NCBI GenBank assembly: GCA_001799575.1
Contig: MGTT01000016.1
Span: 1 to 64,000 of the forward strand
Direction of reading: 5' to 3'
Source: Elusimicrobia bacterium GWA2_56_46
Lineage (GTDB): Bacteria; Elusimicrobiota; Elusimicrobia; Elusimicrobiales; UBA9959
DNA: 64,000 bases
Both the position numbers and the translations under genes were made by a program. How positions within the stretch are numbered: position 1 is the first letter of the stretch; each line of letters begins with the position of its first letter. The notes under the pieces are model-generated. The model worked only from the letters and a program-made list of their open reading frames with translations, did no database searches and was not told the origin of the DNA. Of this stretch, positions 1 to 64,000 are shown piece by piece.

Positions 1-93
1 ATGTTTGCAGAAAAGGAGGCTGAAAAGTTAAACTGAAAATGGTGGGTCCGGATTAGTGAGACAATACTGGGTCCCGATTGGTGAGACGCGACA
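1..93. mobile_element. Right end of an IS element (IS21-like organisation)
   Basis: Two 20-bp direct repeats of the form TGGGTCCSGATTRGTGAGAC lie at 43-62 and 68-87 and differ at two positions. A short reading frame ending in a stop at 34-36 precedes them and could be the 3' end of a transposition gene. Multiple short repeats inside each terminus, and outer ends of the form TG...CA, are known features of IS21-family elements. The last bases before the neighbouring gene remnant read GCGACA, which fits a CA end. The boundary at 93 is inferred from where tail-fibre-like coding sequence begins. The element family is inference because no transposase is visible. Confidence 0.5.
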
Positions 94-765
94 CTGAATG
101 CTTCGAACTTGGCAAGCGGTACAGTGGCGGACAGCAGGTTGTCTGCGAATGTCAATCTTTTGAATGCGACCCATACAGTTACAGGTGCCAACATTTTTAC
201 TAGTTCGGTTACAATTGGTAACCAATCTAGCAAGGTTTGGCCGTTTTCAAGAGTAATCGTTTATTCCACGCCTGGGAGCAATACATGGACTGTTCCATCT
301 GGCGTGGGGATGTTTAAGGTCACTTGTATAGGTGGCGGAGGAGGTGGTGGCGCACATCCGTATTATGGAGGCGGAGGGGGAGGCGGAGGGGCTTCAATAA
401 AATGGGTTTACAATGTTTCTGCAGGCAGTGCAATTGCGTATACTGTAGGTGCTGGCGGGACGGCTGGTAATACTGGGGGAACAACCTCATTCGGGTCATA
501 TTGCAATGCAACAGGTGGAACAAGTAATAGCGTTTTGGGCGGTGTTGGTGGCATGGGAACATTAGGTGACTTGAATTTCGCCGGACAAGTTGGGCTCCAC
601 GGTAAAACTATACCAGGTTGTGGTGATTTTCATGGACAAGGCGGTGGTAGTTATATGGGTGGTGGTGGAGATGCGAACGCAGTGGGACGAGCTTATGGCG
701 GTGGCGGAGGAGGTGGTCCAACTGGCAAAGCGGGAGCAGATGGTGTAGTGATAATCGAATATTAA
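94..765 (+). pseudogene. 5'-truncated glycine-rich tail-fibre/adhesin-like protein
   Basis: The reading frame is open from just after a stop at 82-84 and has no ATG near its beginning; the first usable start would be a TTG at 109. It opens with LNASNLASGTVADSRLSANV-type sequence, the repeat style of phage tail fibres and large adhesins. A glycine-rich domain follows (about residues 50-218), introduced by TWTVPSGVGMFKVTCIGGGG, typical of Gly_rich_2-like C-terminal domains. Such proteins are usually much longer at the N-terminus, so this is the C-terminal end of a gene cut by the insertion sequence on its left. It may be untranslated. The C-terminus looks intact. Confidence 0.7.
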
Positions 766-889
766 CGCAGGGAACGTTGCAGTGTGCCAGGATTAAGCTG
801 TCGTTAATTCAGCCGTAAAATATGGGCAAAGGGGTTAGGTCTTGATTCTTGACATTTGGTAGGTTGGGCTGAGGTTTTGGTACCTGATT

Positions 890-1420
890 ATGAGAAATAA
901 TTTGGTTTGGGGATTTTTGGTGGTTGGTTGCTTATCCGGGATTTCTGGCGGGGGTGTTGCCGGGGGGAATGGGGTTATCTCGGCCGGTGCGGTGCGGCCG
1001 ACTTCCGGGCCAGTTAAGTCCGCCGGCGTCGGGGTGGCGGCGGTAAGCCAAAAGAAAGATAAAAAGCAATTGTCGGCTTCGGTAAATCCCGCGACGATTC
1101 CATTAAGCTCCGAGTTCCGCCTGGGCGCGGTTTATGTTTCTCCTAATCCGGCTAAAGGCGGCGCGGTGCCGGTGTTCCATATAGAGACCGGCATAGCCGA
1201 TAACGTGAATATAAAAATTTACACCGTGTCCGGCCTCCCGGTGCATGAGCATGCCATAACCGGCCTGCCTCAGACTTTGGAAAAAGCCGGGAACCTCGTT
1301 TACGTCTACGAATACGCCTGGGAGGGGACTATCGCCCCCGGCCTCTATTATTACAACATAGAAGTCGAAAAGGCCGGCCAAAAATTAAAAACCTCCGGTA
1401 TGGTCGCTGTAGTGCGGTAA
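890..1420 (+). CDS. Exported protein with FlgD/T9SS-like C-terminal Ig domain
   Basis: The 176-residue protein begins with a basic residue and a hydrophobic stretch (about 5-25), then a Gly/Ala/Ser-rich linker to about residue 70. Cys14 in VVGC could be a lipobox, so it may be a lipoprotein rather than a cleaved soluble protein. Residues 75-176 form a small beta domain opening with YVSPNPAKGG and continuing through IKIYTVSG, a W-x-G and PGLYYYNIE. That is the layout of FlgD-type Ig-like or type IX secretion sorting domains, which often end large surface proteins. Here the domain stands almost alone. It is monocistronic with no clear Shine-Dalgarno. Function unknown; envelope location likely. 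Confidence 0.65.
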   Translation: MRNNLVWGFLVVGCLSGISGGGVAGGNGVISAGAVRPTSGPVKSAGVGVAAVSQKKDKKQLSASVNPATIPLSSEFRLGAVYVSPNPAKGGAVPVFHIETGIADNVNIKIYTVSGLPVHEHAITGLPQTLEKAGNLVYVYEYAWEGTIAPGLYYYNIEVEKAGQKLKTSGMVAVVR

Positions 1421-1701
1421 AATCGTAAAACGTAATCCGTAAAGCGTAAAGAGTAAAAAGGTGAGAATATTCCCTTTACGATTTACGGCTCGATGATCTT
1501 TTGTTGATTTCTGTCTGCCTACCCGCAAAAATAATACAATAAAGGTGTTAATCATTCAGGCTACGGTAGGCCGTATGGCTATGGGCGATTTTTCTTATGA
1601 CTTTTTACGATATTAAAAACAGGATTGTTCCTGGGCATAGAAAATGAAAGGATAAATTTTTAAAGCTGTGTCCTGAGCAGAGATTCGGTTGTGGAAACAT
1701 T
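1421..1701. other. Intergenic region with CGTAAA-type repeats
   Basis: No gene is visible. Between 1423 and 1490 the motif CGTAAA or a close variant recurs, and CTTTACGATTTACG near 1474 is its inverted counterpart, giving a possible stem-loop after the upstream gene. A TACAAT hexamer near 1534 could be a -10 element, but no good -35 lies at the right distance. Confidence 0.4.
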
Positions 1702-2967
1702 ATGACGGAGTCGGGGAAAAAGCGGTTTTCATTGAAGGATTTGAGTCTGTTCCGTTTGGGCGCTTTTATCTGGCTGATCGGGACGCTATTGGGCTATTAT
1801 TTTTACAGAACCGGCGGCAAAGAATTTTACAAGGAAGGCTATTCTCTGCCCCTGATGCTCCCAATGGGGATCGATTTCAATGCCGTTTACTCTTACGGGA
1901 TCGCATTGCGCGAAAGCATTTCCGCATATCTTAACGCTTCAAGCATCTATCCTCCTTTTGTTACCGTGGCGCTTCTTCCTTTGACCCTGTTTCCGCCGGC
2001 CGCGGCGTACCATATTTATGTAGTATTTCTGACGATAGCGTTGTTTTGCATGATTTATGCCTGCCTTGCTGAAAACGAGAGTCTGAGCGCCGTTGATCTG
2101 GTGTTCCAGGCGCTTGTGATCACCCTGTTTCTGTCTTTTTCTTATCCGGTTAACTTTGCCCTTGAGCGGGGGAACAGCGACTTGCTCGCGGGGGCTTTCG
2201 CCGCTCTATCCCTGTTCGCCATGACCCGGGGGTGGTTCTTTTTCAGCATTATAACGCTGACGGCCGGCACACAGTTCAAGATCTATCCTGTCATACTCTG
2301 CGCCCTGCTTTTTAAGCGTTTCGGGTATCGCTCCATTATCTGGTTTCTGGCGGCTAACGCCGCCGCTTTCCTGATTCTGGGCGTACCGGCTTTTCTTCAG
2401 TTCGCGGCTTCGCTCAGTGCGCTGGCCGGTGTTCCGTCCTTATGGGAGGGAAATCATTCCTTATATGCCTATGTGGCCAGGCTGGAGAAAGAGGGCTTTA
2501 TCCCCGCCGGGAATCTTGGGCCGGCGCGGAATTTTTCTTATCTTATTTTTTTCGGGATGTTCTGCTTCGCCTGGTTAAAGTCCTGGCTGACCGACAAGGA
2601 GCGGTCTTTGACCATGGGCGGCGGCCCGCGGTATTTCAGCGGCTCGGAGATCGGGCTCATAGGGATGGGCTTTTGCCTGATGAGCCTTATCCCGTCGGTA
2701 AGCTACGATTACAAATTGGCAATTCAGGTGGTCCCTTTTTTGATTTTGCTGGCGCGTTCGGAAAGCCAGCTTTTTGATTCCGCAGTCCGCGCGCGGGTAG
2801 TCGCCGCTCTGGCGGCGGCCCTGATGGCTTTGACTTTGCTTCCGCGCAATCTTGTGGCCCGGGTGAAGACTCCCTGGCTGATCCTGCTTTTTCTGCTTTA
2901 CTTCTATCTGGCCCTGAGTGGGAAAGCTGTGTGTCCGGATAAGTCCGCCGGGAAGAACGGCGGCTGA
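1702..2967 (+). CDS. GT87-like (DUF2029) membrane glycosyltransferase
   Basis: A 421-residue multipass protein with about ten hydrophobic segments. Motifs typical of GT87/DUF2029 polyprenyl-phosphate-mannose-dependent transferases are present: GIDF at 57-60 in the first periplasmic loop, YPPF at 83-86, ERGNSD at 155-160 and KIYP at 193-196. Family members use a lipid-linked sugar and transfer it on the outer face of the cytoplasmic membrane, with an acidic catalytic residue in the first loop. It is a single gene upstream of the sugar-nucleotide genes. The stop codon lies in a degenerate TGGAT/ATGAC-type repeat, so the last residues may be repeat-derived. The sugar specificity cannot be read. 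Confidence 0.7.
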   Translation: MTESGKKRFSLKDLSLFRLGAFIWLIGTLLGYYFYRTGGKEFYKEGYSLPLMLPMGIDFNAVYSYGIALRESISAYLNASSIYPPFVTVALLPLTLFPPAAAYHIYVVFLTIALFCMIYACLAENESLSAVDLVFQALVITLFLSFSYPVNFALERGNSDLLAGAFAALSLFAMTRGWFFFSIITLTAGTQFKIYPVILCALLFKRFGYRSIIWFLAANAAAFLILGVPAFLQFAASLSALAGVPSLWEGNHSLYAYVARLEKEGFIPAGNLGPARNFSYLIFFGMFCFAWLKSWLTDKERSLTMGGGPRYFSGSEIGLIGMGFCLMSLIPSVSYDYKLAIQVVPFLILLARSESQLFDSAVRARVVAALAAALMALTLLPRNLVARVKTPWLILLFLLYFYLALSGKAVCPDKSAGKNGG

Positions 2968-2986
2968 CAGATCACCGGGATGACGG
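2961..2986. repeat. Degenerate REP-like half hairpin over the stop codon
   Basis: CGGCTGACAGATCACCGGGATGACGG matches, with a few changes, the right part of the repeat units near 62.1 and 62.8 kb (CGGCTAACAGATTGCCGGGATGACAG). It covers the stop codon of the GT87-like gene, as the copy at 62.1 kb covers that of the epimerase gene. Confidence 0.5.
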
Positions 2987-3281
2987 GTTGAATGTATAAC
3001 GGGCGCGTATATTTCAGACCTGGAAGCGGGCCTCTGCGATGGTCGGGCCATAAATGGAGTTAGCATTTCCACCTTTGTCTGATTGCGGTCTTTCTCACAA
3101 TAAAAGAGCTGTTTTTCATCAAAATGTTATACAATTATTGCAGTTCAATAATTGTAGTGCAATAATAGACAGGTTTACCGAATATTCACCATTCCCCCGC
3201 CTAATATTTAATAAAATAGACGATAGACTGAGTTTTTGCTTTCGCCGGCCAAATACCCCGGCGGATTAAGGAAAGTATATC
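2968..3281. other. Intergenic region with A+T-rich palindromes
   Basis: No credible gene. After the repeat remnant there is an A+T-rich tract holding a perfect 9-bp inverted repeat CAATTATTG (3132-3140) / CAATAATTG (3146-3154). A second, overlapping inverted repeat is ATTATTGCA (3134-3142) / TGCAATAAT (3158-3166). The tract resembles an operator or promoter region and recalls the TTGCACTATA sequences ahead of the ATPase gene at 15585. It may control the downstream reductase gene or be a relic of a lost gene. No Shine-Dalgarno is evident before 3282 apart from GGAAAG. Confidence 0.45.
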
Positions 3282-4202
3282 GTGAAAATCATGCTTACCG
3301 GCGGGGCCGGGATGGTGGGGCATAATGTCCTGGAGCATCCGGCCGCTTCAAAATTTGAAATTTTCGCACCCGGCAGCCGGGAATTGAATCTGTTCGACTA
3401 TGAGGCCGTCAGGGCCTATATCGCGAAAGTCAGGCCGGACTTCATTATCCACGCCGCCGGCCGGGTGGGGGGGATACAGGCCAACATGAAAGCGCCGGTG
3501 GCTTTTCTGCTGGAAAACCTGGACATGGGCCGCAATCTCGTCTGGGCGGCCAGGAACTGCGGCGTTAAGAGGCTGATAAATCTCGGCAGTTCCTGCATGT
3601 ATCCCAGGAACGCGCCGAACCCCCTCAAAGAGGAGATGATCCTTCAGGGCGAACTGGAGCCCACCAACGAGGGCTATGCCCTGGCAAAAACCGTCGTCTC
3701 GCGCCTGGCCGCCTATATCTCCCGGGAAAATCCGGAGTTCAGCTATAAAACGCTTATTCCCTGCAACCTGTACGGGCGCTGGGATAAGTTCGCACCGGAA
3801 CATTCGCACATGATCCCGGCCGTGATACGGAAGCTGCACCTGGCCAAGGTTAACGGGGATAAGACGGTGGAGATCTGGGGCGGCGGCACGGCGCGGCGCG
3901 AGTTCCTGTACGCCGGAGATATAGCCGACTGCATACACCGGGCGATAGCGGAGTTCGATACGCTGCCGGACGTCATGAACGTCGGTCTTGGGCGGGACTA
4001 TACCATTAACGAATATTACGAGGTTGTGGCGGAGACCGTCGGTTATAAAGGCGGCTTTACCCACGATCTTTCAAAGCCCGCCGGTATGGCCCAGAAACTC
4101 GTGGAGATCTCCCGCCAGACCGCCTGGGGCTGGAAGCCGAAAACGGCTCTTAAAGACGGTATAGCCAAAACATACGAATTTTTCCTGAAGCACGCAGGTT
4201 GA
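3282..4202 (+). CDS. GDP-L-fucose synthase family reductase/epimerase (possibly GDP-colitose synthase)
   Basis: The 306-residue extended SDR has the NADP-binding GGAGMVG at 7-13, the GSSCMYP strand with the catalytic Ser at 102-108, and the YALAK Tyr/Lys pair at 132-136. The family signature CNLYG...DKF..SHMIPA runs across 161-180. GDP-L-fucose synthase epimerises C3 and C5 of GDP-4-keto-6-deoxymannose and reduces C4. The related ColC acts on the 3-deoxy intermediate to make GDP-L-colitose. The next gene encodes a ColD-like 3-dehydratase, so the ColC role is a real alternative; the GT10 and GT11 genes in the window argue for fucose. Length is normal. The GTG start puts the Rossmann motif at the usual place. 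Confidence 0.85.
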   Translation: MKIMLTGGAGMVGHNVLEHPAASKFEIFAPGSRELNLFDYEAVRAYIAKVRPDFIIHAAGRVGGIQANMKAPVAFLLENLDMGRNLVWAARNCGVKRLINLGSSCMYPRNAPNPLKEEMILQGELEPTNEGYALAKTVVSRLAAYISRENPEFSYKTLIPCNLYGRWDKFAPEHSHMIPAVIRKLHLAKVNGDKTVEIWGGGTARREFLYAGDIADCIHRAIAEFDTLPDVMNVGLGRDYTINEYYEVVAETVGYKGGFTHDLSKPAGMAQKLVEISRQTAWGWKPKTALKDGIAKTYEFFLKHAG

Positions 4203-4306
4203 TGGTCGGGGGGTGGGCGGCATTTTTCTTGTTTCCGAAAGTAATCGTTTTCTGTATATTATCGGAAATGACATTTTGATGGCGTTTTTTCCGGAGGAAA
4301 AAACTT

Positions 4307-5482
4307 ATGATCCCCTTGATGAAGAACACGTTTCTTAACGAGTACGAAACCAAAAAAGAGCTGGTGGATTTTATACTCAAGGCCAAAATCCTCAGCATGG
4401 GCGAGAAATGCGCGGAATTCGAGAAAGCCTTCGCCAAGGCCCAGGGCAGGAAACATTGCGTCCTCTTCAACAGCGGCGGCAGCGCCAACCTGGCGCTTTT
4501 GCAGGCGCTTAAGAATATGGGCTTGTTGAAAAACGGAAGCAAAGTCGGTTTCTCGGCGCTTACCTGGTCCACCAATATCATGCCGATACTTCAGCTTGGC
4601 ATGAAGCCCGTGCCGGTGGATTGCGAAGCGCGGACCCTTAACTGCATGGCCGCCAATCTCGCGCACACGCTGAAGAAAACCAGGCTGGACGCTTTTTTCA
4701 TCACCAATGCCCTCGGTTTTACCGGGGATCTCGGCGCGATAAGGGAACTGTGCAAAAAGTACGGCGTCATCCTTCTGGAAGATAATTGCGAATCCCTCTC
4801 CACGACCCTGCCGGAGGGGAAAGCCGGCAATTTCGGCCTGGCCGCCACGTTCTCTTTTTTTGTGGCGCACCATATGTCCACCATCGAAGGCGGGTGCGTC
4901 TGCACCGACGACGACGGCCTGGACGAGATGCTGCGCATCGTCAGGGCTAACGGCTGGGACAGGAATCTCGGTTTCGCGGCCCAGCGCCGCCTTAGGGAAA
5001 AGCACGGCGTCAAAAGCGAATTCGAAGCCAAATATACTTTCTATGACCTTGGTTTTAATCTCCGGCCTACGGAAATAACGGGTTTTTTAGGGCTGATCCA
5101 GCTCAAATACCTGGACGAGAACTGCGCCGTCCGGCAGGAAAATTATCTCGCCCTGGAAAAAGAAGTCGCCGCCAATCCTGACCTGATCCCCCTGGAGAGG
5201 GGGCACCTCTCTTTTGTTTCCAGTTTCGCTTTCTGCGTAATCTGCAAGACCAGGGAGCTGCGCGGCAGATACATAGAGCAGTTCTCGGGGGCCGGCGTGG
5301 AGATACGCCCCATTATAGCCGGCAATATGCAGAACCAGCCGTTTTACGCCAAGTATGTGCCGGAGAAATATCCCCTGAAAGGCGCCGAGTTTCTGCATGA
5401 GTGCGGTTTTTACTTCGGCAACTACCCGGAACTGACCGGTTCGGATCTGGATATCCTGAAGAGCTGCCTGAGGAAATACTGA
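4307..5482 (+). CDS. His-type DegT/DnrJ PLP-dependent sugar 3-dehydratase (ColD-like)
   Basis: This 391-residue fold-type-I PLP protein belongs to the DegT/DnrJ/EryC1/StrS group, but the residue that normally holds the PLP Schiff base is His188 (SFFVAHHMSTIEGG, 183-196) instead of Lys. In known families this swap marks deoxygenating enzymes: ColD, which removes O3 from GDP-4-keto-6-deoxymannose, and RfbH on CDP-sugars. RANGWDRNL and the FNLRPTEITGFLG segment resemble ColD more than RfbH. RfbH also carries iron-sulphur cysteines, which I do not see here. A strong GGAGG (4293-4297) precedes the ATG at 4307; ATG 4319 is possible. It follows the fucose-synthase-like gene, together suggesting a 3,6-dideoxyhexose such as colitose. 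Confidence 0.8.
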   Translation: MIPLMKNTFLNEYETKKELVDFILKAKILSMGEKCAEFEKAFAKAQGRKHCVLFNSGGSANLALLQALKNMGLLKNGSKVGFSALTWSTNIMPILQLGMKPVPVDCEARTLNCMAANLAHTLKKTRLDAFFITNALGFTGDLGAIRELCKKYGVILLEDNCESLSTTLPEGKAGNFGLAATFSFFVAHHMSTIEGGCVCTDDDGLDEMLRIVRANGWDRNLGFAAQRRLREKHGVKSEFEAKYTFYDLGFNLRPTEITGFLGLIQLKYLDENCAVRQENYLALEKEVAANPDLIPLERGHLSFVSSFAFCVICKTRELRGRYIEQFSGAGVEIRPIIAGNMQNQPFYAKYVPEKYPLKGAEFLHECGFYFGNYPELTGSDLDILKSCLRKY

Positions 5483-5514
5483 CCCGCGGGAATTATCAGG
5501 CGTTCCGGCCTAAA

Positions 5515-5523
5515 TGTTATAAT
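5515..5523 (+). promoter_or_regulatory. Extended -10 promoter TGTTATAAT
   Basis: TG-T-TATAAT (5515-5523) is a consensus extended -10 element just upstream of the MNT gene. Transcription would begin near 5530, at or after the first two ATG codons, which favours ATG 5534 and a nearly leaderless message. Confidence 0.55.
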
Positions 5524-5533
5524 GACGATGTTC

Positions 5534-5845
5534 ATGACCAACAAAGAAGCTGAAAAATGGGCTATAGAAGAAGCCAGACGGATCACCCGTTCTATTCTGA
5601 AAGGGCGGGATGTGAGGACATGGCTTTTTGGTTCAAGGGCGGCGGGTAACGCCAGGAGTTTTTCCGACATAGATATAGCGCTGGACGCCGGCGCAAAGCC
5701 GGTTACGCGCGAGTTGCTGGTGCGCCTATCATGCGCGCTTGAAGAAAGCAATATACCTTTCCGGGTTGATATTGTCGATATTCACAACGTAAGTCCCGCC
5801 GTCCGGGAAAATATTGAAAAGGATGGGCAGTTATGGACAGATTGA
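5534..5845 (+). CDS. MNT-type minimal nucleotidyltransferase (antitoxin, MntA-like)
   Basis: A small polymerase-beta-superfamily nucleotidyltransferase of 103 residues from ATG 5534 (107 from ATG 5522). The core motif GSRAAGNARSFSDIDIA has the Gly-Ser pair and the Asp-x-Asp that bind metal and nucleotide; VDIVD supplies the third acidic residue. MntA-type proteins neutralise HEPN toxins by adding AMP units to a tyrosine of the toxin. The gene overlaps the next by 13 bp, the usual coupled order. The start is moved to 5534 because a TATAAT at 5518-5523 would place the transcript start near 5530. An accessory module between two glycan genes, with no metabolic link to them. Confidence 0.8.
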   Translation: MTNKEAEKWAIEEARRITRSILKGRDVRTWLFGSRAAGNARSFSDIDIALDAGAKPVTRELLVRLSCALEESNIPFRVDIVDIHNVSPAVRENIEKDGQLWTD

Positions 5846-6234
5846 AAATACGCCTGGAAGAATCCAAAAAAGCATGTAAAACGTTCCTGGACGCATTAAA
5901 CGTGAAAGATCCTACCACGCTTGAAAGGGACGGCACCATACAAAGATTTGAGTATACTTTCGAAACCGTGTGGAAAACAGTTCAGTTATATCTGACAGAG
6001 GTGGAAAGCCTCCCCGCCAATTCCCCCAAAGGCGTCTTCCGCGCGTTGGGAGAGTCCGGGATCCTTTCCGCAAGTGAAACCATCCAGGCGCTGGCAATGG
6101 CAGATGACAGGAACAGGACAGTCCACACCTATATCGAAGCGGTGGCGGCGCAGATCTACAGCCAGCTTAAAGAGTATTCGGTTTTGCTGTCTGAAATAAT
6201 CCGCCGGATCAGTAAGAAATCCAGCAAAGTCTGA
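5833..6234 (+). CDS. HEPN-domain toxin / NTase substrate-binding protein (HI0074 type)
   Basis: A 133-residue all-helical protein of the HI0074/nucleotidyltransferase-substrate-binding family. It carries RNRTVHTY, which fits the RX4HXY motif of HEPN ribonuclease toxins: Arg and His are catalytic and the Tyr is the site AMPylated by the partner. The pair MNT plus HEPN is an established toxin-antitoxin arrangement. The gene starts inside the 3' end of the antitoxin gene, implying coupled translation. HI0074 proteins were first described as substrate-binding partners, so toxicity here is inference. No terminator follows; a structured region lies before the next gene. Confidence 0.75.
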   Translation: MDRLKIRLEESKKACKTFLDALNVKDPTTLERDGTIQRFEYTFETVWKTVQLYLTEVESLPANSPKGVFRALGESGILSASETIQALAMADDRNRTVHTYIEAVAAQIYSQLKEYSVLLSEIIRRISKKSSKV

Positions 6235-6273
6235 GACCGGCAAGCTCCCTTATGGCTTAACCGTGCCAATGCT

Positions 6274-6306
6274 TCCGCGGGGGGGACTATCCGTCCATCC
6301 CGCGGA
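6274..6306 (+). other. Nested hairpin in leader of CgeB-like GT gene
   Basis: TCCGCGGG (6274-6281) pairs perfectly with CCCGCGGA (6299-6306). Inside it GGAC and GTCC can form a second 4-bp stem around TATCC. It ends 14 nt before the ATG at 6321. No T-run follows, so it is not a standard terminator; it could be an attenuating leader structure or mRNA end-stabiliser. Confidence 0.4.
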
Positions 6307-6320
6307 ACTTTCAAATCCCA

Positions 6321-7343
6321 ATGAACATGGAAACAAAAAATAAGCGGGATAAAAAAATACTGGCGGTCTTCATGGAATGGGATTACTGCGACCCTAAGCG
6401 GGGGCCCTCCATGGATAAGGTGTATTTCTACAATAATCTGGCAAAGCTGGCGGCCAAGGTGGAGCCTTTCTGGTACGACGCTTATATCAACGACCTCCCC
6501 AAGCTCCAGGAACTGCTGATAAACAAGGCCAAAGTTTATAATCCGGATCTTATATTTTTCGTGCCTTATATAGACCAGTTCACCCCCGCGACCCTGGATT
6601 TCCTTAAAGAACACTGGCCCACCCTGGCCTGGTTCGGCGATGATACCTGGCGCTTTGAAAGTTATGCCGCGAAGATGGCGCCGCACTTTACGCACGCGGT
6701 TACCACCGATGTTTTCAGCGTTCCCAAATATAAGAAACTGGGTCTCACCCCTATAATCAGCCAGTGGGCCGCCCAGCTTAACAGCGCCGACCCAGGCCCG
6801 GTTCCGCCGGAGTCTTACGAGTACGAGGTTTCGTTCGTGGGCGGATATAACAGGTTCCGGGCCTGGTACATAGAGCGCCTGGCCAGGGAGGGCATAAAAG
6901 TCCATTGTTTCGGCGCCGGCTGGCCCGCGGGCAAGATTTCTTTTGAAGAAATGGACCGTATCTTTTACAAAACCATAATAAATCTCAACCTCTCCAACAG
7001 CGTCAGCCACGACATAAGGTTCATCTTGAGCGGTTTCCGTTCGGTCGTGAATTATCTTCGCTCTCCCAAAAGGGCCGAACAGATCAAGGCCCGGAATTTT
7101 GAGATCCCCCTGGCCGGGGGATTCCAGTTGACCAACTACGCTCCCGGGCTTGAAAAATACCTGAAAATAGGCGAAGAAGTCGCGGTATTTTCCTCCCCGG
7201 AAGAATGCGCCCTCCAGATACGCTATTACCTGGAAAATGAGGCCGAGCGGCTAAAAATTGTTTTAGCCGGGCGCAAGAGAGCTATGGCGGAGCATACATA
7301 TTTCGCACGTTTAGAAAAGATCCTGAAGGAACTCTGGGGCTAA
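6321..7343 (+). CDS. CgeB-like glycosyltransferase
   Basis: A 340-residue cytoplasmic GT-B-type protein resembling CgeB/YkvP spore-maturation glycosyltransferases. The N-terminal half contains PDLIFFVPYIDQFTP and LAWFGDDTWRFE, the usual 'lord of the region' strand followed by an acidic D-D-x-W motif. The C-terminal half holds VSFVGGYNRFRAWYI, HCFGAGWP and the family's ARNFEIPLAGGFQLTNY segment ahead of a Glu-containing nucleotide-sugar site. A hydrophilic Lys-rich N-terminus allows ATG 6321 or 6327. It starts a run of glycan genes after the toxin-antitoxin pair. Donor and acceptor unknown; a role in building the repeat unit is inferred from context. Confidence 0.75.
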   Translation: MNMETKNKRDKKILAVFMEWDYCDPKRGPSMDKVYFYNNLAKLAAKVEPFWYDAYINDLPKLQELLINKAKVYNPDLIFFVPYIDQFTPATLDFLKEHWPTLAWFGDDTWRFESYAAKMAPHFTHAVTTDVFSVPKYKKLGLTPIISQWAAQLNSADPGPVPPESYEYEVSFVGGYNRFRAWYIERLAREGIKVHCFGAGWPAGKISFEEMDRIFYKTIINLNLSNSVSHDIRFILSGFRSVVNYLRSPKRAEQIKARNFEIPLAGGFQLTNYAPGLEKYLKIGEEVAVFSSPEECALQIRYYLENEAERLKIVLAGRKRAMAEHTYFARLEKILKELWG

Positions 7344-7362
7344 ATCCCGCCCCGCAACGCTG

Positions 7363-8835
7363 ATGAAAATAATATTGGCAACGCTTGCGATCGAACCGGA
7401 AAGCCGGAATGAAAACAATAGAAATGCGGCCTATTCATTGGGGCTGGGCTACTTGCATTCCACGCTAGAAGCCGCCGGGCACCAGGTCAAGACCCTGTTC
7501 CTTAACAATGTTGATTACTCTTTTTCCGATGCCGGTTTTTTCTCCGCCGTGGAAGAAATGAAGCCTCAGGCCGCCGGCTTTCAGATCTTCAGCATGAACC
7601 GTGTGGCGACTTTCGCCGCGATAGAAAAACTTCATTCGCTTTATCCCGAGATCCGTATTGTTGTCGGCGGCGTTCACGCTTCCATAATGTACGAGCAGAT
7701 CCTGATCAGGTTCCCCTATGTCGTGGCCGTTATAGGGGAGGGGGAGCTGACTTTGGCGGAACTGCTTGAATATTTTTCAGGCACGAGGACGCTTGAAAGT
7801 GTTAATGGTTTGGCTTTCTTTCATGATGGGCAAGTCAAGCTTACTTCCGAAAGGGCTCTGATAGAGGATCTGGACACTCTGCCCGAACCGAAGCACGATG
7901 TTTTCTTTGAAAGCGAACTCGGCCGCAATGTGGCCCATATCATCTCGTCAAGAGGCTGTCCCTTTGACTGCACTTTCTGCTGTCTTAAGGCTATAAGCAG
8001 GCGGCGCTATCGGGCGCGAAGCCCCGAAAATGTGGCCGCGGAGATCGAAAAACTAAAAGCAAAATATCCGCGTCTCACGGAAATACAGTTTCACGACGAT
8101 ACACTGCTTTTGGATAACGCGCGCGTTATAGCGTTGTGCAAATTGCTGGTAAAAAAAGACCTGAAACTTGATTTCGCATGCAGCGCCAGGGTTAAACCGG
8201 TTTCTGAGGAGATGTTTTACTGGATGCAGAAAGCCGGATTCACTAAGGTGATGTTCGGTCTGGAAACCGGGTCGGAGAAGCTCCTGCGCTCCATACACAA
8301 AGGGATAACAAAGGATGATGTTCTAAACCTTTTCAAGATCCTTAAACCCTACGATTTTAATGTCACGACTTTCCTTATGTGCGGCTTTCCCGGTGAAACC
8401 GATGAAACGGTCAGGGAAACCATAGAGCTGGTGCGCGCCACGCAGAAAATAAAATACAACCTGGTGGCCGGCGTAGGGAAATTATGGGTATACCCGGGCA
8501 CCGAAGTCTACCGCATCATGAAAGACGCAGGGAAGATCAACGATGAATTCTGGATGGGAGCGCTGCCGGTTCCCTATTTTACGGTCGAACATGACCTGGA
8601 GACTTTGAAGAAATTTGAGAAAACTATGGTGGAGACTCTTTCTTTCCTTAGTATATTCAGTTTCCGTGGTTTTTTTCTTCATTTTTTGAGAATGCCCTTT
8701 GTTGTTCTCAAATTTTTCATAAAACCTCGGAATAAGAAAATATTGCTCAGCGTGCTGGCGGCGTCCGCGCAGAGAAATTTCCCGAAGGTGTATAAACGAA
8801 TATATGGAGCGTATCGGAACGCGGTTGCCGGCTGA
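7363..8835 (+). CDS. B12-binding-domain radical SAM protein (copy 1)
   Basis: Residues 1-150 form a Rossmann-like cobalamin-binding-type domain (LGLGYLHSTLEAAGH, then VVGGVHAS at 100-107). Residues 190-400 are a radical SAM TIM barrel with Cys199, Cys203 and Cys206 in RGCPFDCTFCC holding the 4Fe-4S cluster. The DxHxxG loop that binds cobalt in classic B12 proteins is not seen, so binding without His ligation, or loss of B12, is possible. A C-terminal helical tail with a hydrophobic stretch (about 425-450) may associate with membrane. It is clearly paralogous to the protein at 9862-11247. Members of this class methylate unactivated carbons or do other radical chemistry; here modification of a sugar or lipid carrier is only a guess. 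Confidence 0.75.
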   Translation: MKIILATLAIEPESRNENNRNAAYSLGLGYLHSTLEAAGHQVKTLFLNNVDYSFSDAGFFSAVEEMKPQAAGFQIFSMNRVATFAAIEKLHSLYPEIRIVVGGVHASIMYEQILIRFPYVVAVIGEGELTLAELLEYFSGTRTLESVNGLAFFHDGQVKLTSERALIEDLDTLPEPKHDVFFESELGRNVAHIISSRGCPFDCTFCCLKAISRRRYRARSPENVAAEIEKLKAKYPRLTEIQFHDDTLLLDNARVIALCKLLVKKDLKLDFACSARVKPVSEEMFYWMQKAGFTKVMFGLETGSEKLLRSIHKGITKDDVLNLFKILKPYDFNVTTFLMCGFPGETDETVRETIELVRATQKIKYNLVAGVGKLWVYPGTEVYRIMKDAGKINDEFWMGALPVPYFTVEHDLETLKKFEKTMVETLSFLSIFSFRGFFLHFLRMPFVVLKFFIKPRNKKILLSVLAASAQRNFPKVYKRIYGAYRNAVAG

Positions 8836-8839
8836 TTTT

Positions 8840-9865
8840 ATGAAAACAACAAATCTGGCGATATGGGTCGGGAAACCCTATGACAACGACACGCTGTTCG
8901 ACAGTTCCAGCCCTATAGATCCGGATAAACGCTGGGCGCCATTTCAGCAGCTCAAACGCGACATCGAACTCAACGGCGGTACCTGCCATACGCAGGATGT
9001 ATGCTTTCGCGACGGCATTACCCCCGATGCCGTGCTTTTTCTGGATATGCCCGCCGGCCCGGTTGACCGTCTGCTGGGGAACTGGGCGGGGAAAGTCCGA
9101 AAATTGCTATTTTTGCAGGAGCCGCCCATCATTATGCCTCGCAACTGGGAGACCTCCGGGCACCGCCAGTTCGATAAGATATTCACCTGGAACGATACCC
9201 TGGCGGATGGCGGACGGTACATAAAGACCAACTGCCCCTATCCCGTTCCAGCTTCAATACCCAAAGGCCTGTCCCGGAAAAAACATTTCTGCGCCGTTAT
9301 CGCCGGCCATCATAAATTCACATATCCGTTCGAGCTTTATTCGAAACGCGAAGAGCTTGTCCGCTGGTTCGAGCGAAACCATCCGGAGGACTTCGATCTT
9401 TACGGCCGGGGCTGGGACGAGTATGTTTTTCACGGCATAAAACCCGTGAGGGCCCTTAACCGTCTCAAATTCCTGAAAAAGCTCCTTGCGCCGTCATTTC
9501 CGTCTTACCGGGGGCCGGTGGGGCGCAAGCGCCCGGTTCTTGAGGAACATAAATTCTGCGTCTGCTACGAAAACTCGTCCGATATGCCGGGCTATATAAC
9601 CGAGAAGATCTTTGACGCGTTCGCGGCGGGCTGCGTGCCGGTATATTGGGGCGCCCCGAATATCGCGGACCATATCCCCGCTGATTGTTTTATTGATAAG
9701 CGTAATTTCAACGACTACGAAACGCTGTATTCGCATATGAAAAACATGACGGACGAGGCCTATCTGCGGCATCTGGACGCCATCGAGGATTTTTTAAAAA
9801 GCGAAAAAGGCCATAGATTCTCGATCCCCTGCTTCTGTGAAATCGTCTTAAAGGAACTATCATGA
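8840..9865 (+). CDS. Alpha-1,3/4-fucosyltransferase (GT10)
   Basis: A 341-residue GT-B enzyme of family GT10. The diagnostic donor-binding block is present: FCVCYENSSDMPGYITEKIF at about 239-258, followed by DAFAAGCVPVYWG. In characterised members this binds GDP-fucose and transfers fucose in alpha-1,3 or alpha-1,4 linkage, typically to GlcNAc or glucose, on the cytoplasmic side. I chose ATG 8840, five bases after the preceding stop; the upstream start at 8804 would add 12 residues overlapping the radical SAM gene. It sits between two sister radical SAM genes and ends in an ATGA overlap. GDP-fucose could come from the reductase at 3282. Confidence 0.88.
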   Translation: MKTTNLAIWVGKPYDNDTLFDSSSPIDPDKRWAPFQQLKRDIELNGGTCHTQDVCFRDGITPDAVLFLDMPAGPVDRLLGNWAGKVRKLLFLQEPPIIMPRNWETSGHRQFDKIFTWNDTLADGGRYIKTNCPYPVPASIPKGLSRKKHFCAVIAGHHKFTYPFELYSKREELVRWFERNHPEDFDLYGRGWDEYVFHGIKPVRALNRLKFLKKLLAPSFPSYRGPVGRKRPVLEEHKFCVCYENSSDMPGYITEKIFDAFAAGCVPVYWGAPNIADHIPADCFIDKRNFNDYETLYSHMKNMTDEAYLRHLDAIEDFLKSEKGHRFSIPCFCEIVLKELS

Positions 9866-11247
9866 AAAAAGCGCTTTTATTCAGCCCCGCCTTGCAGAAA
9901 GACGCCCAGGCGCATTCCAAGGACAATTCCTACGGGCTTGGCCTCGCTTATCTGCACGCGGTCATAGAAAAGGCCGGCTATGAGATAATTACCAAAAGCT
10001 TCAATAACAGCGATCTGGCCGCTTCCGAAGCGGAAATGGTCGCGGACCTGCGAAGTTTCCGCCCCGATTTCCTCCTTGTCCAGATCTTCACCATGAACCG
10101 GGTCGCAAGTTACAGGCTTATAAAGCTGGCGCGGCAGGTTCTTCCGGACGTTAAAATAATTATAGGCGGGGTTCACGCCTCCATCTATTACGAGCAACTG
10201 CTGAAAAATTTCGAGGTTGACTGTGCCGTTATCGGCGAGGGGGAAGAGACCGTTGTGGAGCTGCTTGGCGCGCTCGCCTCCGGTCTATCCGCTGCCGGGA
10301 TAAGGGGCGCGGCCTATAAGGAAAACGGCGCGGTAGTCAAAAATCCCGACAGGCCGCTCATAGAGGATCTGGACGCGCTTCCGTTCCCGCGGCACGACCT
10401 CTTTATCCAGCCTGACCGGGAGATGGCCTGTATCCTTACCACCAGGGGCTGTCCGTTCAGATGCAGCTTCTGCTGCCTGCATACTATTTCCAGGAGAAAA
10501 TTCCGTAAGAGATCGGTGAAGAACGTGGCGGACGAGGTGGAGTATATTCTCAAGACCTTTAAAAACATAAATACCATCCAGCTCGCGGACGATACTTTCA
10601 CCCTTGACCAGCCGCGGGCCATAGAATTCTGCAAAGAAGTGATCAGACGTAACATTAAAGTAAAGTTTTTATGCTCGGCGCGGATAAAACCGGCCAGCGT
10701 CGAACTGTTCAAATTGATGGAGCAGGCTGGCTTCACCGGCATAGGTTTCGGTCTCGAAACCGGCAGCGCCAAACTGCTGCGCTCCATACACAAGAATATA
10801 ACCAGGGAAGATGTGCTTGAGACATTCAGGATGCTGAAAGATGTCGACATAAAGATAGTCACCTATCTTATGGTCGGTTTTCCCGGGGAGAACCGGGACA
10901 CGTTGGCCGAAACCATCGACCTGATAAACAAACTCCGGCAGATCAAATACTTTGAGTTCGCCGGCGTGGCCCGGTTGTGGGTGTATCCCAATACCGAGGT
11001 CTACGATATCATGAAAGCCGCCGGCCGCATCGACGACAATTTCTGGCTCACCGATCAGGATGTGCCGTTCTTCACGGTCGAGCACAGCGCCGAAGAGCTG
11101 GATAAGATGGTCACGGAGATAACTCTTGGCTGTACGTCGCTGCGGCAGGGGATAAAAAGGGCGGCTGCGGAGCTTCTGCACCCCCGTGCGACCGCGAAAA
11201 AGATCATCCCGCGGCTCCGCCGGCTTAAAAAATACTTTTACAGATGA
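9862..11247 (+). CDS. B12-binding-domain radical SAM protein (copy 2)
   Basis: A 461-residue sister of the protein at 7363-8835. It shares the same landmarks in the same order: a YGLGLAYLHAVIEKAGY-type N-terminal helix, VQIFTMNRVAS, IGGVHASIYYEQLL, IEDLDALPFPRHD, then the cluster motif with Cys197, Cys201 and Cys204 (RGCPFRCSFCC) and LLRSIHKNIT. No DxHxxG cobalamin loop is visible. The C-terminus lacks the hydrophobic tail of copy 1. AAGGA at 9851-9855 is a good ribosome site. It overlaps the fucosyltransferase gene by ATGA and the flippase gene by ATGA, so it is co-translated with glycan genes. Substrate unknown; a related but distinct substrate from copy 1 is likely. Confidence 0.75.
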   Translation: MKKALLFSPALQKDAQAHSKDNSYGLGLAYLHAVIEKAGYEIITKSFNNSDLAASEAEMVADLRSFRPDFLLVQIFTMNRVASYRLIKLARQVLPDVKIIIGGVHASIYYEQLLKNFEVDCAVIGEGEETVVELLGALASGLSAAGIRGAAYKENGAVVKNPDRPLIEDLDALPFPRHDLFIQPDREMACILTTRGCPFRCSFCCLHTISRRKFRKRSVKNVADEVEYILKTFKNINTIQLADDTFTLDQPRAIEFCKEVIRRNIKVKFLCSARIKPASVELFKLMEQAGFTGIGFGLETGSAKLLRSIHKNITREDVLETFRMLKDVDIKIVTYLMVGFPGENRDTLAETIDLINKLRQIKYFEFAGVARLWVYPNTEVYDIMKAAGRIDDNFWLTDQDVPFFTVEHSAEELDKMVTEITLGCTSLRQGIKRAAAELLHPRATAKKIIPRLRRLKKYFYR

Positions 11248-12686
11248 ACACGCAATATCTTATCGTCGGCGCCGGAAGAATACTTCAGATCCTTATAGCG
11301 CTGGCCGGCATGCGGTTGATGACGCATCTGCTTTCCGGGGCCGAGGTCGGTAATTTTTACCTTATTCTTTCCCTGGTGGCTTATTTTTCGCTGGTGTTCC
11401 TGAGCCCCGTGGGCCTTTACATGAACCGGCGTCTTCACAAATGGCACCAGGAGGGGAATCTCCTTAATTATTTCGCCTGTTACAACGTCTATGTCGCTCT
11501 TGTCAGCCTTGCCGCGGCCCTGTTTTTATTCCTGGGCAGAAAGTTTTTCGGGATCGGTTCGGGCATAAGCCCCGCGGCGCTGTGTTTCCTGGCCGCCGCT
11601 TATATATATTTCGGGACCTGGAACTCGACGTTGATCCCGGCCCTGAATATGCTGAATTACCGAAAGAGTTTCACGGCTCTTTCTACGGGCACCCTCCTCC
11701 TGGGCCTTGCCTCTGCCGTGGCGCTGGCTAAATTATATGCGCCTTCGGCCGTTTTATGGCTGTCCGGGCAGATCGCGGCCTTGTTCGCGTTGTCGGCGGC
11801 GGCGCTCGCATACCTGCTTCTGAAAATAAAAGACAAGCCGGATATGGGCTATGTTTGGGCGCGCATCAAAACGCCTGAACTCAGCGGCGTGCTCAAGTTT
11901 TCTCTGCCGCTTCTGGTTTCCGCCTTTTTTATGTGGCTCCAGAATCAGTCTTACCGGCTTATAGTCGAGAAATACCTGGGCCTGGATTTTCTGGGTTCTA
12001 TCGCCGTCGGGCTGGGCATCGCGGCGGCCATCGCGGCGGCGGCGGAATCCCTGGTTCAGCAGATCTACTACCCGCTTTATTACAGCGAGATCAATACGCC
12101 CGACGCCGGAAAAAGAAAGTTCGCCTGGGACAAAATGGCCGGCGTGATGATACCGCTCTATCTCCTGCTCACTATATTTGTCTCGTTTCTTTCCTGGCAT
12201 CTCGTGAACCTCCTTGTGGACGCCAAATTCCGTTCGGCGTGGATTTTCACGGTTTTCGGCGCCTGGGTGGAATTTGCCCGGATCACCACCAATATCCTCT
12301 CGACCGTGGCCCATTCCGAGATGCGCACCGAATCCATTACGAAGCCGTATATGTACGGCGGCCTTTTCACGGCGGCCGGAGTTTTTATGGCTTCCAGATC
12401 CTCCGCCTATACTTATCTCGTTCCCGCCGCGCTTGTCCTTGGCGGGTTTATCACGCTTTTTCTGATGTTCAAAAGCATGAGGAGCGTCATGCGTTTCAGT
12501 CTGGCCGTTGGCCCGCTCAAGCTGGCTTTGCTCCTGGCCCTGCCGTTCCCGCTGGCACTGCTGGTGAAAAATCCACAGGGTTCCATACCGGTTTCCATCC
12601 TGATCCTGGCCCTTTTCGGCGCTTATATGGCCGCCGGCCAGTATCTGCTCTACAAAAAACAAAACGCCGGAGGGCTTAACGGATGA
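11244..12686 (+). CDS. Wzx-like oligosaccharide flippase (first copy)
   Basis: A 480-residue protein of the MATE/MVF/PST superfamily with about 12-14 transmembrane helices and short loops. The N-terminus (VGAGRILQILIALAGMRLMTHLLSGAEVGNFY, shown in parts) has the early Arg and the Gly-x-[FY] segment usual in polysaccharide flippases. Such proteins move undecaprenyl-diphosphate-linked repeat units from the cytoplasmic to the periplasmic leaflet. It is translationally coupled to the radical SAM gene upstream. A second flippase gene lies at 40787, so the window holds two export routes or one composite locus. The Lys-rich C-terminus is cytoplasmic by the positive-inside rule. Confidence 0.8.
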   Translation: MNTQYLIVGAGRILQILIALAGMRLMTHLLSGAEVGNFYLILSLVAYFSLVFLSPVGLYMNRRLHKWHQEGNLLNYFACYNVYVALVSLAAALFLFLGRKFFGIGSGISPAALCFLAAAYIYFGTWNSTLIPALNMLNYRKSFTALSTGTLLLGLASAVALAKLYAPSAVLWLSGQIAALFALSAAALAYLLLKIKDKPDMGYVWARIKTPELSGVLKFSLPLLVSAFFMWLQNQSYRLIVEKYLGLDFLGSIAVGLGIAAAIAAAAESLVQQIYYPLYYSEINTPDAGKRKFAWDKMAGVMIPLYLLLTIFVSFLSWHLVNLLVDAKFRSAWIFTVFGAWVEFARITTNILSTVAHSEMRTESITKPYMYGGLFTAAGVFMASRSSAYTYLVPAALVLGGFITLFLMFKSMRSVMRFSLAVGPLKLALLLALPFPLALLVKNPQGSIPVSILILALFGAYMAAGQYLLYKKQNAGGLNG

Positions 12687-12839
12687 ATTCTCCAGCTTGC
12701 GCCGGGTTTCTGTAGGAAACTACAGTTTACTGTTTAATGCATATATAGTAAACCAGACTTTACGATTCACCGCTTTATCTTTTTGGTTTCCTCTACTAAA
12801 AGTTATAGGAAAGTCCGGAGAACGGCACAATCTGTCGCG

Positions 12840-13880
12840 ATGTTTGAAAATATGAAAACCCCCCTGGTCTGTATCTGCGTTCCCGCTTATAATGCCGGGC
12901 TTACCCTGGCCGAAACCCTGGATTCCATCCTTGGCCAGACTTACGGGAACCTGAAGATTTTCATAGTGGACAACGCCTCCACGGACAATACCCTTGAGAT
13001 CGCCGACGCTTACGCCAAAAAAGACCCCCGGATCACGGTGGTTCGTAACGATGTTAATGTCGGCGGAGAGGGTAATTTCACACGCTGCCTCCAATTGGCG
13101 ACCGGGGAATATACCGCTATTTACCATTCCGACGATATCTACACGCCGCGCATGGTGGAGGAGGAAGTCCTGTTTCTGGAGGCGCACCGGGAAGCCGGCG
13201 CCGTTTTTTCCATGGCGGTGGCAATTGACGGAAAGGGCAGGGAGGGCCGTCTTTATAAGCTCCCGGCCTGGCTCCGGGCGCAAAACAAAGACGAATACGG
13301 TTTTGACGATCTCTTCCGGGCGATGCTGAAGTACGGCAATTTCCTGTTTTGCCCCGCCGCGATGGCAAGGACCGAAGTATACCGCGACCGTATAAAGGTT
13401 TGGGACGCCGGGAATTACGGCAGTTCCGCCGACGGGAATGTTTGGCTGAGAATAGCGCAAAATTTCCCCATAGGCATTATAGACAAACCCCTGCTTAAAT
13501 ACCGCATAAGCGTCAGCAGTTTCAGCTATCACGCCGCGCGCGGAAAAACCGGGCCGCATAATATGTTCCGCGTGTTCAATGATTACATAAAAGGCCCCGC
13601 GGCCGCCCTCATGGGCGCTGATGAGCGAAAAGATTACGAAGTGCTGGTATTAAAGGACAATATAAACAGGGCTTTTAACCTGCTGCTTTCCGGCAAAAAA
13701 AAAGAGGCGGCCGCGCTTTTGCCGGGTGTTTTCCGGCCGGGGCTTATTCTGTATGGCCTCAGGAGCCCCGAACATTTCAGAGTCCTTGTTTCCGGATATT
13801 TTGTATTTTTATGCCTGGCTTTGCCGGTAAACGAAACAATAAAAAAGCTCCTCTGGAAAGTCAAATTCAGCGACGCCTGA
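12840..13880 (+). CDS. Family 2 glycosyltransferase
   Basis: A GT-A fold transferase of about 346 residues. CICVPAYNAGLTLAETLDSI opens the nucleotide-binding half, IVDNASTDNT follows, and HSDDIY carries the metal-binding acidic pair in the DxD position. ATG 12840 is preferred; a TTG at 12783 would add a Ser/Arg/Lys-rich stretch unlike the family, and ATG 12852 is also possible. A C-terminal hydrophobic stretch (VSGYFVFLCLALPV) may be a membrane anchor. About 150 bp of A+T-richer, gene-free DNA separates it from the flippase gene. It likely adds one sugar to the repeat unit; the sugar is not predictable. Confidence 0.82.
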   Translation: MFENMKTPLVCICVPAYNAGLTLAETLDSILGQTYGNLKIFIVDNASTDNTLEIADAYAKKDPRITVVRNDVNVGGEGNFTRCLQLATGEYTAIYHSDDIYTPRMVEEEVLFLEAHREAGAVFSMAVAIDGKGREGRLYKLPAWLRAQNKDEYGFDDLFRAMLKYGNFLFCPAAMARTEVYRDRIKVWDAGNYGSSADGNVWLRIAQNFPIGIIDKPLLKYRISVSSFSYHAARGKTGPHNMFRVFNDYIKGPAAALMGADERKDYEVLVLKDNINRAFNLLLSGKKKEAAALLPGVFRPGLILYGLRSPEHFRVLVSGYFVFLCLALPVNETIKKLLWKVKFSDA

Positions 13881-13931
13881 CGGCGCTGTTTTTTAATCGA
13901 TCAGGATTCCCCGACTTATTGCCAGGACATA

Positions 13932-13960
13932 TTGCTTTTAGTGTGACTATATGCTATATT
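13932..13960 (+). promoter_or_regulatory. Sigma70-type promoter ahead of ATPase gene
   Basis: TTGCTT (13932-13937), a 17-nt spacer and TATATT (13955-13960) form a plausible promoter. The ATG at 13970 lies 9 nt after the -10, so the message would be almost leaderless. The same spacing is seen for the second ATPase gene at 15585. Confidence 0.5.
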
Positions 13961-13969
13961 TAAAATCAT

Positions 13970-15109
13970 ATGGTTGAGCGAAAATACTGGCGGAATCTGA
14001 TCAATCAAGCTCTTTCCCGGCGGCCCATAGTCTGGCTGTCAGGCATAAGGCGCTCAGGCAAGACCGTACTTTCCTCCGGCTTTCCCGGCGCTGAATACTT
14101 CGACTGTGAACTCCCCAGAGTGCGGGCCATGATGTCGGATCCCGAAATGTTTTTAGCGTCAAAGGCCGGCAAGCTGCTGGTGCTGGACGAAATCCATAAA
14201 CTGGACAACCCTTCCGAAATACTTAAAATATCCCACGACCATTACCCGTCGGTCAAAATAATAGCGACCGGCTCCTCCACGTTGTGGGCTTCGGCTAAAT
14301 TCAAGGATACGCTTACCGGCAGGAAAACGGAGATCCGGCTTACACCGATGAATGTCCGGGATCTGGAAGATTTTAAGATCGCAGATTTTAATCTCCGTCT
14401 TCACCGCGGCGGGCTCCCGCCTTTTATACTTGCCGGGGTATACCCGGAAAAGGACTACCAGGAGTGGCTTGATTCATATTGGGCCAGGGACGTGCAGGAC
14501 CTGTTTAAGCTTGAAAAAAGGTCGGCTTTCCTGAAATTCGTAGAACTTGTTTTCGCGCAGAGCGGGGGGATTTTTGAGGCCTCAAAATTCGCCGCCCCCT
14601 GCGAAGTCGGCCGCGCCACGATTGCCAATTATCTTTCAGTTCTGGAAGCCACCGGAGTGGCATACCCCGTGCGCCCGTTTTCAACCCGCCTCTCCAACGA
14701 AATAGTGGCGGCGCCCAAAGTATACGGTTTTGACACCGGTTTCCTATGTTTTTTCCGGGGCTGGGACACGCTGCGTGAGGATGATAAAGGAATTTTATGG
14801 GAGCACCTGGTTCTGAACGAAATGCTTAGCGTGCTTCAAGGCGCGGACATCAACTACTGGCGCGACAAAGCCGGTCACGAGATTGATTTTGTGCTTAAGA
14901 GGCGCGGCCGCCCGCCCGTTGCCATAGAGTGCAAGTGGAAAGCCGCCAAATTCGACACAGCGGCCCTGCGCGTTTTCAGGCGGCGCTATCCGCAAGGCGG
15001 CAATCTCGTAATATCAAGCGACATAGACAGGCCCTATGAAAAAAATATCGGGGGCTTCAGTATCCACTTCACCGGCATCGGCAATTTAGAAGCCGCGCTG
15101 GCTGCCTAG
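13970..15109 (+). CDS. AAA+ ATPase with DUF4143 nuclease-like C-terminus (copy 1)
   Basis: A 379-residue P-loop protein. Walker A is GIRRSGKT at 25-32 and Walker B LLVLDEIH at 69-76, with a GSS sensor strand (IATGSSTLW). The C-terminal third is a DUF4143-type domain containing HEIDFVLKRRGRPPVAIECKW, whose Asp and Glu-x-Lys recall a PD-(D/E)XK nuclease core. These proteins are very common in anaerobes and candidate phyla, often as mobile singletons; defence or toxin-antitoxin roles are suspected but not established. It has its own promoter with almost no leader and no Shine-Dalgarno. Its stop codon lies inside a perfect 12-bp hairpin. Confidence 0.8.
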   Translation: MVERKYWRNLINQALSRRPIVWLSGIRRSGKTVLSSGFPGAEYFDCELPRVRAMMSDPEMFLASKAGKLLVLDEIHKLDNPSEILKISHDHYPSVKIIATGSSTLWASAKFKDTLTGRKTEIRLTPMNVRDLEDFKIADFNLRLHRGGLPPFILAGVYPEKDYQEWLDSYWARDVQDLFKLEKRSAFLKFVELVFAQSGGIFEASKFAAPCEVGRATIANYLSVLEATGVAYPVRPFSTRLSNEIVAAPKVYGFDTGFLCFFRGWDTLREDDKGILWEHLVLNEMLSVLQGADINYWRDKAGHEIDFVLKRRGRPPVAIECKWKAAKFDTAALRVFRRRYPQGGNLVISSDIDRPYEKNIGGFSIHFTGIGNLEAALAA

Positions 15110-15132
15110 GAGCCTGTCGGACAGGCTCCTAG
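15106..15132 (+). terminator. Perfect 12-bp hairpin overlapping stop codon (possible terminator)
   Basis: CTAGGAGCCTGT (15106-15117), loop CGG, ACAGGCTCCTAG (15121-15132). The TAG stop of the ATPase gene is in the left arm. A run of seven T begins about 15 nt after the stem, too far for a textbook intrinsic terminator, so it could also be a mobile hairpin repeat. Confidence 0.45.
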
Positions 15133-15202
15133 CGCTGATACTGCCGTTTTTTTATCTTCAGACGCTTATTTTCTTGTTTCGTTTGAATAGGGGAAACGAC
15201 CA

Positions 15203-15517
15203 ATGGCTCTGCCCGAAGAAAAATATACCGGCGATGACTATCTGCTCCGGAACCCGTCCTGGGACATGGAGGATTCGCCCTGGAAAGCGGCTGTCGTGTC
15301 GGAATTTCTGAAAGCTGCCGGCCTTAACCCCGGATCCGTCTGCGAGATCGGCTACGGCGCGGCTTTCCATACCCCGCAGAGTACCTGGAAAACGAAGCTT
15401 ATCTCCATCCCAAGGGCCATCGCCCGCTTTCTGGACAAAGATTGGGGCGTGCGCATAATGGGCGGGGAAACCCTCCTGGTCCTGGCCCGCGCCCCAGGTG
15501 GAGTTTCCGAAAAATAG
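15203..15517 (+). pseudogene. Internally deleted class I methyltransferase
   Basis: The 104-residue frame joins two ends of a much longer methyltransferase family. Residues 1-52 match the N-terminus (YTGDDYLLRNPSWDMEDSPW, then VCEIGYGA, the SAM-binding loop with Tyr where Cys is usual). Residues 53-104 match the C-terminus of the same family (TPQSTWKTKLISIPRAIARF, LGGETLLVLA-like). About 130 central residues, including the rest of the SAM site, are missing, yet the frame is preserved. An active enzyme is very unlikely. It lies between two DUF4143 ATPase genes, where insertion or excision may have caused the loss. The family assignment of the two ends is from memory of related sequences. Confidence 0.6.
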
Positions 15518-15546
15518 AGTTGTTTAGTTTATTGCGCCCGTTTTTA

Positions 15547-15575
15547 TTGCACTATACTGCACTATGTAGTATACT
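15547..15575 (+). promoter_or_regulatory. Sigma70-type promoter ahead of second ATPase gene
   Basis: TTGCAC (15547-15552), 17 nt, TATACT (15570-15575). ATG 15585 begins 9 nt later, predicting a leaderless or nearly leaderless mRNA. ACTATACTGC/ACTATGTAGTATAC repeats within the spacer could be an operator. Confidence 0.55.
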
Positions 15576-15584
15576 TAATGCATT

Positions 15585-16871
15585 ATGGTTAACAGTGCCA
15601 AGATTAAAGAAGTTTTACTCGACCAGTTGGGCGATATCCTCAGCATTTTGGATAAATGCCGCGTTGAGCGCCTTGTTGAGCCGGAATTACGCGGCGCCCT
15701 TGCGGACAACCTTGTTAAGGTGATAAGCGGAGTGCGCCGGTGCGGCAAGTCCGTCCTGGCCCACCGCGTACTAAGAGATTTGCCGTACGCCTACGTTAAT
15801 TTTGACGACGAACGGCTGGCGGACATTGCCACCGCCGACTTAAACCTTGTGCTGGAAGTCCTTTTGGAGCTTAAACCGGGTTTTAAGTATATCCTGCTTG
15901 ACGAAATACAGAATATAGAGAAATGGGAACTTTTTGTCACCCGGCTGCAGCGCGGCGGCTATAAAGTGATCATCACCGGGAGCAACGCTCATCTGCTGGG
16001 CCGCGATCTGGCGACCCATTTGACCGGACGGCATAAAGTTTTTGAGATTTACCCGTTTTCTTTCCTGGAATATCTTCGCTCGCGCGGCATGGATTTTCCG
16101 CCCGGCAAAGCTTTGAGCACCCGGTCACGGGCCGACATCAGCGCCGCTTTCCATGATTATTTTTCCGCCGGAGGGTTCCCGGAGCTCCCCGGCATTGTAG
16201 ACAAGAAATCGTATCTGCGTGATCTGTACGATAAAATCCTCACGCAGGACATAGCGTTCCGGCACGGAGTAAGGCATATTAAAACCCTTAAGGATATCGC
16301 GCTTTATACCGCGAACAATTACGCTTCCAGGCTTTCCTACAAGAATATCAAAGACGCCTATTCGATTGGGAGTATACACACGGTTAAGAACTACCTGGCC
16401 TATATGCAGGAGGCTTATCTTTTTTTTGCCGTGGAGGCGTTTTCGCATAAAGCGCGGGAGCGCGTGCGTCTGCCCAGAAAAATGTACGGTATTGACGCGG
16501 CTTTGCTGCGCTCAATCTCCGTATCGGGCCAGAAAAATGAGGGCAGGCTGCTTGAAAATCTGGTGTATCTGGAACTGCTGCGGAGAAAAAAGCATGTTTT
16601 GTATTATAGCGACCCCCAGCGCAAGTACGAGGTGGATTTTGTGTGCCGTCAGGAAACCGGGGGGGCGGTGGAGCTTATCCAGGTTTGCCTGGATACCAAT
16701 ATGGCGGAAGTTAAGCAGCGTGAGTTGAGGGGCCTGCAAAGCGCGTTAAACGCTTTTAAGGGTGTTTCAGCGGATGGCCTGACAGTGATTACGCTTGACA
16801 CCGGCGGCACTGCACGTATAGCCGGCCGCCAGGTAAAATTTGTTCCGGCCTGGGAGTGGCTGCTGCAATAA
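15585..16871 (+). CDS. AAA+ ATPase with DUF4143 domain (copy 2)
   Basis: A 428-residue relative of the ATPase at 13970, of a different subfamily. Walker A is GVRRCGKS at 49-56; Walker B is YILLDEIQ at about 102-109, followed by NIEKWE as usual in this group. EIYPFSFLEYL and the strand ITGSNAHLLG fit the AAA_14 domain. The C-terminal DUF4143 part ends in YEVDFV, the nuclease-like acidic strand. Promoter spacing gives almost no leader, as for copy 1. Its stop is eight bases before the ATG of the GT4 gene. Biological role unknown; it sits in a stretch rich in toxin-antitoxin genes. Confidence 0.8.
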   Translation: MVNSAKIKEVLLDQLGDILSILDKCRVERLVEPELRGALADNLVKVISGVRRCGKSVLAHRVLRDLPYAYVNFDDERLADIATADLNLVLEVLLELKPGFKYILLDEIQNIEKWELFVTRLQRGGYKVIITGSNAHLLGRDLATHLTGRHKVFEIYPFSFLEYLRSRGMDFPPGKALSTRSRADISAAFHDYFSAGGFPELPGIVDKKSYLRDLYDKILTQDIAFRHGVRHIKTLKDIALYTANNYASRLSYKNIKDAYSIGSIHTVKNYLAYMQEAYLFFAVEAFSHKARERVRLPRKMYGIDAALLRSISVSGQKNEGRLLENLVYLELLRRKKHVLYYSDPQRKYEVDFVCRQETGGAVELIQVCLDTNMAEVKQRELRGLQSALNAFKGVSADGLTVITLDTGGTARIAGRQVKFVPAWEWLLQ

Positions 16872-16878
16872 CCCAACC

Positions 16879-18006
16879 ATGCGAATAGCGATCCTGAATC
16901 TGACCGGGGGCGGCGTGAGCGGGGGGTACAAGCGTTACCTCTCCACCATGCTCCCGCGCCTCGCCGCGTCCCCTCAAATTTCGGAGATACTCTGCGCCTC
17001 GCCGTCTTCTTTCGGCGTAGAAAAATGGGCGCCCGCCACGGCCAAAGTAAAGTTTACCGCCTGTGAACCGTTCCGCTTCATGCGCCACGCCCCGGATCCC
17101 GGTTTAAAGCGGGCGCTTGATGAATTCAGGCCGGATCTTATTTTTGTTCCGATAGAAAGGCATCTCCGCTACCGTAATGTCCCCGTAGTTACCATGGTCC
17201 AGAATATGGGCCCGCTGAGCGGGGTGAAAGTTGTCAGTGGCATCGTTGAAAAAGCCAAATGCCTGGCCCAGGTTTTTGAAACGCGGCTGGCGCTGAAAAG
17301 ATCGGCGGCCGTGATCGCGCCTACCGAGTATGTCAAAAACTTCCTGGTACGGAACCTGGGCCTCCCGGCGGCGAAAGTCCAGATCATTAATTACGGCTCT
17401 TCTTCCGTGCCGCGCAATGTCAGGCCTCCGGCCGGACTGGCTCCGATGCCCGGCAGCTTTGTTTTTGCCGCTGGCTCCCTGGAGATTTACAGGGGGCTGG
17501 AAGACCTGATAAAAGCCATGGTTCCGCTTAAAACCGCTTTCCCCGGCCTGAAGCTTCTGCTGGCCGGAACCGCCCGCCAGGCCACGCAGCCGTATTTTCA
17601 GGAACTTAAAGACCTTTCCTCTAGGTCGGGCGTGGCGGACGATGTTTTATGGCTGGGCGACCTGCCGGATGAAGAGCTTTCATGGTGCTACCAGAACTGC
17701 TCCGCTTTCGCCATGACCAGCAGGGTGGAATCTTTCGGCTTCGTTGCCCTTGAAGCGCTGGCCCACGGCTGCAACTGCGTTTCCTCCGACAGCCCCTGCC
17801 TGCCCGAGATCTTTAAAGACACCGCCCTCTACTACCGCCCCGGCGACAGTGAAGCCCTGGCAAAATCGACAGGCGAAATCCTCGCCCGCGATCCCGAAGA
17901 GCGCGAAAAATACAAAGTCAAAGCTTTTAAGCGAGCCTGGCAATTCTCCTGGGAAGAAGCCGCCGAAAAAACCATCCGCCTGTTTACGGATGTATCCGGT
18001 TCCTGA
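16879..18006 (+). CDS. Family 4 (GT-B) glycosyltransferase
   Basis: A retaining GT-B transferase of about 375 residues. The N-terminus MRIAILNLTGGGVSGGYKRY carries the Gly-rich acceptor loop. VIAPTEYVKNF marks the linker, and the C-terminal domain has FVFAAGSLEIYRGLEDL, then AFAMTSRVESFGFVALEAL with the Glu-x7-Glu motif of GT4 enzymes. The chosen ATG 16879 avoids a 13-residue extension overlapping the ATPase gene. It is the only glycan gene within the 14-21 kb accessory belt and may have been separated from its operon by insertions. Sugar specificity unknown. Confidence 0.82.
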   Translation: MRIAILNLTGGGVSGGYKRYLSTMLPRLAASPQISEILCASPSSFGVEKWAPATAKVKFTACEPFRFMRHAPDPGLKRALDEFRPDLIFVPIERHLRYRNVPVVTMVQNMGPLSGVKVVSGIVEKAKCLAQVFETRLALKRSAAVIAPTEYVKNFLVRNLGLPAAKVQIINYGSSSVPRNVRPPAGLAPMPGSFVFAAGSLEIYRGLEDLIKAMVPLKTAFPGLKLLLAGTARQATQPYFQELKDLSSRSGVADDVLWLGDLPDEELSWCYQNCSAFAMTSRVESFGFVALEALAHGCNCVSSDSPCLPEIFKDTALYYRPGDSEALAKSTGEILARDPEEREKYKVKAFKRAWQFSWEEAAEKTIRLFTDVSGS

Positions 18007-18093
18007 CTTTCAAATGTTGTAAAATAAGAACTGTCAAAGTAATAGGCCATTATGTCGATCAGATCAAGATGCTCGGGCGCAAAGCCCCTGAAA

Positions 18094-18519
18094 ATGACGA
18101 CCGCTGACGCGGTAGAGGCCGTGTTGCCGGTTTTGAAATCCGATAAAAACATCATCGGCGTTTACTTGTTCGGTTCTCGCGCGGCCAACCCCGCCAATAA
18201 CGACTCGGATCTGGACATCGCTTTTTGCGCCGGAAAAGGATTCACCTGGGACGCCTATTACAAACTTTACGGCGAGGTCACCTTAAAGCTCAAGTCCGAC
18301 ATGGTCGACCTGATCTGGCTGGACGCCGCGGATCAGCTCCTGGCGTTTCAGGCGATAAAATACGGCAGACTTTTATACTGCGCCGATGCCCGGGCCCTGA
18401 ACGCATTCGAACTAAAGCGGAAAAAATCATTTTACGACTACGCGCTCTATCTGAACGCCCACACGGGCAAATATGCGGCCAGGGGGGACAATGGTCTACA
18501 ACAAGGAAAGCCTTGCTAA
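18094..18519 (+). CDS. MNT-type nucleotidyltransferase antitoxin (MntA-like, second copy)
   Basis: A polymerase-beta-fold nucleotidyltransferase of 141 residues from ATG 18094 (155 from ATG 18052). The catalytic block is LFGSRAANPANNDSDLDIAF with Gly-Ser and Asp-x-Asp; MVDLIWLD supplies the third acidic strand. It overlaps the following HEPN gene by 29 bp, the standard MntA-HepT order. MntA proteins AMPylate the partner toxin to silence it. It is longer and clearly different from the antitoxin at 5534, so the two modules were probably acquired separately. A TGTAAAAT-like -10 lies near 18019-18025. Confidence 0.8.
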   Translation: MTTADAVEAVLPVLKSDKNIIGVYLFGSRAANPANNDSDLDIAFCAGKGFTWDAYYKLYGEVTLKLKSDMVDLIWLDAADQLLAFQAIKYGRLLYCADARALNAFELKRKKSFYDYALYLNAHTGKYAARGDNGLQQGKPC

Positions 18520-18907
18520 AAGGCTGGAAAAACTGCGGGAATATGCCGCCGATATAGGTGAATACGGAGGCGTCCCCTTTGAGGTCTATGTAAAGGACAA
18601 AAAAACAAAATACTCGATCGAACGCCTTTTGCTTCTTATCTCTGAAAATGTACTTGATTTTCTTGATCACATTCTTTCCTCAAAGCACGGAGTGGTAAGC
18701 GACAGTTATGAGGATATCATACTGAACGCGTACAAAAAGGCGCTGCTGGATGACGATTTGTACGGGAAACTCAAGGGGTTAGGCGGTTTCAGAAATATAA
18801 TTGCCCACGAATACCTGGAACTGAATGACGAGGAAGTCCACAGGAACTGCCAAAAAGTCAAAAACACGCTGGCTCAGGTGATATCCGCCTTCGAAAAACT
18901 GATATAA
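18491..18907 (+). CDS. HepT-like HEPN ribonuclease toxin (DUF86)
   Basis: A 138-residue helical protein of the DUF86/HepT family. RNIIAHEY is an exact RX4HXY motif: Arg and His form the ribonuclease site of the HEPN dimer and Tyr is the target of AMPylation by MntA. The start is ATG 18491, preceded at a short distance by AGGGGGG, an unusually strong ribosome site that lies within the antitoxin gene. Acting with the preceding nucleotidyltransferase it forms a complete toxin-antitoxin pair. The toxin family cleaves RNA or tRNA ends; the exact target here is unknown. Confidence 0.82.
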   Translation: MVYNKESLAKRLEKLREYAADIGEYGGVPFEVYVKDKKTKYSIERLLLLISENVLDFLDHILSSKHGVVSDSYEDIILNAYKKALLDDDLYGKLKGLGGFRNIIAHEYLELNDEEVHRNCQKVKNTLAQVISAFEKLI

Positions 18908-18929
18908 CCGAAAATTCGCCCCTAATTCT

Positions 18930-18977
18930 TTTGCCTGAAAGCAAATATTTTCATGTATTTATTTGCTTACAGGCAAA
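18930..18977 (+). promoter_or_regulatory. 18-bp near-perfect inverted repeat, candidate AbiEi operator
   Basis: TTTGCCTGAAAGCAAATA (18930-18947) and TATTTGCTTACAGGCAAA (18960-18977) are inverted repeats with one mismatch and a 12-nt spacer. They sit just upstream of the promoter of the AbiE-like operon. AbiEi proteins are known to repress their own promoters through paired inverted repeats. No T-run follows, so a terminator for the HepT gene is less likely. Confidence 0.6.
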
Positions 18978-19022
18978 TATTTATATGAAACGCGCAATTT
19001 TGTTCGATAGTTCTGTTCGATA

Positions 19023-19051
19023 TTGACAAATGTTCACGTTTCGTGTACAAT
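19023..19051 (+). promoter_or_regulatory. Consensus sigma70 promoter of the AbiE-like operon
   Basis: TTGACA (19023-19028), a 17-nt spacer, TACAAT (19046-19051). The spacer holds an imperfect palindrome TGTTCACG-TTT-CGTGTACA that overlaps the -10, a good place for a repressor. A direct repeat GTTCGATA lies just upstream. This is the best promoter in the window. Confidence 0.75.
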
Positions 19052-19091
19052 ATTAAATATTGAACAGACTTGCGGGAGCAAGTGGGATATT

Positions 19092-20132
19092 ATGAACGCT
19101 AAAGGGCATTATAACAATCCGAAAGAACGCCTCCTGGGCGCTGCGCTAAAAGCCGCGGCTCTCACGGCTGGTTTGCGGGGCGAAATCGTCCAGGGCGATA
19201 ATGGCGGGCGGGATTGTGGCCCGGATGCCACTGTAGTTTTTACGTACGGGCAAAAAAAATATCGCTATGCTGTGGAGGTAAAAGCGATTGACAGGGTTGT
19301 GGGCCTGGAATTTGTTAAGGCTAAATTTGAAAAATGTGAGCTTCCCGTGCTGCTGGCGGCTCCGTATATTACCGCTGAAATGGCGGAGCATTGCCGGGGC
19401 CTGGGGATACAGTTTATCGATACTGCGGGGAATGCTTACATAAAAGCGGAAGGGTTGCATATTTTTATCACCGGCAATAAACGAATTCGGAAAGATATGG
19501 CTGTCGCAAAATACCGGGCAAGCACCGCCGCCGGGATGCGGGTTGTTTTCGCCCTCCTATGCAAGCCGGAACTGATCGATGCTCCATATCGTGATGTCGC
19601 CGCCGCCGCCGGGGTCGCTTTGGGAACCGTCGGCTGGGTGTTTTTTGCCTTACAGAACAGAGGGCATTTGCTGATTGATAAGCGAAAGAAACGGCAATTT
19701 GTGGACCTTAAGCGCGTAGTGGAGGAGTGGGTTGTTAATTATCCGGCAAAATTACGGCCGAAATTGGGGGCGCAGCGGTTTCACGCCCCGGAGGCCGATT
19801 GGTGGAAAAAGACCCGTCTTAAAAAATATGCGGCGTTGTTTGGCGGGGAGGCCGCCGGAGATATCCTTACCAAATACAGACATCCGGGAGAAGTGCTGAT
19901 CTATCTAAAGGGCGATCCGGCTGGAATTATCCTCGATAACCATTTAAAGGCCGATCCTGAAGGAGAGGTTGAAATACTGGAAAAATTCTGGAACTTCGAT
20001 TTGGAAACAAAAGAAGATCGGGTCGTTCCGCCCGTGCTGATATACGCGGATTTGATGGCGACGCGGGATCCGCGCAACCATGAAATCGCGAAACTTGTTT
20101 ATGACCGCTACATAACGAATGCTTACCGTTAA
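19092..20132 (+). CDS. AbiEi-family antitoxin/repressor (type IV toxin-antitoxin)
   Basis: From ATG 19092 the protein has 346 residues. The N-terminal part contains YRYAVEVKAIDR, a Glu-x-Lys strand that resembles a degenerate restriction-endonuclease fold. A winged-helix segment follows (about 165-200: YRDVAAAAGVALGTVGWVF, then LQNRGHL). This arrangement is that of AbiEi antitoxins that bind DNA and repress their operon. An upstream start at 19023 would fall on the -35 hexamer, so it is rejected. It overlaps the toxin gene by 14 bp. The palindromes at 18930-18977 and in the promoter spacer are its likely binding sites. Longer than classical AbiEi; the C-terminal 120 residues are unassigned. 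Confidence 0.7.
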   Translation: MNAKGHYNNPKERLLGAALKAAALTAGLRGEIVQGDNGGRDCGPDATVVFTYGQKKYRYAVEVKAIDRVVGLEFVKAKFEKCELPVLLAAPYITAEMAEHCRGLGIQFIDTAGNAYIKAEGLHIFITGNKRIRKDMAVAKYRASTAAGMRVVFALLCKPELIDAPYRDVAAAAGVALGTVGWVFFALQNRGHLLIDKRKKRQFVDLKRVVEEWVVNYPAKLRPKLGAQRFHAPEADWWKKTRLKKYAALFGGEAAGDILTKYRHPGEVLIYLKGDPAGIILDNHLKADPEGEVEILEKFWNFDLETKEDRVVPPVLIYADLMATRDPRNHEIAKLVYDRYITNAYR

Positions 20133-20958
20133 ACCGGATAGACCGATAGAGCCCAATGTCCTGGCGGTGCTTAAGCATCTCCTCGCGGTTACGAAAGCGC
20201 TTGGGGTTCAATATCTGATGATCGGAGCTAAGGCGCTGGATATACAGTTGCACAATGTATATGGCTTGCCGACATATCGTCCGACTAATGATACCGATTT
20301 CGCTGTCGCGCTTGAAAACTGGGGGCAGTTTGAGACGCTGAAAGACAGTCTGGTTAAGACCGGGCATTTCACGCCGGATAATCATAAGACCCAGCGGGTG
20401 TGGTATGACAGGGGGGTTCCTGTTGATCTGGTTCCTTTTGGCGGATTGGAGGAACCATACGGAACTATTTCATGGCCGCCGGATTCTTCTCAGATAATGA
20501 CGGTGCGGGGCTTTGCCGAAATAAATTCGGCGGCGGAGGAAATCCCAATACCGGAGAGCGGTTCTGCTTTGCGTATCGCGCCATTGCCGGGGCTTGCCGT
20601 ACTGAAAATTTTTGCCTGGAATGACCGGCTGGAAACAAGGGATGTATGGGATATAGCCGCATTGACGCAGAATTATAATTTAATTGTTGCCGAACCGAGG
20701 ATATTCCAGGATGAACAGCTCAGTAAGTCCGTAGGGTATGACGCGGTAAAGGCCGGAGCTGTGTTGCTGGGGAAAGACGCGGCTGCAATTGTAAATCCGT
20801 CAACTTTAAGCGCGGCTCAAAAGATCCTTGCCGTCCAAATTCGCCGGGGTAATTTTGTCGCTCAGTTCGCCTCCGGGCTGAAATCCGTTGACCCGGACAA
20901 GCAGCTTTCAACCGCGGAAGAACTTTTGCGGGCGTTCCTCATTGGTTTCTCAAAGTGA
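20119..20958 (+). CDS. AbiEii-like nucleotidyltransferase toxin
   Basis: A 279-residue nucleotidyltransferase. MIGAKALDIQ replaces the usual Gly-Ser helix, RPTNDTDFAV (Asp58, Asp60) gives the metal-binding pair, and VDLVPFGG the third acidic strand. KIFAWNDR and RDVWDIAAL are typical of the AbiEii/AbiGii class. In characterised systems the toxin uses NTP to modify tRNA 3' ends and is held in check by AbiEi, also limiting phage. The start overlaps the antitoxin gene by 14 bp, implying coupling. No phage-defence activity can be shown from sequence. It closes the intact part of the accessory belt. Confidence 0.75.
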   Translation: MLTVKPDRPIEPNVLAVLKHLLAVTKALGVQYLMIGAKALDIQLHNVYGLPTYRPTNDTDFAVALENWGQFETLKDSLVKTGHFTPDNHKTQRVWYDRGVPVDLVPFGGLEEPYGTISWPPDSSQIMTVRGFAEINSAAEEIPIPESGSALRIAPLPGLAVLKIFAWNDRLETRDVWDIAALTQNYNLIVAEPRIFQDEQLSKSVGYDAVKAGAVLLGKDAAAIVNPSTLSAAQKILAVQIRRGNFVAQFASGLKSVDPDKQLSTAEELLRAFLIGFSK

Positions 20959-21094
20959 GCGCCCGGCCCGGCGATCCGGCCGTCTGAGAAGCATAGCCCT
21001 TGAAGCGGCGCCTACACAGGTATTGTCTAAAGTGGCCGGGATCCAGGCCAAGCGAACCCTCCGGCTGTTCAAAATTGATATAATCTCTCTACCA

Positions 21095-21185
21095 ATGAAA
21101 CGTTCACGAAATGTCTATATTGTGGCTGGACCAAACGGCTCCGGCAAGACTTTGTAAATGCGGAACTTTATCGGAAGATAACCGG
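21095..21185 (+). pseudogene. Zeta-toxin-like kinase remnant
   Basis: The first 19 residues, MKRSRNVYIVAGPNGSGKT, are the N-terminus and Walker A loop of zeta-toxin-family kinases. The frame stops at 21155-21157. In the next frame the bases spell FVNAEL, the family's second conserved block, immediately after the P-loop. A deletion of the DNA between these two blocks explains this best. Nothing functional should remain. Confidence 0.6.
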
Positions 21186-21197
21186 GGGAAATAGATC

Positions 21198-21347
21198 ATG
21201 AAAAAAAGGTTATCAATGCAGGATAAGGCCGGATTAGCGATGAAAGCCGCCGTCCGGAAAGTGGTGGCGGAGCATAAAAAGACCGGCCGACCCCTTTCCA
21301 TCTGGAAGAACGGCCGCGCAGTGCACGTCCCGATCAGTAACTTTTAG
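21198..21347 (+). CDS. Small zeta-toxin-associated protein, 49 residues
   Basis: An intact 49-residue frame with the C-terminal pattern GRPLSIWKNGRAVHVPI. Similar short proteins (helix, then IWRDGKVV-type ending) are commonly found next to zeta-like kinases in diverse bacteria. GGGGGAA at 21184-21190 is a ribosome site about 7 nt from the ATG. With the kinase destroyed, this would be an orphan antitoxin-like gene. The partner relationship is recalled from known operons, not shown here. Confidence 0.5.
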   Translation: MKKRLSMQDKAGLAMKAAVRKVVAEHKKTGRPLSIWKNGRAVHVPISNF

Positions 21348-21358
21348 CGTCCCCCGCG

Positions 21359-21466
21359 CGGATTTCCCTATTCTGCTATCAGCTCCTGCGCAAGTCCGGC
21401 GTGGACAAAATTGCCGGCGGAGTCCGCATTGTATCCGCGGACAAATTCCTGGCGGCCCTGGTTTAA
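21359..21466 (+). pseudogene. PIN-like C-terminal fragment
   Basis: An open stretch of 35 codons reading RISLFCYQLLRKSGVDKIAG... and ending VRIVSADKFLAALV has the look of the last strand and helix of PIN-domain toxins. It has no start. The match is weak and other small proteins could end like this. Confidence 0.25.
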
Positions 21467-21503
21467 AAACATCCTGGCGCTTTCGGACCCGCTCAAAGCA
21501 AAA

Positions 21504-22922
21504 ATGACTTATAATAAAAAACTTGAAAATATTTCCGCCGGTGTGTTACTGGTGTACCTGGCCGCCTATTTTTTTGTTCCGTATAAACCCTGGCAGTCGC
21601 CCATAAGCCTCCATACGCCGTTCCTAGGCCTCGGTCTGATCCTTTATTTCTTGAGGATTTTCCCGGACATACTCCGCGGCGGTTTTTATTTTCCGCGCGA
21701 CCTTGTTTTTTTTACCCTTGCCGCGGTGTTTTTCATGATTTCATCCGGAATAGTGCATTGTAAGGAGTTTTCACGGCAGGGCGTGCAGGCTTATACTATT
21801 TCGTTCCTTTGCTTTATCTTTGTCAGAGGCGCAGTCCGGAACCTGAATCTCAATGCCTTATTTTTTGGGATGAAAGTATACCTCATTGTTTCCGGTATCC
21901 TTATCTTGCTGCAGATAAAATTTGCGGGGCCGTTTTTTGTGGCGGGTTTTGGAGGACAGATGAATTCCGGAAAGGGGGTTCCGGGCTGGGGATTCGGCAA
22001 CACCCTTATTTGGGCAGGGGGGGCGATGGCCTGGATGCTGAGTATAATCCTGACCAGATACGCATTGTCGTGCAACGAAAAGTCAGGCATACGCGCCAGG
22101 CTTTTTGATCTGAGTGCCCTGGGCTTGGGCGCTATCGGCCTTTTTTACACTCTGAACAGGGGAGCCTGGGTGGGAATGGCTTTGGCCATGCTGCTCCTTT
22201 CAGGGATTCTCATACGGGCAGGCTTATTTCAAAAAAGTTTTTTAAAGGGTTTGGCCGTGCTGCTCTTTTTTGTGTCCGTATCCGCGGTAGTCCTGCGCCC
22301 CAACATATATAAAATGCACGAAAAGCTTTCCTTTATAAAAAGTTTCATGCACGCCGACGCATATGAGATATCGACAAAAGTTCCTGTTGCGGATAAAGGT
22401 TCTATCGCGGAAAAGGTCTCTTTTATGGAGGGGTTTCCCGAAAAACCGAGACAGCTGCTGGCTAATGATGCCTCCACCTTAACGCGGCTAAGGGCATGGG
22501 GCGTTGCGTTAGACGGGATAAAAACACATCCATTCTGGGGGCTGGGCATCGGACAATTCCCCGGATTTTACGAAAAAGCCTTCCCGCGCCTGTTTCCAGG
22601 CCTGGAGTGGTGGGAGTTCGATCCGAACACAAAACAGATACCGCACAACTCCTATTTATATTATTCTGTTGAGGCGGGTTTATTGCCGGCAGCTTTTCTT
22701 TTTCTCTTCATCATCATCCTTCTGGTTAACGCTTTCCGGCTTGGCGTCCGCGCTCCGGTATTCCCGTTTTTCATCGGCGCTGTCACGCTATGCGTCTGGA
22801 TACTCACTTGTGATTACATAATCGAACGTATTTTTTGGATAGCCCTGGGCCTGGCGGCGGGCTTCCCGCCGACAGCCCGGCAGAACGGCCAAAAGACGCC
22901 CGGATTCATCGAACATCCATAA
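21504..22922 (+). CDS. O-antigen ligase/polymerase family protein (WaaL/Wzy)
   Basis: A 472-residue multipass protein with about 10-12 transmembrane helices. The large periplasmic loop (about residues 270-395) and the Wzy_C region with LTRLRAWGVALDGIKTHPFW, GLGIGQFPGFY and HNSYLYYSVEAGLLPA are typical of O-antigen ligases: the Arg and His act in transferring the glycan from undecaprenyl diphosphate to lipid A core or protein. The chosen ATG 21504 leaves a short Lys-rich cytoplasmic tail before the first helix; the TTG at 21411 would add an unlikely leader from a toxin-gene remnant. It precedes a second candidate polymerase gene. Ligase or polymerase cannot be separated by sequence alone. Confidence 0.8.
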   Translation: MTYNKKLENISAGVLLVYLAAYFFVPYKPWQSPISLHTPFLGLGLILYFLRIFPDILRGGFYFPRDLVFFTLAAVFFMISSGIVHCKEFSRQGVQAYTISFLCFIFVRGAVRNLNLNALFFGMKVYLIVSGILILLQIKFAGPFFVAGFGGQMNSGKGVPGWGFGNTLIWAGGAMAWMLSIILTRYALSCNEKSGIRARLFDLSALGLGAIGLFYTLNRGAWVGMALAMLLLSGILIRAGLFQKSFLKGLAVLLFFVSVSAVVLRPNIYKMHEKLSFIKSFMHADAYEISTKVPVADKGSIAEKVSFMEGFPEKPRQLLANDASTLTRLRAWGVALDGIKTHPFWGLGIGQFPGFYEKAFPRLFPGLEWWEFDPNTKQIPHNSYLYYSVEAGLLPAAFLFLFIIILLVNAFRLGVRAPVFPFFIGAVTLCVWILTCDYIIERIFWIALGLAAGFPPTARQNGQKTPGFIEHP

Positions 22923-23170
22923 ATATAGCGGCATCCCATCAGTTTGACTTTTCACTATACATCCCCCTGCCCCTCTCAATTTAATATAATATAGATATCG
23001 AAAGGCGGCAGCGCCCGGTTCCCAATGTCGTCATTCCGGCCGCCGCCGGAATCCAGGTTCCATCGGAATCCGGAAGCCGGCTTCCCTGCTTCGCCAGGGC
23101 CGCGAAAGACAGACCGCCGGTGTGGCGAACCGACAAACTTTCGGCCTGACGCAACTTCTGTGACGACCAC
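22923..23170. other. Intergenic region carrying an inverted REP-like unit
   Basis: No gene. TATAAT at 22985-22990 could be a -10. The rest is G+C-rich and holds the hairpin at 23030-23055 plus a further short palindrome GAAGCCGGCTTC near 23076. Confidence 0.45.
23030..23055 (-). repeat. REP-like hairpin unit
   Basis: Read on the minus strand it is TGGATTCCGGC, a CGGC-type loop, then GCCGGAATGAC. It matches the units near 62.1 and 62.8 kb at the flanks (TGGAT, ATGAC), with stem changes that keep pairing. Confidence 0.6.
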
Positions 23171-24595
23171 ATGAAAACCAAATTACTCTACGCCGCCGCA
23201 GCCCTCTGGCTGTCCGCCTTCGCGGCAGGAATAACCCTATACCCCGGCTCAAAACTGATTTATACGATTTTCTCACTGGCTTTCCTGGCTTTGCTCGTTT
23301 CAGGGTTCTACCGCCAGGTCACATATGGCTATACGCTTTTGGCGGTCTTTTTGTGGCTTGGTTTCTGGCTGAAAAAGACCATCCACCTGATTTATCCCTC
23401 CCCGTACATGGACGCAGGTTTATTTGACGGAAGCCCCGGTTCCTGGAACAAGGTTTTACTGATCTCCACGGTGGGGGCTTTGGGCGCTCTTGCCGCCCGG
23501 GCCATCTATTCGTGGTTCAAAGGTGTCTCCACCATGGAACTTCGGCGCGACAGAACCCTGGTTCCGGACTGGTACCCCCCGGTGCGGGGCTGGATCTGGG
23601 GCTCTCTCATTGTTTTCGTAACCGGACTTTCTGTTTTTAACGCTTATTGGGGTATTCACCAGATAGGGATGGTTCCCATGACAATATTTCCATGGCCTGT
23701 TAACGCCATGGTCGCGTGGACTTTAAATATCGGGGTAGCGATAGCTATCGCAATATTGCTCTATTGGGACGTATGTGCCGGCTATGGGCTGATCGCACCT
23801 CTGTTGGCGGTAGTTTATGAGGCGATTATTACGAGTGTTTCTATCTTAAGCCGCGGGACGTTCGTTTACCACGCAGTCCCCGCGGTTTTCGCCGTTATTA
23901 AAAATAGAATGCTGGAAATACGCGGTTTCCGATGGTCGGTGGTTTTTTATCTGGGTTTGTTTACCTTGGCGCTTCTGCTCACTTTTTTTATGGTGACCGG
24001 CTCCAGGGACTATTACCATTTTGGCAGAAGAGCAATAGATGCTGATAAATCCGCGACGGAGATTGTAACAATGGCTTATTCGGTTTATCCGTCATTCGAC
24101 GAGTTTTCCCAAAAAATAATAGTGGTAGCTTTATATCGCTGGATCGGACTCGACGGCGTTATGAGTGTTTATGCGTATCCCAAAAAAGGCATGTCTTTAT
24201 TGGCTAAGGCTGCGATGGAAAAAAGGACAATTTCAGCAATTCCACTATTTGAGCGTGTTTCTGGTTCCCGTAGTCAATATATGGACACGCGGCAGTTTCA
24301 ATTTGGTGGCATACCGGGCAGCGTAGGATTTTTTTATTATTCCGGACGGGTTTGGACAGTTTTTTTAGGATTATGTTTGCTTACTCTGGTTGTTTTGGTG
24401 CTTGAGCGGCTCGTCTGGCAGGCGTCAAGAAATCCGTTCCTGTGCTCGATCATCGGGATGACGGTGGCCAATACGGTGGCACAGTTCGGCACCGCGCCGC
24501 GCCAGATGTTTCCGCACTTCGGTATAATCTTAGTCGTCGCAGGCCTGGTACGGCTTTTTCAAAAAAGAGCACAATCCCTTACTAATACGCGATAA
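23171..24595 (+). CDS. Multipass membrane protein, candidate O-antigen polymerase (Wzy)
   Basis: A 474-residue integral membrane protein with roughly 11 hydrophobic helices and a central hydrophilic loop (about 285-390) containing SRDYYHFGRRAID and GSRSQYMDTRQFQFGGIPGS pieces. There is no Wzy_C ligase signature. Position between an O-antigen ligase gene and a Wzz-like gene, length and topology are those of Wzy polymerases, which are very divergent in sequence. Polymerisation of lipid-linked repeat units in the periplasm is thus inferred. The first residues MKTKLLYAAAALWLS could also be a signal anchor. Confidence 0.55.
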   Translation: MKTKLLYAAAALWLSAFAAGITLYPGSKLIYTIFSLAFLALLVSGFYRQVTYGYTLLAVFLWLGFWLKKTIHLIYPSPYMDAGLFDGSPGSWNKVLLISTVGALGALAARAIYSWFKGVSTMELRRDRTLVPDWYPPVRGWIWGSLIVFVTGLSVFNAYWGIHQIGMVPMTIFPWPVNAMVAWTLNIGVAIAIAILLYWDVCAGYGLIAPLLAVVYEAIITSVSILSRGTFVYHAVPAVFAVIKNRMLEIRGFRWSVVFYLGLFTLALLLTFFMVTGSRDYYHFGRRAIDADKSATEIVTMAYSVYPSFDEFSQKIIVVALYRWIGLDGVMSVYAYPKKGMSLLAKAAMEKRTISAIPLFERVSGSRSQYMDTRQFQFGGIPGSVGFFYYSGRVWTVFLGLCLLTLVVLVLERLVWQASRNPFLCSIIGMTVANTVAQFGTAPRQMFPHFGIILVVAGLVRLFQKRAQSLTNTR

Positions 24596-24663
24596 AACCA
24601 CAGGGAGTTCACCGCAATATTGTAAAATAGGAGTTGCCCCCCCAAAATTAAACGGAGAATGCT

Positions 24664-25482
24664 ATGCCTGTAAAATCGGAAGAAAATGGTTCGGATTGTG
24701 ACGAAATAGATCTGCTTGAAGTATTGAGCAAGTTTAAAACTAGTTTTGCTAAATATAAATATTGGATGCTTGGAGCTCCTGTTGCTTTTGCGTTTCTGGG
24801 GTTCGGCCTGTCAAATATTCAGAATCCTCAATGGTCGGGGACGGCGGTCCTAAAGTTCGGCAGAGTTTCTTCTTCCGAGTTCGTTGAACCTTTAGACATT
24901 TTTATGTGGCGTTTGGGAACTGCTGGGTTCCGGGAATCTGTTTTAAAAAAATCCGGGATTCCGTTAGGATCACCTGAAGCTATTCTGTTTCAAAACTCTT
25001 TAAGTGCAAGGCAAATTAGAGATTTTGGATTGATAGAGATAAAAGTTAGGGGATTCTCCAGAGAGTCAGCCCTGAAATTGGTGTCTGCCACCGGCAGTGA
25101 AATTTGTGATATTCATGCTTCTATGATCACTCAGACGCTGGCCAGACCAAAGCGGCATTTGGCCGCGATTGAGAAATTAAATCAGGATATTGCTGTGACA
25201 TTAGGAACCTCTAAGCAACTTCCATCTGAAAACAAGTCACTTCTCGGTATCGCGGCGGCTTATCTCGCATACGAAACCGTTCAGATCAAATTTTCTTTGC
25301 TTGATCAAATCGACTTTCTGGAGTTTCACCCCACAATTTTATTGGAGGAAAGTGCGGTGAATGCTCCCATATCTCCAAGAAAATCGCTTTGGATCGGATG
25401 TTCGGCGATATTAGGCTTATTTTTGGCGATCATGGTTTCATTAGCGCTGAACTCCATCGGGGCATCAAATCGCTCCAACTAA
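24664..25482 (+). CDS. Wzz-like chain-length regulator
   Basis: A 272-residue protein with the polysaccharide co-polymerase layout: short acidic N-terminal tail with EIDLLEVLSKFK (16-25), transmembrane helix at about 34-51, a 190-residue periplasmic domain with helical segments, and a second helix at about 243-263 preceded by the proline-rich NAPISPRKSLW. There is no C-terminal tyrosine kinase domain. Wzz proteins set the modal length of the polymer made by Wzy. It follows the putative polymerase gene. A TGTAAAAT element about 40 bp upstream and AGGAG near 24630 are weak expression signals; GGAGAA directly precedes the ATG. Confidence 0.75.
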   Translation: MPVKSEENGSDCDEIDLLEVLSKFKTSFAKYKYWMLGAPVAFAFLGFGLSNIQNPQWSGTAVLKFGRVSSSEFVEPLDIFMWRLGTAGFRESVLKKSGIPLGSPEAILFQNSLSARQIRDFGLIEIKVRGFSRESALKLVSATGSEICDIHASMITQTLARPKRHLAAIEKLNQDIAVTLGTSKQLPSENKSLLGIAAAYLAYETVQIKFSLLDQIDFLEFHPTILLEESAVNAPISPRKSLWIGCSAILGLFLAIMVSLALNSIGASNRSN

Positions 25483-25717
25483 CAGGTATGCTTTTTTGCT
25501 GCGTGTTTCGCTGATGTTCTTACCGCAAACCCTTATATTCATATCTCCCGTGTCGCAGTTTTTCGCAGCCGATTATTTCCTATCAGAAGCTATCATCGAG
25601 AGGGGCTCAGTGCGGCTAAATTACCGTATAGATCTCCATGCCTCAATAACCGTCTCCTTAATTTGGTAAAATATATAGGATAAAAGGGGTAGATTGGGCA
25701 AAAAAACAGGAAAATCT
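25483..25717. other. Leader region of the nonulosonate operon
   Basis: No gene. The extended -10 at 25664-25672 lies near the end, followed by AAAGGGG and an AGGA ribosome site. The rest shows nothing I can name. Confidence 0.4.
25664..25672 (+). promoter_or_regulatory. Extended -10 promoter of the legionaminic-type operon
   Basis: TG-G-TAAAAT at 25664-25672, about 45 bp before the LegB start, with TTAATT and CTCCTT upstream but no good -35. As the genes that follow overlap or nearly touch, this may drive the whole operon. Confidence 0.45.
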
Positions 25718-26716
25718 ATGAATTTAAGGGCAAAAAAAGTTTTGGTTACCGGCGCTGACGGTTTTATAAGCAGCCACCTAGTTGAGTCGCTTTTGGAGGA
25801 GGGGTGCCGGGTAAAAGCCTTTGTTTACTACAATTCCTTAAATTCCTGGGGTTGGCTGGATACGCTCCCTAAAAGCAAATTAAAAAACATAGAGATTTTT
25901 TCTGGAGATGTTCGGGATCCGAACGGGGTTCGCACCGCTATGAAAGGAATGGATGCTGTTTTCCACCTTGCTGCCCTCATTGGTATACCCTTTTCCTATC
26001 ATTCACCGGATTCGTATATTGATACCAACATAAAAGGTACGCTGAATGTTCTTCAGGCCGCCCGGGACTTGGGTACCAGCCGGGTAGTAGTTACCTCCAC
26101 TTCCGAAGTCTACGGCACGGCACGATACGCTCCCATAGACGAAAGACACCCTCTCCAGGGCCAGTCTCCCTATTCCGCCAGCAAGATCGGGGCCGACAAG
26201 ATCGCGGAGTCTTTTCACCTATCATTCAAGCTTCCGGTCATAACTGCCAGACCTTTTAATACCTATGGCCCCAGGCAGTCGGCCAGGGCCATTATCCCCA
26301 CTATCATTACCCAACTGCTGAAAGGCGTTAATAAGATCAAGCTGGGCGCCCTGCATCCCACCAGAGACCTGAACTATGTGTCCGATACCTGCGCCGGGTT
26401 TATCGCGCTTGCAAAATGCGACGCGGCGGTGGGGAAAACGGTCAATATAGGTTCCGGCAGGGAAATAACCATAAAGTCTTTAGCGGAACAAATTATCACC
26501 GCGACCGGTAAAAAAGCCGTCATTGTCTCAGATGCTTCGCGGAAGCGACCGAAAGACAGCGAGGTCGAAAGACTTCTGTGCGATAATACGCAAATAAAAG
26601 AACTTACCGGCTGGCAGCCTAAAGTATCCCTGGAAAAGGGACTTTCCAGAACAATAAACTGGTTCAAAGATCCCCAAAACATTAAAAGCTACAAATGGGA
26701 TATTTATAATGTCTAA
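25718..26716 (+). CDS. legB: LegB-like NDP-N-acetylglucosamine 4,6-dehydratase
   Basis: A 332-residue extended SDR. The NAD motif is GADGFIS (12-18), where the third Gly of GxxGxxG is Ser. The active site has TSTSEVYG (about 124-131) with Thr and Glu, and YSASK (about 146-150). ARPFNTYGPRQSARAIIPT fits LegB closely. In Campylobacter LegB converts GDP-GlcNAc to the 4-keto-6-deoxy sugar, first committed step of CMP-legionaminate synthesis. It overlaps the aminotransferase gene by 8 bp and opens a 12-gene run. ATG 25718 is preferred to TTG 25694, since it gives the typical short N-terminus. Confidence 0.85.
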   Translation: MNLRAKKVLVTGADGFISSHLVESLLEEGCRVKAFVYYNSLNSWGWLDTLPKSKLKNIEIFSGDVRDPNGVRTAMKGMDAVFHLAALIGIPFSYHSPDSYIDTNIKGTLNVLQAARDLGTSRVVVTSTSEVYGTARYAPIDERHPLQGQSPYSASKIGADKIAESFHLSFKLPVITARPFNTYGPRQSARAIIPTIITQLLKGVNKIKLGALHPTRDLNYVSDTCAGFIALAKCDAAVGKTVNIGSGREITIKSLAEQIITATGKKAVIVSDASRKRPKDSEVERLLCDNTQIKELTGWQPKVSLEKGLSRTINWFKDPQNIKSYKWDIYNV

Positions 26717-27881
26717 GCAAGCTTTTATCCCCTTGTCCGTGCCTTGCATTGAGGGGAATGCCTGGAAGTATGTGAAGGAATGCCTGGATACGGGTTGGGT
26801 TTCTTCTGCCGGCAAATATGTAGAAATCTTTGAGCAAAAGATATGCGGCTATACTAAAGCCAAATATGCGGTAGCGGTTTCCAATGGTACAGTCGGTTTG
26901 TATATCAGCCTGAAATTATCGGGCGTGGAGCCGGGGGATGAGGTGCTGGTCCCCACTTTAACATTTATCGCCCCTGTTAATGCCATCCGGTATTTGGGTG
27001 CTGAGCCGGTTTTTATGGATTGCGATGATTTCATGAATCTGGACCCTGTGAACATGGCGGAGTTCGTGCAGTCAGGGTGCAGGTTGACTAAAAGAGGCCT
27101 TATCAATAAGAAAACAGGCCGGCGCGTGAAAGCGATATTGCCTGTGCACATCTTCGGCAATCCCTGCGATATGCAGGCGATAATGGGGCTCGCCCGTAAA
27201 TATGGCTTGAAGGTTATTGAAGATGCGACTGAAAGCCTCGGTTCTTCATATACGTCAGGGGTCTATGAAAACAAATTTACCGGTACTATAGGGGATCTTG
27301 GTGTTTATTCCTTTAACGGCAATAAAATAGTCACCACTGGCAGCGGGGGGATGATAGTAACGAATGATAAAAGCATTGCGGAGAAGGCTAAGTATCTGAC
27401 GACCCAGGCAAAGGATGACGCCATCCGTTATGTCCATAACGAGGTCGGTTATAATTTCAGGCTTACTAACCTGCTGGCCGCTTTGGGTGTGGCCCAAATT
27501 GAAAAGCTTCCAGGCTATATAAAAATAAAGAAAGCCAATTATCTGGAATATAAAAAACGCCTAGCCGGCATTAAAGGCGTGACTTTATTGGGGACTCCCG
27601 CAGGGACTTCCCCGAATTACTGGTTTTACTCAATCATAATAGACAAAGACGCGTATGGGGCGGATCGGGAGCGCTTAATGGCGAAACTGGAGAGCTCCGG
27701 CATCCAGACCAGACCGATATGGTTCTTAAATCATTTACAGAAACCGTATTCTAAAAACCAGGCTTTTAAAATCGAAAAAGCTACATGGTTCTGGGAAAGA
27801 GTTTTAAATGTGCCATGCAGTTCGGGGCTTACGAAGCGCCAGGTAGCGTATGTCGCGGCAAAGATAAAAAGTTCCAACTGA
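26709..27881 (+). CDS. legC: LegC-like DegT aminotransferase
   Basis: A 390-residue DegT/DnrJ/EryC1/StrS aminotransferase with the catalytic Lys206 in SFNGNKIVTTGSGG, in contrast to the His-type relative at 4307. VIEDATESLGS binds the PLP pyridine ring through the Asp. LegC adds an amino group from glutamate to C4 of the LegB product, giving NDP-4-amino-4,6-dideoxy-GlcNAc. Its order right after LegB and before PtmE- and LegH-like genes is that of known legionaminic loci. Overlaps LegB by 8 bp; the next gene starts four bases after its stop. Confidence 0.87.
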   Translation: MSKQAFIPLSVPCIEGNAWKYVKECLDTGWVSSAGKYVEIFEQKICGYTKAKYAVAVSNGTVGLYISLKLSGVEPGDEVLVPTLTFIAPVNAIRYLGAEPVFMDCDDFMNLDPVNMAEFVQSGCRLTKRGLINKKTGRRVKAILPVHIFGNPCDMQAIMGLARKYGLKVIEDATESLGSSYTSGVYENKFTGTIGDLGVYSFNGNKIVTTGSGGMIVTNDKSIAEKAKYLTTQAKDDAIRYVHNEVGYNFRLTNLLAALGVAQIEKLPGYIKIKKANYLEYKKRLAGIKGVTLLGTPAGTSPNYWFYSIIIDKDAYGADRERLMAKLESSGIQTRPIWFLNHLQKPYSKNQAFKIEKATWFWERVLNVPCSSGLTKRQVAYVAAKIKSSN

Positions 27882-27885
27882 ATAT

Positions 27886-28947
27886 ATGGAAAAAATTAAA
27901 AATTTGATGATAGCTTCTGAGATAACCGTCAAACAGGCTTTAAAGAAGATGGATGAGGCGGGGGCAAAGATTCTTTTTGTCGCTGACGATGCGAAACGTC
28001 TTATCGGGACCGTTACCGATGGCGATATCAGGCGGCATATCCTCAAAGAAGGTCTTTTAGGTGTTCCGGTGGCGCGTATTATGAATTCGGAGCCTGTTTC
28101 TCTTCTAGAAGGGTATTCGAAAGAGGAAGCCAAAGGGATAATGGTTTCCAAGGCTATAGACTATTTGCCTGTGGTGGATAAGGTGGGGAAGGTGATTTCG
28201 GCCATAAGATGGCTCGATTTGTTCGAAAAGAATATTTCAAATAATGAACTGCACGGTGTTATGGCGATAATAATGGCCGGCGGGACCGGGAGCCGCTTGG
28301 CCCCGGTTACCAGTTTTCTACCCAAGCCATTAATCCCCATAGGCGATAAGCCGATAGCGGAAATGATAATGGAGAAGTTCTTAAGCTTTGGATGCAGGGA
28401 TTTTTACTTTTCAATTAACTTTAAGGGCAACTTGCTGAAAGCCTATTTCAATGAATTTAAACATTTATTCAATATCAGTTATCTACAGGAAGACAAACCC
28501 CTGGGAACTATCGGCAGTTTGCACATGCTTAAGGGTAAAATAAAACGGCCCTTCTTCGTCAGCAACTGCGATATCCTGATAGAAGCCGATTATTCCGATA
28601 TATACAAGTTCCACCGGGAAAATAAAAACAAGATAACCATGATCGTTTCCATGAAGCATTACACTATCCCTTACGGAGTTTGTGAGATCAGCAACGGAGG
28701 CGCGTTGAAGGGAATAAAGGAAAAACCGGAGTATGATTACTTGGTGAATACCGGCCTTTACGTTATGGATCCCGATGTCATTAATGACATCCCCAAAAAT
28801 AAGTTTTACCATGTTACCGATCTAATCGCCGATTACACAAAAAGAAAGAAAAAAATAGGGGTGTATCCTATTTCCGAGAAATCCTGGTTTGACATGGGTG
28901 AATGGCAGGAATTTCAGAAGATGTTCAAAAAGTTCGGCAAGGAATAG
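27886..28947 (+). CDS. ptmE: PtmE-like glucosamine-1-phosphate guanylyltransferase with CBS domains
   Basis: The N-terminal 120 residues are a CBS pair (KIKNLMIASEITVKQALKKM, later GTVTDGDIRRHILK and VARIMNSEP). Residues 123-345 are a sugar-phosphate nucleotidyltransferase with GGTGSRL and FLPKPLIPIGDKP. This CBS-plus-transferase fusion is characteristic of PtmE, which charges GlcN-1-P with GMP so that legionaminic acid is made from GDP- rather than UDP-sugars. The CBS pair probably senses an adenine nucleotide or pathway ligand. Lies in frame order between LegC and LegH, one base short of touching the next gene. Confidence 0.85.
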   Translation: MEKIKNLMIASEITVKQALKKMDEAGAKILFVADDAKRLIGTVTDGDIRRHILKEGLLGVPVARIMNSEPVSLLEGYSKEEAKGIMVSKAIDYLPVVDKVGKVISAIRWLDLFEKNISNNELHGVMAIIMAGGTGSRLAPVTSFLPKPLIPIGDKPIAEMIMEKFLSFGCRDFYFSINFKGNLLKAYFNEFKHLFNISYLQEDKPLGTIGSLHMLKGKIKRPFFVSNCDILIEADYSDIYKFHRENKNKITMIVSMKHYTIPYGVCEISNGGALKGIKEKPEYDYLVNTGLYVMDPDVINDIPKNKFYHVTDLIADYTKRKKKIGVYPISEKSWFDMGEWQEFQKMFKKFGKE

Positions 28948-28948
28948 A

Positions 28949-29590
28949 ATGGAAAAGATAATCGTCCTGGGCGGCGGTGGGCATGCCAAGGTGGTAATAG
29001 ATGCCATCAACGCCATCGGGAAATATAAGATAGCCGCTCTTTTAGATCCCTCTTTGCAAAAAGGCTCGGAAGTTCTGGGCGAAAAAGTAACAGGCGGGGA
29101 TGCTGAACTGGCCCGCCTTTTCACCCGCGGAATAAAAAATTGCGTCATAGCTGTCGGGAGTGTAGGTAATATTGACGCACGTAAAAAACTTTACGCGAAA
29201 GCCGAAAGATCAGGTTTGAGTTTCCCGGTTCTGGTCCATCCGCGGGCGGTCGTTTCAAAGTATGCCCGCCTCGGCGGAGGGACATTCGTCGCCGCGGGGG
29301 CGATCGTAAACCCAGGAGTTATCTCCGGGGTCTGCTGTATTATCAATACCGGCGCGGTGGTGGAACATGATTGCAGGCTTGGGGATTTTGCGCATATTTC
29401 TCCAAACGCCGCTCTTTGCGGCAATGTTTCCGTGGGAGACGGTGCCCATGTCGGGGCCAGCGCTACGGTCATAGAGGGGCTTGCGATAGGCAAAAACACC
29501 CTGATAGGGGCGGGGAGCCTGGTCTGCGGGGATGTAGGCAACGGCTGGCTGTGCTACGGTGTGCCCGCTAGGAAAAAAGGTAAAAGATGA
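28949..29590 (+). CDS. legH: LegH-like sugar N-acetyltransferase (PglD family)
   Basis: A 213-residue PglD-type enzyme. The N-terminal Rossmann-like part has VLGGGGHAKVVIDAI for the UDP- or GDP-sugar; the C-terminal left-handed beta-helix has hexapeptide repeats (VEHDCRLGDFAHISPNAAL, GNVSVGDGAHVGASATV). His in VEHDC is the catalytic base in PglD. It would acetylate the 4-amino group made by LegC from acetyl-CoA. ATG 28949 directly follows the upstream stop; a start at 28889 would create a basic extension in the overlap and is unlikely. ATGA overlap with the LegI gene. Confidence 0.85.
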   Translation: MEKIIVLGGGGHAKVVIDAINAIGKYKIAALLDPSLQKGSEVLGEKVTGGDAELARLFTRGIKNCVIAVGSVGNIDARKKLYAKAERSGLSFPVLVHPRAVVSKYARLGGGTFVAAGAIVNPGVISGVCCIINTGAVVEHDCRLGDFAHISPNAALCGNVSVGDGAHVGASATVIEGLAIGKNTLIGAGSLVCGDVGNGWLCYGVPARKKGKR

Positions 29591-30594
29591 AGCGCGGTAT
29601 TTTTATAATAGCGGAAGCCGGCGTCAATCATAACGGTTCTTTGGCGCTGGCCAAAAAGCTGGCTTTGGCGGCTAAGAAAGCCGGTGCCGACGCAGTAAAA
29701 TTCCAAACCTTTAAAGCTGAACTGCTGTCCGCTCCGTCTGCCCCCAAGGCCGGTTACCAGGCCAAGGCCACTGGAGCCGCCGATTCACAGCTGGCCATGC
29801 TGAAGAAACTTGAGCTCACCCGAACCGCGCATTTTCAGCTTAAGAATTATTGTGGCAAAATAGGGTTAGATTTCCTCTCGTCTCCGTTCGACTTGGACAG
29901 CGTCGAGTTCCTGCTTAAAATGGGGCTCAAAACGATAAAGATTCCTTCAGGAGAGATAACTAACCTGCCGCTGTTGCGCAGGATAGGGATCTCCGGCAGA
30001 AAAGTAATAATCTCCACCGGTATGGCGCAGCTTTCAGAAGTGGCCGCCGCGCTCAAGGTGCTTTATGCCGCCGGCGTGGCTAAGCGGGACATAACACTGC
30101 TACACTGCAATACCGAGTATCCCACGCCGATGCGCGACGTTAATTTAAAGGCGATGGCCGCCATGGGCAGGAAATTCGGGCTGAGTTTCGGCTACTCCGA
30201 CCATACCGAAGGTATAACCGTACCCGTGGCCGCTGCGGCGCTGGGCGCGGAGATTATCGAAAAGCACCTTACGCTGGATAAAAAAATGAATGGCCCGGAC
30301 CACAAGGCCAGTCTGGAGCTGTCTGAGTTTAAGGCCATGGTTGAAGCTGTGCGCGCCGTGGAACTGGCACTGGGTACCGGGGTAAAAAAACCGTCGCCAT
30401 CTGAAATTAAAAACATGCCGGTGGCGCGCAAAAGCATAACGGCGGTCTTCTCCATAGCCAAGGGTGCAAGATTTACCGCGGACAATATCGCGGCTATGCG
30501 GCCCGGAGGCGGGCTCTCTCCCATGCTCTGGGATAGGGTAATTGGCAAAAGGGCTCGCCGGGCTTTCAACTCCGGGGAGAAAATACGCCTATGA
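29587..30594 (+). CDS. legI: LegI-like nonulosonic acid synthase (NeuB family)
   Basis: A 335-residue synthase. Residues 1-265 form the NeuB TIM barrel with IAEAGVNHNGSLALAKKL, AVKFQTFK and LGAEIIEKHLTLDK; residues 280-335 are the SAF antifreeze-like domain that covers the neighbouring active site in the dimer. NeuB enzymes condense phosphoenolpyruvate with a 6-carbon amino sugar; in this context 2,4-diacetamido-2,4,6-trideoxymannose gives legionaminic acid. Located between LegH and LegG with ATGA overlaps on both sides. Sequence alone does not separate LegI from PseI or NeuB; the LegB, LegC and LegG neighbours decide. Confidence 0.87.
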   Translation: MKRGIFIIAEAGVNHNGSLALAKKLALAAKKAGADAVKFQTFKAELLSAPSAPKAGYQAKATGAADSQLAMLKKLELTRTAHFQLKNYCGKIGLDFLSSPFDLDSVEFLLKMGLKTIKIPSGEITNLPLLRRIGISGRKVIISTGMAQLSEVAAALKVLYAAGVAKRDITLLHCNTEYPTPMRDVNLKAMAAMGRKFGLSFGYSDHTEGITVPVAAAALGAEIIEKHLTLDKKMNGPDHKASLELSEFKAMVEAVRAVELALGTGVKKPSPSEIKNMPVARKSITAVFSIAKGARFTADNIAAMRPGGGLSPMLWDRVIGKRARRAFNSGEKIRL

Positions 30595-31751
30595 AGAAGA
30601 TTTGCGTAATCACCGGCTCCCGCGCTGAGTACGGGCTTTTCTATCCGTTGCTGAAGTTGCTATCCATGGAGCGCGGAGTGAAACTTCAGATAGTGGCCAC
30701 GTCTATGCATATGTCCCAGAAGTTCGGTCTGACCTACAGGGCGATAGAGGCCGATGGCTTTAAGATCTCAGCCAAAATAAAATTCCCGTTGCCGGATGAC
30801 TGTGGTACACCTGTTTCTATAGGCAGGGCAATTGCCGCCATAGCACCTGTCCTGGAGAAGCTTAAGCCGGATGTGGTGGTGCTGTTGGGTGACCGGTTCG
30901 AGACCTTTGCCGCGGCAACGGCGGCCTATGCCCTTAAAATACCCGTAGCCCACCTCCATGGGGGGGAAATTACCGCAGGCGTGTTCGACGAGGCTTTCAG
31001 GCATTCGGTCACAAAAATGAGTTCGCTGCACTTTACCTCCACGGAGGAGTACAGGCGCAGGGTGATACAACTGGGCGAGAGCCCAGGCTCGGTTTATAAT
31101 GTCGGTGCTATAGGTCTGGATAATGTACGCCGGGCGGAGTTCTTTAGCCGCGAAGAGCTGGGCGCGCAGTTGGGCGTAACACTCTCGGAGAACCTGGCCT
31201 GCATTACCTTTCATCCCGCCATGTTTGAAATGGCCGCGCCTGCGGCGCAACTGAAAGAGCTTTTCAAGGCGTTGGACAGGTTTCCGGATCTGCAAGTTGT
31301 TTTTACGCTGCCTAATGCGGACAGGGGCGCTGCCGAACTAATAAAGGCCATGCACACCTATGTGAAAAAGAATTCAGCCAGGGCTTCGGCGTTCACTTCA
31401 CTGGGTCAGAAACGCTACCTCTCGCTTTTAAACCTTTCAAAGATAGTAATAGGGAATTCTTCCAGCGGGATAATAGAGGCCCCTTCGCTTGAAACCCCGA
31501 CGGTAAATATCGGAACCAGGCAGGAGGGGCGGACTCGTCCGGCCAGCGTTATCGATTGCCCCGCCGAAACGAACGCCATCGCCAGGGCGATAAAATTGGG
31601 TCTTTCCCCGTTTTTTGCTGTCAAACTGCGCAAGCCCAATCCTTATGGTGACGGCTTGACCGCGCCGAGGATCGCCCGCATACTGCTTAGGAAAGCCGGA
31701 AGGCTTGGGGTGAAAAAGAGTTTTTTTGACTTAAAGTATGGCAAAGCCTGA
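30591..31751 (+). CDS. legG: LegG-like hydrolysing NDP-sugar 2-epimerase (NeuC family)
   Basis: A 386-residue GT-B-fold epimerase. ITGSRAEYGLFYPLL at the N-terminus, GDRFETFAAATAA, VAHLHGGEITAGVFDEAFRH and the C-terminal GNSSSGIIEAP are family signatures of hydrolysing UDP-GlcNAc 2-epimerases. LegG removes the nucleotide and inverts C2 to give the manno-configured diacetamido sugar for LegI. Presence of this class, rather than a PseG hydrolase, supports legionaminic rather than pseudaminic acid. ATGA overlap with LegI and a 14-bp overlap with the oxidoreductase gene. Confidence 0.87.
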   Translation: MKKICVITGSRAEYGLFYPLLKLLSMERGVKLQIVATSMHMSQKFGLTYRAIEADGFKISAKIKFPLPDDCGTPVSIGRAIAAIAPVLEKLKPDVVVLLGDRFETFAAATAAYALKIPVAHLHGGEITAGVFDEAFRHSVTKMSSLHFTSTEEYRRRVIQLGESPGSVYNVGAIGLDNVRRAEFFSREELGAQLGVTLSENLACITFHPAMFEMAAPAAQLKELFKALDRFPDLQVVFTLPNADRGAAELIKAMHTYVKKNSARASAFTSLGQKRYLSLLNLSKIVIGNSSSGIIEAPSLETPTVNIGTRQEGRTRPASVIDCPAETNAIARAIKLGLSPFFAVKLRKPNPYGDGLTAPRIARILLRKAGRLGVKKSFFDLKYGKA

Positions 31752-32682
31752 AAAAACACTGATAGTGGGACTGGGCTCTATGGGGCGGCGTTACGCGAGG
31801 CTGCTGCCTGGAGTTGGGGATTTCGAAATTTACGGCCTGCGCTCTGGCAAAGGGGGACCATGCCCCGGAGTGAAGGACCTTTATTCCTGGGCCGAGGTCG
31901 AGCGGGTTGCCCCCAAGGTGGCGTTTATAACCAACCCGACTTCTTTGCATATATGTACCGCTGTTAAATGCGCAGGGCTGGGGATGCACCTTTTTATAGA
32001 GAAACCGCTTAATATGCGGCTGTCCGGGCTGGCCAAGTTGAAGAAGGTCATTAAAGCCCGCAGATTGTCTTCGTATGTGGCTTATAACCTGCGCTTTCAC
32101 CCGGGCGTGGCAGAAATGCGCGAAATAGTACGCCGTGAAGGCTTCTGGCATGCCAGCGTGAGGTGTTCTTCCTGGCTGCCGGACTGGCGCCCGGACACCA
32201 ATCATAAAAGATCATATAGCGCCAATGCAAAGATGGGCGGGGGAGTGGTACTGGATCTTTCGCACGATGCCGACTACGCCCACTTCATCTTCGGTGAGAT
32301 CTCTTCTATTGAGGGGTTGGCTAGGCGGTCGTCCAATGTGACAGTGGACGCTGAAGACGTGGCCGACATGAACCTGCGGCTTAAAAAAGGCGGTTATGTT
32401 CCGGTTCATCTGGATTTCTGCAGCCGGTTTAATGAGCGTACAGTAAAGTTTACGACCCGGGAAGCCTCCTATGAGCTTGACCTTATAAAAGGGATTTTGC
32501 TGACAAGCAGGGGTGGGCGCGTTACGCGGAAAAAATATATGGTCGACAGGGATTTTACTTACAAGGCTGAAATACGCTACTTTTTCAGCAGGCTGGGCGG
32601 CAAAATGATGAACGACATCGACGAGGCATCCTCCCTGTTGGGGAAACTTGTTAAATTCAAACGCGGGAGCAGCTTGGCATGA
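31738..32682 (+). CDS. Gfo/Idh/MocA oxidoreductase, PtmF-like
   Basis: A 314-residue NAD(P)-dependent oxidoreductase: IVGLGSMGRRYARLL binds the cofactor, MHLFIEKPLN carries the conserved Glu-Lys-Pro, and VAYNLRFHPG plus the DLSHDADYAHF helix form the substrate side. A member of this family (PtmF) lies in the same place in Campylobacter flagellin-glycan loci, where with PtmA it helps supply the amino-sugar precursor. The precise reaction here is uncertain. It overlaps LegG by 14 bp and the cytidylyltransferase by 4 bp, so belongs to the operon. Length is a little short for the family. Confidence 0.72.
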   Translation: MAKPEKTLIVGLGSMGRRYARLLPGVGDFEIYGLRSGKGGPCPGVKDLYSWAEVERVAPKVAFITNPTSLHICTAVKCAGLGMHLFIEKPLNMRLSGLAKLKKVIKARRLSSYVAYNLRFHPGVAEMREIVRREGFWHASVRCSSWLPDWRPDTNHKRSYSANAKMGGGVVLDLSHDADYAHFIFGEISSIEGLARRSSNVTVDAEDVADMNLRLKKGGYVPVHLDFCSRFNERTVKFTTREASYELDLIKGILLTSRGGRVTRKKYMVDRDFTYKAEIRYFFSRLGGKMMNDIDEASSLLGKLVKFKRGSSLA

Positions 32683-33395
32683 AAATACTGGTTACCATAG
32701 CGGCTCGCGGCGGATCGAAGGGAGTAAAAAACAAAAATATACGCGAACTTTGCGGCAAGCCGCTTATCGCTTACACCATCGAACAGTCCCTGAAATGGGG
32801 GAAGGCGTCAAAGGTCCTGGTTTCTACGGATTCCCGTGAGATAGCCGAAACGGCAAAGCGGTTCGGCGCGGAAACGCCTTTCCTGAGGCCGCCGGAACTT
32901 TCTACCGATACCGCGCCGAAGGTGCCGGTTATCCGCCACGCCTGGCGCGAGGCGGAAAACCTGTACGGGGAAACTTACGATTTTGTCGTTGACTTGGACG
33001 CCACCGCGCCGCTGCGCAGAATAGCCGACATCGAAGCCGCGCTGAAGACGGCCATGGAAAAGAAGTCGAGCACGCTTTTCAGCGTGGTGCCGGCTCATAA
33101 GAACCCTTATTTTAATATGGTTGAGCTGGATAGAGACGGTTACGCGCGGCTTTGCAAGAAACTTTCCGAAAGTGTTAAACGCAGGCAGGATGCGCCAAAG
33201 GTCTACGACCTGAACGCTTCAATTTACGTGTACAGCAGGAAATTCCTGCTGGGAGACTCACTGACGGTCTTCACGGAGAAGAGCGCGGTGCACGTGATGG
33301 ATGAGCTGTCCGGCGTCGACATAGACAGTGAGCTGGACTTTAAATTTGTGGAGTTTGTAATTAAAGAGCGGCTTTGGAAATTCGACTATGACTGA
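32679..33395 (+). CDS. legF: LegF-like CMP-nonulosonate cytidylyltransferase
   Basis: A 238-residue acylneuraminate cytidylyltransferase. RGGSKGVKNKNIRELCGKPL is the CTP-binding P-loop; DLDATAPLRRIADIE carries the metal-binding Asp; GVDIDSELDFKFVEF is the C-terminal signature. It activates the nonulosonic acid as the CMP sugar used by transferases. Overlaps upstream by ATGA and downstream by 8 bp. Classified LegF/PtmB from its neighbours; NeuA and PseF relatives share these motifs. Confidence 0.87.
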   Translation: MKILVTIAARGGSKGVKNKNIRELCGKPLIAYTIEQSLKWGKASKVLVSTDSREIAETAKRFGAETPFLRPPELSTDTAPKVPVIRHAWREAENLYGETYDFVVDLDATAPLRRIADIEAALKTAMEKKSSTLFSVVPAHKNPYFNMVELDRDGYARLCKKLSESVKRRQDAPKVYDLNASIYVYSRKFLLGDSLTVFTEKSAVHVMDELSGVDIDSELDFKFVEFVIKERLWKFDYD

Positions 33396-34176
33396 ATATC
33401 TGAAAAAAATAGATCTGCGCGGCAGGACCGCTTTCGTGACCGGGGGACTTGGGCTTATAGGCTTTGAGGTTTCACGGGCGCTTTGCGAAGCCGGAGCCAG
33501 AACCGTGGTTTGCGACATAGTCCCGGTGAATGCGGCGCTGAAAAAGTTAAAGCCCCTTTCCAGCCTTGGGGATATACGCTACGAAAAATTCGATATAACC
33601 GACCTGCACTCCGTCGAGAACAGACTGAAAGCCTTGGCTAAAAAACACGGCGGGATTCACATCTTTGTGAACAACGCCTATCCCCGTACCAAGGACTGGG
33701 GGGCGCACCTTCCCGAAGTGAAGCTGGCCTCCTGGCGCAAGAATATCGAAATGCATTTAAACTCATACGCCTGGCTTTCCAGGGCCGCCTGCCTTCTGAT
33801 GAGCGGTAAAGGGGGGAACCTTATTAACTTCGGGTCTATTTATGGCGTGATGGGGCCGGATTTTACTGTTTATGAAGGTACAACGCTGGACAATCCGCCG
33901 GCTTATGCGGCAATAAAGGGCGGGATCATAAATTTTAGCCGCTACCTGGCTTCCTACTTCGGGCCGCGGGGGGTGCGGGTTAATAATATCTGCCCTGGCG
34001 GGGTTTTTGATAAACAGAACCAGAAGTTTGTGGCCAATTATTCAAAGAAAGTTCCGATGAAGCGCATGGCCCGACCGGACGAAATAGCGTCAGCGGTACT
34101 TTTCCTGGCCAGCGACATGTCTTCTTATGTGACGGGTCAGACCCTGATGGTGGACGGCGGCTGGTCTATAGTTTAA
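33388..34176 (+). CDS. ptmA: Short-chain dehydrogenase, PtmA-like
   Basis: A 262-residue classical SDR: TGGLGLIGFEVS binds the cofactor, NNAYPRTKDWG replaces the usual NNAG, and YAAIKGG has the catalytic Tyr/Lys. The C-terminal DMSSYVTGQTLMVDGGW ends as most SDRs do. NNAYPR is typical of PtmA, the SDR beside the CMP-legionaminate cytidylyltransferase in Campylobacter, involved in the amino-sugar precursor branch. Exact substrate unproven. It ends 11 bp before the HisF-like gene and is still within the operon. Confidence 0.75.
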   Translation: MTEYLKKIDLRGRTAFVTGGLGLIGFEVSRALCEAGARTVVCDIVPVNAALKKLKPLSSLGDIRYEKFDITDLHSVENRLKALAKKHGGIHIFVNNAYPRTKDWGAHLPEVKLASWRKNIEMHLNSYAWLSRAACLLMSGKGGNLINFGSIYGVMGPDFTVYEGTTLDNPPAYAAIKGGIINFSRYLASYFGPRGVRVNNICPGGVFDKQNQKFVANYSKKVPMKRMARPDEIASAVLFLASDMSSYVTGQTLMVDGGWSIV

Positions 34177-34187
34177 CTAAATATTCC

Positions 34188-35054
34188 ATGAAAAACGTTC
34201 GCATCATTCCGAGGCTTGATATAAAAGGCCCCAACCTGGTGAAAGGCATACACATGGAGGGCCTGCGCGTGTTGGGCCAGCCATGGGAGTTCGCGCGCCA
34301 CTATTATGAGAATGGGGCCGACGAGCTCATTTTTGTGGACGTGGTGGCAAGCCTATACCAGCGCAACAGCTTGAAAGATATAATTTCAAAAACCGCCCGG
34401 GAGACCTTTATTCCGCTTACCGTGGCCGGCGGCATCAGGACGATAGAAAACATGAAAGATATTTTGCGTGCAGGCGCGGACAAGGTTGCAATAAACACAG
34501 CCGCCATACAGAACCCGGAGTTCATCAGGACCGCATCGAGACTTTTCGGCTCTTCGACCATAGTGGTTTCTATAGAGGCCATGCTCGAAAACGGCAAATA
34601 CCTGGTTTACACAGACAATGGTAGGGAATATACCGGTGTGGAGGCGCTGGCCTGGGCTAAAAAAGCGGAAGAACTTGGCGCTGGAGAGATACTGCTGACC
34701 TCCATAGACCGGGAGGGCACCGGTGAGGGTTTTGACGAAGAGCTGACCATAATGGTTTCAAAGGCTGTTTCCATACCCGTCATAGCCTGCGGTGGTTGCG
34801 GCACCCTCGAACACGTGGCAGGGGTAATACTGGACGGCGGAGCGGAGGCTGTTTCTATGGCGTCGGTGCTGCATTACGCCATGGCGGGGCGGAGCGATGC
34901 GGCCAGGATAACCGGCGAGGGGAATACCGAGTTTCTGCGCAGCGGCAGGAGTCTTTCGACCATAACCCCCTTGGGAATAGGCGACATCAAAAAATATTTA
35001 AGGTCACACGCCATACCCTGCAGGCATGAACTGGACGGGATAAATGCAAAGTAA
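34188..35054 (+). CDS. HisF-like ammonia-channel subunit (WbuZ type)
   Basis: A 288-residue (beta/alpha)8 barrel close to HisF but with a C-terminal extension of about 30 residues. The first catalytic Asp of HisF is kept (PRLDIKG), whereas the second, Asp130 of Thermotoga HisF, is Glu here (VVSIEAML). [18 protein letters not shown] and [11 protein letters not shown]-like phosphate loops remain. In glycan loci this subunit is thought to pass ammonia from a HisH-like glutaminase to the sugar amidotransferase encoded next door, not to make imidazoleglycerol phosphate. Eleven-bp overlap with the HisH-like gene. No other his gene is in the window. Confidence 0.8.
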
Positions 35055-35688
35055 AAAAACCGTCATAGTCGATTATGGTATGGGGAACATGTTCAGCGTC
35101 CTGCGGGCCTGCGCCAATGCCGGGCTTGACGCCGTTTTGACCGCGGACAGGAAAGAGGTGGAGGCGGCCGACGCCGTGATACTCCCCGGTGTGGGGGCGT
35201 TCGGTGCCGCCATGGAAAATATCAACAGATTGGACTTGGCCAAACCCCTAAAGGATTTTTGCGCCTCCGGCAGACCTCTCCTGGGTGTTTGCCTGGGTTT
35301 CCAGCTTTTAATGACCGAGAGTGAAGAGTTTGGTATGAACCGCGGCCTGGATGTTATAAAAGGGGTGGTGCGTAAGTTTCCGGTCCCCAATAATGAGGGT
35401 GCGAAAGTGCCTCAGATAGGTTGGAACGCCATAAAACAATGCCGCTCCTGGGAAGGTACGGTATTGGAGGGGTTGGTTGACGGGGAGTATATGTACTTCG
35501 TGCATTCGTTTTACGTGGCGCTGGACTCGACTGAGGCGGCCTGCTCCAACACCTCTTACGCTGGCATAGAATACACGTCCAGCATAAGCCGCGGCAACGT
35601 GTTCGCCTGTCAGTTCCACCCCGAGAAAAGTGCCTGGAACGGCCTGAAGATCTATACGAATTTTAAAAAGCGCGTCACCGGAGAATGA
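35044..35688 (+). CDS. HisH-like glutamine amidotransferase (WbuY type)
   Basis: A 214-residue class I glutaminase. The nucleophile Cys is in GVCLGFQLLM and the His/Glu of the triad in CQFHPEKSAWNGLK. GMGNMFSVLRA near the N-terminus matches HisH. It would release ammonia from glutamine for the HisF-like partner and finally the N-acetyl sugar amidotransferase. Both flanking genes overlap or nearly touch it (11-bp overlap, 3-bp gap), a strong sign that the three products form a complex. Named by context as WbuY; a histidine role is unlikely. Confidence 0.82.
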   Translation: MQSKKTVIVDYGMGNMFSVLRACANAGLDAVLTADRKEVEAADAVILPGVGAFGAAMENINRLDLAKPLKDFCASGRPLLGVCLGFQLLMTESEEFGMNRGLDVIKGVVRKFPVPNNEGAKVPQIGWNAIKQCRSWEGTVLEGLVDGEYMYFVHSFYVALDSTEAACSNTSYAGIEYTSSISRGNVFACQFHPEKSAWNGLKIYTNFKKRVTGE

Positions 35689-35691
35689 CTT

Positions 35692-36924
35692 ATGACTCTT
35701 GAAGCTAAATACGGGCTGCCCGAAAAAGTGGTTTTCTGCAAAAAGTGCGTGATGTCAAACCAGAGGCCGGCTTCTGCCACTGAGTTCAAGCACACCATAA
35801 ACAGCAAAAAGCGGACCTTGGCCATAGACGCCGAGGGTGTCTGTGACGCCTGCCGCGTGGCCGAGGGTAAGGAGAGCATAGACTGGAAAAAGCGGGAGGA
35901 TGAACTGCTTAAGTTGTTGGACAAGCACCGCAGGAACGATGGCGGCTACGACTGCATTGTCCCTGGCAGCGGCGGCAAGGATAGCGCCTATCAGTCGCAT
36001 GTGCTTAAGTATAAGTACGGTATGCACCCGCTTACTATAACCTGGCCGCCCATACTTTACACGGACTACGGTTACCGGAACTGGAAAAATTGGATAGAGG
36101 TGGGAGGGTTCGATAACCTGACCTTTAAACAGAATGGCCGGGCCATGAAGCTTTTGACTAAACTTTCAATAGAAAACTTGTTGCATCCATTTCAGACCTT
36201 TATCCTGGGGCAGAAGAACCTGGCCCCCAAGATCTCTCTGAAGTACAATATTCCGCTGGTGTTCTACGGTGAAAACGAGGCGGAGTACGGCAACCCCATA
36301 GCTGACACAACTACCTCCCTGAGAGACAAGTCTTATTACACCATGAACAACCTCGACGAGATATACCTCGGCGGGGTAAGCATAAAGGAATTGCAGGAGA
36401 AGTACGGCCTGCACCTGAGCGACCTGATGGCCTTCTTACCGCCTGCCGCTGACGAGATGAAGGATAAGTCGGTTGAGGTTCATTACCTCGGTTATTATCT
36501 TAAGTGGGTGCCGCAGGAGGTTTATTACTACGCAGTGGAGAATACTGGCTTCAAGGCCAGGCCCTTTAGGACTCAGGGGACTTACAGCAAATATAACAGC
36601 ATAGACGACAAGATAGACGACCTGCACTACTACACCACCTTTATAAAGTTCGGCATAGGCCGCGCTACCTACGACGCCTCGCAGGAGATACGCAACAAGC
36701 ACATAACACGGGAGGAAGCCCAGGCACTGGTGAAGCGCTTCGACGGCGAGTTCCCGGATAAGTACTTCGCGGAGATAATGGAGTATTTGGATATAAAGCC
36801 CGAACACTTTATGGCGCTTTGCGATAAGTTCCGTTCGCCGCATCTTTGGGGCAAGAAAGACGGGGAATGGAAACTCCGCCATACTGTGAATAACGATGGA
36901 ACAGGCGACGTCCCCGCGAAATAA
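35692..36924 (+). CDS. N-acetyl sugar amidotransferase (WbuX/PseA/PtmG family)
   Basis: A 410-residue enzyme with an N-terminal Cys cluster (FCKKCVMSNQRP, then GVCDACR) that probably binds zinc, and a PP-loop ATP pyrophosphatase site, PGSGGKDSAYQS (about 95-106). It adenylates the carbonyl of an N-acetyl group and replaces it with ammonia to give an acetamidino (Am) group. PseA and WbpG do this on pseudaminic acid and mannuronic derivatives. Here, next to a legionaminate pathway, a 5-acetamidino-7-acetamido legionaminic acid is the likely product. Last clear gene of the operon. Confidence 0.85.
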   Translation: MTLEAKYGLPEKVVFCKKCVMSNQRPASATEFKHTINSKKRTLAIDAEGVCDACRVAEGKESIDWKKREDELLKLLDKHRRNDGGYDCIVPGSGGKDSAYQSHVLKYKYGMHPLTITWPPILYTDYGYRNWKNWIEVGGFDNLTFKQNGRAMKLLTKLSIENLLHPFQTFILGQKNLAPKISLKYNIPLVFYGENEAEYGNPIADTTTSLRDKSYYTMNNLDEIYLGGVSIKELQEKYGLHLSDLMAFLPPAADEMKDKSVEVHYLGYYLKWVPQEVYYYAVENTGFKARPFRTQGTYSKYNSIDDKIDDLHYYTTFIKFGIGRATYDASQEIRNKHITREEAQALVKRFDGEFPDKYFAEIMEYLDIKPEHFMALCDKFRSPHLWGKKDGEWKLRHTVNNDGTGDVPAK

Positions 36925-36973
36925 GCGCGGGACACAAAAAACCGCGGCACTACAGAGAGTTTTACGGAAAATA

Positions 36974-37795
36974 ATGAGTAAGAGCGAAATAACCAAGCGT
37001 ACTATCCAGGACAAGGTAATCTCTTGGCTTAACAGTGTCAGGTATTCGGTAACGGAGCCGCTGCTGCTGGGTGTGGCGCGCGCCCGCTATGAGAGCCTTT
37101 ATTTCGACCCGACGGAATCGCCCCTGGTGACGATCGCTATCCCGACTTATAACAGAGGGGAATTGCTGGTGAAGCGTACCCTTCCCTCGATTTTCGCCCA
37201 GACATACAGGAACATCGAAGTGCTCGTAGTTGGTGATTGCTGCCCGGACGATACGCCGGAACTGCTTAAGAAAGTTGATGACCCGAGGCTGCGTTTCATC
37301 AACTTGCCCGTGCGGACGAAATATCCCGAGGATCCGGCCTGCCGCTGGTTCATTTCCGGCTTAGGGCCGCTTAATAAGGGAATGGACCTGGCGCGCGGGA
37401 AGTGGATAGCTTATTTCGACGACGACGACATTATGACACCCGATCATGTTGAGAGCCTGCTTCGATTCGCTCAGCATGGGGATTACGAATTTGTGGCCGG
37501 TCTATATGAAGAAGAGCGTGACGGGCATAAACGCGTTGTGGGACATAAAACCCCGGAGTATCCCGAGTTCGGGGGGCATGGCACTTCGTTATATCGCAGC
37601 TACCTGCGGTGTTTTAAGTACAACAGGAACAGCTGGCGTAAAGCCTACAATAGGCCGCAGGATATTGACCGCCAGTTGCGGCTGCGGCAAGCCGGGGTTA
37701 GGATGGAACTACTTGAGACGGTCGTGAGCTATGTGGTTCCGCGTCCGGGTTTAAGCACTGTCGGCCTGGCCGCCAGGATGATGCAGCCGGAATAG
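36974..37795 (+). CDS. Family 2 glycosyltransferase
   Basis: From ATG 36974 the protein has 273 residues; a start at 36896 would overlap the amidotransferase gene with a basic, low-complexity leader. VTIAIPTYNRGELLVKRTL and VLVVGDCCPDDTPELL form the nucleotide-binding half and AYFDDDDIMTPDH contains the DxD metal site. WRKAYNRPQDIDRQLRLRQA is in the acceptor half. It lies directly after the amidation cassette and could add either the Leg-type sugar's neighbour or another residue. GT2 enzymes normally use NDP- not CMP-sugars, so it is probably not the nonulosonate transferase. Confidence 0.8.
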   Translation: MSKSEITKRTIQDKVISWLNSVRYSVTEPLLLGVARARYESLYFDPTESPLVTIAIPTYNRGELLVKRTLPSIFAQTYRNIEVLVVGDCCPDDTPELLKKVDDPRLRFINLPVRTKYPEDPACRWFISGLGPLNKGMDLARGKWIAYFDDDDIMTPDHVESLLRFAQHGDYEFVAGLYEEERDGHKRVVGHKTPEYPEFGGHGTSLYRSYLRCFKYNRNSWRKAYNRPQDIDRQLRLRQAGVRMELLETVVSYVVPRPGLSTVGLAARMMQPE

Positions 37796-37815
37796 CAGGT
37801 AAAGGATTAGTGATT

Positions 37816-38622
37816 ATGATCGTAGTTAGGCTATACGGAGGTCTAGGCAACCAGTGTTTTCAATATGCTGTCGGCCGTCACCTGGCTGAAATCCACCATT
37901 CTGAATTAAAGATTGATATATCGGAATTTGAGGTGTACAAATTGCATGCCTACTCCCTTTGTCACCTCAACATTATTGAGAACATCGTTTCCCCGGCGGA
38001 AGTGGCAGGGCTGGAACGCGTGAAAGAAAAACATTTTCATTTTGACCCGGAAACATTTAACCATCCTGATGATGTCTACTTGCATGGGTATTGGCAAAGC
38101 GAAAAATATTTTGCGGGAATCGCCGAAATCGTTCATCGGGAGTTAGCCGTAAAGGTGCCATTGGCAGGCAAAAATAAAGAAATAGCCGAGCAAATCTCTT
38201 CATGCTCTTCGGTTAGCGTACATGTGCGCAGGGCCGACTATGTTCCTAATACGTATTCGGAGCAATTGTTTGAGCCTTGCAGTCTCGATTATTATATGCA
38301 CGCCGGTAAGCACATTGCCAATGTGGCGGGTAAGCCGCATTTTTTTGTATTTACCGATGACAAGGCATGGGTGAGGGAGAATTTCAAACTGCCATATCCC
38401 GTTACCTTTGTGGATCACAATGGCCCTGAGAAGAATTATGAGGATATGCGCTTGATGAGTTTGTGCAAGCATAATATCATCGCCAACAGCTCTTTCAGCT
38501 GGTGGGGGGCCTGGCTTAACCAAGACCCAGAGAAAATTGTGTTTGCCCCGAAGAAATGGTTCACCGATAAGGCCCGGAGCAGCCCGAAGGACATTGTCCC
38601 GGAAACGTGGCTAAGGGTGTAG
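37816..38622 (+). CDS. Alpha-1,2-fucosyltransferase (GT11)
   Basis: A 268-residue GT11 enzyme. RLYGGLGNQCFQYAVGRHLA at the N-terminus, VSVHVRRADYV with the donor-binding His-x-Arg-Arg, FFVFTDDKAWVRENF and NSSFSWWGAWLN are the four family motifs in order. GT11 transfers fucose (sometimes other GDP-linked 6-deoxyhexoses) from GDP-fucose in alpha-1,2 linkage. With the GT10 enzyme at 8840 and the fucose-synthase-like gene at 3282 it argues for fucose or colitose in the glycan. GTG 37810 is also possible; ATG 37816 is preferred. Confidence 0.9.
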   Translation: MIVVRLYGGLGNQCFQYAVGRHLAEIHHSELKIDISEFEVYKLHAYSLCHLNIIENIVSPAEVAGLERVKEKHFHFDPETFNHPDDVYLHGYWQSEKYFAGIAEIVHRELAVKVPLAGKNKEIAEQISSCSSVSVHVRRADYVPNTYSEQLFEPCSLDYYMHAGKHIANVAGKPHFFVFTDDKAWVRENFKLPYPVTFVDHNGPEKNYEDMRLMSLCKHNIIANSSFSWWGAWLNQDPEKIVFAPKKWFTDKARSSPKDIVPETWLRV

Positions 38623-38656
38623 GGTTCCGTGAAGTTTTTTGTGCATTGGACTGGAT

Positions 38657-39700
38657 ATGGCTAAAGATAAACTGCGCTGGGGAATTCTTGGTACCGGCAA
38701 TATCGCCAGAGTCTTCGCAAAAGGGCTGGCCGGCTGTGCTACGGGCGAGCTTTTTGCCGTCGCCAGCCGTACACTGGATAAGGCCCAGACCTTCGGGAAG
38801 GAATTCAATGTCCCGGTTCAATATGGCAGTTACGAGGCCCTCCTTTCCGATCCTAAGGTGCAGGCGGTTTATGTCGCGCTTCCCCACGCTTTCCACGCCA
38901 AATGGTCTATCCGCGCCGCCGACGCCGGCAAACATATCCTTTGCGAAAAACCTATCGCTATAAACCATGCCGAGGCCTGTGCGATGGTGGATGCCGCCCG
39001 GCGCAACGACGTCTTCCTGATGGAAGCCTTTATGTACCGTTGTCATCCGCAGACAGCCAAGCTGATAGAACTGCTACGCGCCAAAATTATCGGCGAGGTA
39101 CGGGTAATCCAGGGGACATTCAGTTTCCAGGCGGAGTACGATCCCGCCAACGGTGCTTTCACAAACGAACTGGGGGGGGGCGGTATTCTTGACGTGGGCT
39201 GCTACCCGGTTTCCATGGCCCGCCTGATAGTCGGGACCGCACTTGGGATAGCTTATGCCGAACCCCTTGAAGTTTCCGGCGCCGCCCATATAGGCGAGCG
39301 GAGCGGTATCGACGAGTGGGCGGTCTGCTGTTTGAAATTCCCGGGCGGCATTCTCGCCCAGGTTTCAACGGGCGTGTTTCTTGCCCAGGAAAATGTCGTC
39401 CGTATCTTCGGTTCGGAGGGAGACATTATGATCCCCTCGCCTTGGGTCCCGGGCGGGCGTGACCCTGGAATTACCAGGATATTCGTGCGCAAGCGCGGCG
39501 AAAAGCATCCGCAGGAAATAATTACCGAGACCAGGACGGGCTTGTGCTCGATGCAGGCGGACACAGTCGCGGCCGGGATCGACAAGCGCCAGTCACCGAT
39601 TATGGACTGGGATGACAGTCTGGGGAATATGCGGGCGCTGGACCTTTGGCGGAAAGCCGCAGGGATAACCTACCCGGCGGATACGAAGAGGATAATATGA
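38657..39700 (+). CDS. Gfo/Idh/MocA family oxidoreductase
   Basis: From ATG 38657 the enzyme has 347 residues. RWGILGTGNIARVFAKGL is the NAD(P) site, HILCEKPIAIN holds the Glu-Lys-Pro motif, and FMYRCHPQTAKLIELL opens the substrate domain, as in dihydrodiol and glucose-fructose oxidoreductase relatives. In sugar clusters such enzymes often reduce or oxidise a keto sugar nucleotide at C3 or C2. It differs clearly from the PtmF-like enzyme at 31738. ATGA overlap with the methyltransferase gene downstream suggests they act on the same sugar. Confidence 0.78.
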   Translation: MAKDKLRWGILGTGNIARVFAKGLAGCATGELFAVASRTLDKAQTFGKEFNVPVQYGSYEALLSDPKVQAVYVALPHAFHAKWSIRAADAGKHILCEKPIAINHAEACAMVDAARRNDVFLMEAFMYRCHPQTAKLIELLRAKIIGEVRVIQGTFSFQAEYDPANGAFTNELGGGGILDVGCYPVSMARLIVGTALGIAYAEPLEVSGAAHIGERSGIDEWAVCCLKFPGGILAQVSTGVFLAQENVVRIFGSEGDIMIPSPWVPGGRDPGITRIFVRKRGEKHPQEIITETRTGLCSMQADTVAAGIDKRQSPIMDWDDSLGNMRALDLWRKAAGITYPADTKRII

Positions 39701-40623
39701 ACAAAACTGAAACGAACGGTGCCGCCCTGGTGGACGAGCTGAAAAAGACCGTTGCGGGGATCGTAGGAAGCGGTTCGCATAAAGCAGGAGTCGACGGGGC
39801 GTGGCTTTCGAACAGCGCCCGTCTTTGCCAGCGCATCCTGACCTCCGATCCAGCTGATTTCCTTAAATGGGACGTAATCTCAAGGACTATGGTGGTCGGA
39901 AACGCCGAGTTTGTCCCGGGGGAATTGGCTTTCCTGCAGGCCCTTCCGGATTGGAAAAGCAGGTGGGCGAACGCGATAAAAGAGTCTTCGGTGGGTAGCC
40001 CCGACATGTTCGGCGGCTTTCCTTCCAGCAGCGGCAATTTGATCCACTTGGCTTACCACTTGGCTAACTTCGAGCAAAAAACGGGAGCCAGAATCAGCGA
40101 GTCGGGTTTTGTCCTGGAGTTTGGCGGGGGTTATGGAAGCATGTGCCGGCTGGTACATAACCTGGGCTTTAAGGGCAGGTATGTCATTTTCGACCTGCCC
40201 CCTTTGTCGGCCCTGCAGCGGTTTTTTCTTAAGATGAACGGGATTTCCGCGGTTCATCCTGCTAAGCCTTTTAAGGCAGCCCCCAAGGATGTGATTTGTG
40301 TGTCGGAATTAGAACAATTACCGGAGATCTTCTCTGACCATGTAAACCTCGTCGACGCTGCTTTTATTGCAACCTGGTCGCTTAGTGAGGCGCCTGTCGG
40401 TTTGCGACAGTCCATATTACCTTTAGTGAAACAATTCAAGGCTTTCCTTGTCGCATACCAGGGGCTTTTTGGTGAAGTGGATAATGCCGAATTCTTTAAA
40501 GAATGGGCTAATGCCATGAAAGATGTTGAATGGCATCGGTGGAAAATTGCCCATCTGCCGAATCAACGCTACAAAGACAACTATTACCTGATGGGCAAGA
40601 AAAGATGCTCACTAATATCATGA
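39697..40623 (+). CDS. Putative sugar O-methyltransferase
   Basis: A 308-residue protein with SAM-binding FVLEFGGGYGSMCRLVHNLG (about 147-166) and IFDLPPLSAL, the second strand and following loop of a class I fold. The long N-terminal helical domain and the FLRW/KW-D-VISRTM-type segment match proteins annotated as putative sugar O-methyltransferases. Overlaps the oxidoreductase gene by ATGA. Would methylate a glycan hydroxyl, perhaps a terminal cap. The next DNA is a fragment of a different gene, so the operon may be interrupted here. Confidence 0.7.
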   Translation: MNKTETNGAALVDELKKTVAGIVGSGSHKAGVDGAWLSNSARLCQRILTSDPADFLKWDVISRTMVVGNAEFVPGELAFLQALPDWKSRWANAIKESSVGSPDMFGGFPSSSGNLIHLAYHLANFEQKTGARISESGFVLEFGGGYGSMCRLVHNLGFKGRYVIFDLPPLSALQRFFLKMNGISAVHPAKPFKAAPKDVICVSELEQLPEIFSDHVNLVDAAFIATWSLSEAPVGLRQSILPLVKQFKAFLVAYQGLFGEVDNAEFFKEWANAMKDVEWHRWKIAHLPNQRYKDNYYLMGKKRCSLIS

Positions 40624-40790
40624 CTATAATTTGGGATACCACAAAGCCTGATGGTGTGCTGCGAAAATGTATGGATGTTTCACGGCTAAATGCCTTGGGC
40701 TACCTACTCCCAAATGTTATTGCGAGACGGAATGAGACAACGATAGAAGAATATAGGACGCTAACTTCATCCCGAAGGCTTATCCAGTGA
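40605..40790 (+). pseudogene. C-terminal fragment of a GDP-L-fucose synthase
   Basis: The frame contains IIWDTTKPDGVLRKCMDVSR and LNALGY, matching the C-terminal tail of GDP-fucose synthases (WDTSKPDGTPRKLMDVSRL-type). About 85 percent of the gene is missing at the 5' side and the last residues are scrambled after LGYLLPNV. The fucose-synthase-like gene at 3282 ends differently, so this came from another copy. It abuts the GTG start of the flippase at 40787 and sits at a recombination seam between two gene sets. Confidence 0.72.
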
Positions 40791-42280
40791 GCAATCGATT
40801 CCATATCATAAAAGATGTCTTCCATTACAGTGCTAGTGCGTATATATCGCAGGCTATAGGTCTCGTCTCGGGTTTTTGGGTCGCCCGGTTGCTGGGGCCT
40901 CATGATTATGGAGTTTTGAATGCGGTTTTATTAGTTTTAGCATATGGAGCTTATGCGGAGTTTGGTGTGCTTTCTGCAATGGGACGTGATCTCCCTTTAT
41001 GTTTAGGACAAGGTGATTTACAAAAAGCTGCGGCTGTTGATAGTGCTGCTCGGTACACCACAATCTGTGGATCTATTGTCGCATCCATGGTTGTGTTTGC
41101 ATTTTCCTTTTTACCGGGCCATACATTAATGATGGTTTTTGGATTACGGGCCATGGCGGTAGTCCTAATCCTGCAGCAAGTTTATACTTATCACCGAGTT
41201 GTACTGCGTTCCCGTAATCATTTCAAGGAGCTAAGCCAGCAGCAAGTTTTGTTTGCCATAACTAGCGGAGGGCTAGCAGTATTGTTTGTGGTTTTTGGGG
41301 GTTTAGAGGGACGACTGATTGCCGCAATTCTGGCTCAAGCAGTAATTGTAATATACGCTTTATATCGTAATCCTTGGCAGCCAGTGCCGAAATTTAATCT
41401 ATCTTTTTCATGGTCGTTAACGCGCGTAGGCGTCCCCATCTTAGTTTCCGGTTTTATAATAACAATGTTAATGTCCATTGACCGCCTTATGGTCATCACT
41501 TTTCTAGACGCGACACAATTAGGATATCTGGGGCTGGCGCTTCTGTTGGTAGGTGTAATATCTCTGATACCGGCAACGGCAAGCCAGGTTTTATATCCTC
41601 GGATCAACTATCACTTCGGCAATACAGGAAGGAATATCGAAGCGCTACGATCGTATGTCCTCGTGCCACCCGTGATTCTAAGTGCCTTATTACCCTTGGT
41701 AATAGGACCGTTGTATCTAATCCTGCCATTTGTTGTTAAGACTTTTCTTCCGGCTTACGCTCCCGGCATTGCTGCTGCCAGGATTGTTGCGGTAGGGATT
41801 TTTTTTTACGGCATTCTGGGCTTAACCGATTACTTTTTAGTGACTACCGGCAAATTGAAACAATATGCCCTTTTCGGCTGTATTGCGCTTGTTTTCGATA
41901 TAGCTCTGGATTTTTTATTTATACGTATGGGTTATGGAATCAAAGGCGTAGCGCTTGGTGGGACGCTACTTACCTATTTCCTTTATTCATGTATTGTAAT
42001 CGGGTATGCCTTATCCCATTATGTAAGGGAATTTCGGGATTGGATTCGGTTTTTCTCTCGACTATGGGCGCCATTTGTCTATATGTTAGTATTGTTGTGG
42101 TCTGCTGAAAAGTTGGTGGATTATCTGACTTCTTCTGCTCCGTACGCTGACACGCTATTAACCGCAGGAGCCAAAGTTATTGTGTATTTACTCGGGTGTC
42201 TACCACTCATTTATATCGTTGCTAAAAAACTAAAACTGGATTTTTCTCGAGCAAGTCTCGCACATCTCGGTATTGTGTGA
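40787..42280 (+). CDS. Wzx-like oligosaccharide flippase (second copy)
   Basis: A 497-residue protein with about 14 transmembrane helices, MATE/PST fold. The early SAYISQAIGLVSGFWVARLL and LGPHDYGVLN are the usual N-terminal flippase segments. It is unlike the first flippase at 11244 in sequence and in its A+T-richer codons. It starts with GTG overlapping the end of the fucose synthase fragment. It would export the repeat unit built by the transferases of this second module. The two flippases may serve different polymers. Confidence 0.82.
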   Translation: MSNRFHIIKDVFHYSASAYISQAIGLVSGFWVARLLGPHDYGVLNAVLLVLAYGAYAEFGVLSAMGRDLPLCLGQGDLQKAAAVDSAARYTTICGSIVASMVVFAFSFLPGHTLMMVFGLRAMAVVLILQQVYTYHRVVLRSRNHFKELSQQQVLFAITSGGLAVLFVVFGGLEGRLIAAILAQAVIVIYALYRNPWQPVPKFNLSFSWSLTRVGVPILVSGFIITMLMSIDRLMVITFLDATQLGYLGLALLLVGVISLIPATASQVLYPRINYHFGNTGRNIEALRSYVLVPPVILSALLPLVIGPLYLILPFVVKTFLPAYAPGIAAARIVAVGIFFYGILGLTDYFLVTTGKLKQYALFGCIALVFDIALDFLFIRMGYGIKGVALGGTLLTYFLYSCIVIGYALSHYVREFRDWIRFFSRLWAPFVYMLVLLWSAEKLVDYLTSSAPYADTLLTAGAKVIVYLLGCLPLIYIVAKKLKLDFSRASLAHLGIV

Positions 42281-42363
42281 TGAATTGCTGTCGTAAGCTT
42301 TTATGAAACGACTGACTGACGAGAAAGTGTTTAAATCAGTATGGACTTCTCTGAGGCTGCAAA

Positions 42364-43914
42364 ATGGATAGTAAACAACTAGTTGATATTCTCCGTGAGT
42401 CTTCTGACCTAGTATCGAAGTTGGGTGATATCCGATTGTCGGATAATCGTAAGCTCTCTTCGGTTCTTGATATCGATGGTATTCAGTTTTGGGATGCCAT
42501 AGCGGTTGAGGTAGCCCTATATCATTTGCCAAGGGTGTTGGATCCTACAAAAAAGAACTGGTTGTTCGCGCGGAAGGCGCTGTCGATGTTTAGAACAGCA
42601 GTTTCCGGGATGCGCAGCCGCTTATTATTGCGTGGAACGTTAAGTGATCATAAAAATTGGCCGAAGCGGCCGATAGTGTTTTTGGGATTCACCGATTACA
42701 TCTACAGGGATGTCCTAAAACCTGTAGTTGAAAGGATGAAGACCAGAGGCGATATTCGAATATGCGCCATACATTCGGATCGTGGGCGCAAAAAGAGCGA
42801 TGGGAGAATGTCGATATGGGATTATTTAGATGATGGCGTAAAACTTCGCGCGGATACTGTGCGTAGGCAACTATGTTCGATTAAGAAACTTCTGACGGCT
42901 GACGATGTTTCACGTGCTTTATCATCGACTCAGTATGGGCATGAGGCTAAACGGATATATGGTTTACTAGAATGGATTCTTGGAGATCGGTTGCCGGCGC
43001 TCGTTGAGGAAGCTTTAATAGCAAAGAACGTTGTTGTCGATTTAAGGCCGCAACTGATCGTATCTCCGGATGTCGCGGATTTCCGCACCCGGGTGTATCT
43101 TCTTTTTGGTAAGAGGCGCGGGATACCATTGCTTGATGTCCAGTTCGGTGCATATGCCGATGAGGCCGTGGAATGGAGATTTTTCTTGGCGGATCGGGTT
43201 GCCGTGTGGGGGAAGGAGTCAATGCGGGTCCTTGCAACCCATGGTGTTCCATATGGACAAATGTCTATTACCGGTTCCCCAAAACATGATGGACTTTTTA
43301 GATATTCAACTGATGATATTCAAAGGACGCGTGTGAGATTGGGTGTTCGGAAAGATCAGACAATGGTTGTGTTTGCTTCTACGCACTTTGGCAACGAAAA
43401 GGAAGAACAAGATATTTATAATTCTTTGGAAAAGTCGATATTTAAGGCGGCAAGTCAGACTCCGGGGATGTATCTTGTTGTGAAACCTCACCCTCTCTTA
43501 AGCATGAACAAAACAAGAAATCTTGAGAAGGGAGGCAAGAGCATTGTGTTTGTTGACCCAAAAGAAAATATTACCGACCTGATCGCGGCTTCTGATGCCG
43601 TCGTGCTTGTCGGTTCGACTGCAACGTTTGATTCTTTGATCGCAAATAAGTTAACGATCTGTCCTGCTTTTTTGGGTTGGACATGGAATAAAGCGTATGA
43701 AGATACTGGCGCTGTCCTGGTCCCGCGCACCGAAGATGAGCTTGTGAAGGTGTTCAAAGCGGTATGCAGCGCCGAAAGCAGAGATATCTTGAACGATTTA
43801 GCGCCTGCGAGGCAAAGTTTACTCGACAAACACATATATATGCCGGATGGCCAGGCTGCGGCAAGAATTGAGTCAATTGCGCTTCAAATGGCTGGAAATC
43901 ACTTGAATCAATAA
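42364..43914 (+). CDS. GT-B-like surface polysaccharide transferase, family uncertain
   Basis: A 516-residue soluble protein. The N-terminal half is helical and unassigned. The C-terminal half reads like a GT-B domain of the CDP-glycerol glycerophosphotransferase / capsule transferase group: VAVWGKESMRVLATHGVP, ITGSPKHDGL, VVFASTHFG, VKPHPL and AASDAVVLVGSTATFDSL. The KPHP and GSTxxxD motifs resemble those of poly-glycerolphosphate and sialic-type transferases. It could therefore be the nonulosonate transferase missing from the window, but this is a guess. Located between flippase and methyltransferase genes. Codon use is A+T-rich. Confidence 0.55.
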   Translation: MDSKQLVDILRESSDLVSKLGDIRLSDNRKLSSVLDIDGIQFWDAIAVEVALYHLPRVLDPTKKNWLFARKALSMFRTAVSGMRSRLLLRGTLSDHKNWPKRPIVFLGFTDYIYRDVLKPVVERMKTRGDIRICAIHSDRGRKKSDGRMSIWDYLDDGVKLRADTVRRQLCSIKKLLTADDVSRALSSTQYGHEAKRIYGLLEWILGDRLPALVEEALIAKNVVVDLRPQLIVSPDVADFRTRVYLLFGKRRGIPLLDVQFGAYADEAVEWRFFLADRVAVWGKESMRVLATHGVPYGQMSITGSPKHDGLFRYSTDDIQRTRVRLGVRKDQTMVVFASTHFGNEKEEQDIYNSLEKSIFKAASQTPGMYLVVKPHPLLSMNKTRNLEKGGKSIVFVDPKENITDLIAASDAVVLVGSTATFDSLIANKLTICPAFLGWTWNKAYEDTGAVLVPRTEDELVKVFKAVCSAESRDILNDLAPARQSLLDKHIYMPDGQAAARIESIALQMAGNHLNQ

Positions 43915-43938
43915 TCATTACAGTAGGAGGCGACCGTC

Positions 43939-44892
43939 GTGACGTACAACATAGATGAAATGAAATCTTTAGAGGCCGAATTCTTTGATAGGAGCGCACA
44001 TAAGCGCACTGTCTTTGGCCAGATCCCATATGAAGCCGATATACGCCGCGCAACACGGTTTATCCCTTCATCCCCTGATCAGGAGGCGATCGATCCTAAA
44101 ATGACAAATTTGCTTGAAGGAAAGTTTCGTGATCGTCTGATTGATCATGTTGCGCATCGTTTTGGTGGAAAAGTGCTGGATATCTGCTGCGGCCCGGGCT
44201 GGCTGGCGCTTGAACTTGGCAGACACGGTCAGGTAGTCGATGCCTACGACTTATCACCTAAGGCGATCGAGTTGGCAAAACGTATGCTGGAGGAAAATCC
44301 TTACAAAGATGGCTTTGGCAGCGTGACCTATCATCTTGAAGATGTGACTTCTTTGGATCTGGGCACAGAAACGATCGATTCCATATCCGGCTGGTCGGCC
44401 TTTCATCATTTGCCGGACTTGACATCATTTATGGATCGAGTTCATCAGGCTCTCAAACCGGGCGGTATTGTGGCCACATACGATGACTTGCCGGTGCAGC
44501 GTTTGAGTATATGGCTTGGACGTTTTTTTAGGTTACTTTTGCCGACCTGTGATCGTACTTATCGGCAGAAAATTAGCGATTCAATCCGTCGTATCCTGGG
44601 AATCACCAAAGAGAACCCGGAATACTTTACCCCCATGGAAGAGGTCGCTGCTAAAGATAAATCCGTGTTCGATTTCGCAAATCACTTGTATGATGAATAT
44701 GATATTCTATACGACGTTCGTTTTAATGCCTTTGCGTGTGGTCCAGCTATGACAATCAAAGGGCCCGATTGGTTTCGTTATCTTATGGCGCAAATGATAA
44801 TCGGGCTCGACCGCGCTTTATGCCGTGTCGGAATTTGCAAAGGTATTTTGCGTATAATAATCGCCCGGAAGCGCGGTAAAGATAAAAGGTAG
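43939..44892 (+). CDS. Class I SAM-dependent methyltransferase
   Basis: A 317-residue protein, GTG start with AGGAGG at 43925-43930 eight bases upstream, the strongest ribosome site in this module. Motif I is VLDICCGPGWLALELGRHG (about 75-93) with the acidic residue AYDLS after strand 2; HLPDLTSFMDRVHQALKPGG is the post-motif III loop of Methyltransf_11. The N-terminal 60 residues (EAEFFDRSAHKR) are typical of methyltransferases acting on lipids or glycans. Target unknown; a neighbour of GT genes, so probably glycan O- or N-methylation. Confidence 0.78.
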   Translation: MTYNIDEMKSLEAEFFDRSAHKRTVFGQIPYEADIRRATRFIPSSPDQEAIDPKMTNLLEGKFRDRLIDHVAHRFGGKVLDICCGPGWLALELGRHGQVVDAYDLSPKAIELAKRMLEENPYKDGFGSVTYHLEDVTSLDLGTETIDSISGWSAFHHLPDLTSFMDRVHQALKPGGIVATYDDLPVQRLSIWLGRFFRLLLPTCDRTYRQKISDSIRRILGITKENPEYFTPMEEVAAKDKSVFDFANHLYDEYDILYDVRFNAFACGPAMTIKGPDWFRYLMAQMIIGLDRALCRVGICKGILRIIIARKRGKDKR

Positions 44893-44943
44893 TCTTTTTT
44901 ATGTTTCAGAATTTTTACAAATGCGGAATATTAAGGGCTAAAG

Positions 44944-46182
44944 GTGAAAGATATGTATACAGAAGCTGAAAAATGCCGGATTTGCGACCAGACTAATTTC
45001 ATTACGGTTCTTTCTATGGGGGAACAGTTTCTTACAGGTGTATTCCCTAAATCTTGTGATGAAAAGATAACTAAAGGGCCGTTGGACCTTGTTTGGTGCT
45101 CTAATTGCGGTCTTTTACAGATGAAGCACTCCTATAATCTTGAGGAGATGTATGGCGAAAACTATGGCTACCGTTCGGGGCTGAACAGCTCAATGGTGCG
45201 GCATTTAGAGCAAAAAATACATGGGTTAGAGAGATTAGTTAAATTAACGGATAGTGACCTGGTTGTAGATATAGGCAGCAATGACGCCACCTCCCTGAAA
45301 GCGTACACCGGCCAGCACCGCAAAGTGGGAATAGATCCTACCGGCAAGAAGTTTAAGGAGTACTACACAAAGGGTATTTCGTTAATCCCCGATTTCTTTT
45401 CCGCCGCCGCTTTCCGGAAACTATTCCCGAATGAAAAAGCTAAAATTGTCACTTCAATAGCCATGTTCTACGATTTAGACCGCCCGAAAGATTTTGTAAG
45501 AGATATTGAATCGGTCCTTGCTGACGATGGGGTTTGGCATTTTGAACAGAGCTATATGCCAAGTATGCTTCGCACTAACTCCTACGATACTATCTGCCAT
45601 GAGCATCTGGAGTTTTACTCGTTTAAGGTCGTAAAAAACCTGCTTGAGAGCTGCGGCCTCCGTGTCATTGACGTGCAGATGAACGCTGTTAACGGCGGAA
45701 GTTTTGCCGTTACGGCCTGTAAGAAAGCCGCTTTTTATAGATCAAATACCGCTATTTTGCAATGGATGATAAAACAGGAAGATGATATGGGGTTGGATAC
45801 CCCAAAACCATATCGAGAATTAGAGGAAAGGGTGTTCAGGCACAGAAAGAACCTCATGGACTTGGTGGAATCCCTTGTGGCGGACGGTAAAAAGATTATT
45901 GGCTATGGCGCCAGTACTAAGGGGAATGTACTACTTCAGTTCTGCGGGTTTACTACCAAACATATAAGTTGTATCGCGGAGGTAAATAAAGAGAAGTTCG
46001 GCGCCTACACTCCGGGGACCAATATCCCGATCGTTTCAGAAAAAGAAGCGCGCGATATGCGGCCGGATTATTTTTTGGTTTTGCCCTGGCATTTTAAGCA
46101 TGGAATCTTGGAGCGGGAAAAGGAATACATGATGCAGGGCGGCAAATTTATATTCCCTTTGCCCGAAATCGAGATAGTCTAA
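44944..46182 (+). CDS. Zn-binding NDP-sugar C-methyltransferase-like protein
   Basis: A 412-residue enzyme with the three-part layout of sugar C-methyltransferases such as TylC3 and NovU-type enzymes. An N-terminal zinc-binding domain has Cys pairs (KCRICDQ, WCSNCGLLQ); a middle SAM domain has VVDIGSNDATSLKAY; a C-terminal C-methyltransferase domain has GYGASTKGNVLLQF and a nucleotide-like fold. ICHEHLEFYSFK includes the His/Glu/Tyr of the active site. It would add a methyl group to C3 of a 4-keto-sugar, making a branched sugar. Located between another methyltransferase and a giant membrane protein. Confidence 0.82.
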   Translation: MKDMYTEAEKCRICDQTNFITVLSMGEQFLTGVFPKSCDEKITKGPLDLVWCSNCGLLQMKHSYNLEEMYGENYGYRSGLNSSMVRHLEQKIHGLERLVKLTDSDLVVDIGSNDATSLKAYTGQHRKVGIDPTGKKFKEYYTKGISLIPDFFSAAAFRKLFPNEKAKIVTSIAMFYDLDRPKDFVRDIESVLADDGVWHFEQSYMPSMLRTNSYDTICHEHLEFYSFKVVKNLLESCGLRVIDVQMNAVNGGSFAVTACKKAAFYRSNTAILQWMIKQEDDMGLDTPKPYRELEERVFRHRKNLMDLVESLVADGKKIIGYGASTKGNVLLQFCGFTTKHISCIAEVNKEKFGAYTPGTNIPIVSEKEARDMRPDYFLVLPWHFKHGILEREKEYMMQGGKFIFPLPEIEIV

Positions 46183-46232
46183 CAGTTCACGTTCTTTCAG
46201 GGATGCTCCCCAATAGATGTCGGTGAATTGCA

Positions 46233-49232
46233 ATGTCTAAATACTTAAACTATTTAAAATACGTAATTCTAGCGGTCGGCATATCGATGTCGTTATATTA
46301 TCTTTGCTCATATGCTAATTCAGTTAAGCTTGAGCCGGGAATTCCAAAAACTATATGGGTGAGATCGCAAAACGGGAATGACGACACCGCGCGGCTTAAT
46401 GTCGGCAGCGCTGATGCCGGACACTCCGAACTCAAATATACGGTTGAAAAATATGCGCAGATCGGCATTGTTTCTTTGCCGGATGTTAACACTTTATTCT
46501 CTTCCATACATGATGGGAGAAAGATCCCGGAAATCCGCACTGCAGATGCTTTCGGCGGGCTGACAATAATCGACCACAATAAAATCTGTGATATAGACGG
46601 CCTCATAAAATCATGGGAAGTGGTGTCGCGCAATGATGAAAACGAAGTCCGGATAGCGGTATTCAAGCATAGCGCTTCAACAAATAAATATACGCTTGTA
46701 AAACGATCGGTGCCCCGCATTGCTAAAAAGGGTTTAAACACATTTTATGAAGAGTCACCTATAAGTATCAGGCAAAATGAAGTTCTTGCTTTACTGGTAA
46801 TGAAGCCCATTGCTGCTAATAAAGTGTTTTACAATGAGATGGCAGAAGTCGTAACTTATCCGGGTTTCCCAAAGAGCTTTGATAAACCAGTGGCTTCGAT
46901 AGAAATGAGTCGTGGCAGCTTTTCGTATTCTGCCCGGATCTATATCGGTAGCGAGTCCGGCAAGATATCAAATCCGATCAAGAATCCTATCTCAATAAAA
47001 CTTCCTCCGGTCGTTGTGTATGACCATTTGTCCTGGTATAAATTTACCTTTATCTCGGATGCAGGGGCGTTTTCTTTGCTGCCAAGTATGGCGGCTATGT
47101 TGCTGAATGCAAACCCCTTTATTGGTTTGGCAGCGGGCGTCGGAAACCCTTGGACGCCTGCAGCATTTTCATGGATTCCTACGATTCTGATGCTTCTGTT
47201 GTTCACCTCCGTTTCAAGCCTGCTTTTCGTTAAGGCGCAAGAGCGATATCCGTTGGTTATTGCAACAGCAGGCTTGCTTGCACTTTTTGCTTTGGCCAGA
47301 TATCTGGGGCACAGTTTCCCCGGAGCACAGTTTGTCGCTATCTTCGCGGCTTTTATTATGGTTTTGCTTCTTCCCGGCAGAATTCTAGCCAGGTATTATC
47401 CCACATATGCCAGTGAATCTGTTCCCGGACGTATCGTATTGGCTTTTGTTTGTAGTTTGATTTACTGGGTGGTGCCGGCATTCGGTCTGTTTATGGTTAA
47501 GACCAGCTATTGGCCTGCTATTGTCAGCGCGATCCTTTTGAGTATGACGCTTTTTTTACGGGCCCCGGTTTTGCCGCAAGTGGAAGTCGTGCGAGATGAC
47601 CTCTCTATCTACTGGCAAATCTTCCAGTTTGCCTTATGGAGCATAGTAGGGTTATTAGTGGGCCATACGCTTTTTTCAGCCAGATTCCAGGCAGACAGTT
47701 TTGACACTTTTCACCATATTTCGCTTGCGGCAAAATATTCCCATCTTCCTATCTCCGGCGATATCCAGGCCAACATATCAGACGTGACGATGCGGACAAT
47801 GGCTCCATACGCTTATAATATCTGGGGGCTTTTGGTTGCAATGGTCGTTAAGATCAGTGGTTTTGATATAGGAACCGTTTATTGTGCAGGGAGCGCCCTT
47901 CTGGTTCTGCTGATGTTTATCAGCCACTGGTGGTTGCTCGGCCTGTTCGTAAGCGAGAGGAAGGTACAAATATCCGCTTTCGCAATCATGATATTAATAT
48001 ATATAACGCGAACATTAGCTACTTTTACTGTTATTTTTCAAAGAACTGAATTTAACTTTATCATGTATGGGCCCTCTGTGCAGGAATTCTGTTTGTATGC
48101 GGTTTATATTGCTTTGGGGATTCGCGCCATCCAGTTCAGGCGGTTATCAGATTTGTGTGTGTTTTGCGGATTATGCTTGGCAATAGCTTTTTTCCATATG
48201 GAATTTATATTCCTAAATACGCTCGTGATATTTTTGCTTATCCTGCTATCCTTGCGTGAGCAAGGCCGGTTCCGGTTTCGCCTGGAGCATGTCTATTTGC
48301 TGATTGTAATTGCGTTAATGGGCGCTGCCGGTTTCGCCGTGACGTCACACCTGGCTTTAGGTAAGATCGCCGATGCTTCGAACGGCTGGAATAACGTTTT
48401 TTACTCTTTGCGCTATGGAAATCTGCCTGTTCTTCAAAGATTTTATCCTTTGCTTAGGGATCTTTTGAAGTTTACAAATTCGTATATATGGAATTTTTTT
48501 GCGGTCTGGGGAGGGCTGCTGCTGATAATGTTTCCGAGCAAGGAAGTGTCCGGTCGATTGTTCAACACCGCTTATTTGATCATGGTGTTAATGCTTCTTT
48601 TTAGCTATAACCCGATTTCGGACATGGTTTTTACTCCGCTTATGACAAGCTGGCCGATACAGCGTATTGAGATATATCTAAGAACTATTACGTTCATCTT
48701 TGCGGCACTGAGTATCTCGATCTGTATATTTCGAGTTGGATCCTGGGCCGGAAAATATATTAAAAACTTCAACAGGATGATATCTTTCGCTTCCCTTGTT
48801 TTGCTGGTGACGATGCTGTTAACGCGTGCGAGATGGCTGCCTCAAATGGCTTCTACGATATACGCTGCCACATATAACCAGGGAGACTACCTGGACATCA
48901 CACAGTTGGCAAATTTGCCGGAACTCAAGTTCCTTGATAAGTATTCAAAAGGCAGGTCTGTGACTATTCTAATGGAGCATCCCTACAATTATGTCATTCC
49001 GTCTCTTTCCAGGACATATTCTTACTTCCATAGCCATTATCCGCCATTTGATGCGACTATAGTGAAAAGAGAGGCTACTTGGGAAAAATGTTTAAGGGGC
49101 GAGGTGAATTGTCGGACTGAATTGCCAAAAGAGAGCGTTATGATGGTGCGCAATGCTGTGGCTGCTAAATTTGTTAAAATTGGATATAAAGAGCTCTATG
49201 TCGGAGAGATGTTCACAGTTCTTGAGATATAA
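46233..49232 (+). CDS. Very large multipass membrane protein, GT-C-like, unrecognised
   Basis: A 999-residue protein with an N-terminal membrane helix (about 7-29), an extracytoplasmic domain of about 230 residues rich in beta strands, then 12-14 transmembrane helices, and a C-terminal outer domain of about 130 residues. A loop after the mid-protein helices contains FQADSFDTFHHISLAAKY, an acidic Asp-x-Phe-Asp motif as in GT-C transferases. It may thus transfer a sugar from a polyprenyl carrier outside. I do not recognise the family. It follows the C-methyltransferase and precedes a radical SAM gene. Ends four bases before a TTG that could start the next gene. Confidence 0.55.
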   Translation: MSKYLNYLKYVILAVGISMSLYYLCSYANSVKLEPGIPKTIWVRSQNGNDDTARLNVGSADAGHSELKYTVEKYAQIGIVSLPDVNTLFSSIHDGRKIPEIRTADAFGGLTIIDHNKICDIDGLIKSWEVVSRNDENEVRIAVFKHSASTNKYTLVKRSVPRIAKKGLNTFYEESPISIRQNEVLALLVMKPIAANKVFYNEMAEVVTYPGFPKSFDKPVASIEMSRGSFSYSARIYIGSESGKISNPIKNPISIKLPPVVVYDHLSWYKFTFISDAGAFSLLPSMAAMLLNANPFIGLAAGVGNPWTPAAFSWIPTILMLLLFTSVSSLLFVKAQERYPLVIATAGLLALFALARYLGHSFPGAQFVAIFAAFIMVLLLPGRILARYYPTYASESVPGRIVLAFVCSLIYWVVPAFGLFMVKTSYWPAIVSAILLSMTLFLRAPVLPQVEVVRDDLSIYWQIFQFALWSIVGLLVGHTLFSARFQADSFDTFHHISLAAKYSHLPISGDIQANISDVTMRTMAPYAYNIWGLLVAMVVKISGFDIGTVYCAGSALLVLLMFISHWWLLGLFVSERKVQISAFAIMILIYITRTLATFTVIFQRTEFNFIMYGPSVQEFCLYAVYIALGIRAIQFRRLSDLCVFCGLCLAIAFFHMEFIFLNTLVIFLLILLSLREQGRFRFRLEHVYLLIVIALMGAAGFAVTSHLALGKIADASNGWNNVFYSLRYGNLPVLQRFYPLLRDLLKFTNSYIWNFFAVWGGLLLIMFPSKEVSGRLFNTAYLIMVLMLLFSYNPISDMVFTPLMTSWPIQRIEIYLRTITFIFAALSISICIFRVGSWAGKYIKNFNRMISFASLVLLVTMLLTRARWLPQMASTIYAATYNQGDYLDITQLANLPELKFLDKYSKGRSVTILMEHPYNYVIPSLSRTYSYFHSHYPPFDATIVKREATWEKCLRGEVNCRTELPKESVMMVRNAVAAKFVKIGYKELYVGEMFTVLEI

Positions 49233-49366
49233 CCGGGTTGTTTGAAATCCGGCCAAATCCCCTTCGATCACATTTCCTTGATGCTAGTGAGGCAGATTAT
49301 CGGTTCTGTAAGGCAGAGGGCATATGGGACCGGTGTTTGCAGGAATTTTTAAGTTGGTCGGATTAT

Positions 49367-50911
49367 ATGAAGAATAAGATTATAATGGTTTACCCCACAC
49401 AGGGTTTTTCCGGGACATTTGTCCGGCATGCTCCGCTAAGTTTGCTTTATGCGTCCATTGAATTGGTTAAACATGGGATTGAAGTCGAAGTTCTGGACAA
49501 TCGGCTTTATCCTACATCATGGATGTCGCGCTTGCGCGAATTGTTAACGCCCGACGTCCTTGCTGTTGGGGTAAGCGTTATGTCGGGGAAGCCGATTCTG
49601 AATGCGGTCGAAATAGGGCGGTTGGTGAAAACCGTGGATCCTAATATTGCTGTCGTATGGGGGGGGCCTCATGCTACCTTTTTTTCGGAAAGTGTTTTAG
49701 AACAGGAATGGTCCTGTGATTTTGTTGTTAGCGGTTATGCTGTGCAATCTTTTTATGAATTGATAGTCTGCCTTCAGAACCACAGGGAGCCCGCCGCCAT
49801 AGCGGGAGCCACGTATAGAAAAGGTAAAGATATTGTCCATGTTCCCCGCGATGACACAAAATTCGAACACATTGATTATCGGGACATACCCTATAACCTT
49901 ATTAGTGATTATTCACTATACGGGCAGCTGGAGCAAAAGAAAATAATCTTTTCGATGTATAGCGCTTTGGGCTGCCCTTATAAATGCGCGTTTTGCAGCG
50001 CCCCCGCGGAATATACGAATATCCAGGGCAAGCTGTGGGTTCCGCTCAATATTGTCGAAGTCGTTGACCATATCGAATATGTTATGGGCAGATACGGCGC
50101 GTCTTATATTTATTTCATCGACGACGATTCTTTCGTGGATCTGAAGCATGTCGAAAGTATTATCGACGAGATAAATCGGCGCGACATAAAGGTTGAACTT
50201 GGTTTCCGGGGCGCGCGGATCAACGAAATAAAGCATATGACTAGTGATTTTCTGGATAAGCTGGCCCATGCCGGAACGGATATTTTGCATATAGGCGCGG
50301 AGAGCGGGAGTGACAGGCTCTTACAGCTTGTTCATAAGAATTGCACGGTCGCCGACATTATTGAGTGCAACCGGAAACTCGCTAAGCACCCCGCTATCCT
50401 AGCGGCGTATAATTTTATAGTCGGACTGCCAACCGAGACAATGGATGATCTGAAAGCGACGCGGGATTTGATGCTTCGCTTGGTAGACGATAATCCGCGG
50501 TGTATTATTTTCCAGCCGAATAAGTTCAGACCTATCCCCGGAACGGAACTTTTTAATCTGGCTCAAAAGACTTGGCATTATGTATCGCCAAAAACCATGG
50601 CCGAATGGGGGAATATCGAGGCGGAGGGTGATTTGTCCTCGCCGTGGTACCCGCAAGGCATGAAAGAGTTCTGTGATCTAATGCTGGTAACATCGTACTT
50701 TATCGACAATAAAGTGAACAAAATCTCTTCCGGCGACACGGTGTTCTATAAATTGCTCCGCGTGGCGAGCGTTTTGTATGGCCCGGTAGCCAGATTTCGC
50801 TTAAAACACGGTCTCTATCAGTGTCTGTTGGAGTATTGGATCTATAAAGTCGTTACCCGCGTGTTAAGGGAGAAGCCTTCGGATTTAACCCCGACAGGGG
50901 TTGCACGCTGA
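49367..50911 (+). CDS. B12-binding-domain radical SAM protein (third)
   Basis: From ATG 49367 the protein has 514 residues. Residues 1-180 form a cobalamin-type Rossmann domain (VEVLDNRLYPTSW, VVWGGPHATF) without DxHxxG. The radical SAM barrel contains ALGCPYKCAFCSAP with Cys-x3-Cys-x2-Cys. It is not a close relative of the pair at 7363 and 9862: WGGPHAT replaces GGVHAS and spacing differs. TTG 49238 would add an atypical 43-residue leader, so ATG 49367 is chosen; the 134 bp before it show no other gene. A C-terminal helical part may touch the membrane. Substrate unknown; radical methylation of a glycan or lipid is possible. Confidence 0.72.
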   Translation: MKNKIIMVYPTQGFSGTFVRHAPLSLLYASIELVKHGIEVEVLDNRLYPTSWMSRLRELLTPDVLAVGVSVMSGKPILNAVEIGRLVKTVDPNIAVVWGGPHATFFSESVLEQEWSCDFVVSGYAVQSFYELIVCLQNHREPAAIAGATYRKGKDIVHVPRDDTKFEHIDYRDIPYNLISDYSLYGQLEQKKIIFSMYSALGCPYKCAFCSAPAEYTNIQGKLWVPLNIVEVVDHIEYVMGRYGASYIYFIDDDSFVDLKHVESIIDEINRRDIKVELGFRGARINEIKHMTSDFLDKLAHAGTDILHIGAESGSDRLLQLVHKNCTVADIIECNRKLAKHPAILAAYNFIVGLPTETMDDLKATRDLMLRLVDDNPRCIIFQPNKFRPIPGTELFNLAQKTWHYVSPKTMAEWGNIEAEGDLSSPWYPQGMKEFCDLMLVTSYFIDNKVNKISSGDTVFYKLLRVASVLYGPVARFRLKHGLYQCLLEYWIYKVVTRVLREKPSDLTPTGVAR

Positions 50912-50935
50912 CAAATGAGCGCAAAAGGGGAAGCC

Positions 50936-51853
50936 ATGAGCACTACTGCTAATTACGGGATTTCATATATTGTGCCGGTTTATAATGAAGAGTTCAGTAT
51001 TGTCGATACAGTTCACCGGTTGCATTCTGTCCTTGGGACATTGGGTATCCCTTACGAAGTGATAATCGTCAATGATGGGTCACAAGACAAAACAAAGGAA
51101 CGGGCTAAGCAGTGCCAGGATGCAGTGCTCATCAATCACCCGATAAATATCGGGTATGGCAACTCGCTGAAATCAGGCATACAAAATGCTCAGTATGACT
51201 GGATCGGGATTGTGGACGCCGATGGAAGTTATCCTATAGAAGATATTCCAAAACTTGTTGATGAAATGAAGAATGGCTTTGACATGGTTGTCGGTGTGCG
51301 CAATAATGCCGGACAAATAGACAGGCCGGTGAAAAAAGTTTTTAGATGGATTTACCGGACAATCCTGCGACTTGTGGTCAAAGACAGTATTGAAGACGCT
51401 AACAGTGGGTTGCGTATCTTTAAACGAACCATGGTGTTGGAGCTGCTGCCGTTTTTATGCGGTACGTTTTCCTTCACGACAAGTTTGACGATATTGGCTT
51501 TGGGAAAACATTGTTTTTTGAAGTATATACCCATACAATATCACCCGAGGAAAGGCGATAGCAAGGTGCGGCATATACGCGATTCTATGCGAACGCTTCA
51601 ATATATTATGCAGGGCGTGACTTTTTTTAATCCTATTAAGTTTTTTGCACTGCTCTCATTTTGTATGGTCGTGATTGTTTGTATTCCTGCAATGGTGTTC
51701 GCGGTTTTCAGGATGCATACATTGTCGCTTTACTATATGATCTTTGGGACAACTGGTACGATCCTGATCGCCATGGGCGTTCTTGGCGATATCATCCGGA
51801 TATCATTTACACAAATGACTCACAATAATGCGCCGAAGCGGGATCTTTTATGA
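50936..51853 (+). CDS. Polyprenyl-phosphate glycosyltransferase (GT2, DPM1/GtrB-like)
   Basis: A 305-residue protein from ATG 50936, with AGGGGAA just upstream; ATG 50915 is less likely. YIVPVYNEEFSIVDTVHRL, VIIVNDGSQDKTKE and DADGSYPIEDIPKL are the classic motifs of dolichol-phosphate-mannose-synthase-like enzymes. Two transmembrane helices occupy the C-terminal 80 residues (about 225-290), as in GtrB. Such enzymes make undecaprenyl-phosphate-linked sugars which GT-C transferases use on the outside. The large membrane proteins at 46233 and 51908 on both sides would be natural partners. Confidence 0.85.
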   Translation: MSTTANYGISYIVPVYNEEFSIVDTVHRLHSVLGTLGIPYEVIIVNDGSQDKTKERAKQCQDAVLINHPINIGYGNSLKSGIQNAQYDWIGIVDADGSYPIEDIPKLVDEMKNGFDMVVGVRNNAGQIDRPVKKVFRWIYRTILRLVVKDSIEDANSGLRIFKRTMVLELLPFLCGTFSFTTSLTILALGKHCFLKYIPIQYHPRKGDSKVRHIRDSMRTLQYIMQGVTFFNPIKFFALLSFCMVVIVCIPAMVFAVFRMHTLSLYYMIFGTTGTILIAMGVLGDIIRISFTQMTHNNAPKRDLL

Positions 51854-51907
51854 TCCATGTTCGGTTTTGTCGCTAAAGCTTACGAAAAGCAATCGTGAAG
51901 AGTAATA

Positions 51908-53815
51908 ATGTCCATTACAACACAAAATGATATTGCAGGTTTACGGCTGCCTATAAATACTGTTGTAGACAATAAAAAATTATACGGTTCATTTGTTCTT
52001 TCATATATCCTTTCTTTTGCATTCATAACGTTTGAACTCTTTTATTCATCATATTTTTCAAGTCACCTCTTGTCAATTTATCTCTATATCTCTTTATGCG
52101 CAGTACTCTGTATGGCTATGGGGTGTGTCTCAAACGAAAAGACCAGAGTCATTGTTTTATGTTTCGTAATCGCCATTTGTGGCCTTGGTTATATGATTTA
52201 CAATGTTATGCACTCGATATGGGATATTATGAGGCTTGTTCTCGTTTTGATAATTTATTTTGGAATTGGCTGGTATCCGGCTTATAGATGGATAAACAGC
52301 AAGTATGGCCTTGCTATACGAATATTGTCCGCTATAGCTGTAGGGAATATCGTTTTCATAGCGATTTCTACATTGTGCCTTATATTTTGGGGGCTTCACG
52401 CTGGCGGTATCTTTGTAATGTTCGCAGCTTTGACTTTGTGCTTTAATGGACTCCGGTTGTTCTGCAAGGAGCAGAGGAGTTCCAGTAAAAAGCTTTCTTT
52501 TACTGCTGAAGATGCTCAAATTGTCGGTTCGATAATTTTGGTCATAATTGTAAATTCTGTTTTTATGAATCAGCAGTATCCTCACGGCGCGCCCAATGGC
52601 TATTTGACCTTCATGCAGGATGTTTTGACATCTGCCAAGTTCCCTCCTCCGGTAATGACCGGTAGTTTCTCTCAAAACGCGCATTTTGCGGTATTGTCCG
52701 TCCCACCGTTACTTGCCTATGTTTTTCACACTCAACTGCTTTGGATAACATATTTTGAGCTTATCGTCGGGCTTGGCTCTTTACTCGTTTCCGCATACAT
52801 CTTCTCAAGGCTTGTGATCTCTGATAAACATGCCACTGCGCTTTTTTCAATGATATTTGTGGCATTGCTAGGTGAGATGCATTTGTATCGGTTGATGATT
52901 TCTCTCCTGTTTCAGGGGAAGTGGGATGGCGACTGGTTAACAACCACAATTACATACCTACATTGTATACGTTCTCGAACAGCACCGATGTTTCAGCCAT
53001 GGGGATTAGCTTGCTATATAGATAATGGAACAAGTTGGGCAACAATGCTTTTTACTTATTATTTCATTCTTGTCGGCAATAGAAACAGGTTTTTGTTGTT
53101 TTTTACTGGTTTAGTGTTCATGGTGATCGTAGGTGGGGGACAAGAAGAGGTTATGTTCGGATTCGCACTTGCGGGGATTTTTATTCTGGCATCGAATTAT
53201 CGACATTATTCCCGGCATCGCTGGGATTATTTATTTTTAATTTTAGGCGGCTTGTCGGGAGCGGCTGTGTGGGTTTACTTGTCAATGCAAAAAGGTTCTC
53301 TGCAAATACTGAACGGTCATTCGTCAATTTTCATTCGTCCTATATCGGATTGGGGGTTATATATCTATCACGGAGAAGGCCCTCGAAGCACGAATCTTTT
53401 AGATATTCCTCTTGCTAACTATCATGTTTTATTTTCTAGACATGCTGTGTTTTATGTGTTGTCCGAATGGTCGATGCTGGCGGTGTTTTGCATTTTTGCC
53501 TTTCGTGCAACGAGAAACTATGGTTTTGAACGCGTTCGCGTGGCTATTACACCCGCTTTGATACTTACTGCTTTATTGCCGCTTTTTCTTGGTACAAATC
53601 TTTTAAGCATGACATGGGATTTAAACAGGTTCCTGCAACCTTTGCTATTCTGGTTGTATCTCTGGGCTGGTGTGGGATTCGTTTTTATAGTTACTAAATT
53701 AAGAAAGGTTAGTGTTATTATGGCGGGAACGATTATGCTTTTATTCTCTTTTTATCCAACTATCCAATTCGCTAATACACAGCTTATTCTCACTATAAGC
53801 CGCATTTTCCCCTGA
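51908..53815 (+). CDS. Large multipass membrane protein, GT-C-like
   Basis: A 635-residue protein with about 14 hydrophobic helices. After the first half there is a periplasmic loop with NQQYPHGAPNGYLTFMQDV, Asp-containing like the catalytic loop of GT-C enzymes, and an MFQPWGLACYIDNGTSW segment. It is located right after a polyprenyl-phosphate sugar synthase gene, the classic donor-maker for such transferases. A role in adding a side-branch sugar outside the membrane is inferred. Codons are clearly A+T-rich. No family recognised with certainty. Confidence 0.5.
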   Translation: MSITTQNDIAGLRLPINTVVDNKKLYGSFVLSYILSFAFITFELFYSSYFSSHLLSIYLYISLCAVLCMAMGCVSNEKTRVIVLCFVIAICGLGYMIYNVMHSIWDIMRLVLVLIIYFGIGWYPAYRWINSKYGLAIRILSAIAVGNIVFIAISTLCLIFWGLHAGGIFVMFAALTLCFNGLRLFCKEQRSSSKKLSFTAEDAQIVGSIILVIIVNSVFMNQQYPHGAPNGYLTFMQDVLTSAKFPPPVMTGSFSQNAHFAVLSVPPLLAYVFHTQLLWITYFELIVGLGSLLVSAYIFSRLVISDKHATALFSMIFVALLGEMHLYRLMISLLFQGKWDGDWLTTTITYLHCIRSRTAPMFQPWGLACYIDNGTSWATMLFTYYFILVGNRNRFLLFFTGLVFMVIVGGGQEEVMFGFALAGIFILASNYRHYSRHRWDYLFLILGGLSGAAVWVYLSMQKGSLQILNGHSSIFIRPISDWGLYIYHGEGPRSTNLLDIPLANYHVLFSRHAVFYVLSEWSMLAVFCIFAFRATRNYGFERVRVAITPALILTALLPLFLGTNLLSMTWDLNRFLQPLLFWLYLWAGVGFVFIVTKLRKVSVIMAGTIMLLFSFYPTIQFANTQLILTISRIFP

Positions 53816-53836
53816 GACGGTATATCGACAAGTAAT

Positions 53837-54604
53837 ATGAGGTATAACGGAAAGAAAACAGAGTCCCCGCCCTCGGCAACCAGACTGCCGGAGAGCTCTC
53901 AGGCTTTTTATAATGGTGCCTGGGAGCAGTGGGACAGTATGATCAGGCATTCTCCGGCGCCGCGTATACGGCGGAATAAAATTGTCTCATGGCTTTCTGT
54001 CTTGTCGCCAAAAACTGTCCTTGATGTTGGCTGCGGCAACGGGGAGTTCCTTCTAGATGTCCACCAATCAATGCCTGATGTGAAACTGACCGGGGCTGAT
54101 ATCTCTTCGGCTATTATAGATTCAAACCGTATCAGAACATCTGCTGCTGAGTTTTTTAAGGTCGACCTTAACGCGGAGAATCCCCCTGGCCGGTATGATG
54201 CTGTGGTTTGTATGGAAGTGATAGAGCATTGCGCCGATTATAAAGCCGCTCTACAACGGCTGGCCGCTATGACTGAAAAGTGGCTTATTGTCACCGTTCC
54301 TTGCGGGCCTGTGTTCGAAATAGATCGCCGAGTCGGACATATTAGACATTTCAAGCCGAAAGAAATAGCGGAGGTTTTAGCCAAGGAGGGGCTGCATGTA
54401 GTTAAGCTGGAGTCCTGGGGTTTCCCATTCTATAATTTGTATAAACATTTAATTAATTTGTGGCCGGATAAAATATGCGAGTCTTTTCTTTCGGAGCGAA
54501 AATACGGGTTCGTGCAGAAAGTCATAGCATATGTCGCTTATGCGGCATTTAATCTATGTCTGCCAAAATGGGGGTATCAATTGTTCGTGATTGCTGCCAG
54601 GTAG
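53837..54604 (+). CDS. Class I SAM-dependent methyltransferase
   Basis: A 255-residue methyltransferase. VLDVGCGNGEFLLDVHQ (motif I, about 61-77), LTGADISSAIIDSN and VVCMEVIEHCADYKAALQRL are typical of the Methyltransf_11/23 group; VGHIRHFKPKEIAEVLAKEG follows as in UbiG-like sugar or lipid methyltransferases. Hydrophobic C-terminus may contact the membrane. It lies between a GT-C-like gene and the Gmd-like gene. Acceptor not determinable. Confidence 0.78.
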   Translation: MRYNGKKTESPPSATRLPESSQAFYNGAWEQWDSMIRHSPAPRIRRNKIVSWLSVLSPKTVLDVGCGNGEFLLDVHQSMPDVKLTGADISSAIIDSNRIRTSAAEFFKVDLNAENPPGRYDAVVCMEVIEHCADYKAALQRLAAMTEKWLIVTVPCGPVFEIDRRVGHIRHFKPKEIAEVLAKEGLHVVKLESWGFPFYNLYKHLINLWPDKICESFLSERKYGFVQKVIAYVAYAAFNLCLPKWGYQLFVIAAR

Positions 54605-54707
54605 TCTGTCCGTTTCCCTGGAGAATGGATCCACGGGATCTATGGGCGGTCAGCGGAAAGAATGTGTGTCTCGCATTTAAAATCGAGACTCAAAAGGTCC
54701 CTTATAA

Positions 54708-55676
54708 ATGAAAAAAGCGCTTATTACGGGTGTGGCCGGCCAAGACGGGTATTATCTCTCCGAGTTGCTTCTGCGGAATGGGTATCAGGTTCACGGTGTC
54801 ACACTGCCTGGTATTCCTCTTCCCGCGGATCTGCGTGGACGGATTGCTATCCACGAAATGGATTTACGGACCCCCGAACCGCTGGCGCGGCTTGTGCGGG
54901 AGATAGCTCCGGATGAAGTTTATTATCTGGCCGCCCATCATTTCTCTTCTCAGGGAGAAGAGAACCGGAATGGCTTAGCGGCCCCTTTCCTGGCTGTTAA
55001 CTTGGTTGCGGTTAATATTATCCTTGAGACCATTAAGCTGAATCTGCCCCAAACCCGGTTTTTTTACGCGGCCAGTGCTCATATTTTCGGAACCCCGGAT
55101 TCTTTTCCACAGACAGAGCTGACCCCGCATCGGCCGGTAACTCCGTACGCGATCAGTAAAAGCGCGGGAGTAATGTTGTGCCGGTATTACAGGGAAACGC
55201 ACGGTCTGCATGCCTCAGTCGGGATACTGTACAATCACGAGTCGTCTCGCAGAGCCGCTGATTTTGTGACAACTCGCATTGCCAAGGCCGCGGCCTTGGC
55301 ATCTCTGGGGAAAGGCACCCCCGTGTATTTCAGGAATATCCATGCGGTAGTGGATTGGGGCGCTGCAAAGGATTATGTTGAGGCTATGTGGCGTCTTCTT
55401 CAACAGCCTTCAGGAAACGAATGCGTGATTTCGTCCGGAGTGGCAAGAACTGTCTGGGAATTCGCTGAAGTTGCCTTCAAGTGCGGCGGGCTTAAGCCTG
55501 ATGGAGTAATCCTCCAGGAAAATTCTTCAACCCCGATCGAAAGTGTTCCGTATGTGGGCGACAGCTCAAAAATACGTAAGTTGTGCGGCTGGTTCCCTGC
55601 TGTATCTTTCGAAGATCTTGTTCGGGAAATGGTAATGAACCAATTGGCACTTTTACGAAATCAGTCTGAATCCTGA
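54708..55676 (+). CDS. GDP-mannose-4,6-dehydratase-like SDR lacking the catalytic Glu
   Basis: A 322-residue extended SDR with GVAGQDGYYLSELLL, YNHESSRR..FVTTRI and WGAAKDYVEAMW, all typical of Gmd-type proteins. The Tyr/Lys pair is kept (YAISK). In Gmd the catalytic strand reads ASTSELYG with Thr and Glu; here it reads AASAHIFG, so Glu is His and Thr is Ser. A 4,6-dehydration is therefore doubtful; a 4-reductase or epimerase role (Rmd-like) is more likely. Start ATG 54708 is the first codon of the MKKALITG strand. Its neighbours are methyltransferase and GT2 genes. Confidence 0.75.
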   Translation: MKKALITGVAGQDGYYLSELLLRNGYQVHGVTLPGIPLPADLRGRIAIHEMDLRTPEPLARLVREIAPDEVYYLAAHHFSSQGEENRNGLAAPFLAVNLVAVNIILETIKLNLPQTRFFYAASAHIFGTPDSFPQTELTPHRPVTPYAISKSAGVMLCRYYRETHGLHASVGILYNHESSRRAADFVTTRIAKAAALASLGKGTPVYFRNIHAVVDWGAAKDYVEAMWRLLQQPSGNECVISSGVARTVWEFAEVAFKCGGLKPDGVILQENSSTPIESVPYVGDSSKIRKLCGWFPAVSFEDLVREMVMNQLALLRNQSES

Positions 55677-55693
55677 ATAGAGTCCCTTAAATC

Positions 55694-56707
55694 ATGGATC
55701 CAATTAAATTATCAATCTGCATCGCTACCTATAACAGGGCGGAGTATATCGGTGAAACTCTGGAAAGCATTCTGCCTCAATTGACGGATGCTGTTGAGGT
55801 GGTGATTGTGGATGGGGCGTCAACAGATAATACTGAGACTGTTGTTCGGCGCTATACTGAAAGGTGCGGCAATGTGCGGTATGTGCGCTTGCCTGCAAAA
55901 GGGGGGGTGGATAAGGATTATGATCTTGCGGTCGAGTATGCAAAAGGAGAGTATTGCTGGCTTTTCACTGATGATGATGTTTTCAATCCCGGGGCAGTAC
56001 AAGCGGTTTTGGACCAATTGGGTAATAATTACCCGCTTATTATTGTAAATGCAAGTGTTAAAGACTCAACGCTTGATGTCCTTTTGGAGGCTAGAAAACT
56101 GGATGTTTCTGAAAATATTGTGTATTCTCCTGACGATTTCGAAAGATTCTTTGTAAACACTGCGGATTGTATGACTTTTATCGGGTGTGTAGTAATACGG
56201 CGCAGTATTTGGCAGGAGCGTGAGCGGGCTAAATATTATGGGACTGAATTTATTCATGTAGGGGTTGTGTTTCAACAACCATTACCAGGCCCGGTTTTAG
56301 TTGTAGCCGAACCGTATATTTCTATAAGACTTGGCAATGCGCAATGGACCGGAAGAAGCTTTAAAATCTGGATGTTCCAGTGGCCAGACTTAATTTGGTC
56401 ATTTAGCGATTATTCTAAGGCAAGCAAACAGCTGGTATGCCACCAAAATCCATGGCGGCGTTTGCATACACTCATTTATTATCGCGCGTTAGGTGGATAT
56501 TCGCTAAATGAATATAACAAATTACTCTCTCAGCGCTTAGATTGTGCTTGGAAGCGTATCATTGCCAGGGCGATCGCGGTGATGCCTGGCAGAATTGCGA
56601 ATACCTTTATGATGCTTTATGCTGGATTAGGGCACAATAATCAATTAATATATAATTTGCAAAACAGCGTTTTTAATGCCCGTCAACATACGGGAAATGA
56701 GAGGTAG
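55694..56707 (+). CDS. Family 2 glycosyltransferase
   Basis: A 337-residue transferase. LSICIATYNRAEYIGETLESI, VVIVDGASTDNTETVV and WLFTDDDVFNPGAV contain the nucleotide-binding and DxD motifs. CMTFIGCVVIRRSIWQ is in the acceptor half; the family resembles abequosyltransferases and other O-antigen GT2 enzymes. If a 3,6-dideoxyhexose is really made (4307), this is one candidate transferase, though nothing proves it. The gene is 17 bp after the Gmd-like gene, likely same operon. Confidence 0.8.
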   Translation: MDPIKLSICIATYNRAEYIGETLESILPQLTDAVEVVIVDGASTDNTETVVRRYTERCGNVRYVRLPAKGGVDKDYDLAVEYAKGEYCWLFTDDDVFNPGAVQAVLDQLGNNYPLIIVNASVKDSTLDVLLEARKLDVSENIVYSPDDFERFFVNTADCMTFIGCVVIRRSIWQERERAKYYGTEFIHVGVVFQQPLPGPVLVVAEPYISIRLGNAQWTGRSFKIWMFQWPDLIWSFSDYSKASKQLVCHQNPWRRLHTLIYYRALGGYSLNEYNKLLSQRLDCAWKRIIARAIAVMPGRIANTFMMLYAGLGHNNQLIYNLQNSVFNARQHTGNER

Positions 56708-56731
56708 CGCCGATGGAAGGCGGTCAGTTGG

Positions 56732-58177
56732 TTGCTTTTTACGGCAAAAGAGGCGACATTGTTCAATTTTAACTGGATTATTTATTTTGGAGTGATTTTA
56801 GCGGGCTTAATTGTGTTTTGGCGCTTTCTGAACCGGCCCGGCTGGATCCTCTGTGCTTTGGCGTTGGCTGTTTCCTTCATCTCGGTTAATATCCATATTG
56901 GTTTTACCTTCTATGTGTCGCGCATTTTAATGGCATGCCTGCTGATTGTTGCATTGGTGCGTGCGAAGTGTGATCTGCGAGGAGGAATTAATTGGAAGAT
57001 TAATCGGAATTATTTATTTCTCTTTGCCGGAACGATATTTTTTCAGATAATTAGCTCGCTTTCAGCTCCGAGCGTTAGCGACTCGTTACGACAGATGTTT
57101 ATTTATTTAAGCATGATGGCCGTTTTTCTTTCGGTTTTGTTCCTCGGGGTCGATGTCTCAGGCATTATCAGGGCCGTTTATTTTTACCTGGCATTTTCCA
57201 TCCTGCAGGGGTTAGTGGGTGTTTATCAGGTAATCGGGGGCCTTTTAGGGTGGCCCATGTATAACGACTTTCTGGGGCAGATTCCAGTGGGCAATCCTCG
57301 TAATGCCCAGGGAATATATTGGTTCCCCGGAGAAATGGTGCCGCGGGCTTTCGGTTTTTTATCAGATGTTAATCACTATGCCGGATATATGGTAGGTGTT
57401 ATCGTGCTGGCTATGGCGTTAATTGCCTGGAACCGGAAGCGTATCTTCCCTTATTTGGTTCTGGTCAGTGGATTCGCCGGATTGATGCTCTCACTTTCTC
57501 GCAGCGGGATGCTTACTCTTGGCCTGTTTGGTATTCCGGCTTTGCTTCTGGTCCTGCATCGAGTCCGGTTCTCCCTGCGAAACCTCATCCGTCCGACATT
57601 GTTGACAGGTGGCATGTTAATTCTACTGCTGGTGGTGGGGGGGATGCGTTCAGGCGGATCAAGTATAGGGAATATTATTAAAGGGCGTTTCGGATCGTTG
57701 ACTCATCCCGGTGCTGGGGAACGATATCACTTATTATCGCGCCTAATGGCATTGGATGCGCTGGCTACAAACCCATTAATAGGTGTCGGTATGGGTGTGA
57801 ACAGTACGCCTTGGTATTCGGAGCGGTATGACGCATATTGGGCAGGAGCCCACTCACACCATTTTGATGCCTTGGGCCAGACAGGACTATTGGGCGCGGG
57901 CTTGCAATGGTTATTCATGTTTTTAGTCGGATTCCGTATGTGGCAAGGACTGCTAGTCGGCCGGAGGGGCAGCCAGGAGAGCGCCATATTGGCCGGGGTC
58001 CTGGCCGCATTTATAGCCATTATCTTCGGTAATTTCTTCTACTATTACTATTTGAATGACTTTGTATGGTTCCTTATGGGATGTGGTGTGGCGCTCAGTA
58101 ATAAAATTATCTTTGAAGCCAGAAATAATAGTGCCGGCTTAAAACAGTCGGAAGAGCTATCCCAGAGCCATTTATAG
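56732..58177 (+). CDS. O-antigen ligase/polymerase family membrane protein
   Basis: A 481-residue membrane protein with about 11-12 helices. Wzy_C features are present: SLSRSGMLTLGLFG, a periplasmic loop with GERYHLLSRLMALDAL, NPLIGVGMGVNSTPW, and HSHHFDALGQTGLLGAG. These match O-antigen ligases and colanic-acid-type polymerases. No ATG is available near the N-terminus; TTG 56732 is the only start downstream of the previous stop that keeps the first helix, with TTG 56759 next. With 21504 and 23171 it is the third candidate in this role. Confidence 0.75.
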   Translation: MLFTAKEATLFNFNWIIYFGVILAGLIVFWRFLNRPGWILCALALAVSFISVNIHIGFTFYVSRILMACLLIVALVRAKCDLRGGINWKINRNYLFLFAGTIFFQIISSLSAPSVSDSLRQMFIYLSMMAVFLSVLFLGVDVSGIIRAVYFYLAFSILQGLVGVYQVIGGLLGWPMYNDFLGQIPVGNPRNAQGIYWFPGEMVPRAFGFLSDVNHYAGYMVGVIVLAMALIAWNRKRIFPYLVLVSGFAGLMLSLSRSGMLTLGLFGIPALLLVLHRVRFSLRNLIRPTLLTGGMLILLLVVGGMRSGGSSIGNIIKGRFGSLTHPGAGERYHLLSRLMALDALATNPLIGVGMGVNSTPWYSERYDAYWAGAHSHHFDALGQTGLLGAGLQWLFMFLVGFRMWQGLLVGRRGSQESAILAGVLAAFIAIIFGNFFYYYYLNDFVWFLMGCGVALSNKIIFEARNNSAGLKQSEELSQSHL

Positions 58178-58195
58178 GATTTCGGAGAATGCATC

Positions 58196-59131
58196 ATGGG
58201 ACAACAACCAATCGTTTTCATCGTTTTGCTGAACTGGAATCGACCGCAGGATACTCTGGATTGCATCGCATCCTTGCGCAAACGTCCATACCACAACAGC
58301 CGTATTGTTGTTGTCGATAACGGATCCATCGATGATTCCGTAGAACGAATTCGAAATGCAGGCGGGAATCTTGTTTTGCTGGAGTCCGGGACAAATCTGG
58401 GATTCACAGGCGGAAATAATTTAGGCATGCAGTATGCATTGGATAACGGCGCAGATTACATCTTTGTGCTTAATAACGACACATTGGTCGTCGACGATGT
58501 TATCGAAACTATGGTGGGGGCGGCAGAAAGTGACTCCCACATCGGGATTGTTACTCCCAAGATTTGTTTTCATCCTCAGTGTAACCTTATATGGTTTGGC
58601 GGCGCGGAGTTTAACTCGTGTTCTATGACTGGGCGTTGCGTGGGGTATACACAGGAGGACTATGGGCAGTTCGATGCTGCCCAGGATGTCCCTTGGGCTA
58701 CAGGATGCGCCATGTTAATACGACGATCGGTTATAGAATCTGTTGGTTATTTCTGCGATGATTATTTTGCGGTATTTGAGGATCTAGACTATTGTTTTCG
58801 AGTGGTAAATAGGGGATATCGTATCGTTTATTCTCCGTCCGCTGTTGTTTGGCATAAAGAATCAAAGTCAGCTGGCGGGCGTGACGCTCCATCGTATGTA
58901 TATTACCAGACGCGTAACCTGCTAGTGTTTCAGCAACGGTGGTCGAGGAATATGGTTCATTTAATAGCCTCTCATTGTTATGCTTTTTTATACTTTGTTA
59001 AAAGGGCAGTATGGTTCGTTTTGCAAAATAAATGGCGGAGTGTGGCGGGATTATGTTATGGCATCCGCGACGGGTTGGCTGGAAAAGTGGGCCGCCGGGA
59101 ATATGCTTTTCTCTCTGTAATTAGGAAATGA
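58196..59131 (+). CDS. Rhamnosyltransferase-like family 2 glycosyltransferase
   Basis: A 311-residue GT2 enzyme of the group that includes rhamnosyl- and N-acetylglucosaminyl-transferases (WbbL-like). VFIVLLNWNRPQDTLDCIAS, VVDNGSIDDS, NLGFTGGNNLGM and VLNNDTLVVDD are its hallmarks; PWATGCAMLIRRSVIESVG and FEDLDYCFRV complete the acceptor side. It starts 18 bp after the ligase gene. Transfers one sugar from an NDP donor to the lipid-linked chain in the cytoplasm. dTDP-rhamnose genes are not in the window, so the donor is unknown. Confidence 0.85.
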   Translation: MGQQPIVFIVLLNWNRPQDTLDCIASLRKRPYHNSRIVVVDNGSIDDSVERIRNAGGNLVLLESGTNLGFTGGNNLGMQYALDNGADYIFVLNNDTLVVDDVIETMVGAAESDSHIGIVTPKICFHPQCNLIWFGGAEFNSCSMTGRCVGYTQEDYGQFDAAQDVPWATGCAMLIRRSVIESVGYFCDDYFAVFEDLDYCFRVVNRGYRIVYSPSAVVWHKESKSAGGRDAPSYVYYQTRNLLVFQQRWSRNMVHLIASHCYAFLYFVKRAVWFVLQNKWRSVAGLCYGIRDGLAGKVGRREYAFLSVIRK

Positions 59132-59152
59132 TCTATTTACTGGAGGCATCTA

Positions 59153-60310
59153 GTGCGCGTTCTTAATGTGATAATGTGTCTGGACCCAATCGGCGGCGGC
59201 GGGTCAGTGGAGAGAATTTATCAGCTCAGTAGGCACTTATCTTTAATGGGAGAGGATTGTACGATCCTGACAACAAAACAGGGGTGGAACGAAGACCATA
59301 TTCGCGGCCTTGGCAATGTTAAAGTGGTTGCACTGCCGTATCTCTCCGAGCGGTTTAAAATACCTATCGGCCTTTTTAGCTGGCTTAACCGACATATACG
59401 TGACTATGAGGTCGTCCATCTTGCGATGAATTGGACGGCAATCACCGCTGTAACCTATCTCTACTTGAGATATTATAAACGGCCATATGTATATTCGGCA
59501 ATGGGCTGGATAGCAGTGGATGGACGCTCCCGAATTTTCAAGCGGGTCTATAGAGAGCTATTTACAAAACCCATGGTTCGACATGCTGAAACTTGCGTGG
59601 CTATTACAAAGAGGGAGGCTGCTGACTACGAGAGTATGGGTGCAGGTAGGGCGAATATTTCATTAATCCCGAACGGCATTAATGTTGAATCTTTCCTTGC
59701 TCCCCAAAGTGACGAGGTTTTTCGCGCCCGCTATGGCATAGATTCGCGTCCAGTGATACTTTTTATTGGCAGGCTCAATGCTATTAAGGGCCCTGATTTG
59801 TTAATCAAAGCCTTTTCCTCAATTTCCGGCGAGTTCCCGAATTACCAGTTAGTGATTGCCGGGAATAACTATGGGTTTCTTGAAGAACTTCAAAGACTTG
59901 TTGAACTTTACAAAATTAACGGCAAGGTAACTTTTTTAGACCCGATTTTTGGTGTTGAAAAGAATGCGGCCTACCAATCAGCAGAACTGTTCGTTATCCC
60001 GTCCCGATTTGACACAATGACAATTGTTGCGCTTGAAGCCGCGGCATCAGGGACGCCTGTGCTGTTAACAAAACAATGTGATTTTAATGAGCTTCAGCAG
60101 GCAGGCGGCGGGCTTGCGGTGGAGGCAAATGTAGAAGGTTTAGCTGACGGGTTAAGGGTATTACTCTCAAAACAGGAAAGGTTAAGTGAAATGGGGAGGC
60201 TGGGCAAAGAGTATGTAGCAAAAACATATAATTGGCCGCAGATTTGCAAACAATTTATCGAGATTTTTCGGAATGCTATGTCTACGCCGATGTCACAGCA
60301 TAGAAACTGA
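59153..60310 (+). CDS. Family 4 glycosyltransferase
   Basis: A 385-residue GT-B retaining transferase. The N-terminus VLNVIMCLDPIGGGGSVERI has the Gly-rich loop; VAITKREAADY opens the C-terminal half, ILFIGRLNAIKGPDLLIKAF binds the donor phosphate, and FVIPSRFDTMTIVALEAAAS carries the Glu-x7-Glu position, in which the first acidic residue is Asp here. GTG start, GGAGG at 59142-59146. The last 40 residues are hydrophilic. Adds an internal sugar of the repeat unit, type unknown. Confidence 0.82.
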   Translation: MRVLNVIMCLDPIGGGGSVERIYQLSRHLSLMGEDCTILTTKQGWNEDHIRGLGNVKVVALPYLSERFKIPIGLFSWLNRHIRDYEVVHLAMNWTAITAVTYLYLRYYKRPYVYSAMGWIAVDGRSRIFKRVYRELFTKPMVRHAETCVAITKREAADYESMGAGRANISLIPNGINVESFLAPQSDEVFRARYGIDSRPVILFIGRLNAIKGPDLLIKAFSSISGEFPNYQLVIAGNNYGFLEELQRLVELYKINGKVTFLDPIFGVEKNAAYQSAELFVIPSRFDTMTIVALEAAASGTPVLLTKQCDFNELQQAGGGLAVEANVEGLADGLRVLLSKQERLSEMGRLGKEYVAKTYNWPQICKQFIEIFRNAMSTPMSQHRN

Positions 60311-60341
60311 CGGGTGAGTTAAAATTTAACGGTAAATAATC

Positions 60342-61121
60342 ATGGAGTACAAGATAACCATATCCTTAATCTCTCTGAATCAGCGTGGAGATATAGAAAG
60401 ACTGTTGCCCACTCTTATGTCTGCTGCTGAAAAGATCGGGGCCGAGGTGTTGCTGGTGGATAACTGCTCAACGGACAGCACAAGGGACTTTGTGACCGCC
60501 AATTACCCGGGTGTTAAAGTCGTGGATAATCCTAATGTCGCGGGCTACGGAGAGAACCATAACATAAACCTTAAGCGTGCGTCCGGGAGCTACTTTGTAA
60601 TAATGAATTCGGACATGATGGTTAGTCCGGATACGTTTGTCGCGCTTAAAGACTACATGGATTCCCACCCTGATGTGGGTGCGGTCTGCCCTAAAATACT
60701 AAACCCCGATGGCTCAATACAGGGGCTTAATAAACTTAATCCCACCGTTTGGGATCTCTTCCTGCGGCGTTTTATGCCAAAGGTATTTATAAAATATTTT
60801 AAACGGCGTATGGACGCACATGAGATGCGGGATAGGGATCCTAACAGTACCTATGACGTGCCGTCCATGAGCGGCTGCTTTATGTTCTGCCGCACCGATT
60901 TGCTTAAGAAGTTAGGGGGATTTGATGAGGGGTATTTTTTATACTTTGAAGATTTCGATTTGTCGCGCAGAATACAGCGTACGCACCGCACTGTGTATTA
61001 TCCGGGCGCCGAAGTAACACATTTTTGGGCCCGATCGGCACACCTTAAATTTCGCTATATGCTGTATTTTTTTCGCAGCGCCTTCCGCTACTTCAATAAA
61101 TGGGGATATAAACTGTTTTAA
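60342..61121 (+). CDS. Family 2 glycosyltransferase
   Basis: A 259-residue GT2 enzyme. ISLISLNQRGDIERLLPTLM, LLVDNCSTDSTRDFV, VAGYGENHNINLKRASGSY and VIMNSDMMVSPDTF are the donor motifs; MSGCFMFCRTDLLKKLGGFD and YFEDFDLSRRIQ the acceptor motifs. It resembles WcaA/RfbF-type enzymes. It lies just before the epimerase/initiating-transferase pair, so may add the second sugar of the chain. An ATG is preceded by no good Shine-Dalgarno. Confidence 0.85.
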   Translation: MEYKITISLISLNQRGDIERLLPTLMSAAEKIGAEVLLVDNCSTDSTRDFVTANYPGVKVVDNPNVAGYGENHNINLKRASGSYFVIMNSDMMVSPDTFVALKDYMDSHPDVGAVCPKILNPDGSIQGLNKLNPTVWDLFLRRFMPKVFIKYFKRRMDAHEMRDRDPNSTYDVPSMSGCFMFCRTDLLKKLGGFDEGYFLYFEDFDLSRRIQRTHRTVYYPGAEVTHFWARSAHLKFRYMLYFFRSAFRYFNKWGYKLF

Positions 61122-61153
61122 AGTGGCACTTAAAATATCCCACGACACTTCTC

Positions 61154-62134
61154 ATGCAAAATATATTGATAACAGGCGCGACCGGTTTTATAGGTAGGGC
61201 GCTTTGCGATAAACTATTGGCAGACGGCATTCACATACGCGCCGCAGTATGGCGTGAAGAGCTTTCCGGTAACATTCAGGAGGGGCTTAGTATTGTCCCT
61301 ATAGATTCTATTGGGCCGGATACTGACTGGGCTGAAGCGTTGGCGGGGGTGGATACCGTCATTCACCTGGCCGCCAGGGTGCATGTGATGGATGAGAAAG
61401 CGGAAGAACCGCTGGCTGCGTATCGCCGTGTAAATGTTGCCGGGACGGAAAGGCTGGCCCGGATGGCGGCCGCTAACGGGGTAAAACGCTTGGTCTTTAT
61501 CAGTTCGGTCAAAGTTCACGGTGAGGAAGCCGCAAAGTCCTATACTGAGGATGACCCGCCCGCGCCTTTGGATCCGTACGGCATCAGCAAATTGGAGGCG
61601 GAAGAGGTTTTAAAGAAGATTTCCGGGGAAACAGGACTTGAGGTGGTGATTGTCAGGCCGCCGCTGGTATATGGCGCCGGAGTAAAGGCCAATTTCTACC
61701 GGTTGATGGGCATTGTAGCGCGCGGAATTCCTTTGCCTCTGGCCAGTATAGTGAACGTGAGGAGTTTTATATATCTTGGTAATTTGATAGATGCGATAAC
61801 GGTCTGTGCGGCACATCCGCGTGCGGCGGGGCAGACATTCCTCGTCAGTGACGGGGAAGATGTTTCTACACCGGAGTTGATACGAAGACTGGCAGGCTGC
61901 ATGGGGCGTCCGGCGCGGATGTTTCCGTTCCCCGCTTTCCTGATACGGCTGGCCGGGAAACTGACCGGTAAGACAGCCGCTGTAGAACGATTATTGGGCT
62001 CCCTGGTGGTCGATAACGGCAGGATTCGGCGGGAGCTGGGTTGGAAGCCGCCGTTTACTATGACGGAGGGACTAAGGGAAACTACTGACTGGTATAAGAA
62101 GCGTGAAGAGCGGGGATTGATGGATCCCGGCTAA
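61154..62134 (+). CDS. NDP-sugar epimerase/reductase SDR (WbpV/WbpK-like)
   Basis: A 326-residue extended SDR with ITGATGFIGRALCDKLL, HLAARVHVMDE, SSVKVHGE and YGISK as the Tyr/Lys pair. The combination HVMDE...VNVAGTERL is characteristic of the WbpV/WbpK/FnlD-type 4-epimerases or reductases that act on 4-keto-6-deoxy-HexNAc and are found directly upstream of initiating transferases. In Pseudomonas-type loci the product is UDP-QuiNAc or UDP-FucNAc, the sugar used by the following enzyme. The last residues, GLMDPG, and the stop codon are encoded by a REP-like repeat. Confidence 0.8.
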   Translation: MQNILITGATGFIGRALCDKLLADGIHIRAAVWREELSGNIQEGLSIVPIDSIGPDTDWAEALAGVDTVIHLAARVHVMDEKAEEPLAAYRRVNVAGTERLARMAAANGVKRLVFISSVKVHGEEAAKSYTEDDPPAPLDPYGISKLEAEEVLKKISGETGLEVVIVRPPLVYGAGVKANFYRLMGIVARGIPLPLASIVNVRSFIYLGNLIDAITVCAAHPRAAGQTFLVSDGEDVSTPELIRRLAGCMGRPARMFPFPAFLIRLAGKLTGKTAAVERLLGSLVVDNGRIRRELGWKPPFTMTEGLRETTDWYKKREERGLMDPG

Positions 62135-62191
62135 CGGATTGCCGGGATGACGGTGTTTTATGGATCCCCGCTTACGAATTGCGGGGATGAC
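62113..62191. repeat. Two REP-like hairpin units, copy A
   Basis: Unit 1 (62121-62151) is TGGATCCCGGC, loop, GCCGGGATGAC; unit 2 (62161-62191) is TGGATCCCCGC, loop, GCGGGGATGAC. The 8-bp stems differ by compensating base changes. The TAA stop of the epimerase gene lies in the loop of unit 1. The same block recurs at 62813. Confidence 0.75.
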
Positions 62192-62228
62192 AGGGGGGGC
62201 AGCACTAGGGGGGGTAGGATAGGTTTTT

Positions 62229-62789
62229 ATGAAACGCATGTTTGACATTGCTTTATCTTTTGTTGCGTTGGTGTTATTGGGCCTACCGATGCTGATGGTC
62301 GCTGTGCTGGTCAGGTTGACCTCGCGGGGGGCGGCGCTGTATTGGTCTGACCGGGTCGGGCGGGACAATGTCATATTCAGGATGCCTAAATTCCGCACTA
62401 TGCGGGTGGACGCGCCGATTGTGGCTACTCACCTGTTGACGGATCCGGATCGGTTTTTGACCCCGGTGGGCAAATTCCTGCGCAAAGCCAGCTTGGACGA
62501 GTTGCCGCAATTATTCAGTATCCTTAAGGGCGACATGAGTTTTGTGGGGCCCCGGCCCGCTCTTTTTAATCAGGAGGACTTGATAGGGCTTAGGACCGCC
62601 AAAGGGGTGCAGCGCATGGCGCCGGGGCTTACCGGGTGGGCGCAGGTTAATGGAAGGGATGATTTATCAATCTCTGCCAAAGTAGATTTTGACGAATATT
62701 ATATGAGGCATCGTTCTTTTGTTTTTGATTTGAAAATACTTCTGATGACGGCGTTTCAGGCGATGGCGGGGAAAGGGGTGAGGCATTAG
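62229..62789 (+). CDS. Initiating phosphoglycosyl transferase (PglC/WcaJ C-terminal type)
   Basis: A 186-residue monotopic phosphoglycosyl transferase with one N-terminal membrane helix (about 5-28). RVGRDNVIFRMPKFRTM, RKASLDELPQLFSILKGDMS with the Asp-Glu dyad, and FVGPRPALFNQ are the family motifs. It transfers a phospho-sugar from a UDP sugar to undecaprenyl phosphate, the first membrane step of the glycan. The short, PglC-like form favours UDP-diNAcBac, QuiNAc or FucNAc as donor, consistent with the epimerase before it and the PglF/WbpM-like gene after it. REP-like repeats flank it on both sides. Confidence 0.88.
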   Translation: MKRMFDIALSFVALVLLGLPMLMVAVLVRLTSRGAALYWSDRVGRDNVIFRMPKFRTMRVDAPIVATHLLTDPDRFLTPVGKFLRKASLDELPQLFSILKGDMSFVGPRPALFNQEDLIGLRTAKGVQRMAPGLTGWAQVNGRDDLSISAKVDFDEYYMRHRSFVFDLKILLMTAFQAMAGKGVRH

Positions 62790-62812
62790 GGGAGCGTAAA
62801 GCGGGAAGCGTG

Positions 62813-62882
62813 GGGATTGATGGATCCCGGCTAACAGATTGCCGGGATGACAGTGTTTTATGGATCCCCGCTTACGGATGAC
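62813..62882. repeat. REP-like hairpin units, copy B
   Basis: Unit 1 (62821-62851) is nearly identical to copy A, while unit 2 (62861-62882) lacks the central part of its hairpin. The eight bases before unit 1 also match copy A, so about 70 bp are duplicated on both sides of the transferase gene. Confidence 0.75.
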
Positions 62883-62926
62883 GGAGCCTGAAAGGAGAAA
62901 CGGGGGATTTGCGGGGGGCGGGGATT

Positions 62927-62935
62927 TGGTATAAT
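62927..62935 (+). promoter_or_regulatory. Extended -10 promoter TGGTATAAT
   Basis: TG-G-TATAAT (62927-62935) is followed after 7 nt by the ATG at 62943, so the transcript should be leaderless or nearly so. No convincing -35 is seen, as allowed with an extended -10. Confidence 0.55.
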
Positions 62936-62942
62936 GGTATGA

Positions 62943-64000
62943 ATGAAAGCCGCATTGAAGAAGCACCGGAACTGGTTTGTTTTTTCGGCTGACGCAGTGG
63001 CGGTTGCGGTTTCGTTCTGGCTGGCTTTCCAGCTCAGATTTGATTTTCACCCGCCTGAACTCCAATTTTCCAATTTCCTCCAGACGGTGCTGATCGTGAT
63101 CGCGGCCCGCCTGGCGGCGTTTTACTATTTTGGCCTTTATAAAGGGATATGGCGTTATGCCAGTATTAATGATCTGACCTCTGTTTTTAAGGCGATTGCC
63201 GTAAGTCAGGTCTTTATCCTGGCGGCTATCCTTTTCCTGAAACACGCCAATTTTTCGCGCGCGGTGATTTTGATCGATCCTATATTGACCATAGTCCTGG
63301 TCGGGGGGATACGGTTCTTTATCCGGGCTACCAGGGAAATGCGGTATAAGGGTAATACCGCGGAACTGCCGAAAGTGCTTATTTTCGGCGCCGGGGATCT
63401 TGGCGAGAGCATTTTGAGGGGTATTAAAAGGGACAGGGGCAACAAATACTATGTTGTCGGTTTCCTTGACGACAACCATGAAAAGTGGGGTCATAATATT
63501 CACGGCACTCCTATTTTGGGGGGGCGGAGCGCGCTGGCCAGGGTGATCGCCAAATATTCGGTGGATGAAGTGATCATAGCCGTGAATCATTCCAGAGGGA
63601 AGCTGATCGGCGATCTGATAGCCCTCTACAAAGACAGTCTGTTGCTTAAAAAGGTTCAGTTTAAGACCGTTCCGACGCTGTCGGAGTCTCTGGCCTATTC
63701 CTCACGTTCCGGGAAAGGTTTGAGGAAGATAGAATTGAGCGATCTTCTGAACCGGAAGCCGGTTCAGACCGATATGGCCGCGGTTACGCGGCTGGTGGCG
63801 GGAAAAACCGTGCTTGTTACCGGCGCCGGCGGTACGATAGGCGCGGAGCTTTGCCGGCAGATCCTGAAATTCCGGCCCAAGACGCTGTTGCTGCTTGAAA
63901 ATCACAATACAGCGCTGTTCTATATCGAGAAAGAGCTGCTGGAACTGTCGGAGAGCACCGAGATAGTGCCTTTGGCCGGGGATATTAAGGACCGCAGCCT
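62943..64000 (+). CDS. WbpM/PglF/CapD-like nucleotide-sugar 4,6-dehydratase, 5' part
   Basis: Open to the window end (352 codons and counting; relatives have 600-650). It begins MKAALKKHRNWFVFSADAVA with four transmembrane helices (about 10-120). A first Rossmann domain follows (VLIFGAGDLGESILRG at about 142-157, FLDDN), then a linker and the start of the catalytic SDR domain (VLVTGAGGTIGAELCRQIL, NAD motif). The catalytic residues lie beyond the edge. Such enzymes convert UDP-GlcNAc to its 4-keto-6-deoxy form, the substrate for the epimerase at 61154 and hence the initiating sugar. Start chosen at the ATG after the extended -10. Confidence 0.88.
   Translation, partial: MKAALKKHRNWFVFSADAVAVAVSFWLAFQLRFDFHPPELQFSNFLQTVLIVIAARLAAFYYFGLYKGIWRYASINDLTSVFKAIAVSQVFILAAILFLKHANFSRAVILIDPILTIVLVGGIRFFIRATREMRYKGNTAELPKVLIFGAGDLGESILRGIKRDRGNKYYVVGFLDDNHEKWGHNIHGTPILGGRSALARVIAKYSVDEVIIAVNHSRGKLIGDLIALYKDSLLLKKVQFKTVPTLSESLAYSSRSGKGLRKIELSDLLNRKPVQTDMAAVTRLVAGKTVLVTGAGGTIGAELCRQILKFRPKTLLLLENHNTALFYIEKELLELSESTEIVPLAGDIKDRS

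Follow-up and report, generated by a model that had tools for sequence, protein, structure and literature searches.

B12-domain radical SAM genes in a candidate colitose polysaccharide cassette of an Elusimicrobia bacterium

Few protein families without assigned reactions are as large as the radical SAM proteins with a B12 domain. The class B cobalamin-dependent methylases TsrM, MgmA, CysS, OxsB and TokK belong to antibiotic or RiPP clusters. In gentamicin biosynthesis, the cobalamin-dependent radical SAM enzymes GenK and GenD1 methylate sugar carbons (PMC5461906). HpnJ, which also carries a B12 domain, acts on a lipid-linked amino sugar (cyclitol ether of lipid-linked glucosamine; PMC12583986). 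The radical SAM diol dehydratase AprD4 likewise has a sugar as its substrate.

ColD and an Fcl-like SDR are the expected enzyme pair for GDP-colitose in the established pathway. In Escherichia coli O55 the GDP-colitose O-antigen pathway comprises ColD, ColC and WbgN, a transferase of family GT11. The natural donor of this colitosyltransferase is GDP-colitose, and GDP-fucose is tolerated (PMC12723683).

The literature that we searched describes no radical SAM enzyme for O-antigen, colitose or polysaccharide biosynthesis, save for radical SAM genes of Brachyspira hyodysenteriae that have no assigned role. Several of these adjoin glycosyltransferase and nucleotide-sugar genes in a plasmid-borne LOS/rhamnose region, where no ColD/GT10 unit was reported and the role of the radical SAM genes was not studied (PMC4267127). 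A preliminary description of the locus considered here had proposed a two-step radical modification of a kind unfamiliar from described glycan pathways. A specific link of radical SAM genes to a ColD/GT10 cassette did not turn up in our literature searches. Radical SAM genes beside glycosyltransferases were already reported, without function, from Brachyspira (PMC4267127), and the arrangement is therefore not wholly new in kind.

Gene organization and the two radical SAM proteins

The window analysed is a 64,000 nt stretch of contig 16 from an assembly of 2.66 Mb that is 98.8% complete, and the cassette genes described below lie on its forward strand. The central genes are where the preliminary description had placed them: rSAM-A (7363-8835, 490 aa), a GT10 glycosyltransferase gene (8840-9865) and rSAM-B (9862-11247, 461 aa), followed by a gene for a Wzx-type flippase (11244-12686). 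Upstream is a gene for a CgeB-like glycosyltransferase (Glyco_trans_1_2, PF13524; 6321-7343), whose counterparts in the cassettes of genomes G001, G021, G139 and G154 share 59-80% identity. This gene is separated from rSAM-A by 19 nt, the rSAM-A stop codon is 4 nt from the GT10 start, and 4 nt overlaps (ATGA) occur at both the GT10/rSAM-B and the rSAM-B/flippase junctions. The tight operon with the flippase that had been described is thus borne out by the ORF coordinates, and the short gaps and overlaps from the CgeB-type gene (6321) to the end of the flippase gene (12686) are consistent with a single transcript. The most likely GT10 start is the ATG at 8840 rather than position 8804, because the longer ORF overlaps rSAM-A and the protein starting at 8840 aligns with its relatives over its full length.

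The flippase matches Polysacc_synt_3 weakly (20.3 bits; cut-off 23) and is syntenic in G001, G021, G138 and G139 (61-76% identity). Farther downstream, the cassette includes a GT2 glycosyltransferase gene (PF00535; 12783-13880) whose position 3′ of the flippase is conserved, a GT4 glycosyltransferase gene (PF00534; 16840-18006) with 51-55% identity to genes in relatives' cassettes, and a gene for an O-antigen polymerase/ligase-like membrane protein (21411-22922). The last shares 40-53% identity with the same-cassette gene in G021, G138 and G139 and is called Wzy-like on the basis of position and topology only.

Both rSAM-A and rSAM-B match the Pfam B12-binding (PF02310) and Radical_SAM domains and are 47% identical over 417 aa, in agreement with their earlier description as paralogues of one layout. 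Chance is of no concern for these domain assignments or for that of the GT10 protein. Regular-expression searches of the translations found one CxxxCxxC motif in each protein (at 199 in rSAM-A and 197 in rSAM-B) and, as previously remarked, no DxHxxG motif in either. We reject the absence of DxHxxG as evidence, since Mmp10 binds cobalamin without this motif (PMC8828468) and its lack is therefore uninformative. Both genes are under purifying selection relative to their G139 orthologues, a comparison across genera (dN/dS of about 0.05 and 0.08, with dS near saturation). The source genome contains 52 radical-SAM matches and 14 B12-domain matches, so one radical SAM gene at some locus is by itself unremarkable.

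None of the NCBIfam radical SAM models reaches its cut-off with either protein, and no reaction can therefore be assigned to the pair. HpnJ (TIGR03471) is among the best models at 154-157 bits (154.2 for rSAM-A, 156.8 for rSAM-B), but this is far below its equivalog cut-off of 577.6, and hopanoid genes were not recognized in the cassette. Scores for AprD4 (NF033070) are 77.4 and 83.9 bits for rSAM-A and rSAM-B (equivalog cut-off 500), and those for TIGR04295 (B12_rSAM_oligo) are 52.2 and 71.8 bits (cut-off 400).

AlphaFold2 gave confident models (pLDDT 89.6 for rSAM-A and 92.6 for rSAM-B), whose predicted folds are nearest to the solved structures of TsrM, MgmA, CysS, OxsB and TokK, with AprD4 close behind. 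Foldseek matched the rSAM-A model to OxsB, CysS, TsrM and MgmA and the rSAM-B model to TsrM, MgmA, CysS, AprD4 and OxsB; the top matches were mostly cobalamin methylases. The pair resembles the class B methylases in domain order, CxxxCxxC motif and modelled fold (Foldseek E 1e-18 to 1e-25), whereas identity to the solved enzymes is 16-21%, with cobalamin binding and methyl transfer only predicted here, and the setting is a polysaccharide operon instead of an antibiotic or RiPP cluster. In profile searches the B12 domain aligned to OxsB, CysS, TokK and MgmA, whereas AprD4 aligned over the radical domain only, and the B12-domain matches lean towards cobalamin binding by both proteins. The source genome also encodes a MetH-like protein in which the classical B12 motif is present as DVHDIG, which indicates that the organism uses cobalamin.

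The cassette sugar and the GT10 donor

Two genes upstream of the operon bear on the identity of the sugar. The first (3282-4202) encodes an Fcl-like SDR, probably ColC (GDP-colitose synthase), that is syntenic and 80% identical in G021. It scores 302.6 bits with NCBIfam GDPFucSynFcl (cut-off 500), and its best PDB match is a GDP-L-fucose synthase. A separate Fcl gene is present elsewhere in the source genome (contig 7, C7:27036-28082), and a GMD-like gene is located at 54708 of the window. The second upstream gene (4307-5482) encodes a ColD-like PLP/PMP 3-dehydratase. Its product belongs to the DegT fold and carries His in place of the PLP Lys, with HH replacing the Schiff-base Lys (TFSFFVAHHMSTIEGG). 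ColD is its best match in the PDB (205 bits, compared with 128 bits for the CDP-sugar enzyme E1), and the HH motif is present in 16 of 16 relatives compared. As these two genes match GDP-colitose enzymes, colitose is more likely than fucose to be the cassette sugar.

The GT10 protein contains the C-terminal GDP-sugar-binding motif of PF00852 (52.8 bits; gathering score 23.9) and matches the Helicobacter pylori α-1,3-fucosyltransferase 2nzw with 49.6 bits over residues 227-305. The middle gene had been presented as a fucosyltransferase. Its family membership stands, but fucose is probably wrong given the ColD/ColC pair in the cassette; of the two probable donors, GDP-colitose and GDP-fucose, gene context makes the former more likely. 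The locus shares with the E. coli O55 pathway a ColD-like dehydratase with the His motif, an Fcl-like partner and a GDP-L-sugar transferase, and differs from it in having GT10 in place of GT11 and additional radical SAM genes.

Distribution and history of the radical SAM genes

We surveyed 341 genomes of the phylum, assigning to the A/B clade those proteins that scored 470 bits or more; as the ORF caller may miss genes shadowed by the opposite strand in GC-rich contigs, absences were rechecked with tblastn. Among these genomes, rSAM-A, GT10 and rSAM-B occur together in the source genome and one other, G139, where the orthologues are 79%, 78% and 80% identical, respectively, and GT2 and SDR genes stand between rSAM-A and GT10. 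The order in which two radical SAM genes enclose GT10 was therefore seen only in the source genome, and a specific link between twin radical SAM genes and GT10 was rejected, rSAM-A being found with GT10 in two genomes only. Confinement of the association to one genome is nevertheless ruled out by G139 and by the GT10-rSAM-B arrangement. In five of five genomes that carry rSAM-B, GT10 lies immediately upstream, making this pair the recurrent unit. In three of them (G001, G021 and G138) the pair occurs without rSAM-A. Close homologues of rSAM-B and GT10 were found in two of 40 relatives, G001 and G021, in which the best match of rSAM-A is the B gene.

The radical SAM genes are more broadly associated with ColD. 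ColD of the type encoded at 4307 is present in 15 of the 341 genomes, a set that includes every one of the seven with an A/B-clade protein (Fisher p 6e-11, uncorrected for kinship or whole-cassette transfer). In six of the seven, a single contig holds both the radical SAM and the ColD gene, at a distance of 1-10 kb; in the seventh, G001, the contig is broken. Two of these genomes, G130 and G233, have a single A/B-clade gene adjoining ColC and ColD without GT10, and G130 carries a GT11 gene. In the remaining eight ColD genomes, the surroundings of ColD contain no A/B relative. Four genomes (G132, G148, G154 and G155) combine ColD with GT10 and a flippase, and the 17-20 kb examined in each, rechecked with tblastn, lack any relative of A or B. 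A Magnetococcales member of the A/B clade comes from a genome with no ColD of this type.

A careful tree of 22 rows, from which the key A/B split is taken, and a larger tree run in quick mode place the proteins in one clade with distinct branches (support 93-100): rSAM-A with its G139 orthologue, rSAM-B with four orthologues, and the G130/G233 proteins. rSAM-A is not nested in rSAM-B, and the trees settle neither its placement relative to the G130, G233 and Magnetococcales proteins nor the sequence in which the branches diverged. Recent tandem duplication was rejected because the two fall in separate, well-supported groups; by this sequence phylogeny they are old subfamilies and not fresh tandem copies. 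The GT10 proteins that accompany rSAM-B do not form a single clade, which implies repeated gain or loss of the radical SAM gene next to GT10. G138 retains a remnant of a second GT10-rSAM-B junction (L072:17402-17667). The cassette moves between genera, and part of the co-occurrence is thus hitch-hiking.

Proposed role and alternatives

We propose that the polysaccharide cassette is mobile and builds a colitose-type repeat unit, for which rSAM-A and rSAM-B serve as optional enzymes of radical tailoring, a reading to which we give an even chance. It rests on the occurrence of ColD in seven of seven A/B genomes, two of which lack GT10, and on the several GT10-ColD cassettes that lack a radical SAM gene. 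Against it weigh the eight ColD genomes without a nearby A/B relative, which suggest a dispensable step, the Magnetococcales exception, the movement of the cassette between genera, the NCBIfam scores below cut-off and the nearly equal closeness of the AprD4 fold. The earlier proposal of a radical modification of a fucosylated or lipid-linked saccharide fits in so far as the genes lie in a polysaccharide assembly cassette; the term fucosylated is probably wrong in view of ColD and ColC. The two steps of that proposal are conjectural, given that rSAM-B occurs without rSAM-A in three genomes and an A/B-clade gene without GT10 in two.

For the donor sugar, the substrate, the chemistry and the order of steps, we infer the following scheme. 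The locus would be a Wzx/Wzy-type surface-polysaccharide cassette producing a 3,6-dideoxyhexose, most likely GDP-colitose, by the route GMD to ColD to ColC. GT10 would move colitose onto the lipid-linked repeat unit on the cytoplasmic side, and rSAM-A and rSAM-B would carry out 5′-deoxyadenosyl radical chemistry at unactivated carbons of colitose or of a colitose-carrying saccharide before the flippase exports the repeat unit. The constant company of rSAM-B and GT10 makes the product of GT10 the probable substrate of rSAM-B, unless GT10 instead favours what rSAM-B has modified. For rSAM-A, whose clade has members adjoining ColC-ColD without GT10, the target may be the free deoxysugar or a different linkage. 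Within this tailoring of colitose, cobalamin-dependent C-methylation is the likeliest single reaction, with a probability near one half; GenK and GenD1, which methylate sugar carbons, and HpnJ, with its lipid-linked sugar substrate, are precedents. An unlikely, more specific version is that the two proteins perform successive radical C-modifications of colitose, before and after transfer by GT10, yielding a branched 3,6-dideoxyhexose in the surface polysaccharide.

In the same setting, one or both proteins might instead have a non-methylating chemistry, such as an AprD4-like diol dehydration giving a further deoxygenated sugar, an epimerization or an HpnJ-like ring rearrangement. We consider this possible but rather doubtful. 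AprD4 is the top PDB profile match (191 bits, radical domain only) and resembles the pair in its radical-SAM domain and in a fold nearly as close as those of the methylases; the best NCBIfam scores, to ApyD, HpnJ and BchE, span mixed chemistries, and the reaction of HpnJ on lipid-linked glucosamine yields a cyclitol ether. Against it, the B12 domain has a profile match to cobalamin methylases and none to AprD4, and an AprD3-type reductase was not noticed beside the pair, though no dedicated search was made for this partner.

It is unlikely that the sugar is fucose, with GT10 an ordinary fucosyltransferase and the radical SAM proteins modifying a fucosylated glycan. The SDR's best match, the solved GT10 relatives (which are fucosyltransferases) and the GMD-like gene would suit this explanation, but ColD, its 3-dehydratase His motif retained, adjoins the SDR in most cassettes; moreover, the SDR falls below the Fcl cut-off in a genome with a second Fcl, and G130 combines its radical SAM gene, ColC and ColD with GT11 and no GT10. 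Less probable still is that the radical SAM genes are passengers from a hugely expanded family, with another target (a lipid or cofactor) and a position due to shuffling of surface-polysaccharide loci. The abundance of radical SAM matches in the source genome, the many tandem radical SAM genes in relatives and the persistence of GT10-ColD cassettes without any A/B relative agree with such an origin; the consistent co-occurrence with ColD, the 4 nt gene overlaps, the strong purifying selection on both genes and the retention of the radical SAM link in two different cassette types (G130 with GT11, G233 with no GT10), both beside ColC/ColD, argue against it.

Returning to the tailoring of a colitose-type unit, the linkage to ColD and GT10 restricts the candidate substrates of one subclade to saccharides of the colitose type, so that the activity can be tested directly by biochemistry. 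As a place to look for substrates of B12-domain radical SAM proteins, polysaccharide loci have been neglected. Should successive modification of colitose prove true, O-antigen-type cassettes would regularly include radical SAM tailoring as a mobile module, and radical editing at unactivated carbons, if confirmed, would join the means by which bacteria diversify their surface glycans.

Sugar and glycan genes

Genes for DegT, Fcl-like, ThDP-enzyme and SDR proteins form a block at two loci (L204:11634-16818 and L187:600-5927). The block adjoins the genes for ColC and ColD, the putative GDP-colitose enzymes, in the related genome G001, and it is also found on contig 7 of the window's own genome. 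This combination of genes looks like a yersiniose-type pathway for a branched 3,6-dideoxysugar.

A sialic-acid-type gene set lies at window positions 28889-33395, where the NeuD, NeuB and NeuC models were exceeded at cut-off and a PseF-like cytidylyltransferase scored under the model cut-off. The large glycan region containing rSAM-A and rSAM-B also carries a GT11 transferase gene (window 37810-38622); WbgN, a known colitosyltransferase, belongs to the GT11 family.

Further radical SAM genes

The same glycan region holds a third B12-domain radical SAM gene (window 49238-50911), which is distant from both A and B and whose product reached none of the curated models at cut-off. Several B12-domain radical SAM genes stand in tandem arrays in the relatives G002 (C43:82277-92652) and G012 (C20:145488-166596). 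Outside the window, contig 15 of the same genome carries approximately 19 radical SAM matches in 30 kb (C15:31731-60735), with two Oxidored_nitro (nitrogenase-like) matches mid-island (C15:50130-52485); this island resembles the nitrogenase-paralogue islands described in Elusimicrobia.

A probable decayed GT10-rSAM-B copy

In the relative G138, the 3′ end of a second GT10 gene persists, joined to the 5′ end of an rSAM-B gene, as a remnant (L072:17402-17667), which indicates that the GT10-rSAM-B unit was once duplicated and that the duplicate has since decayed.
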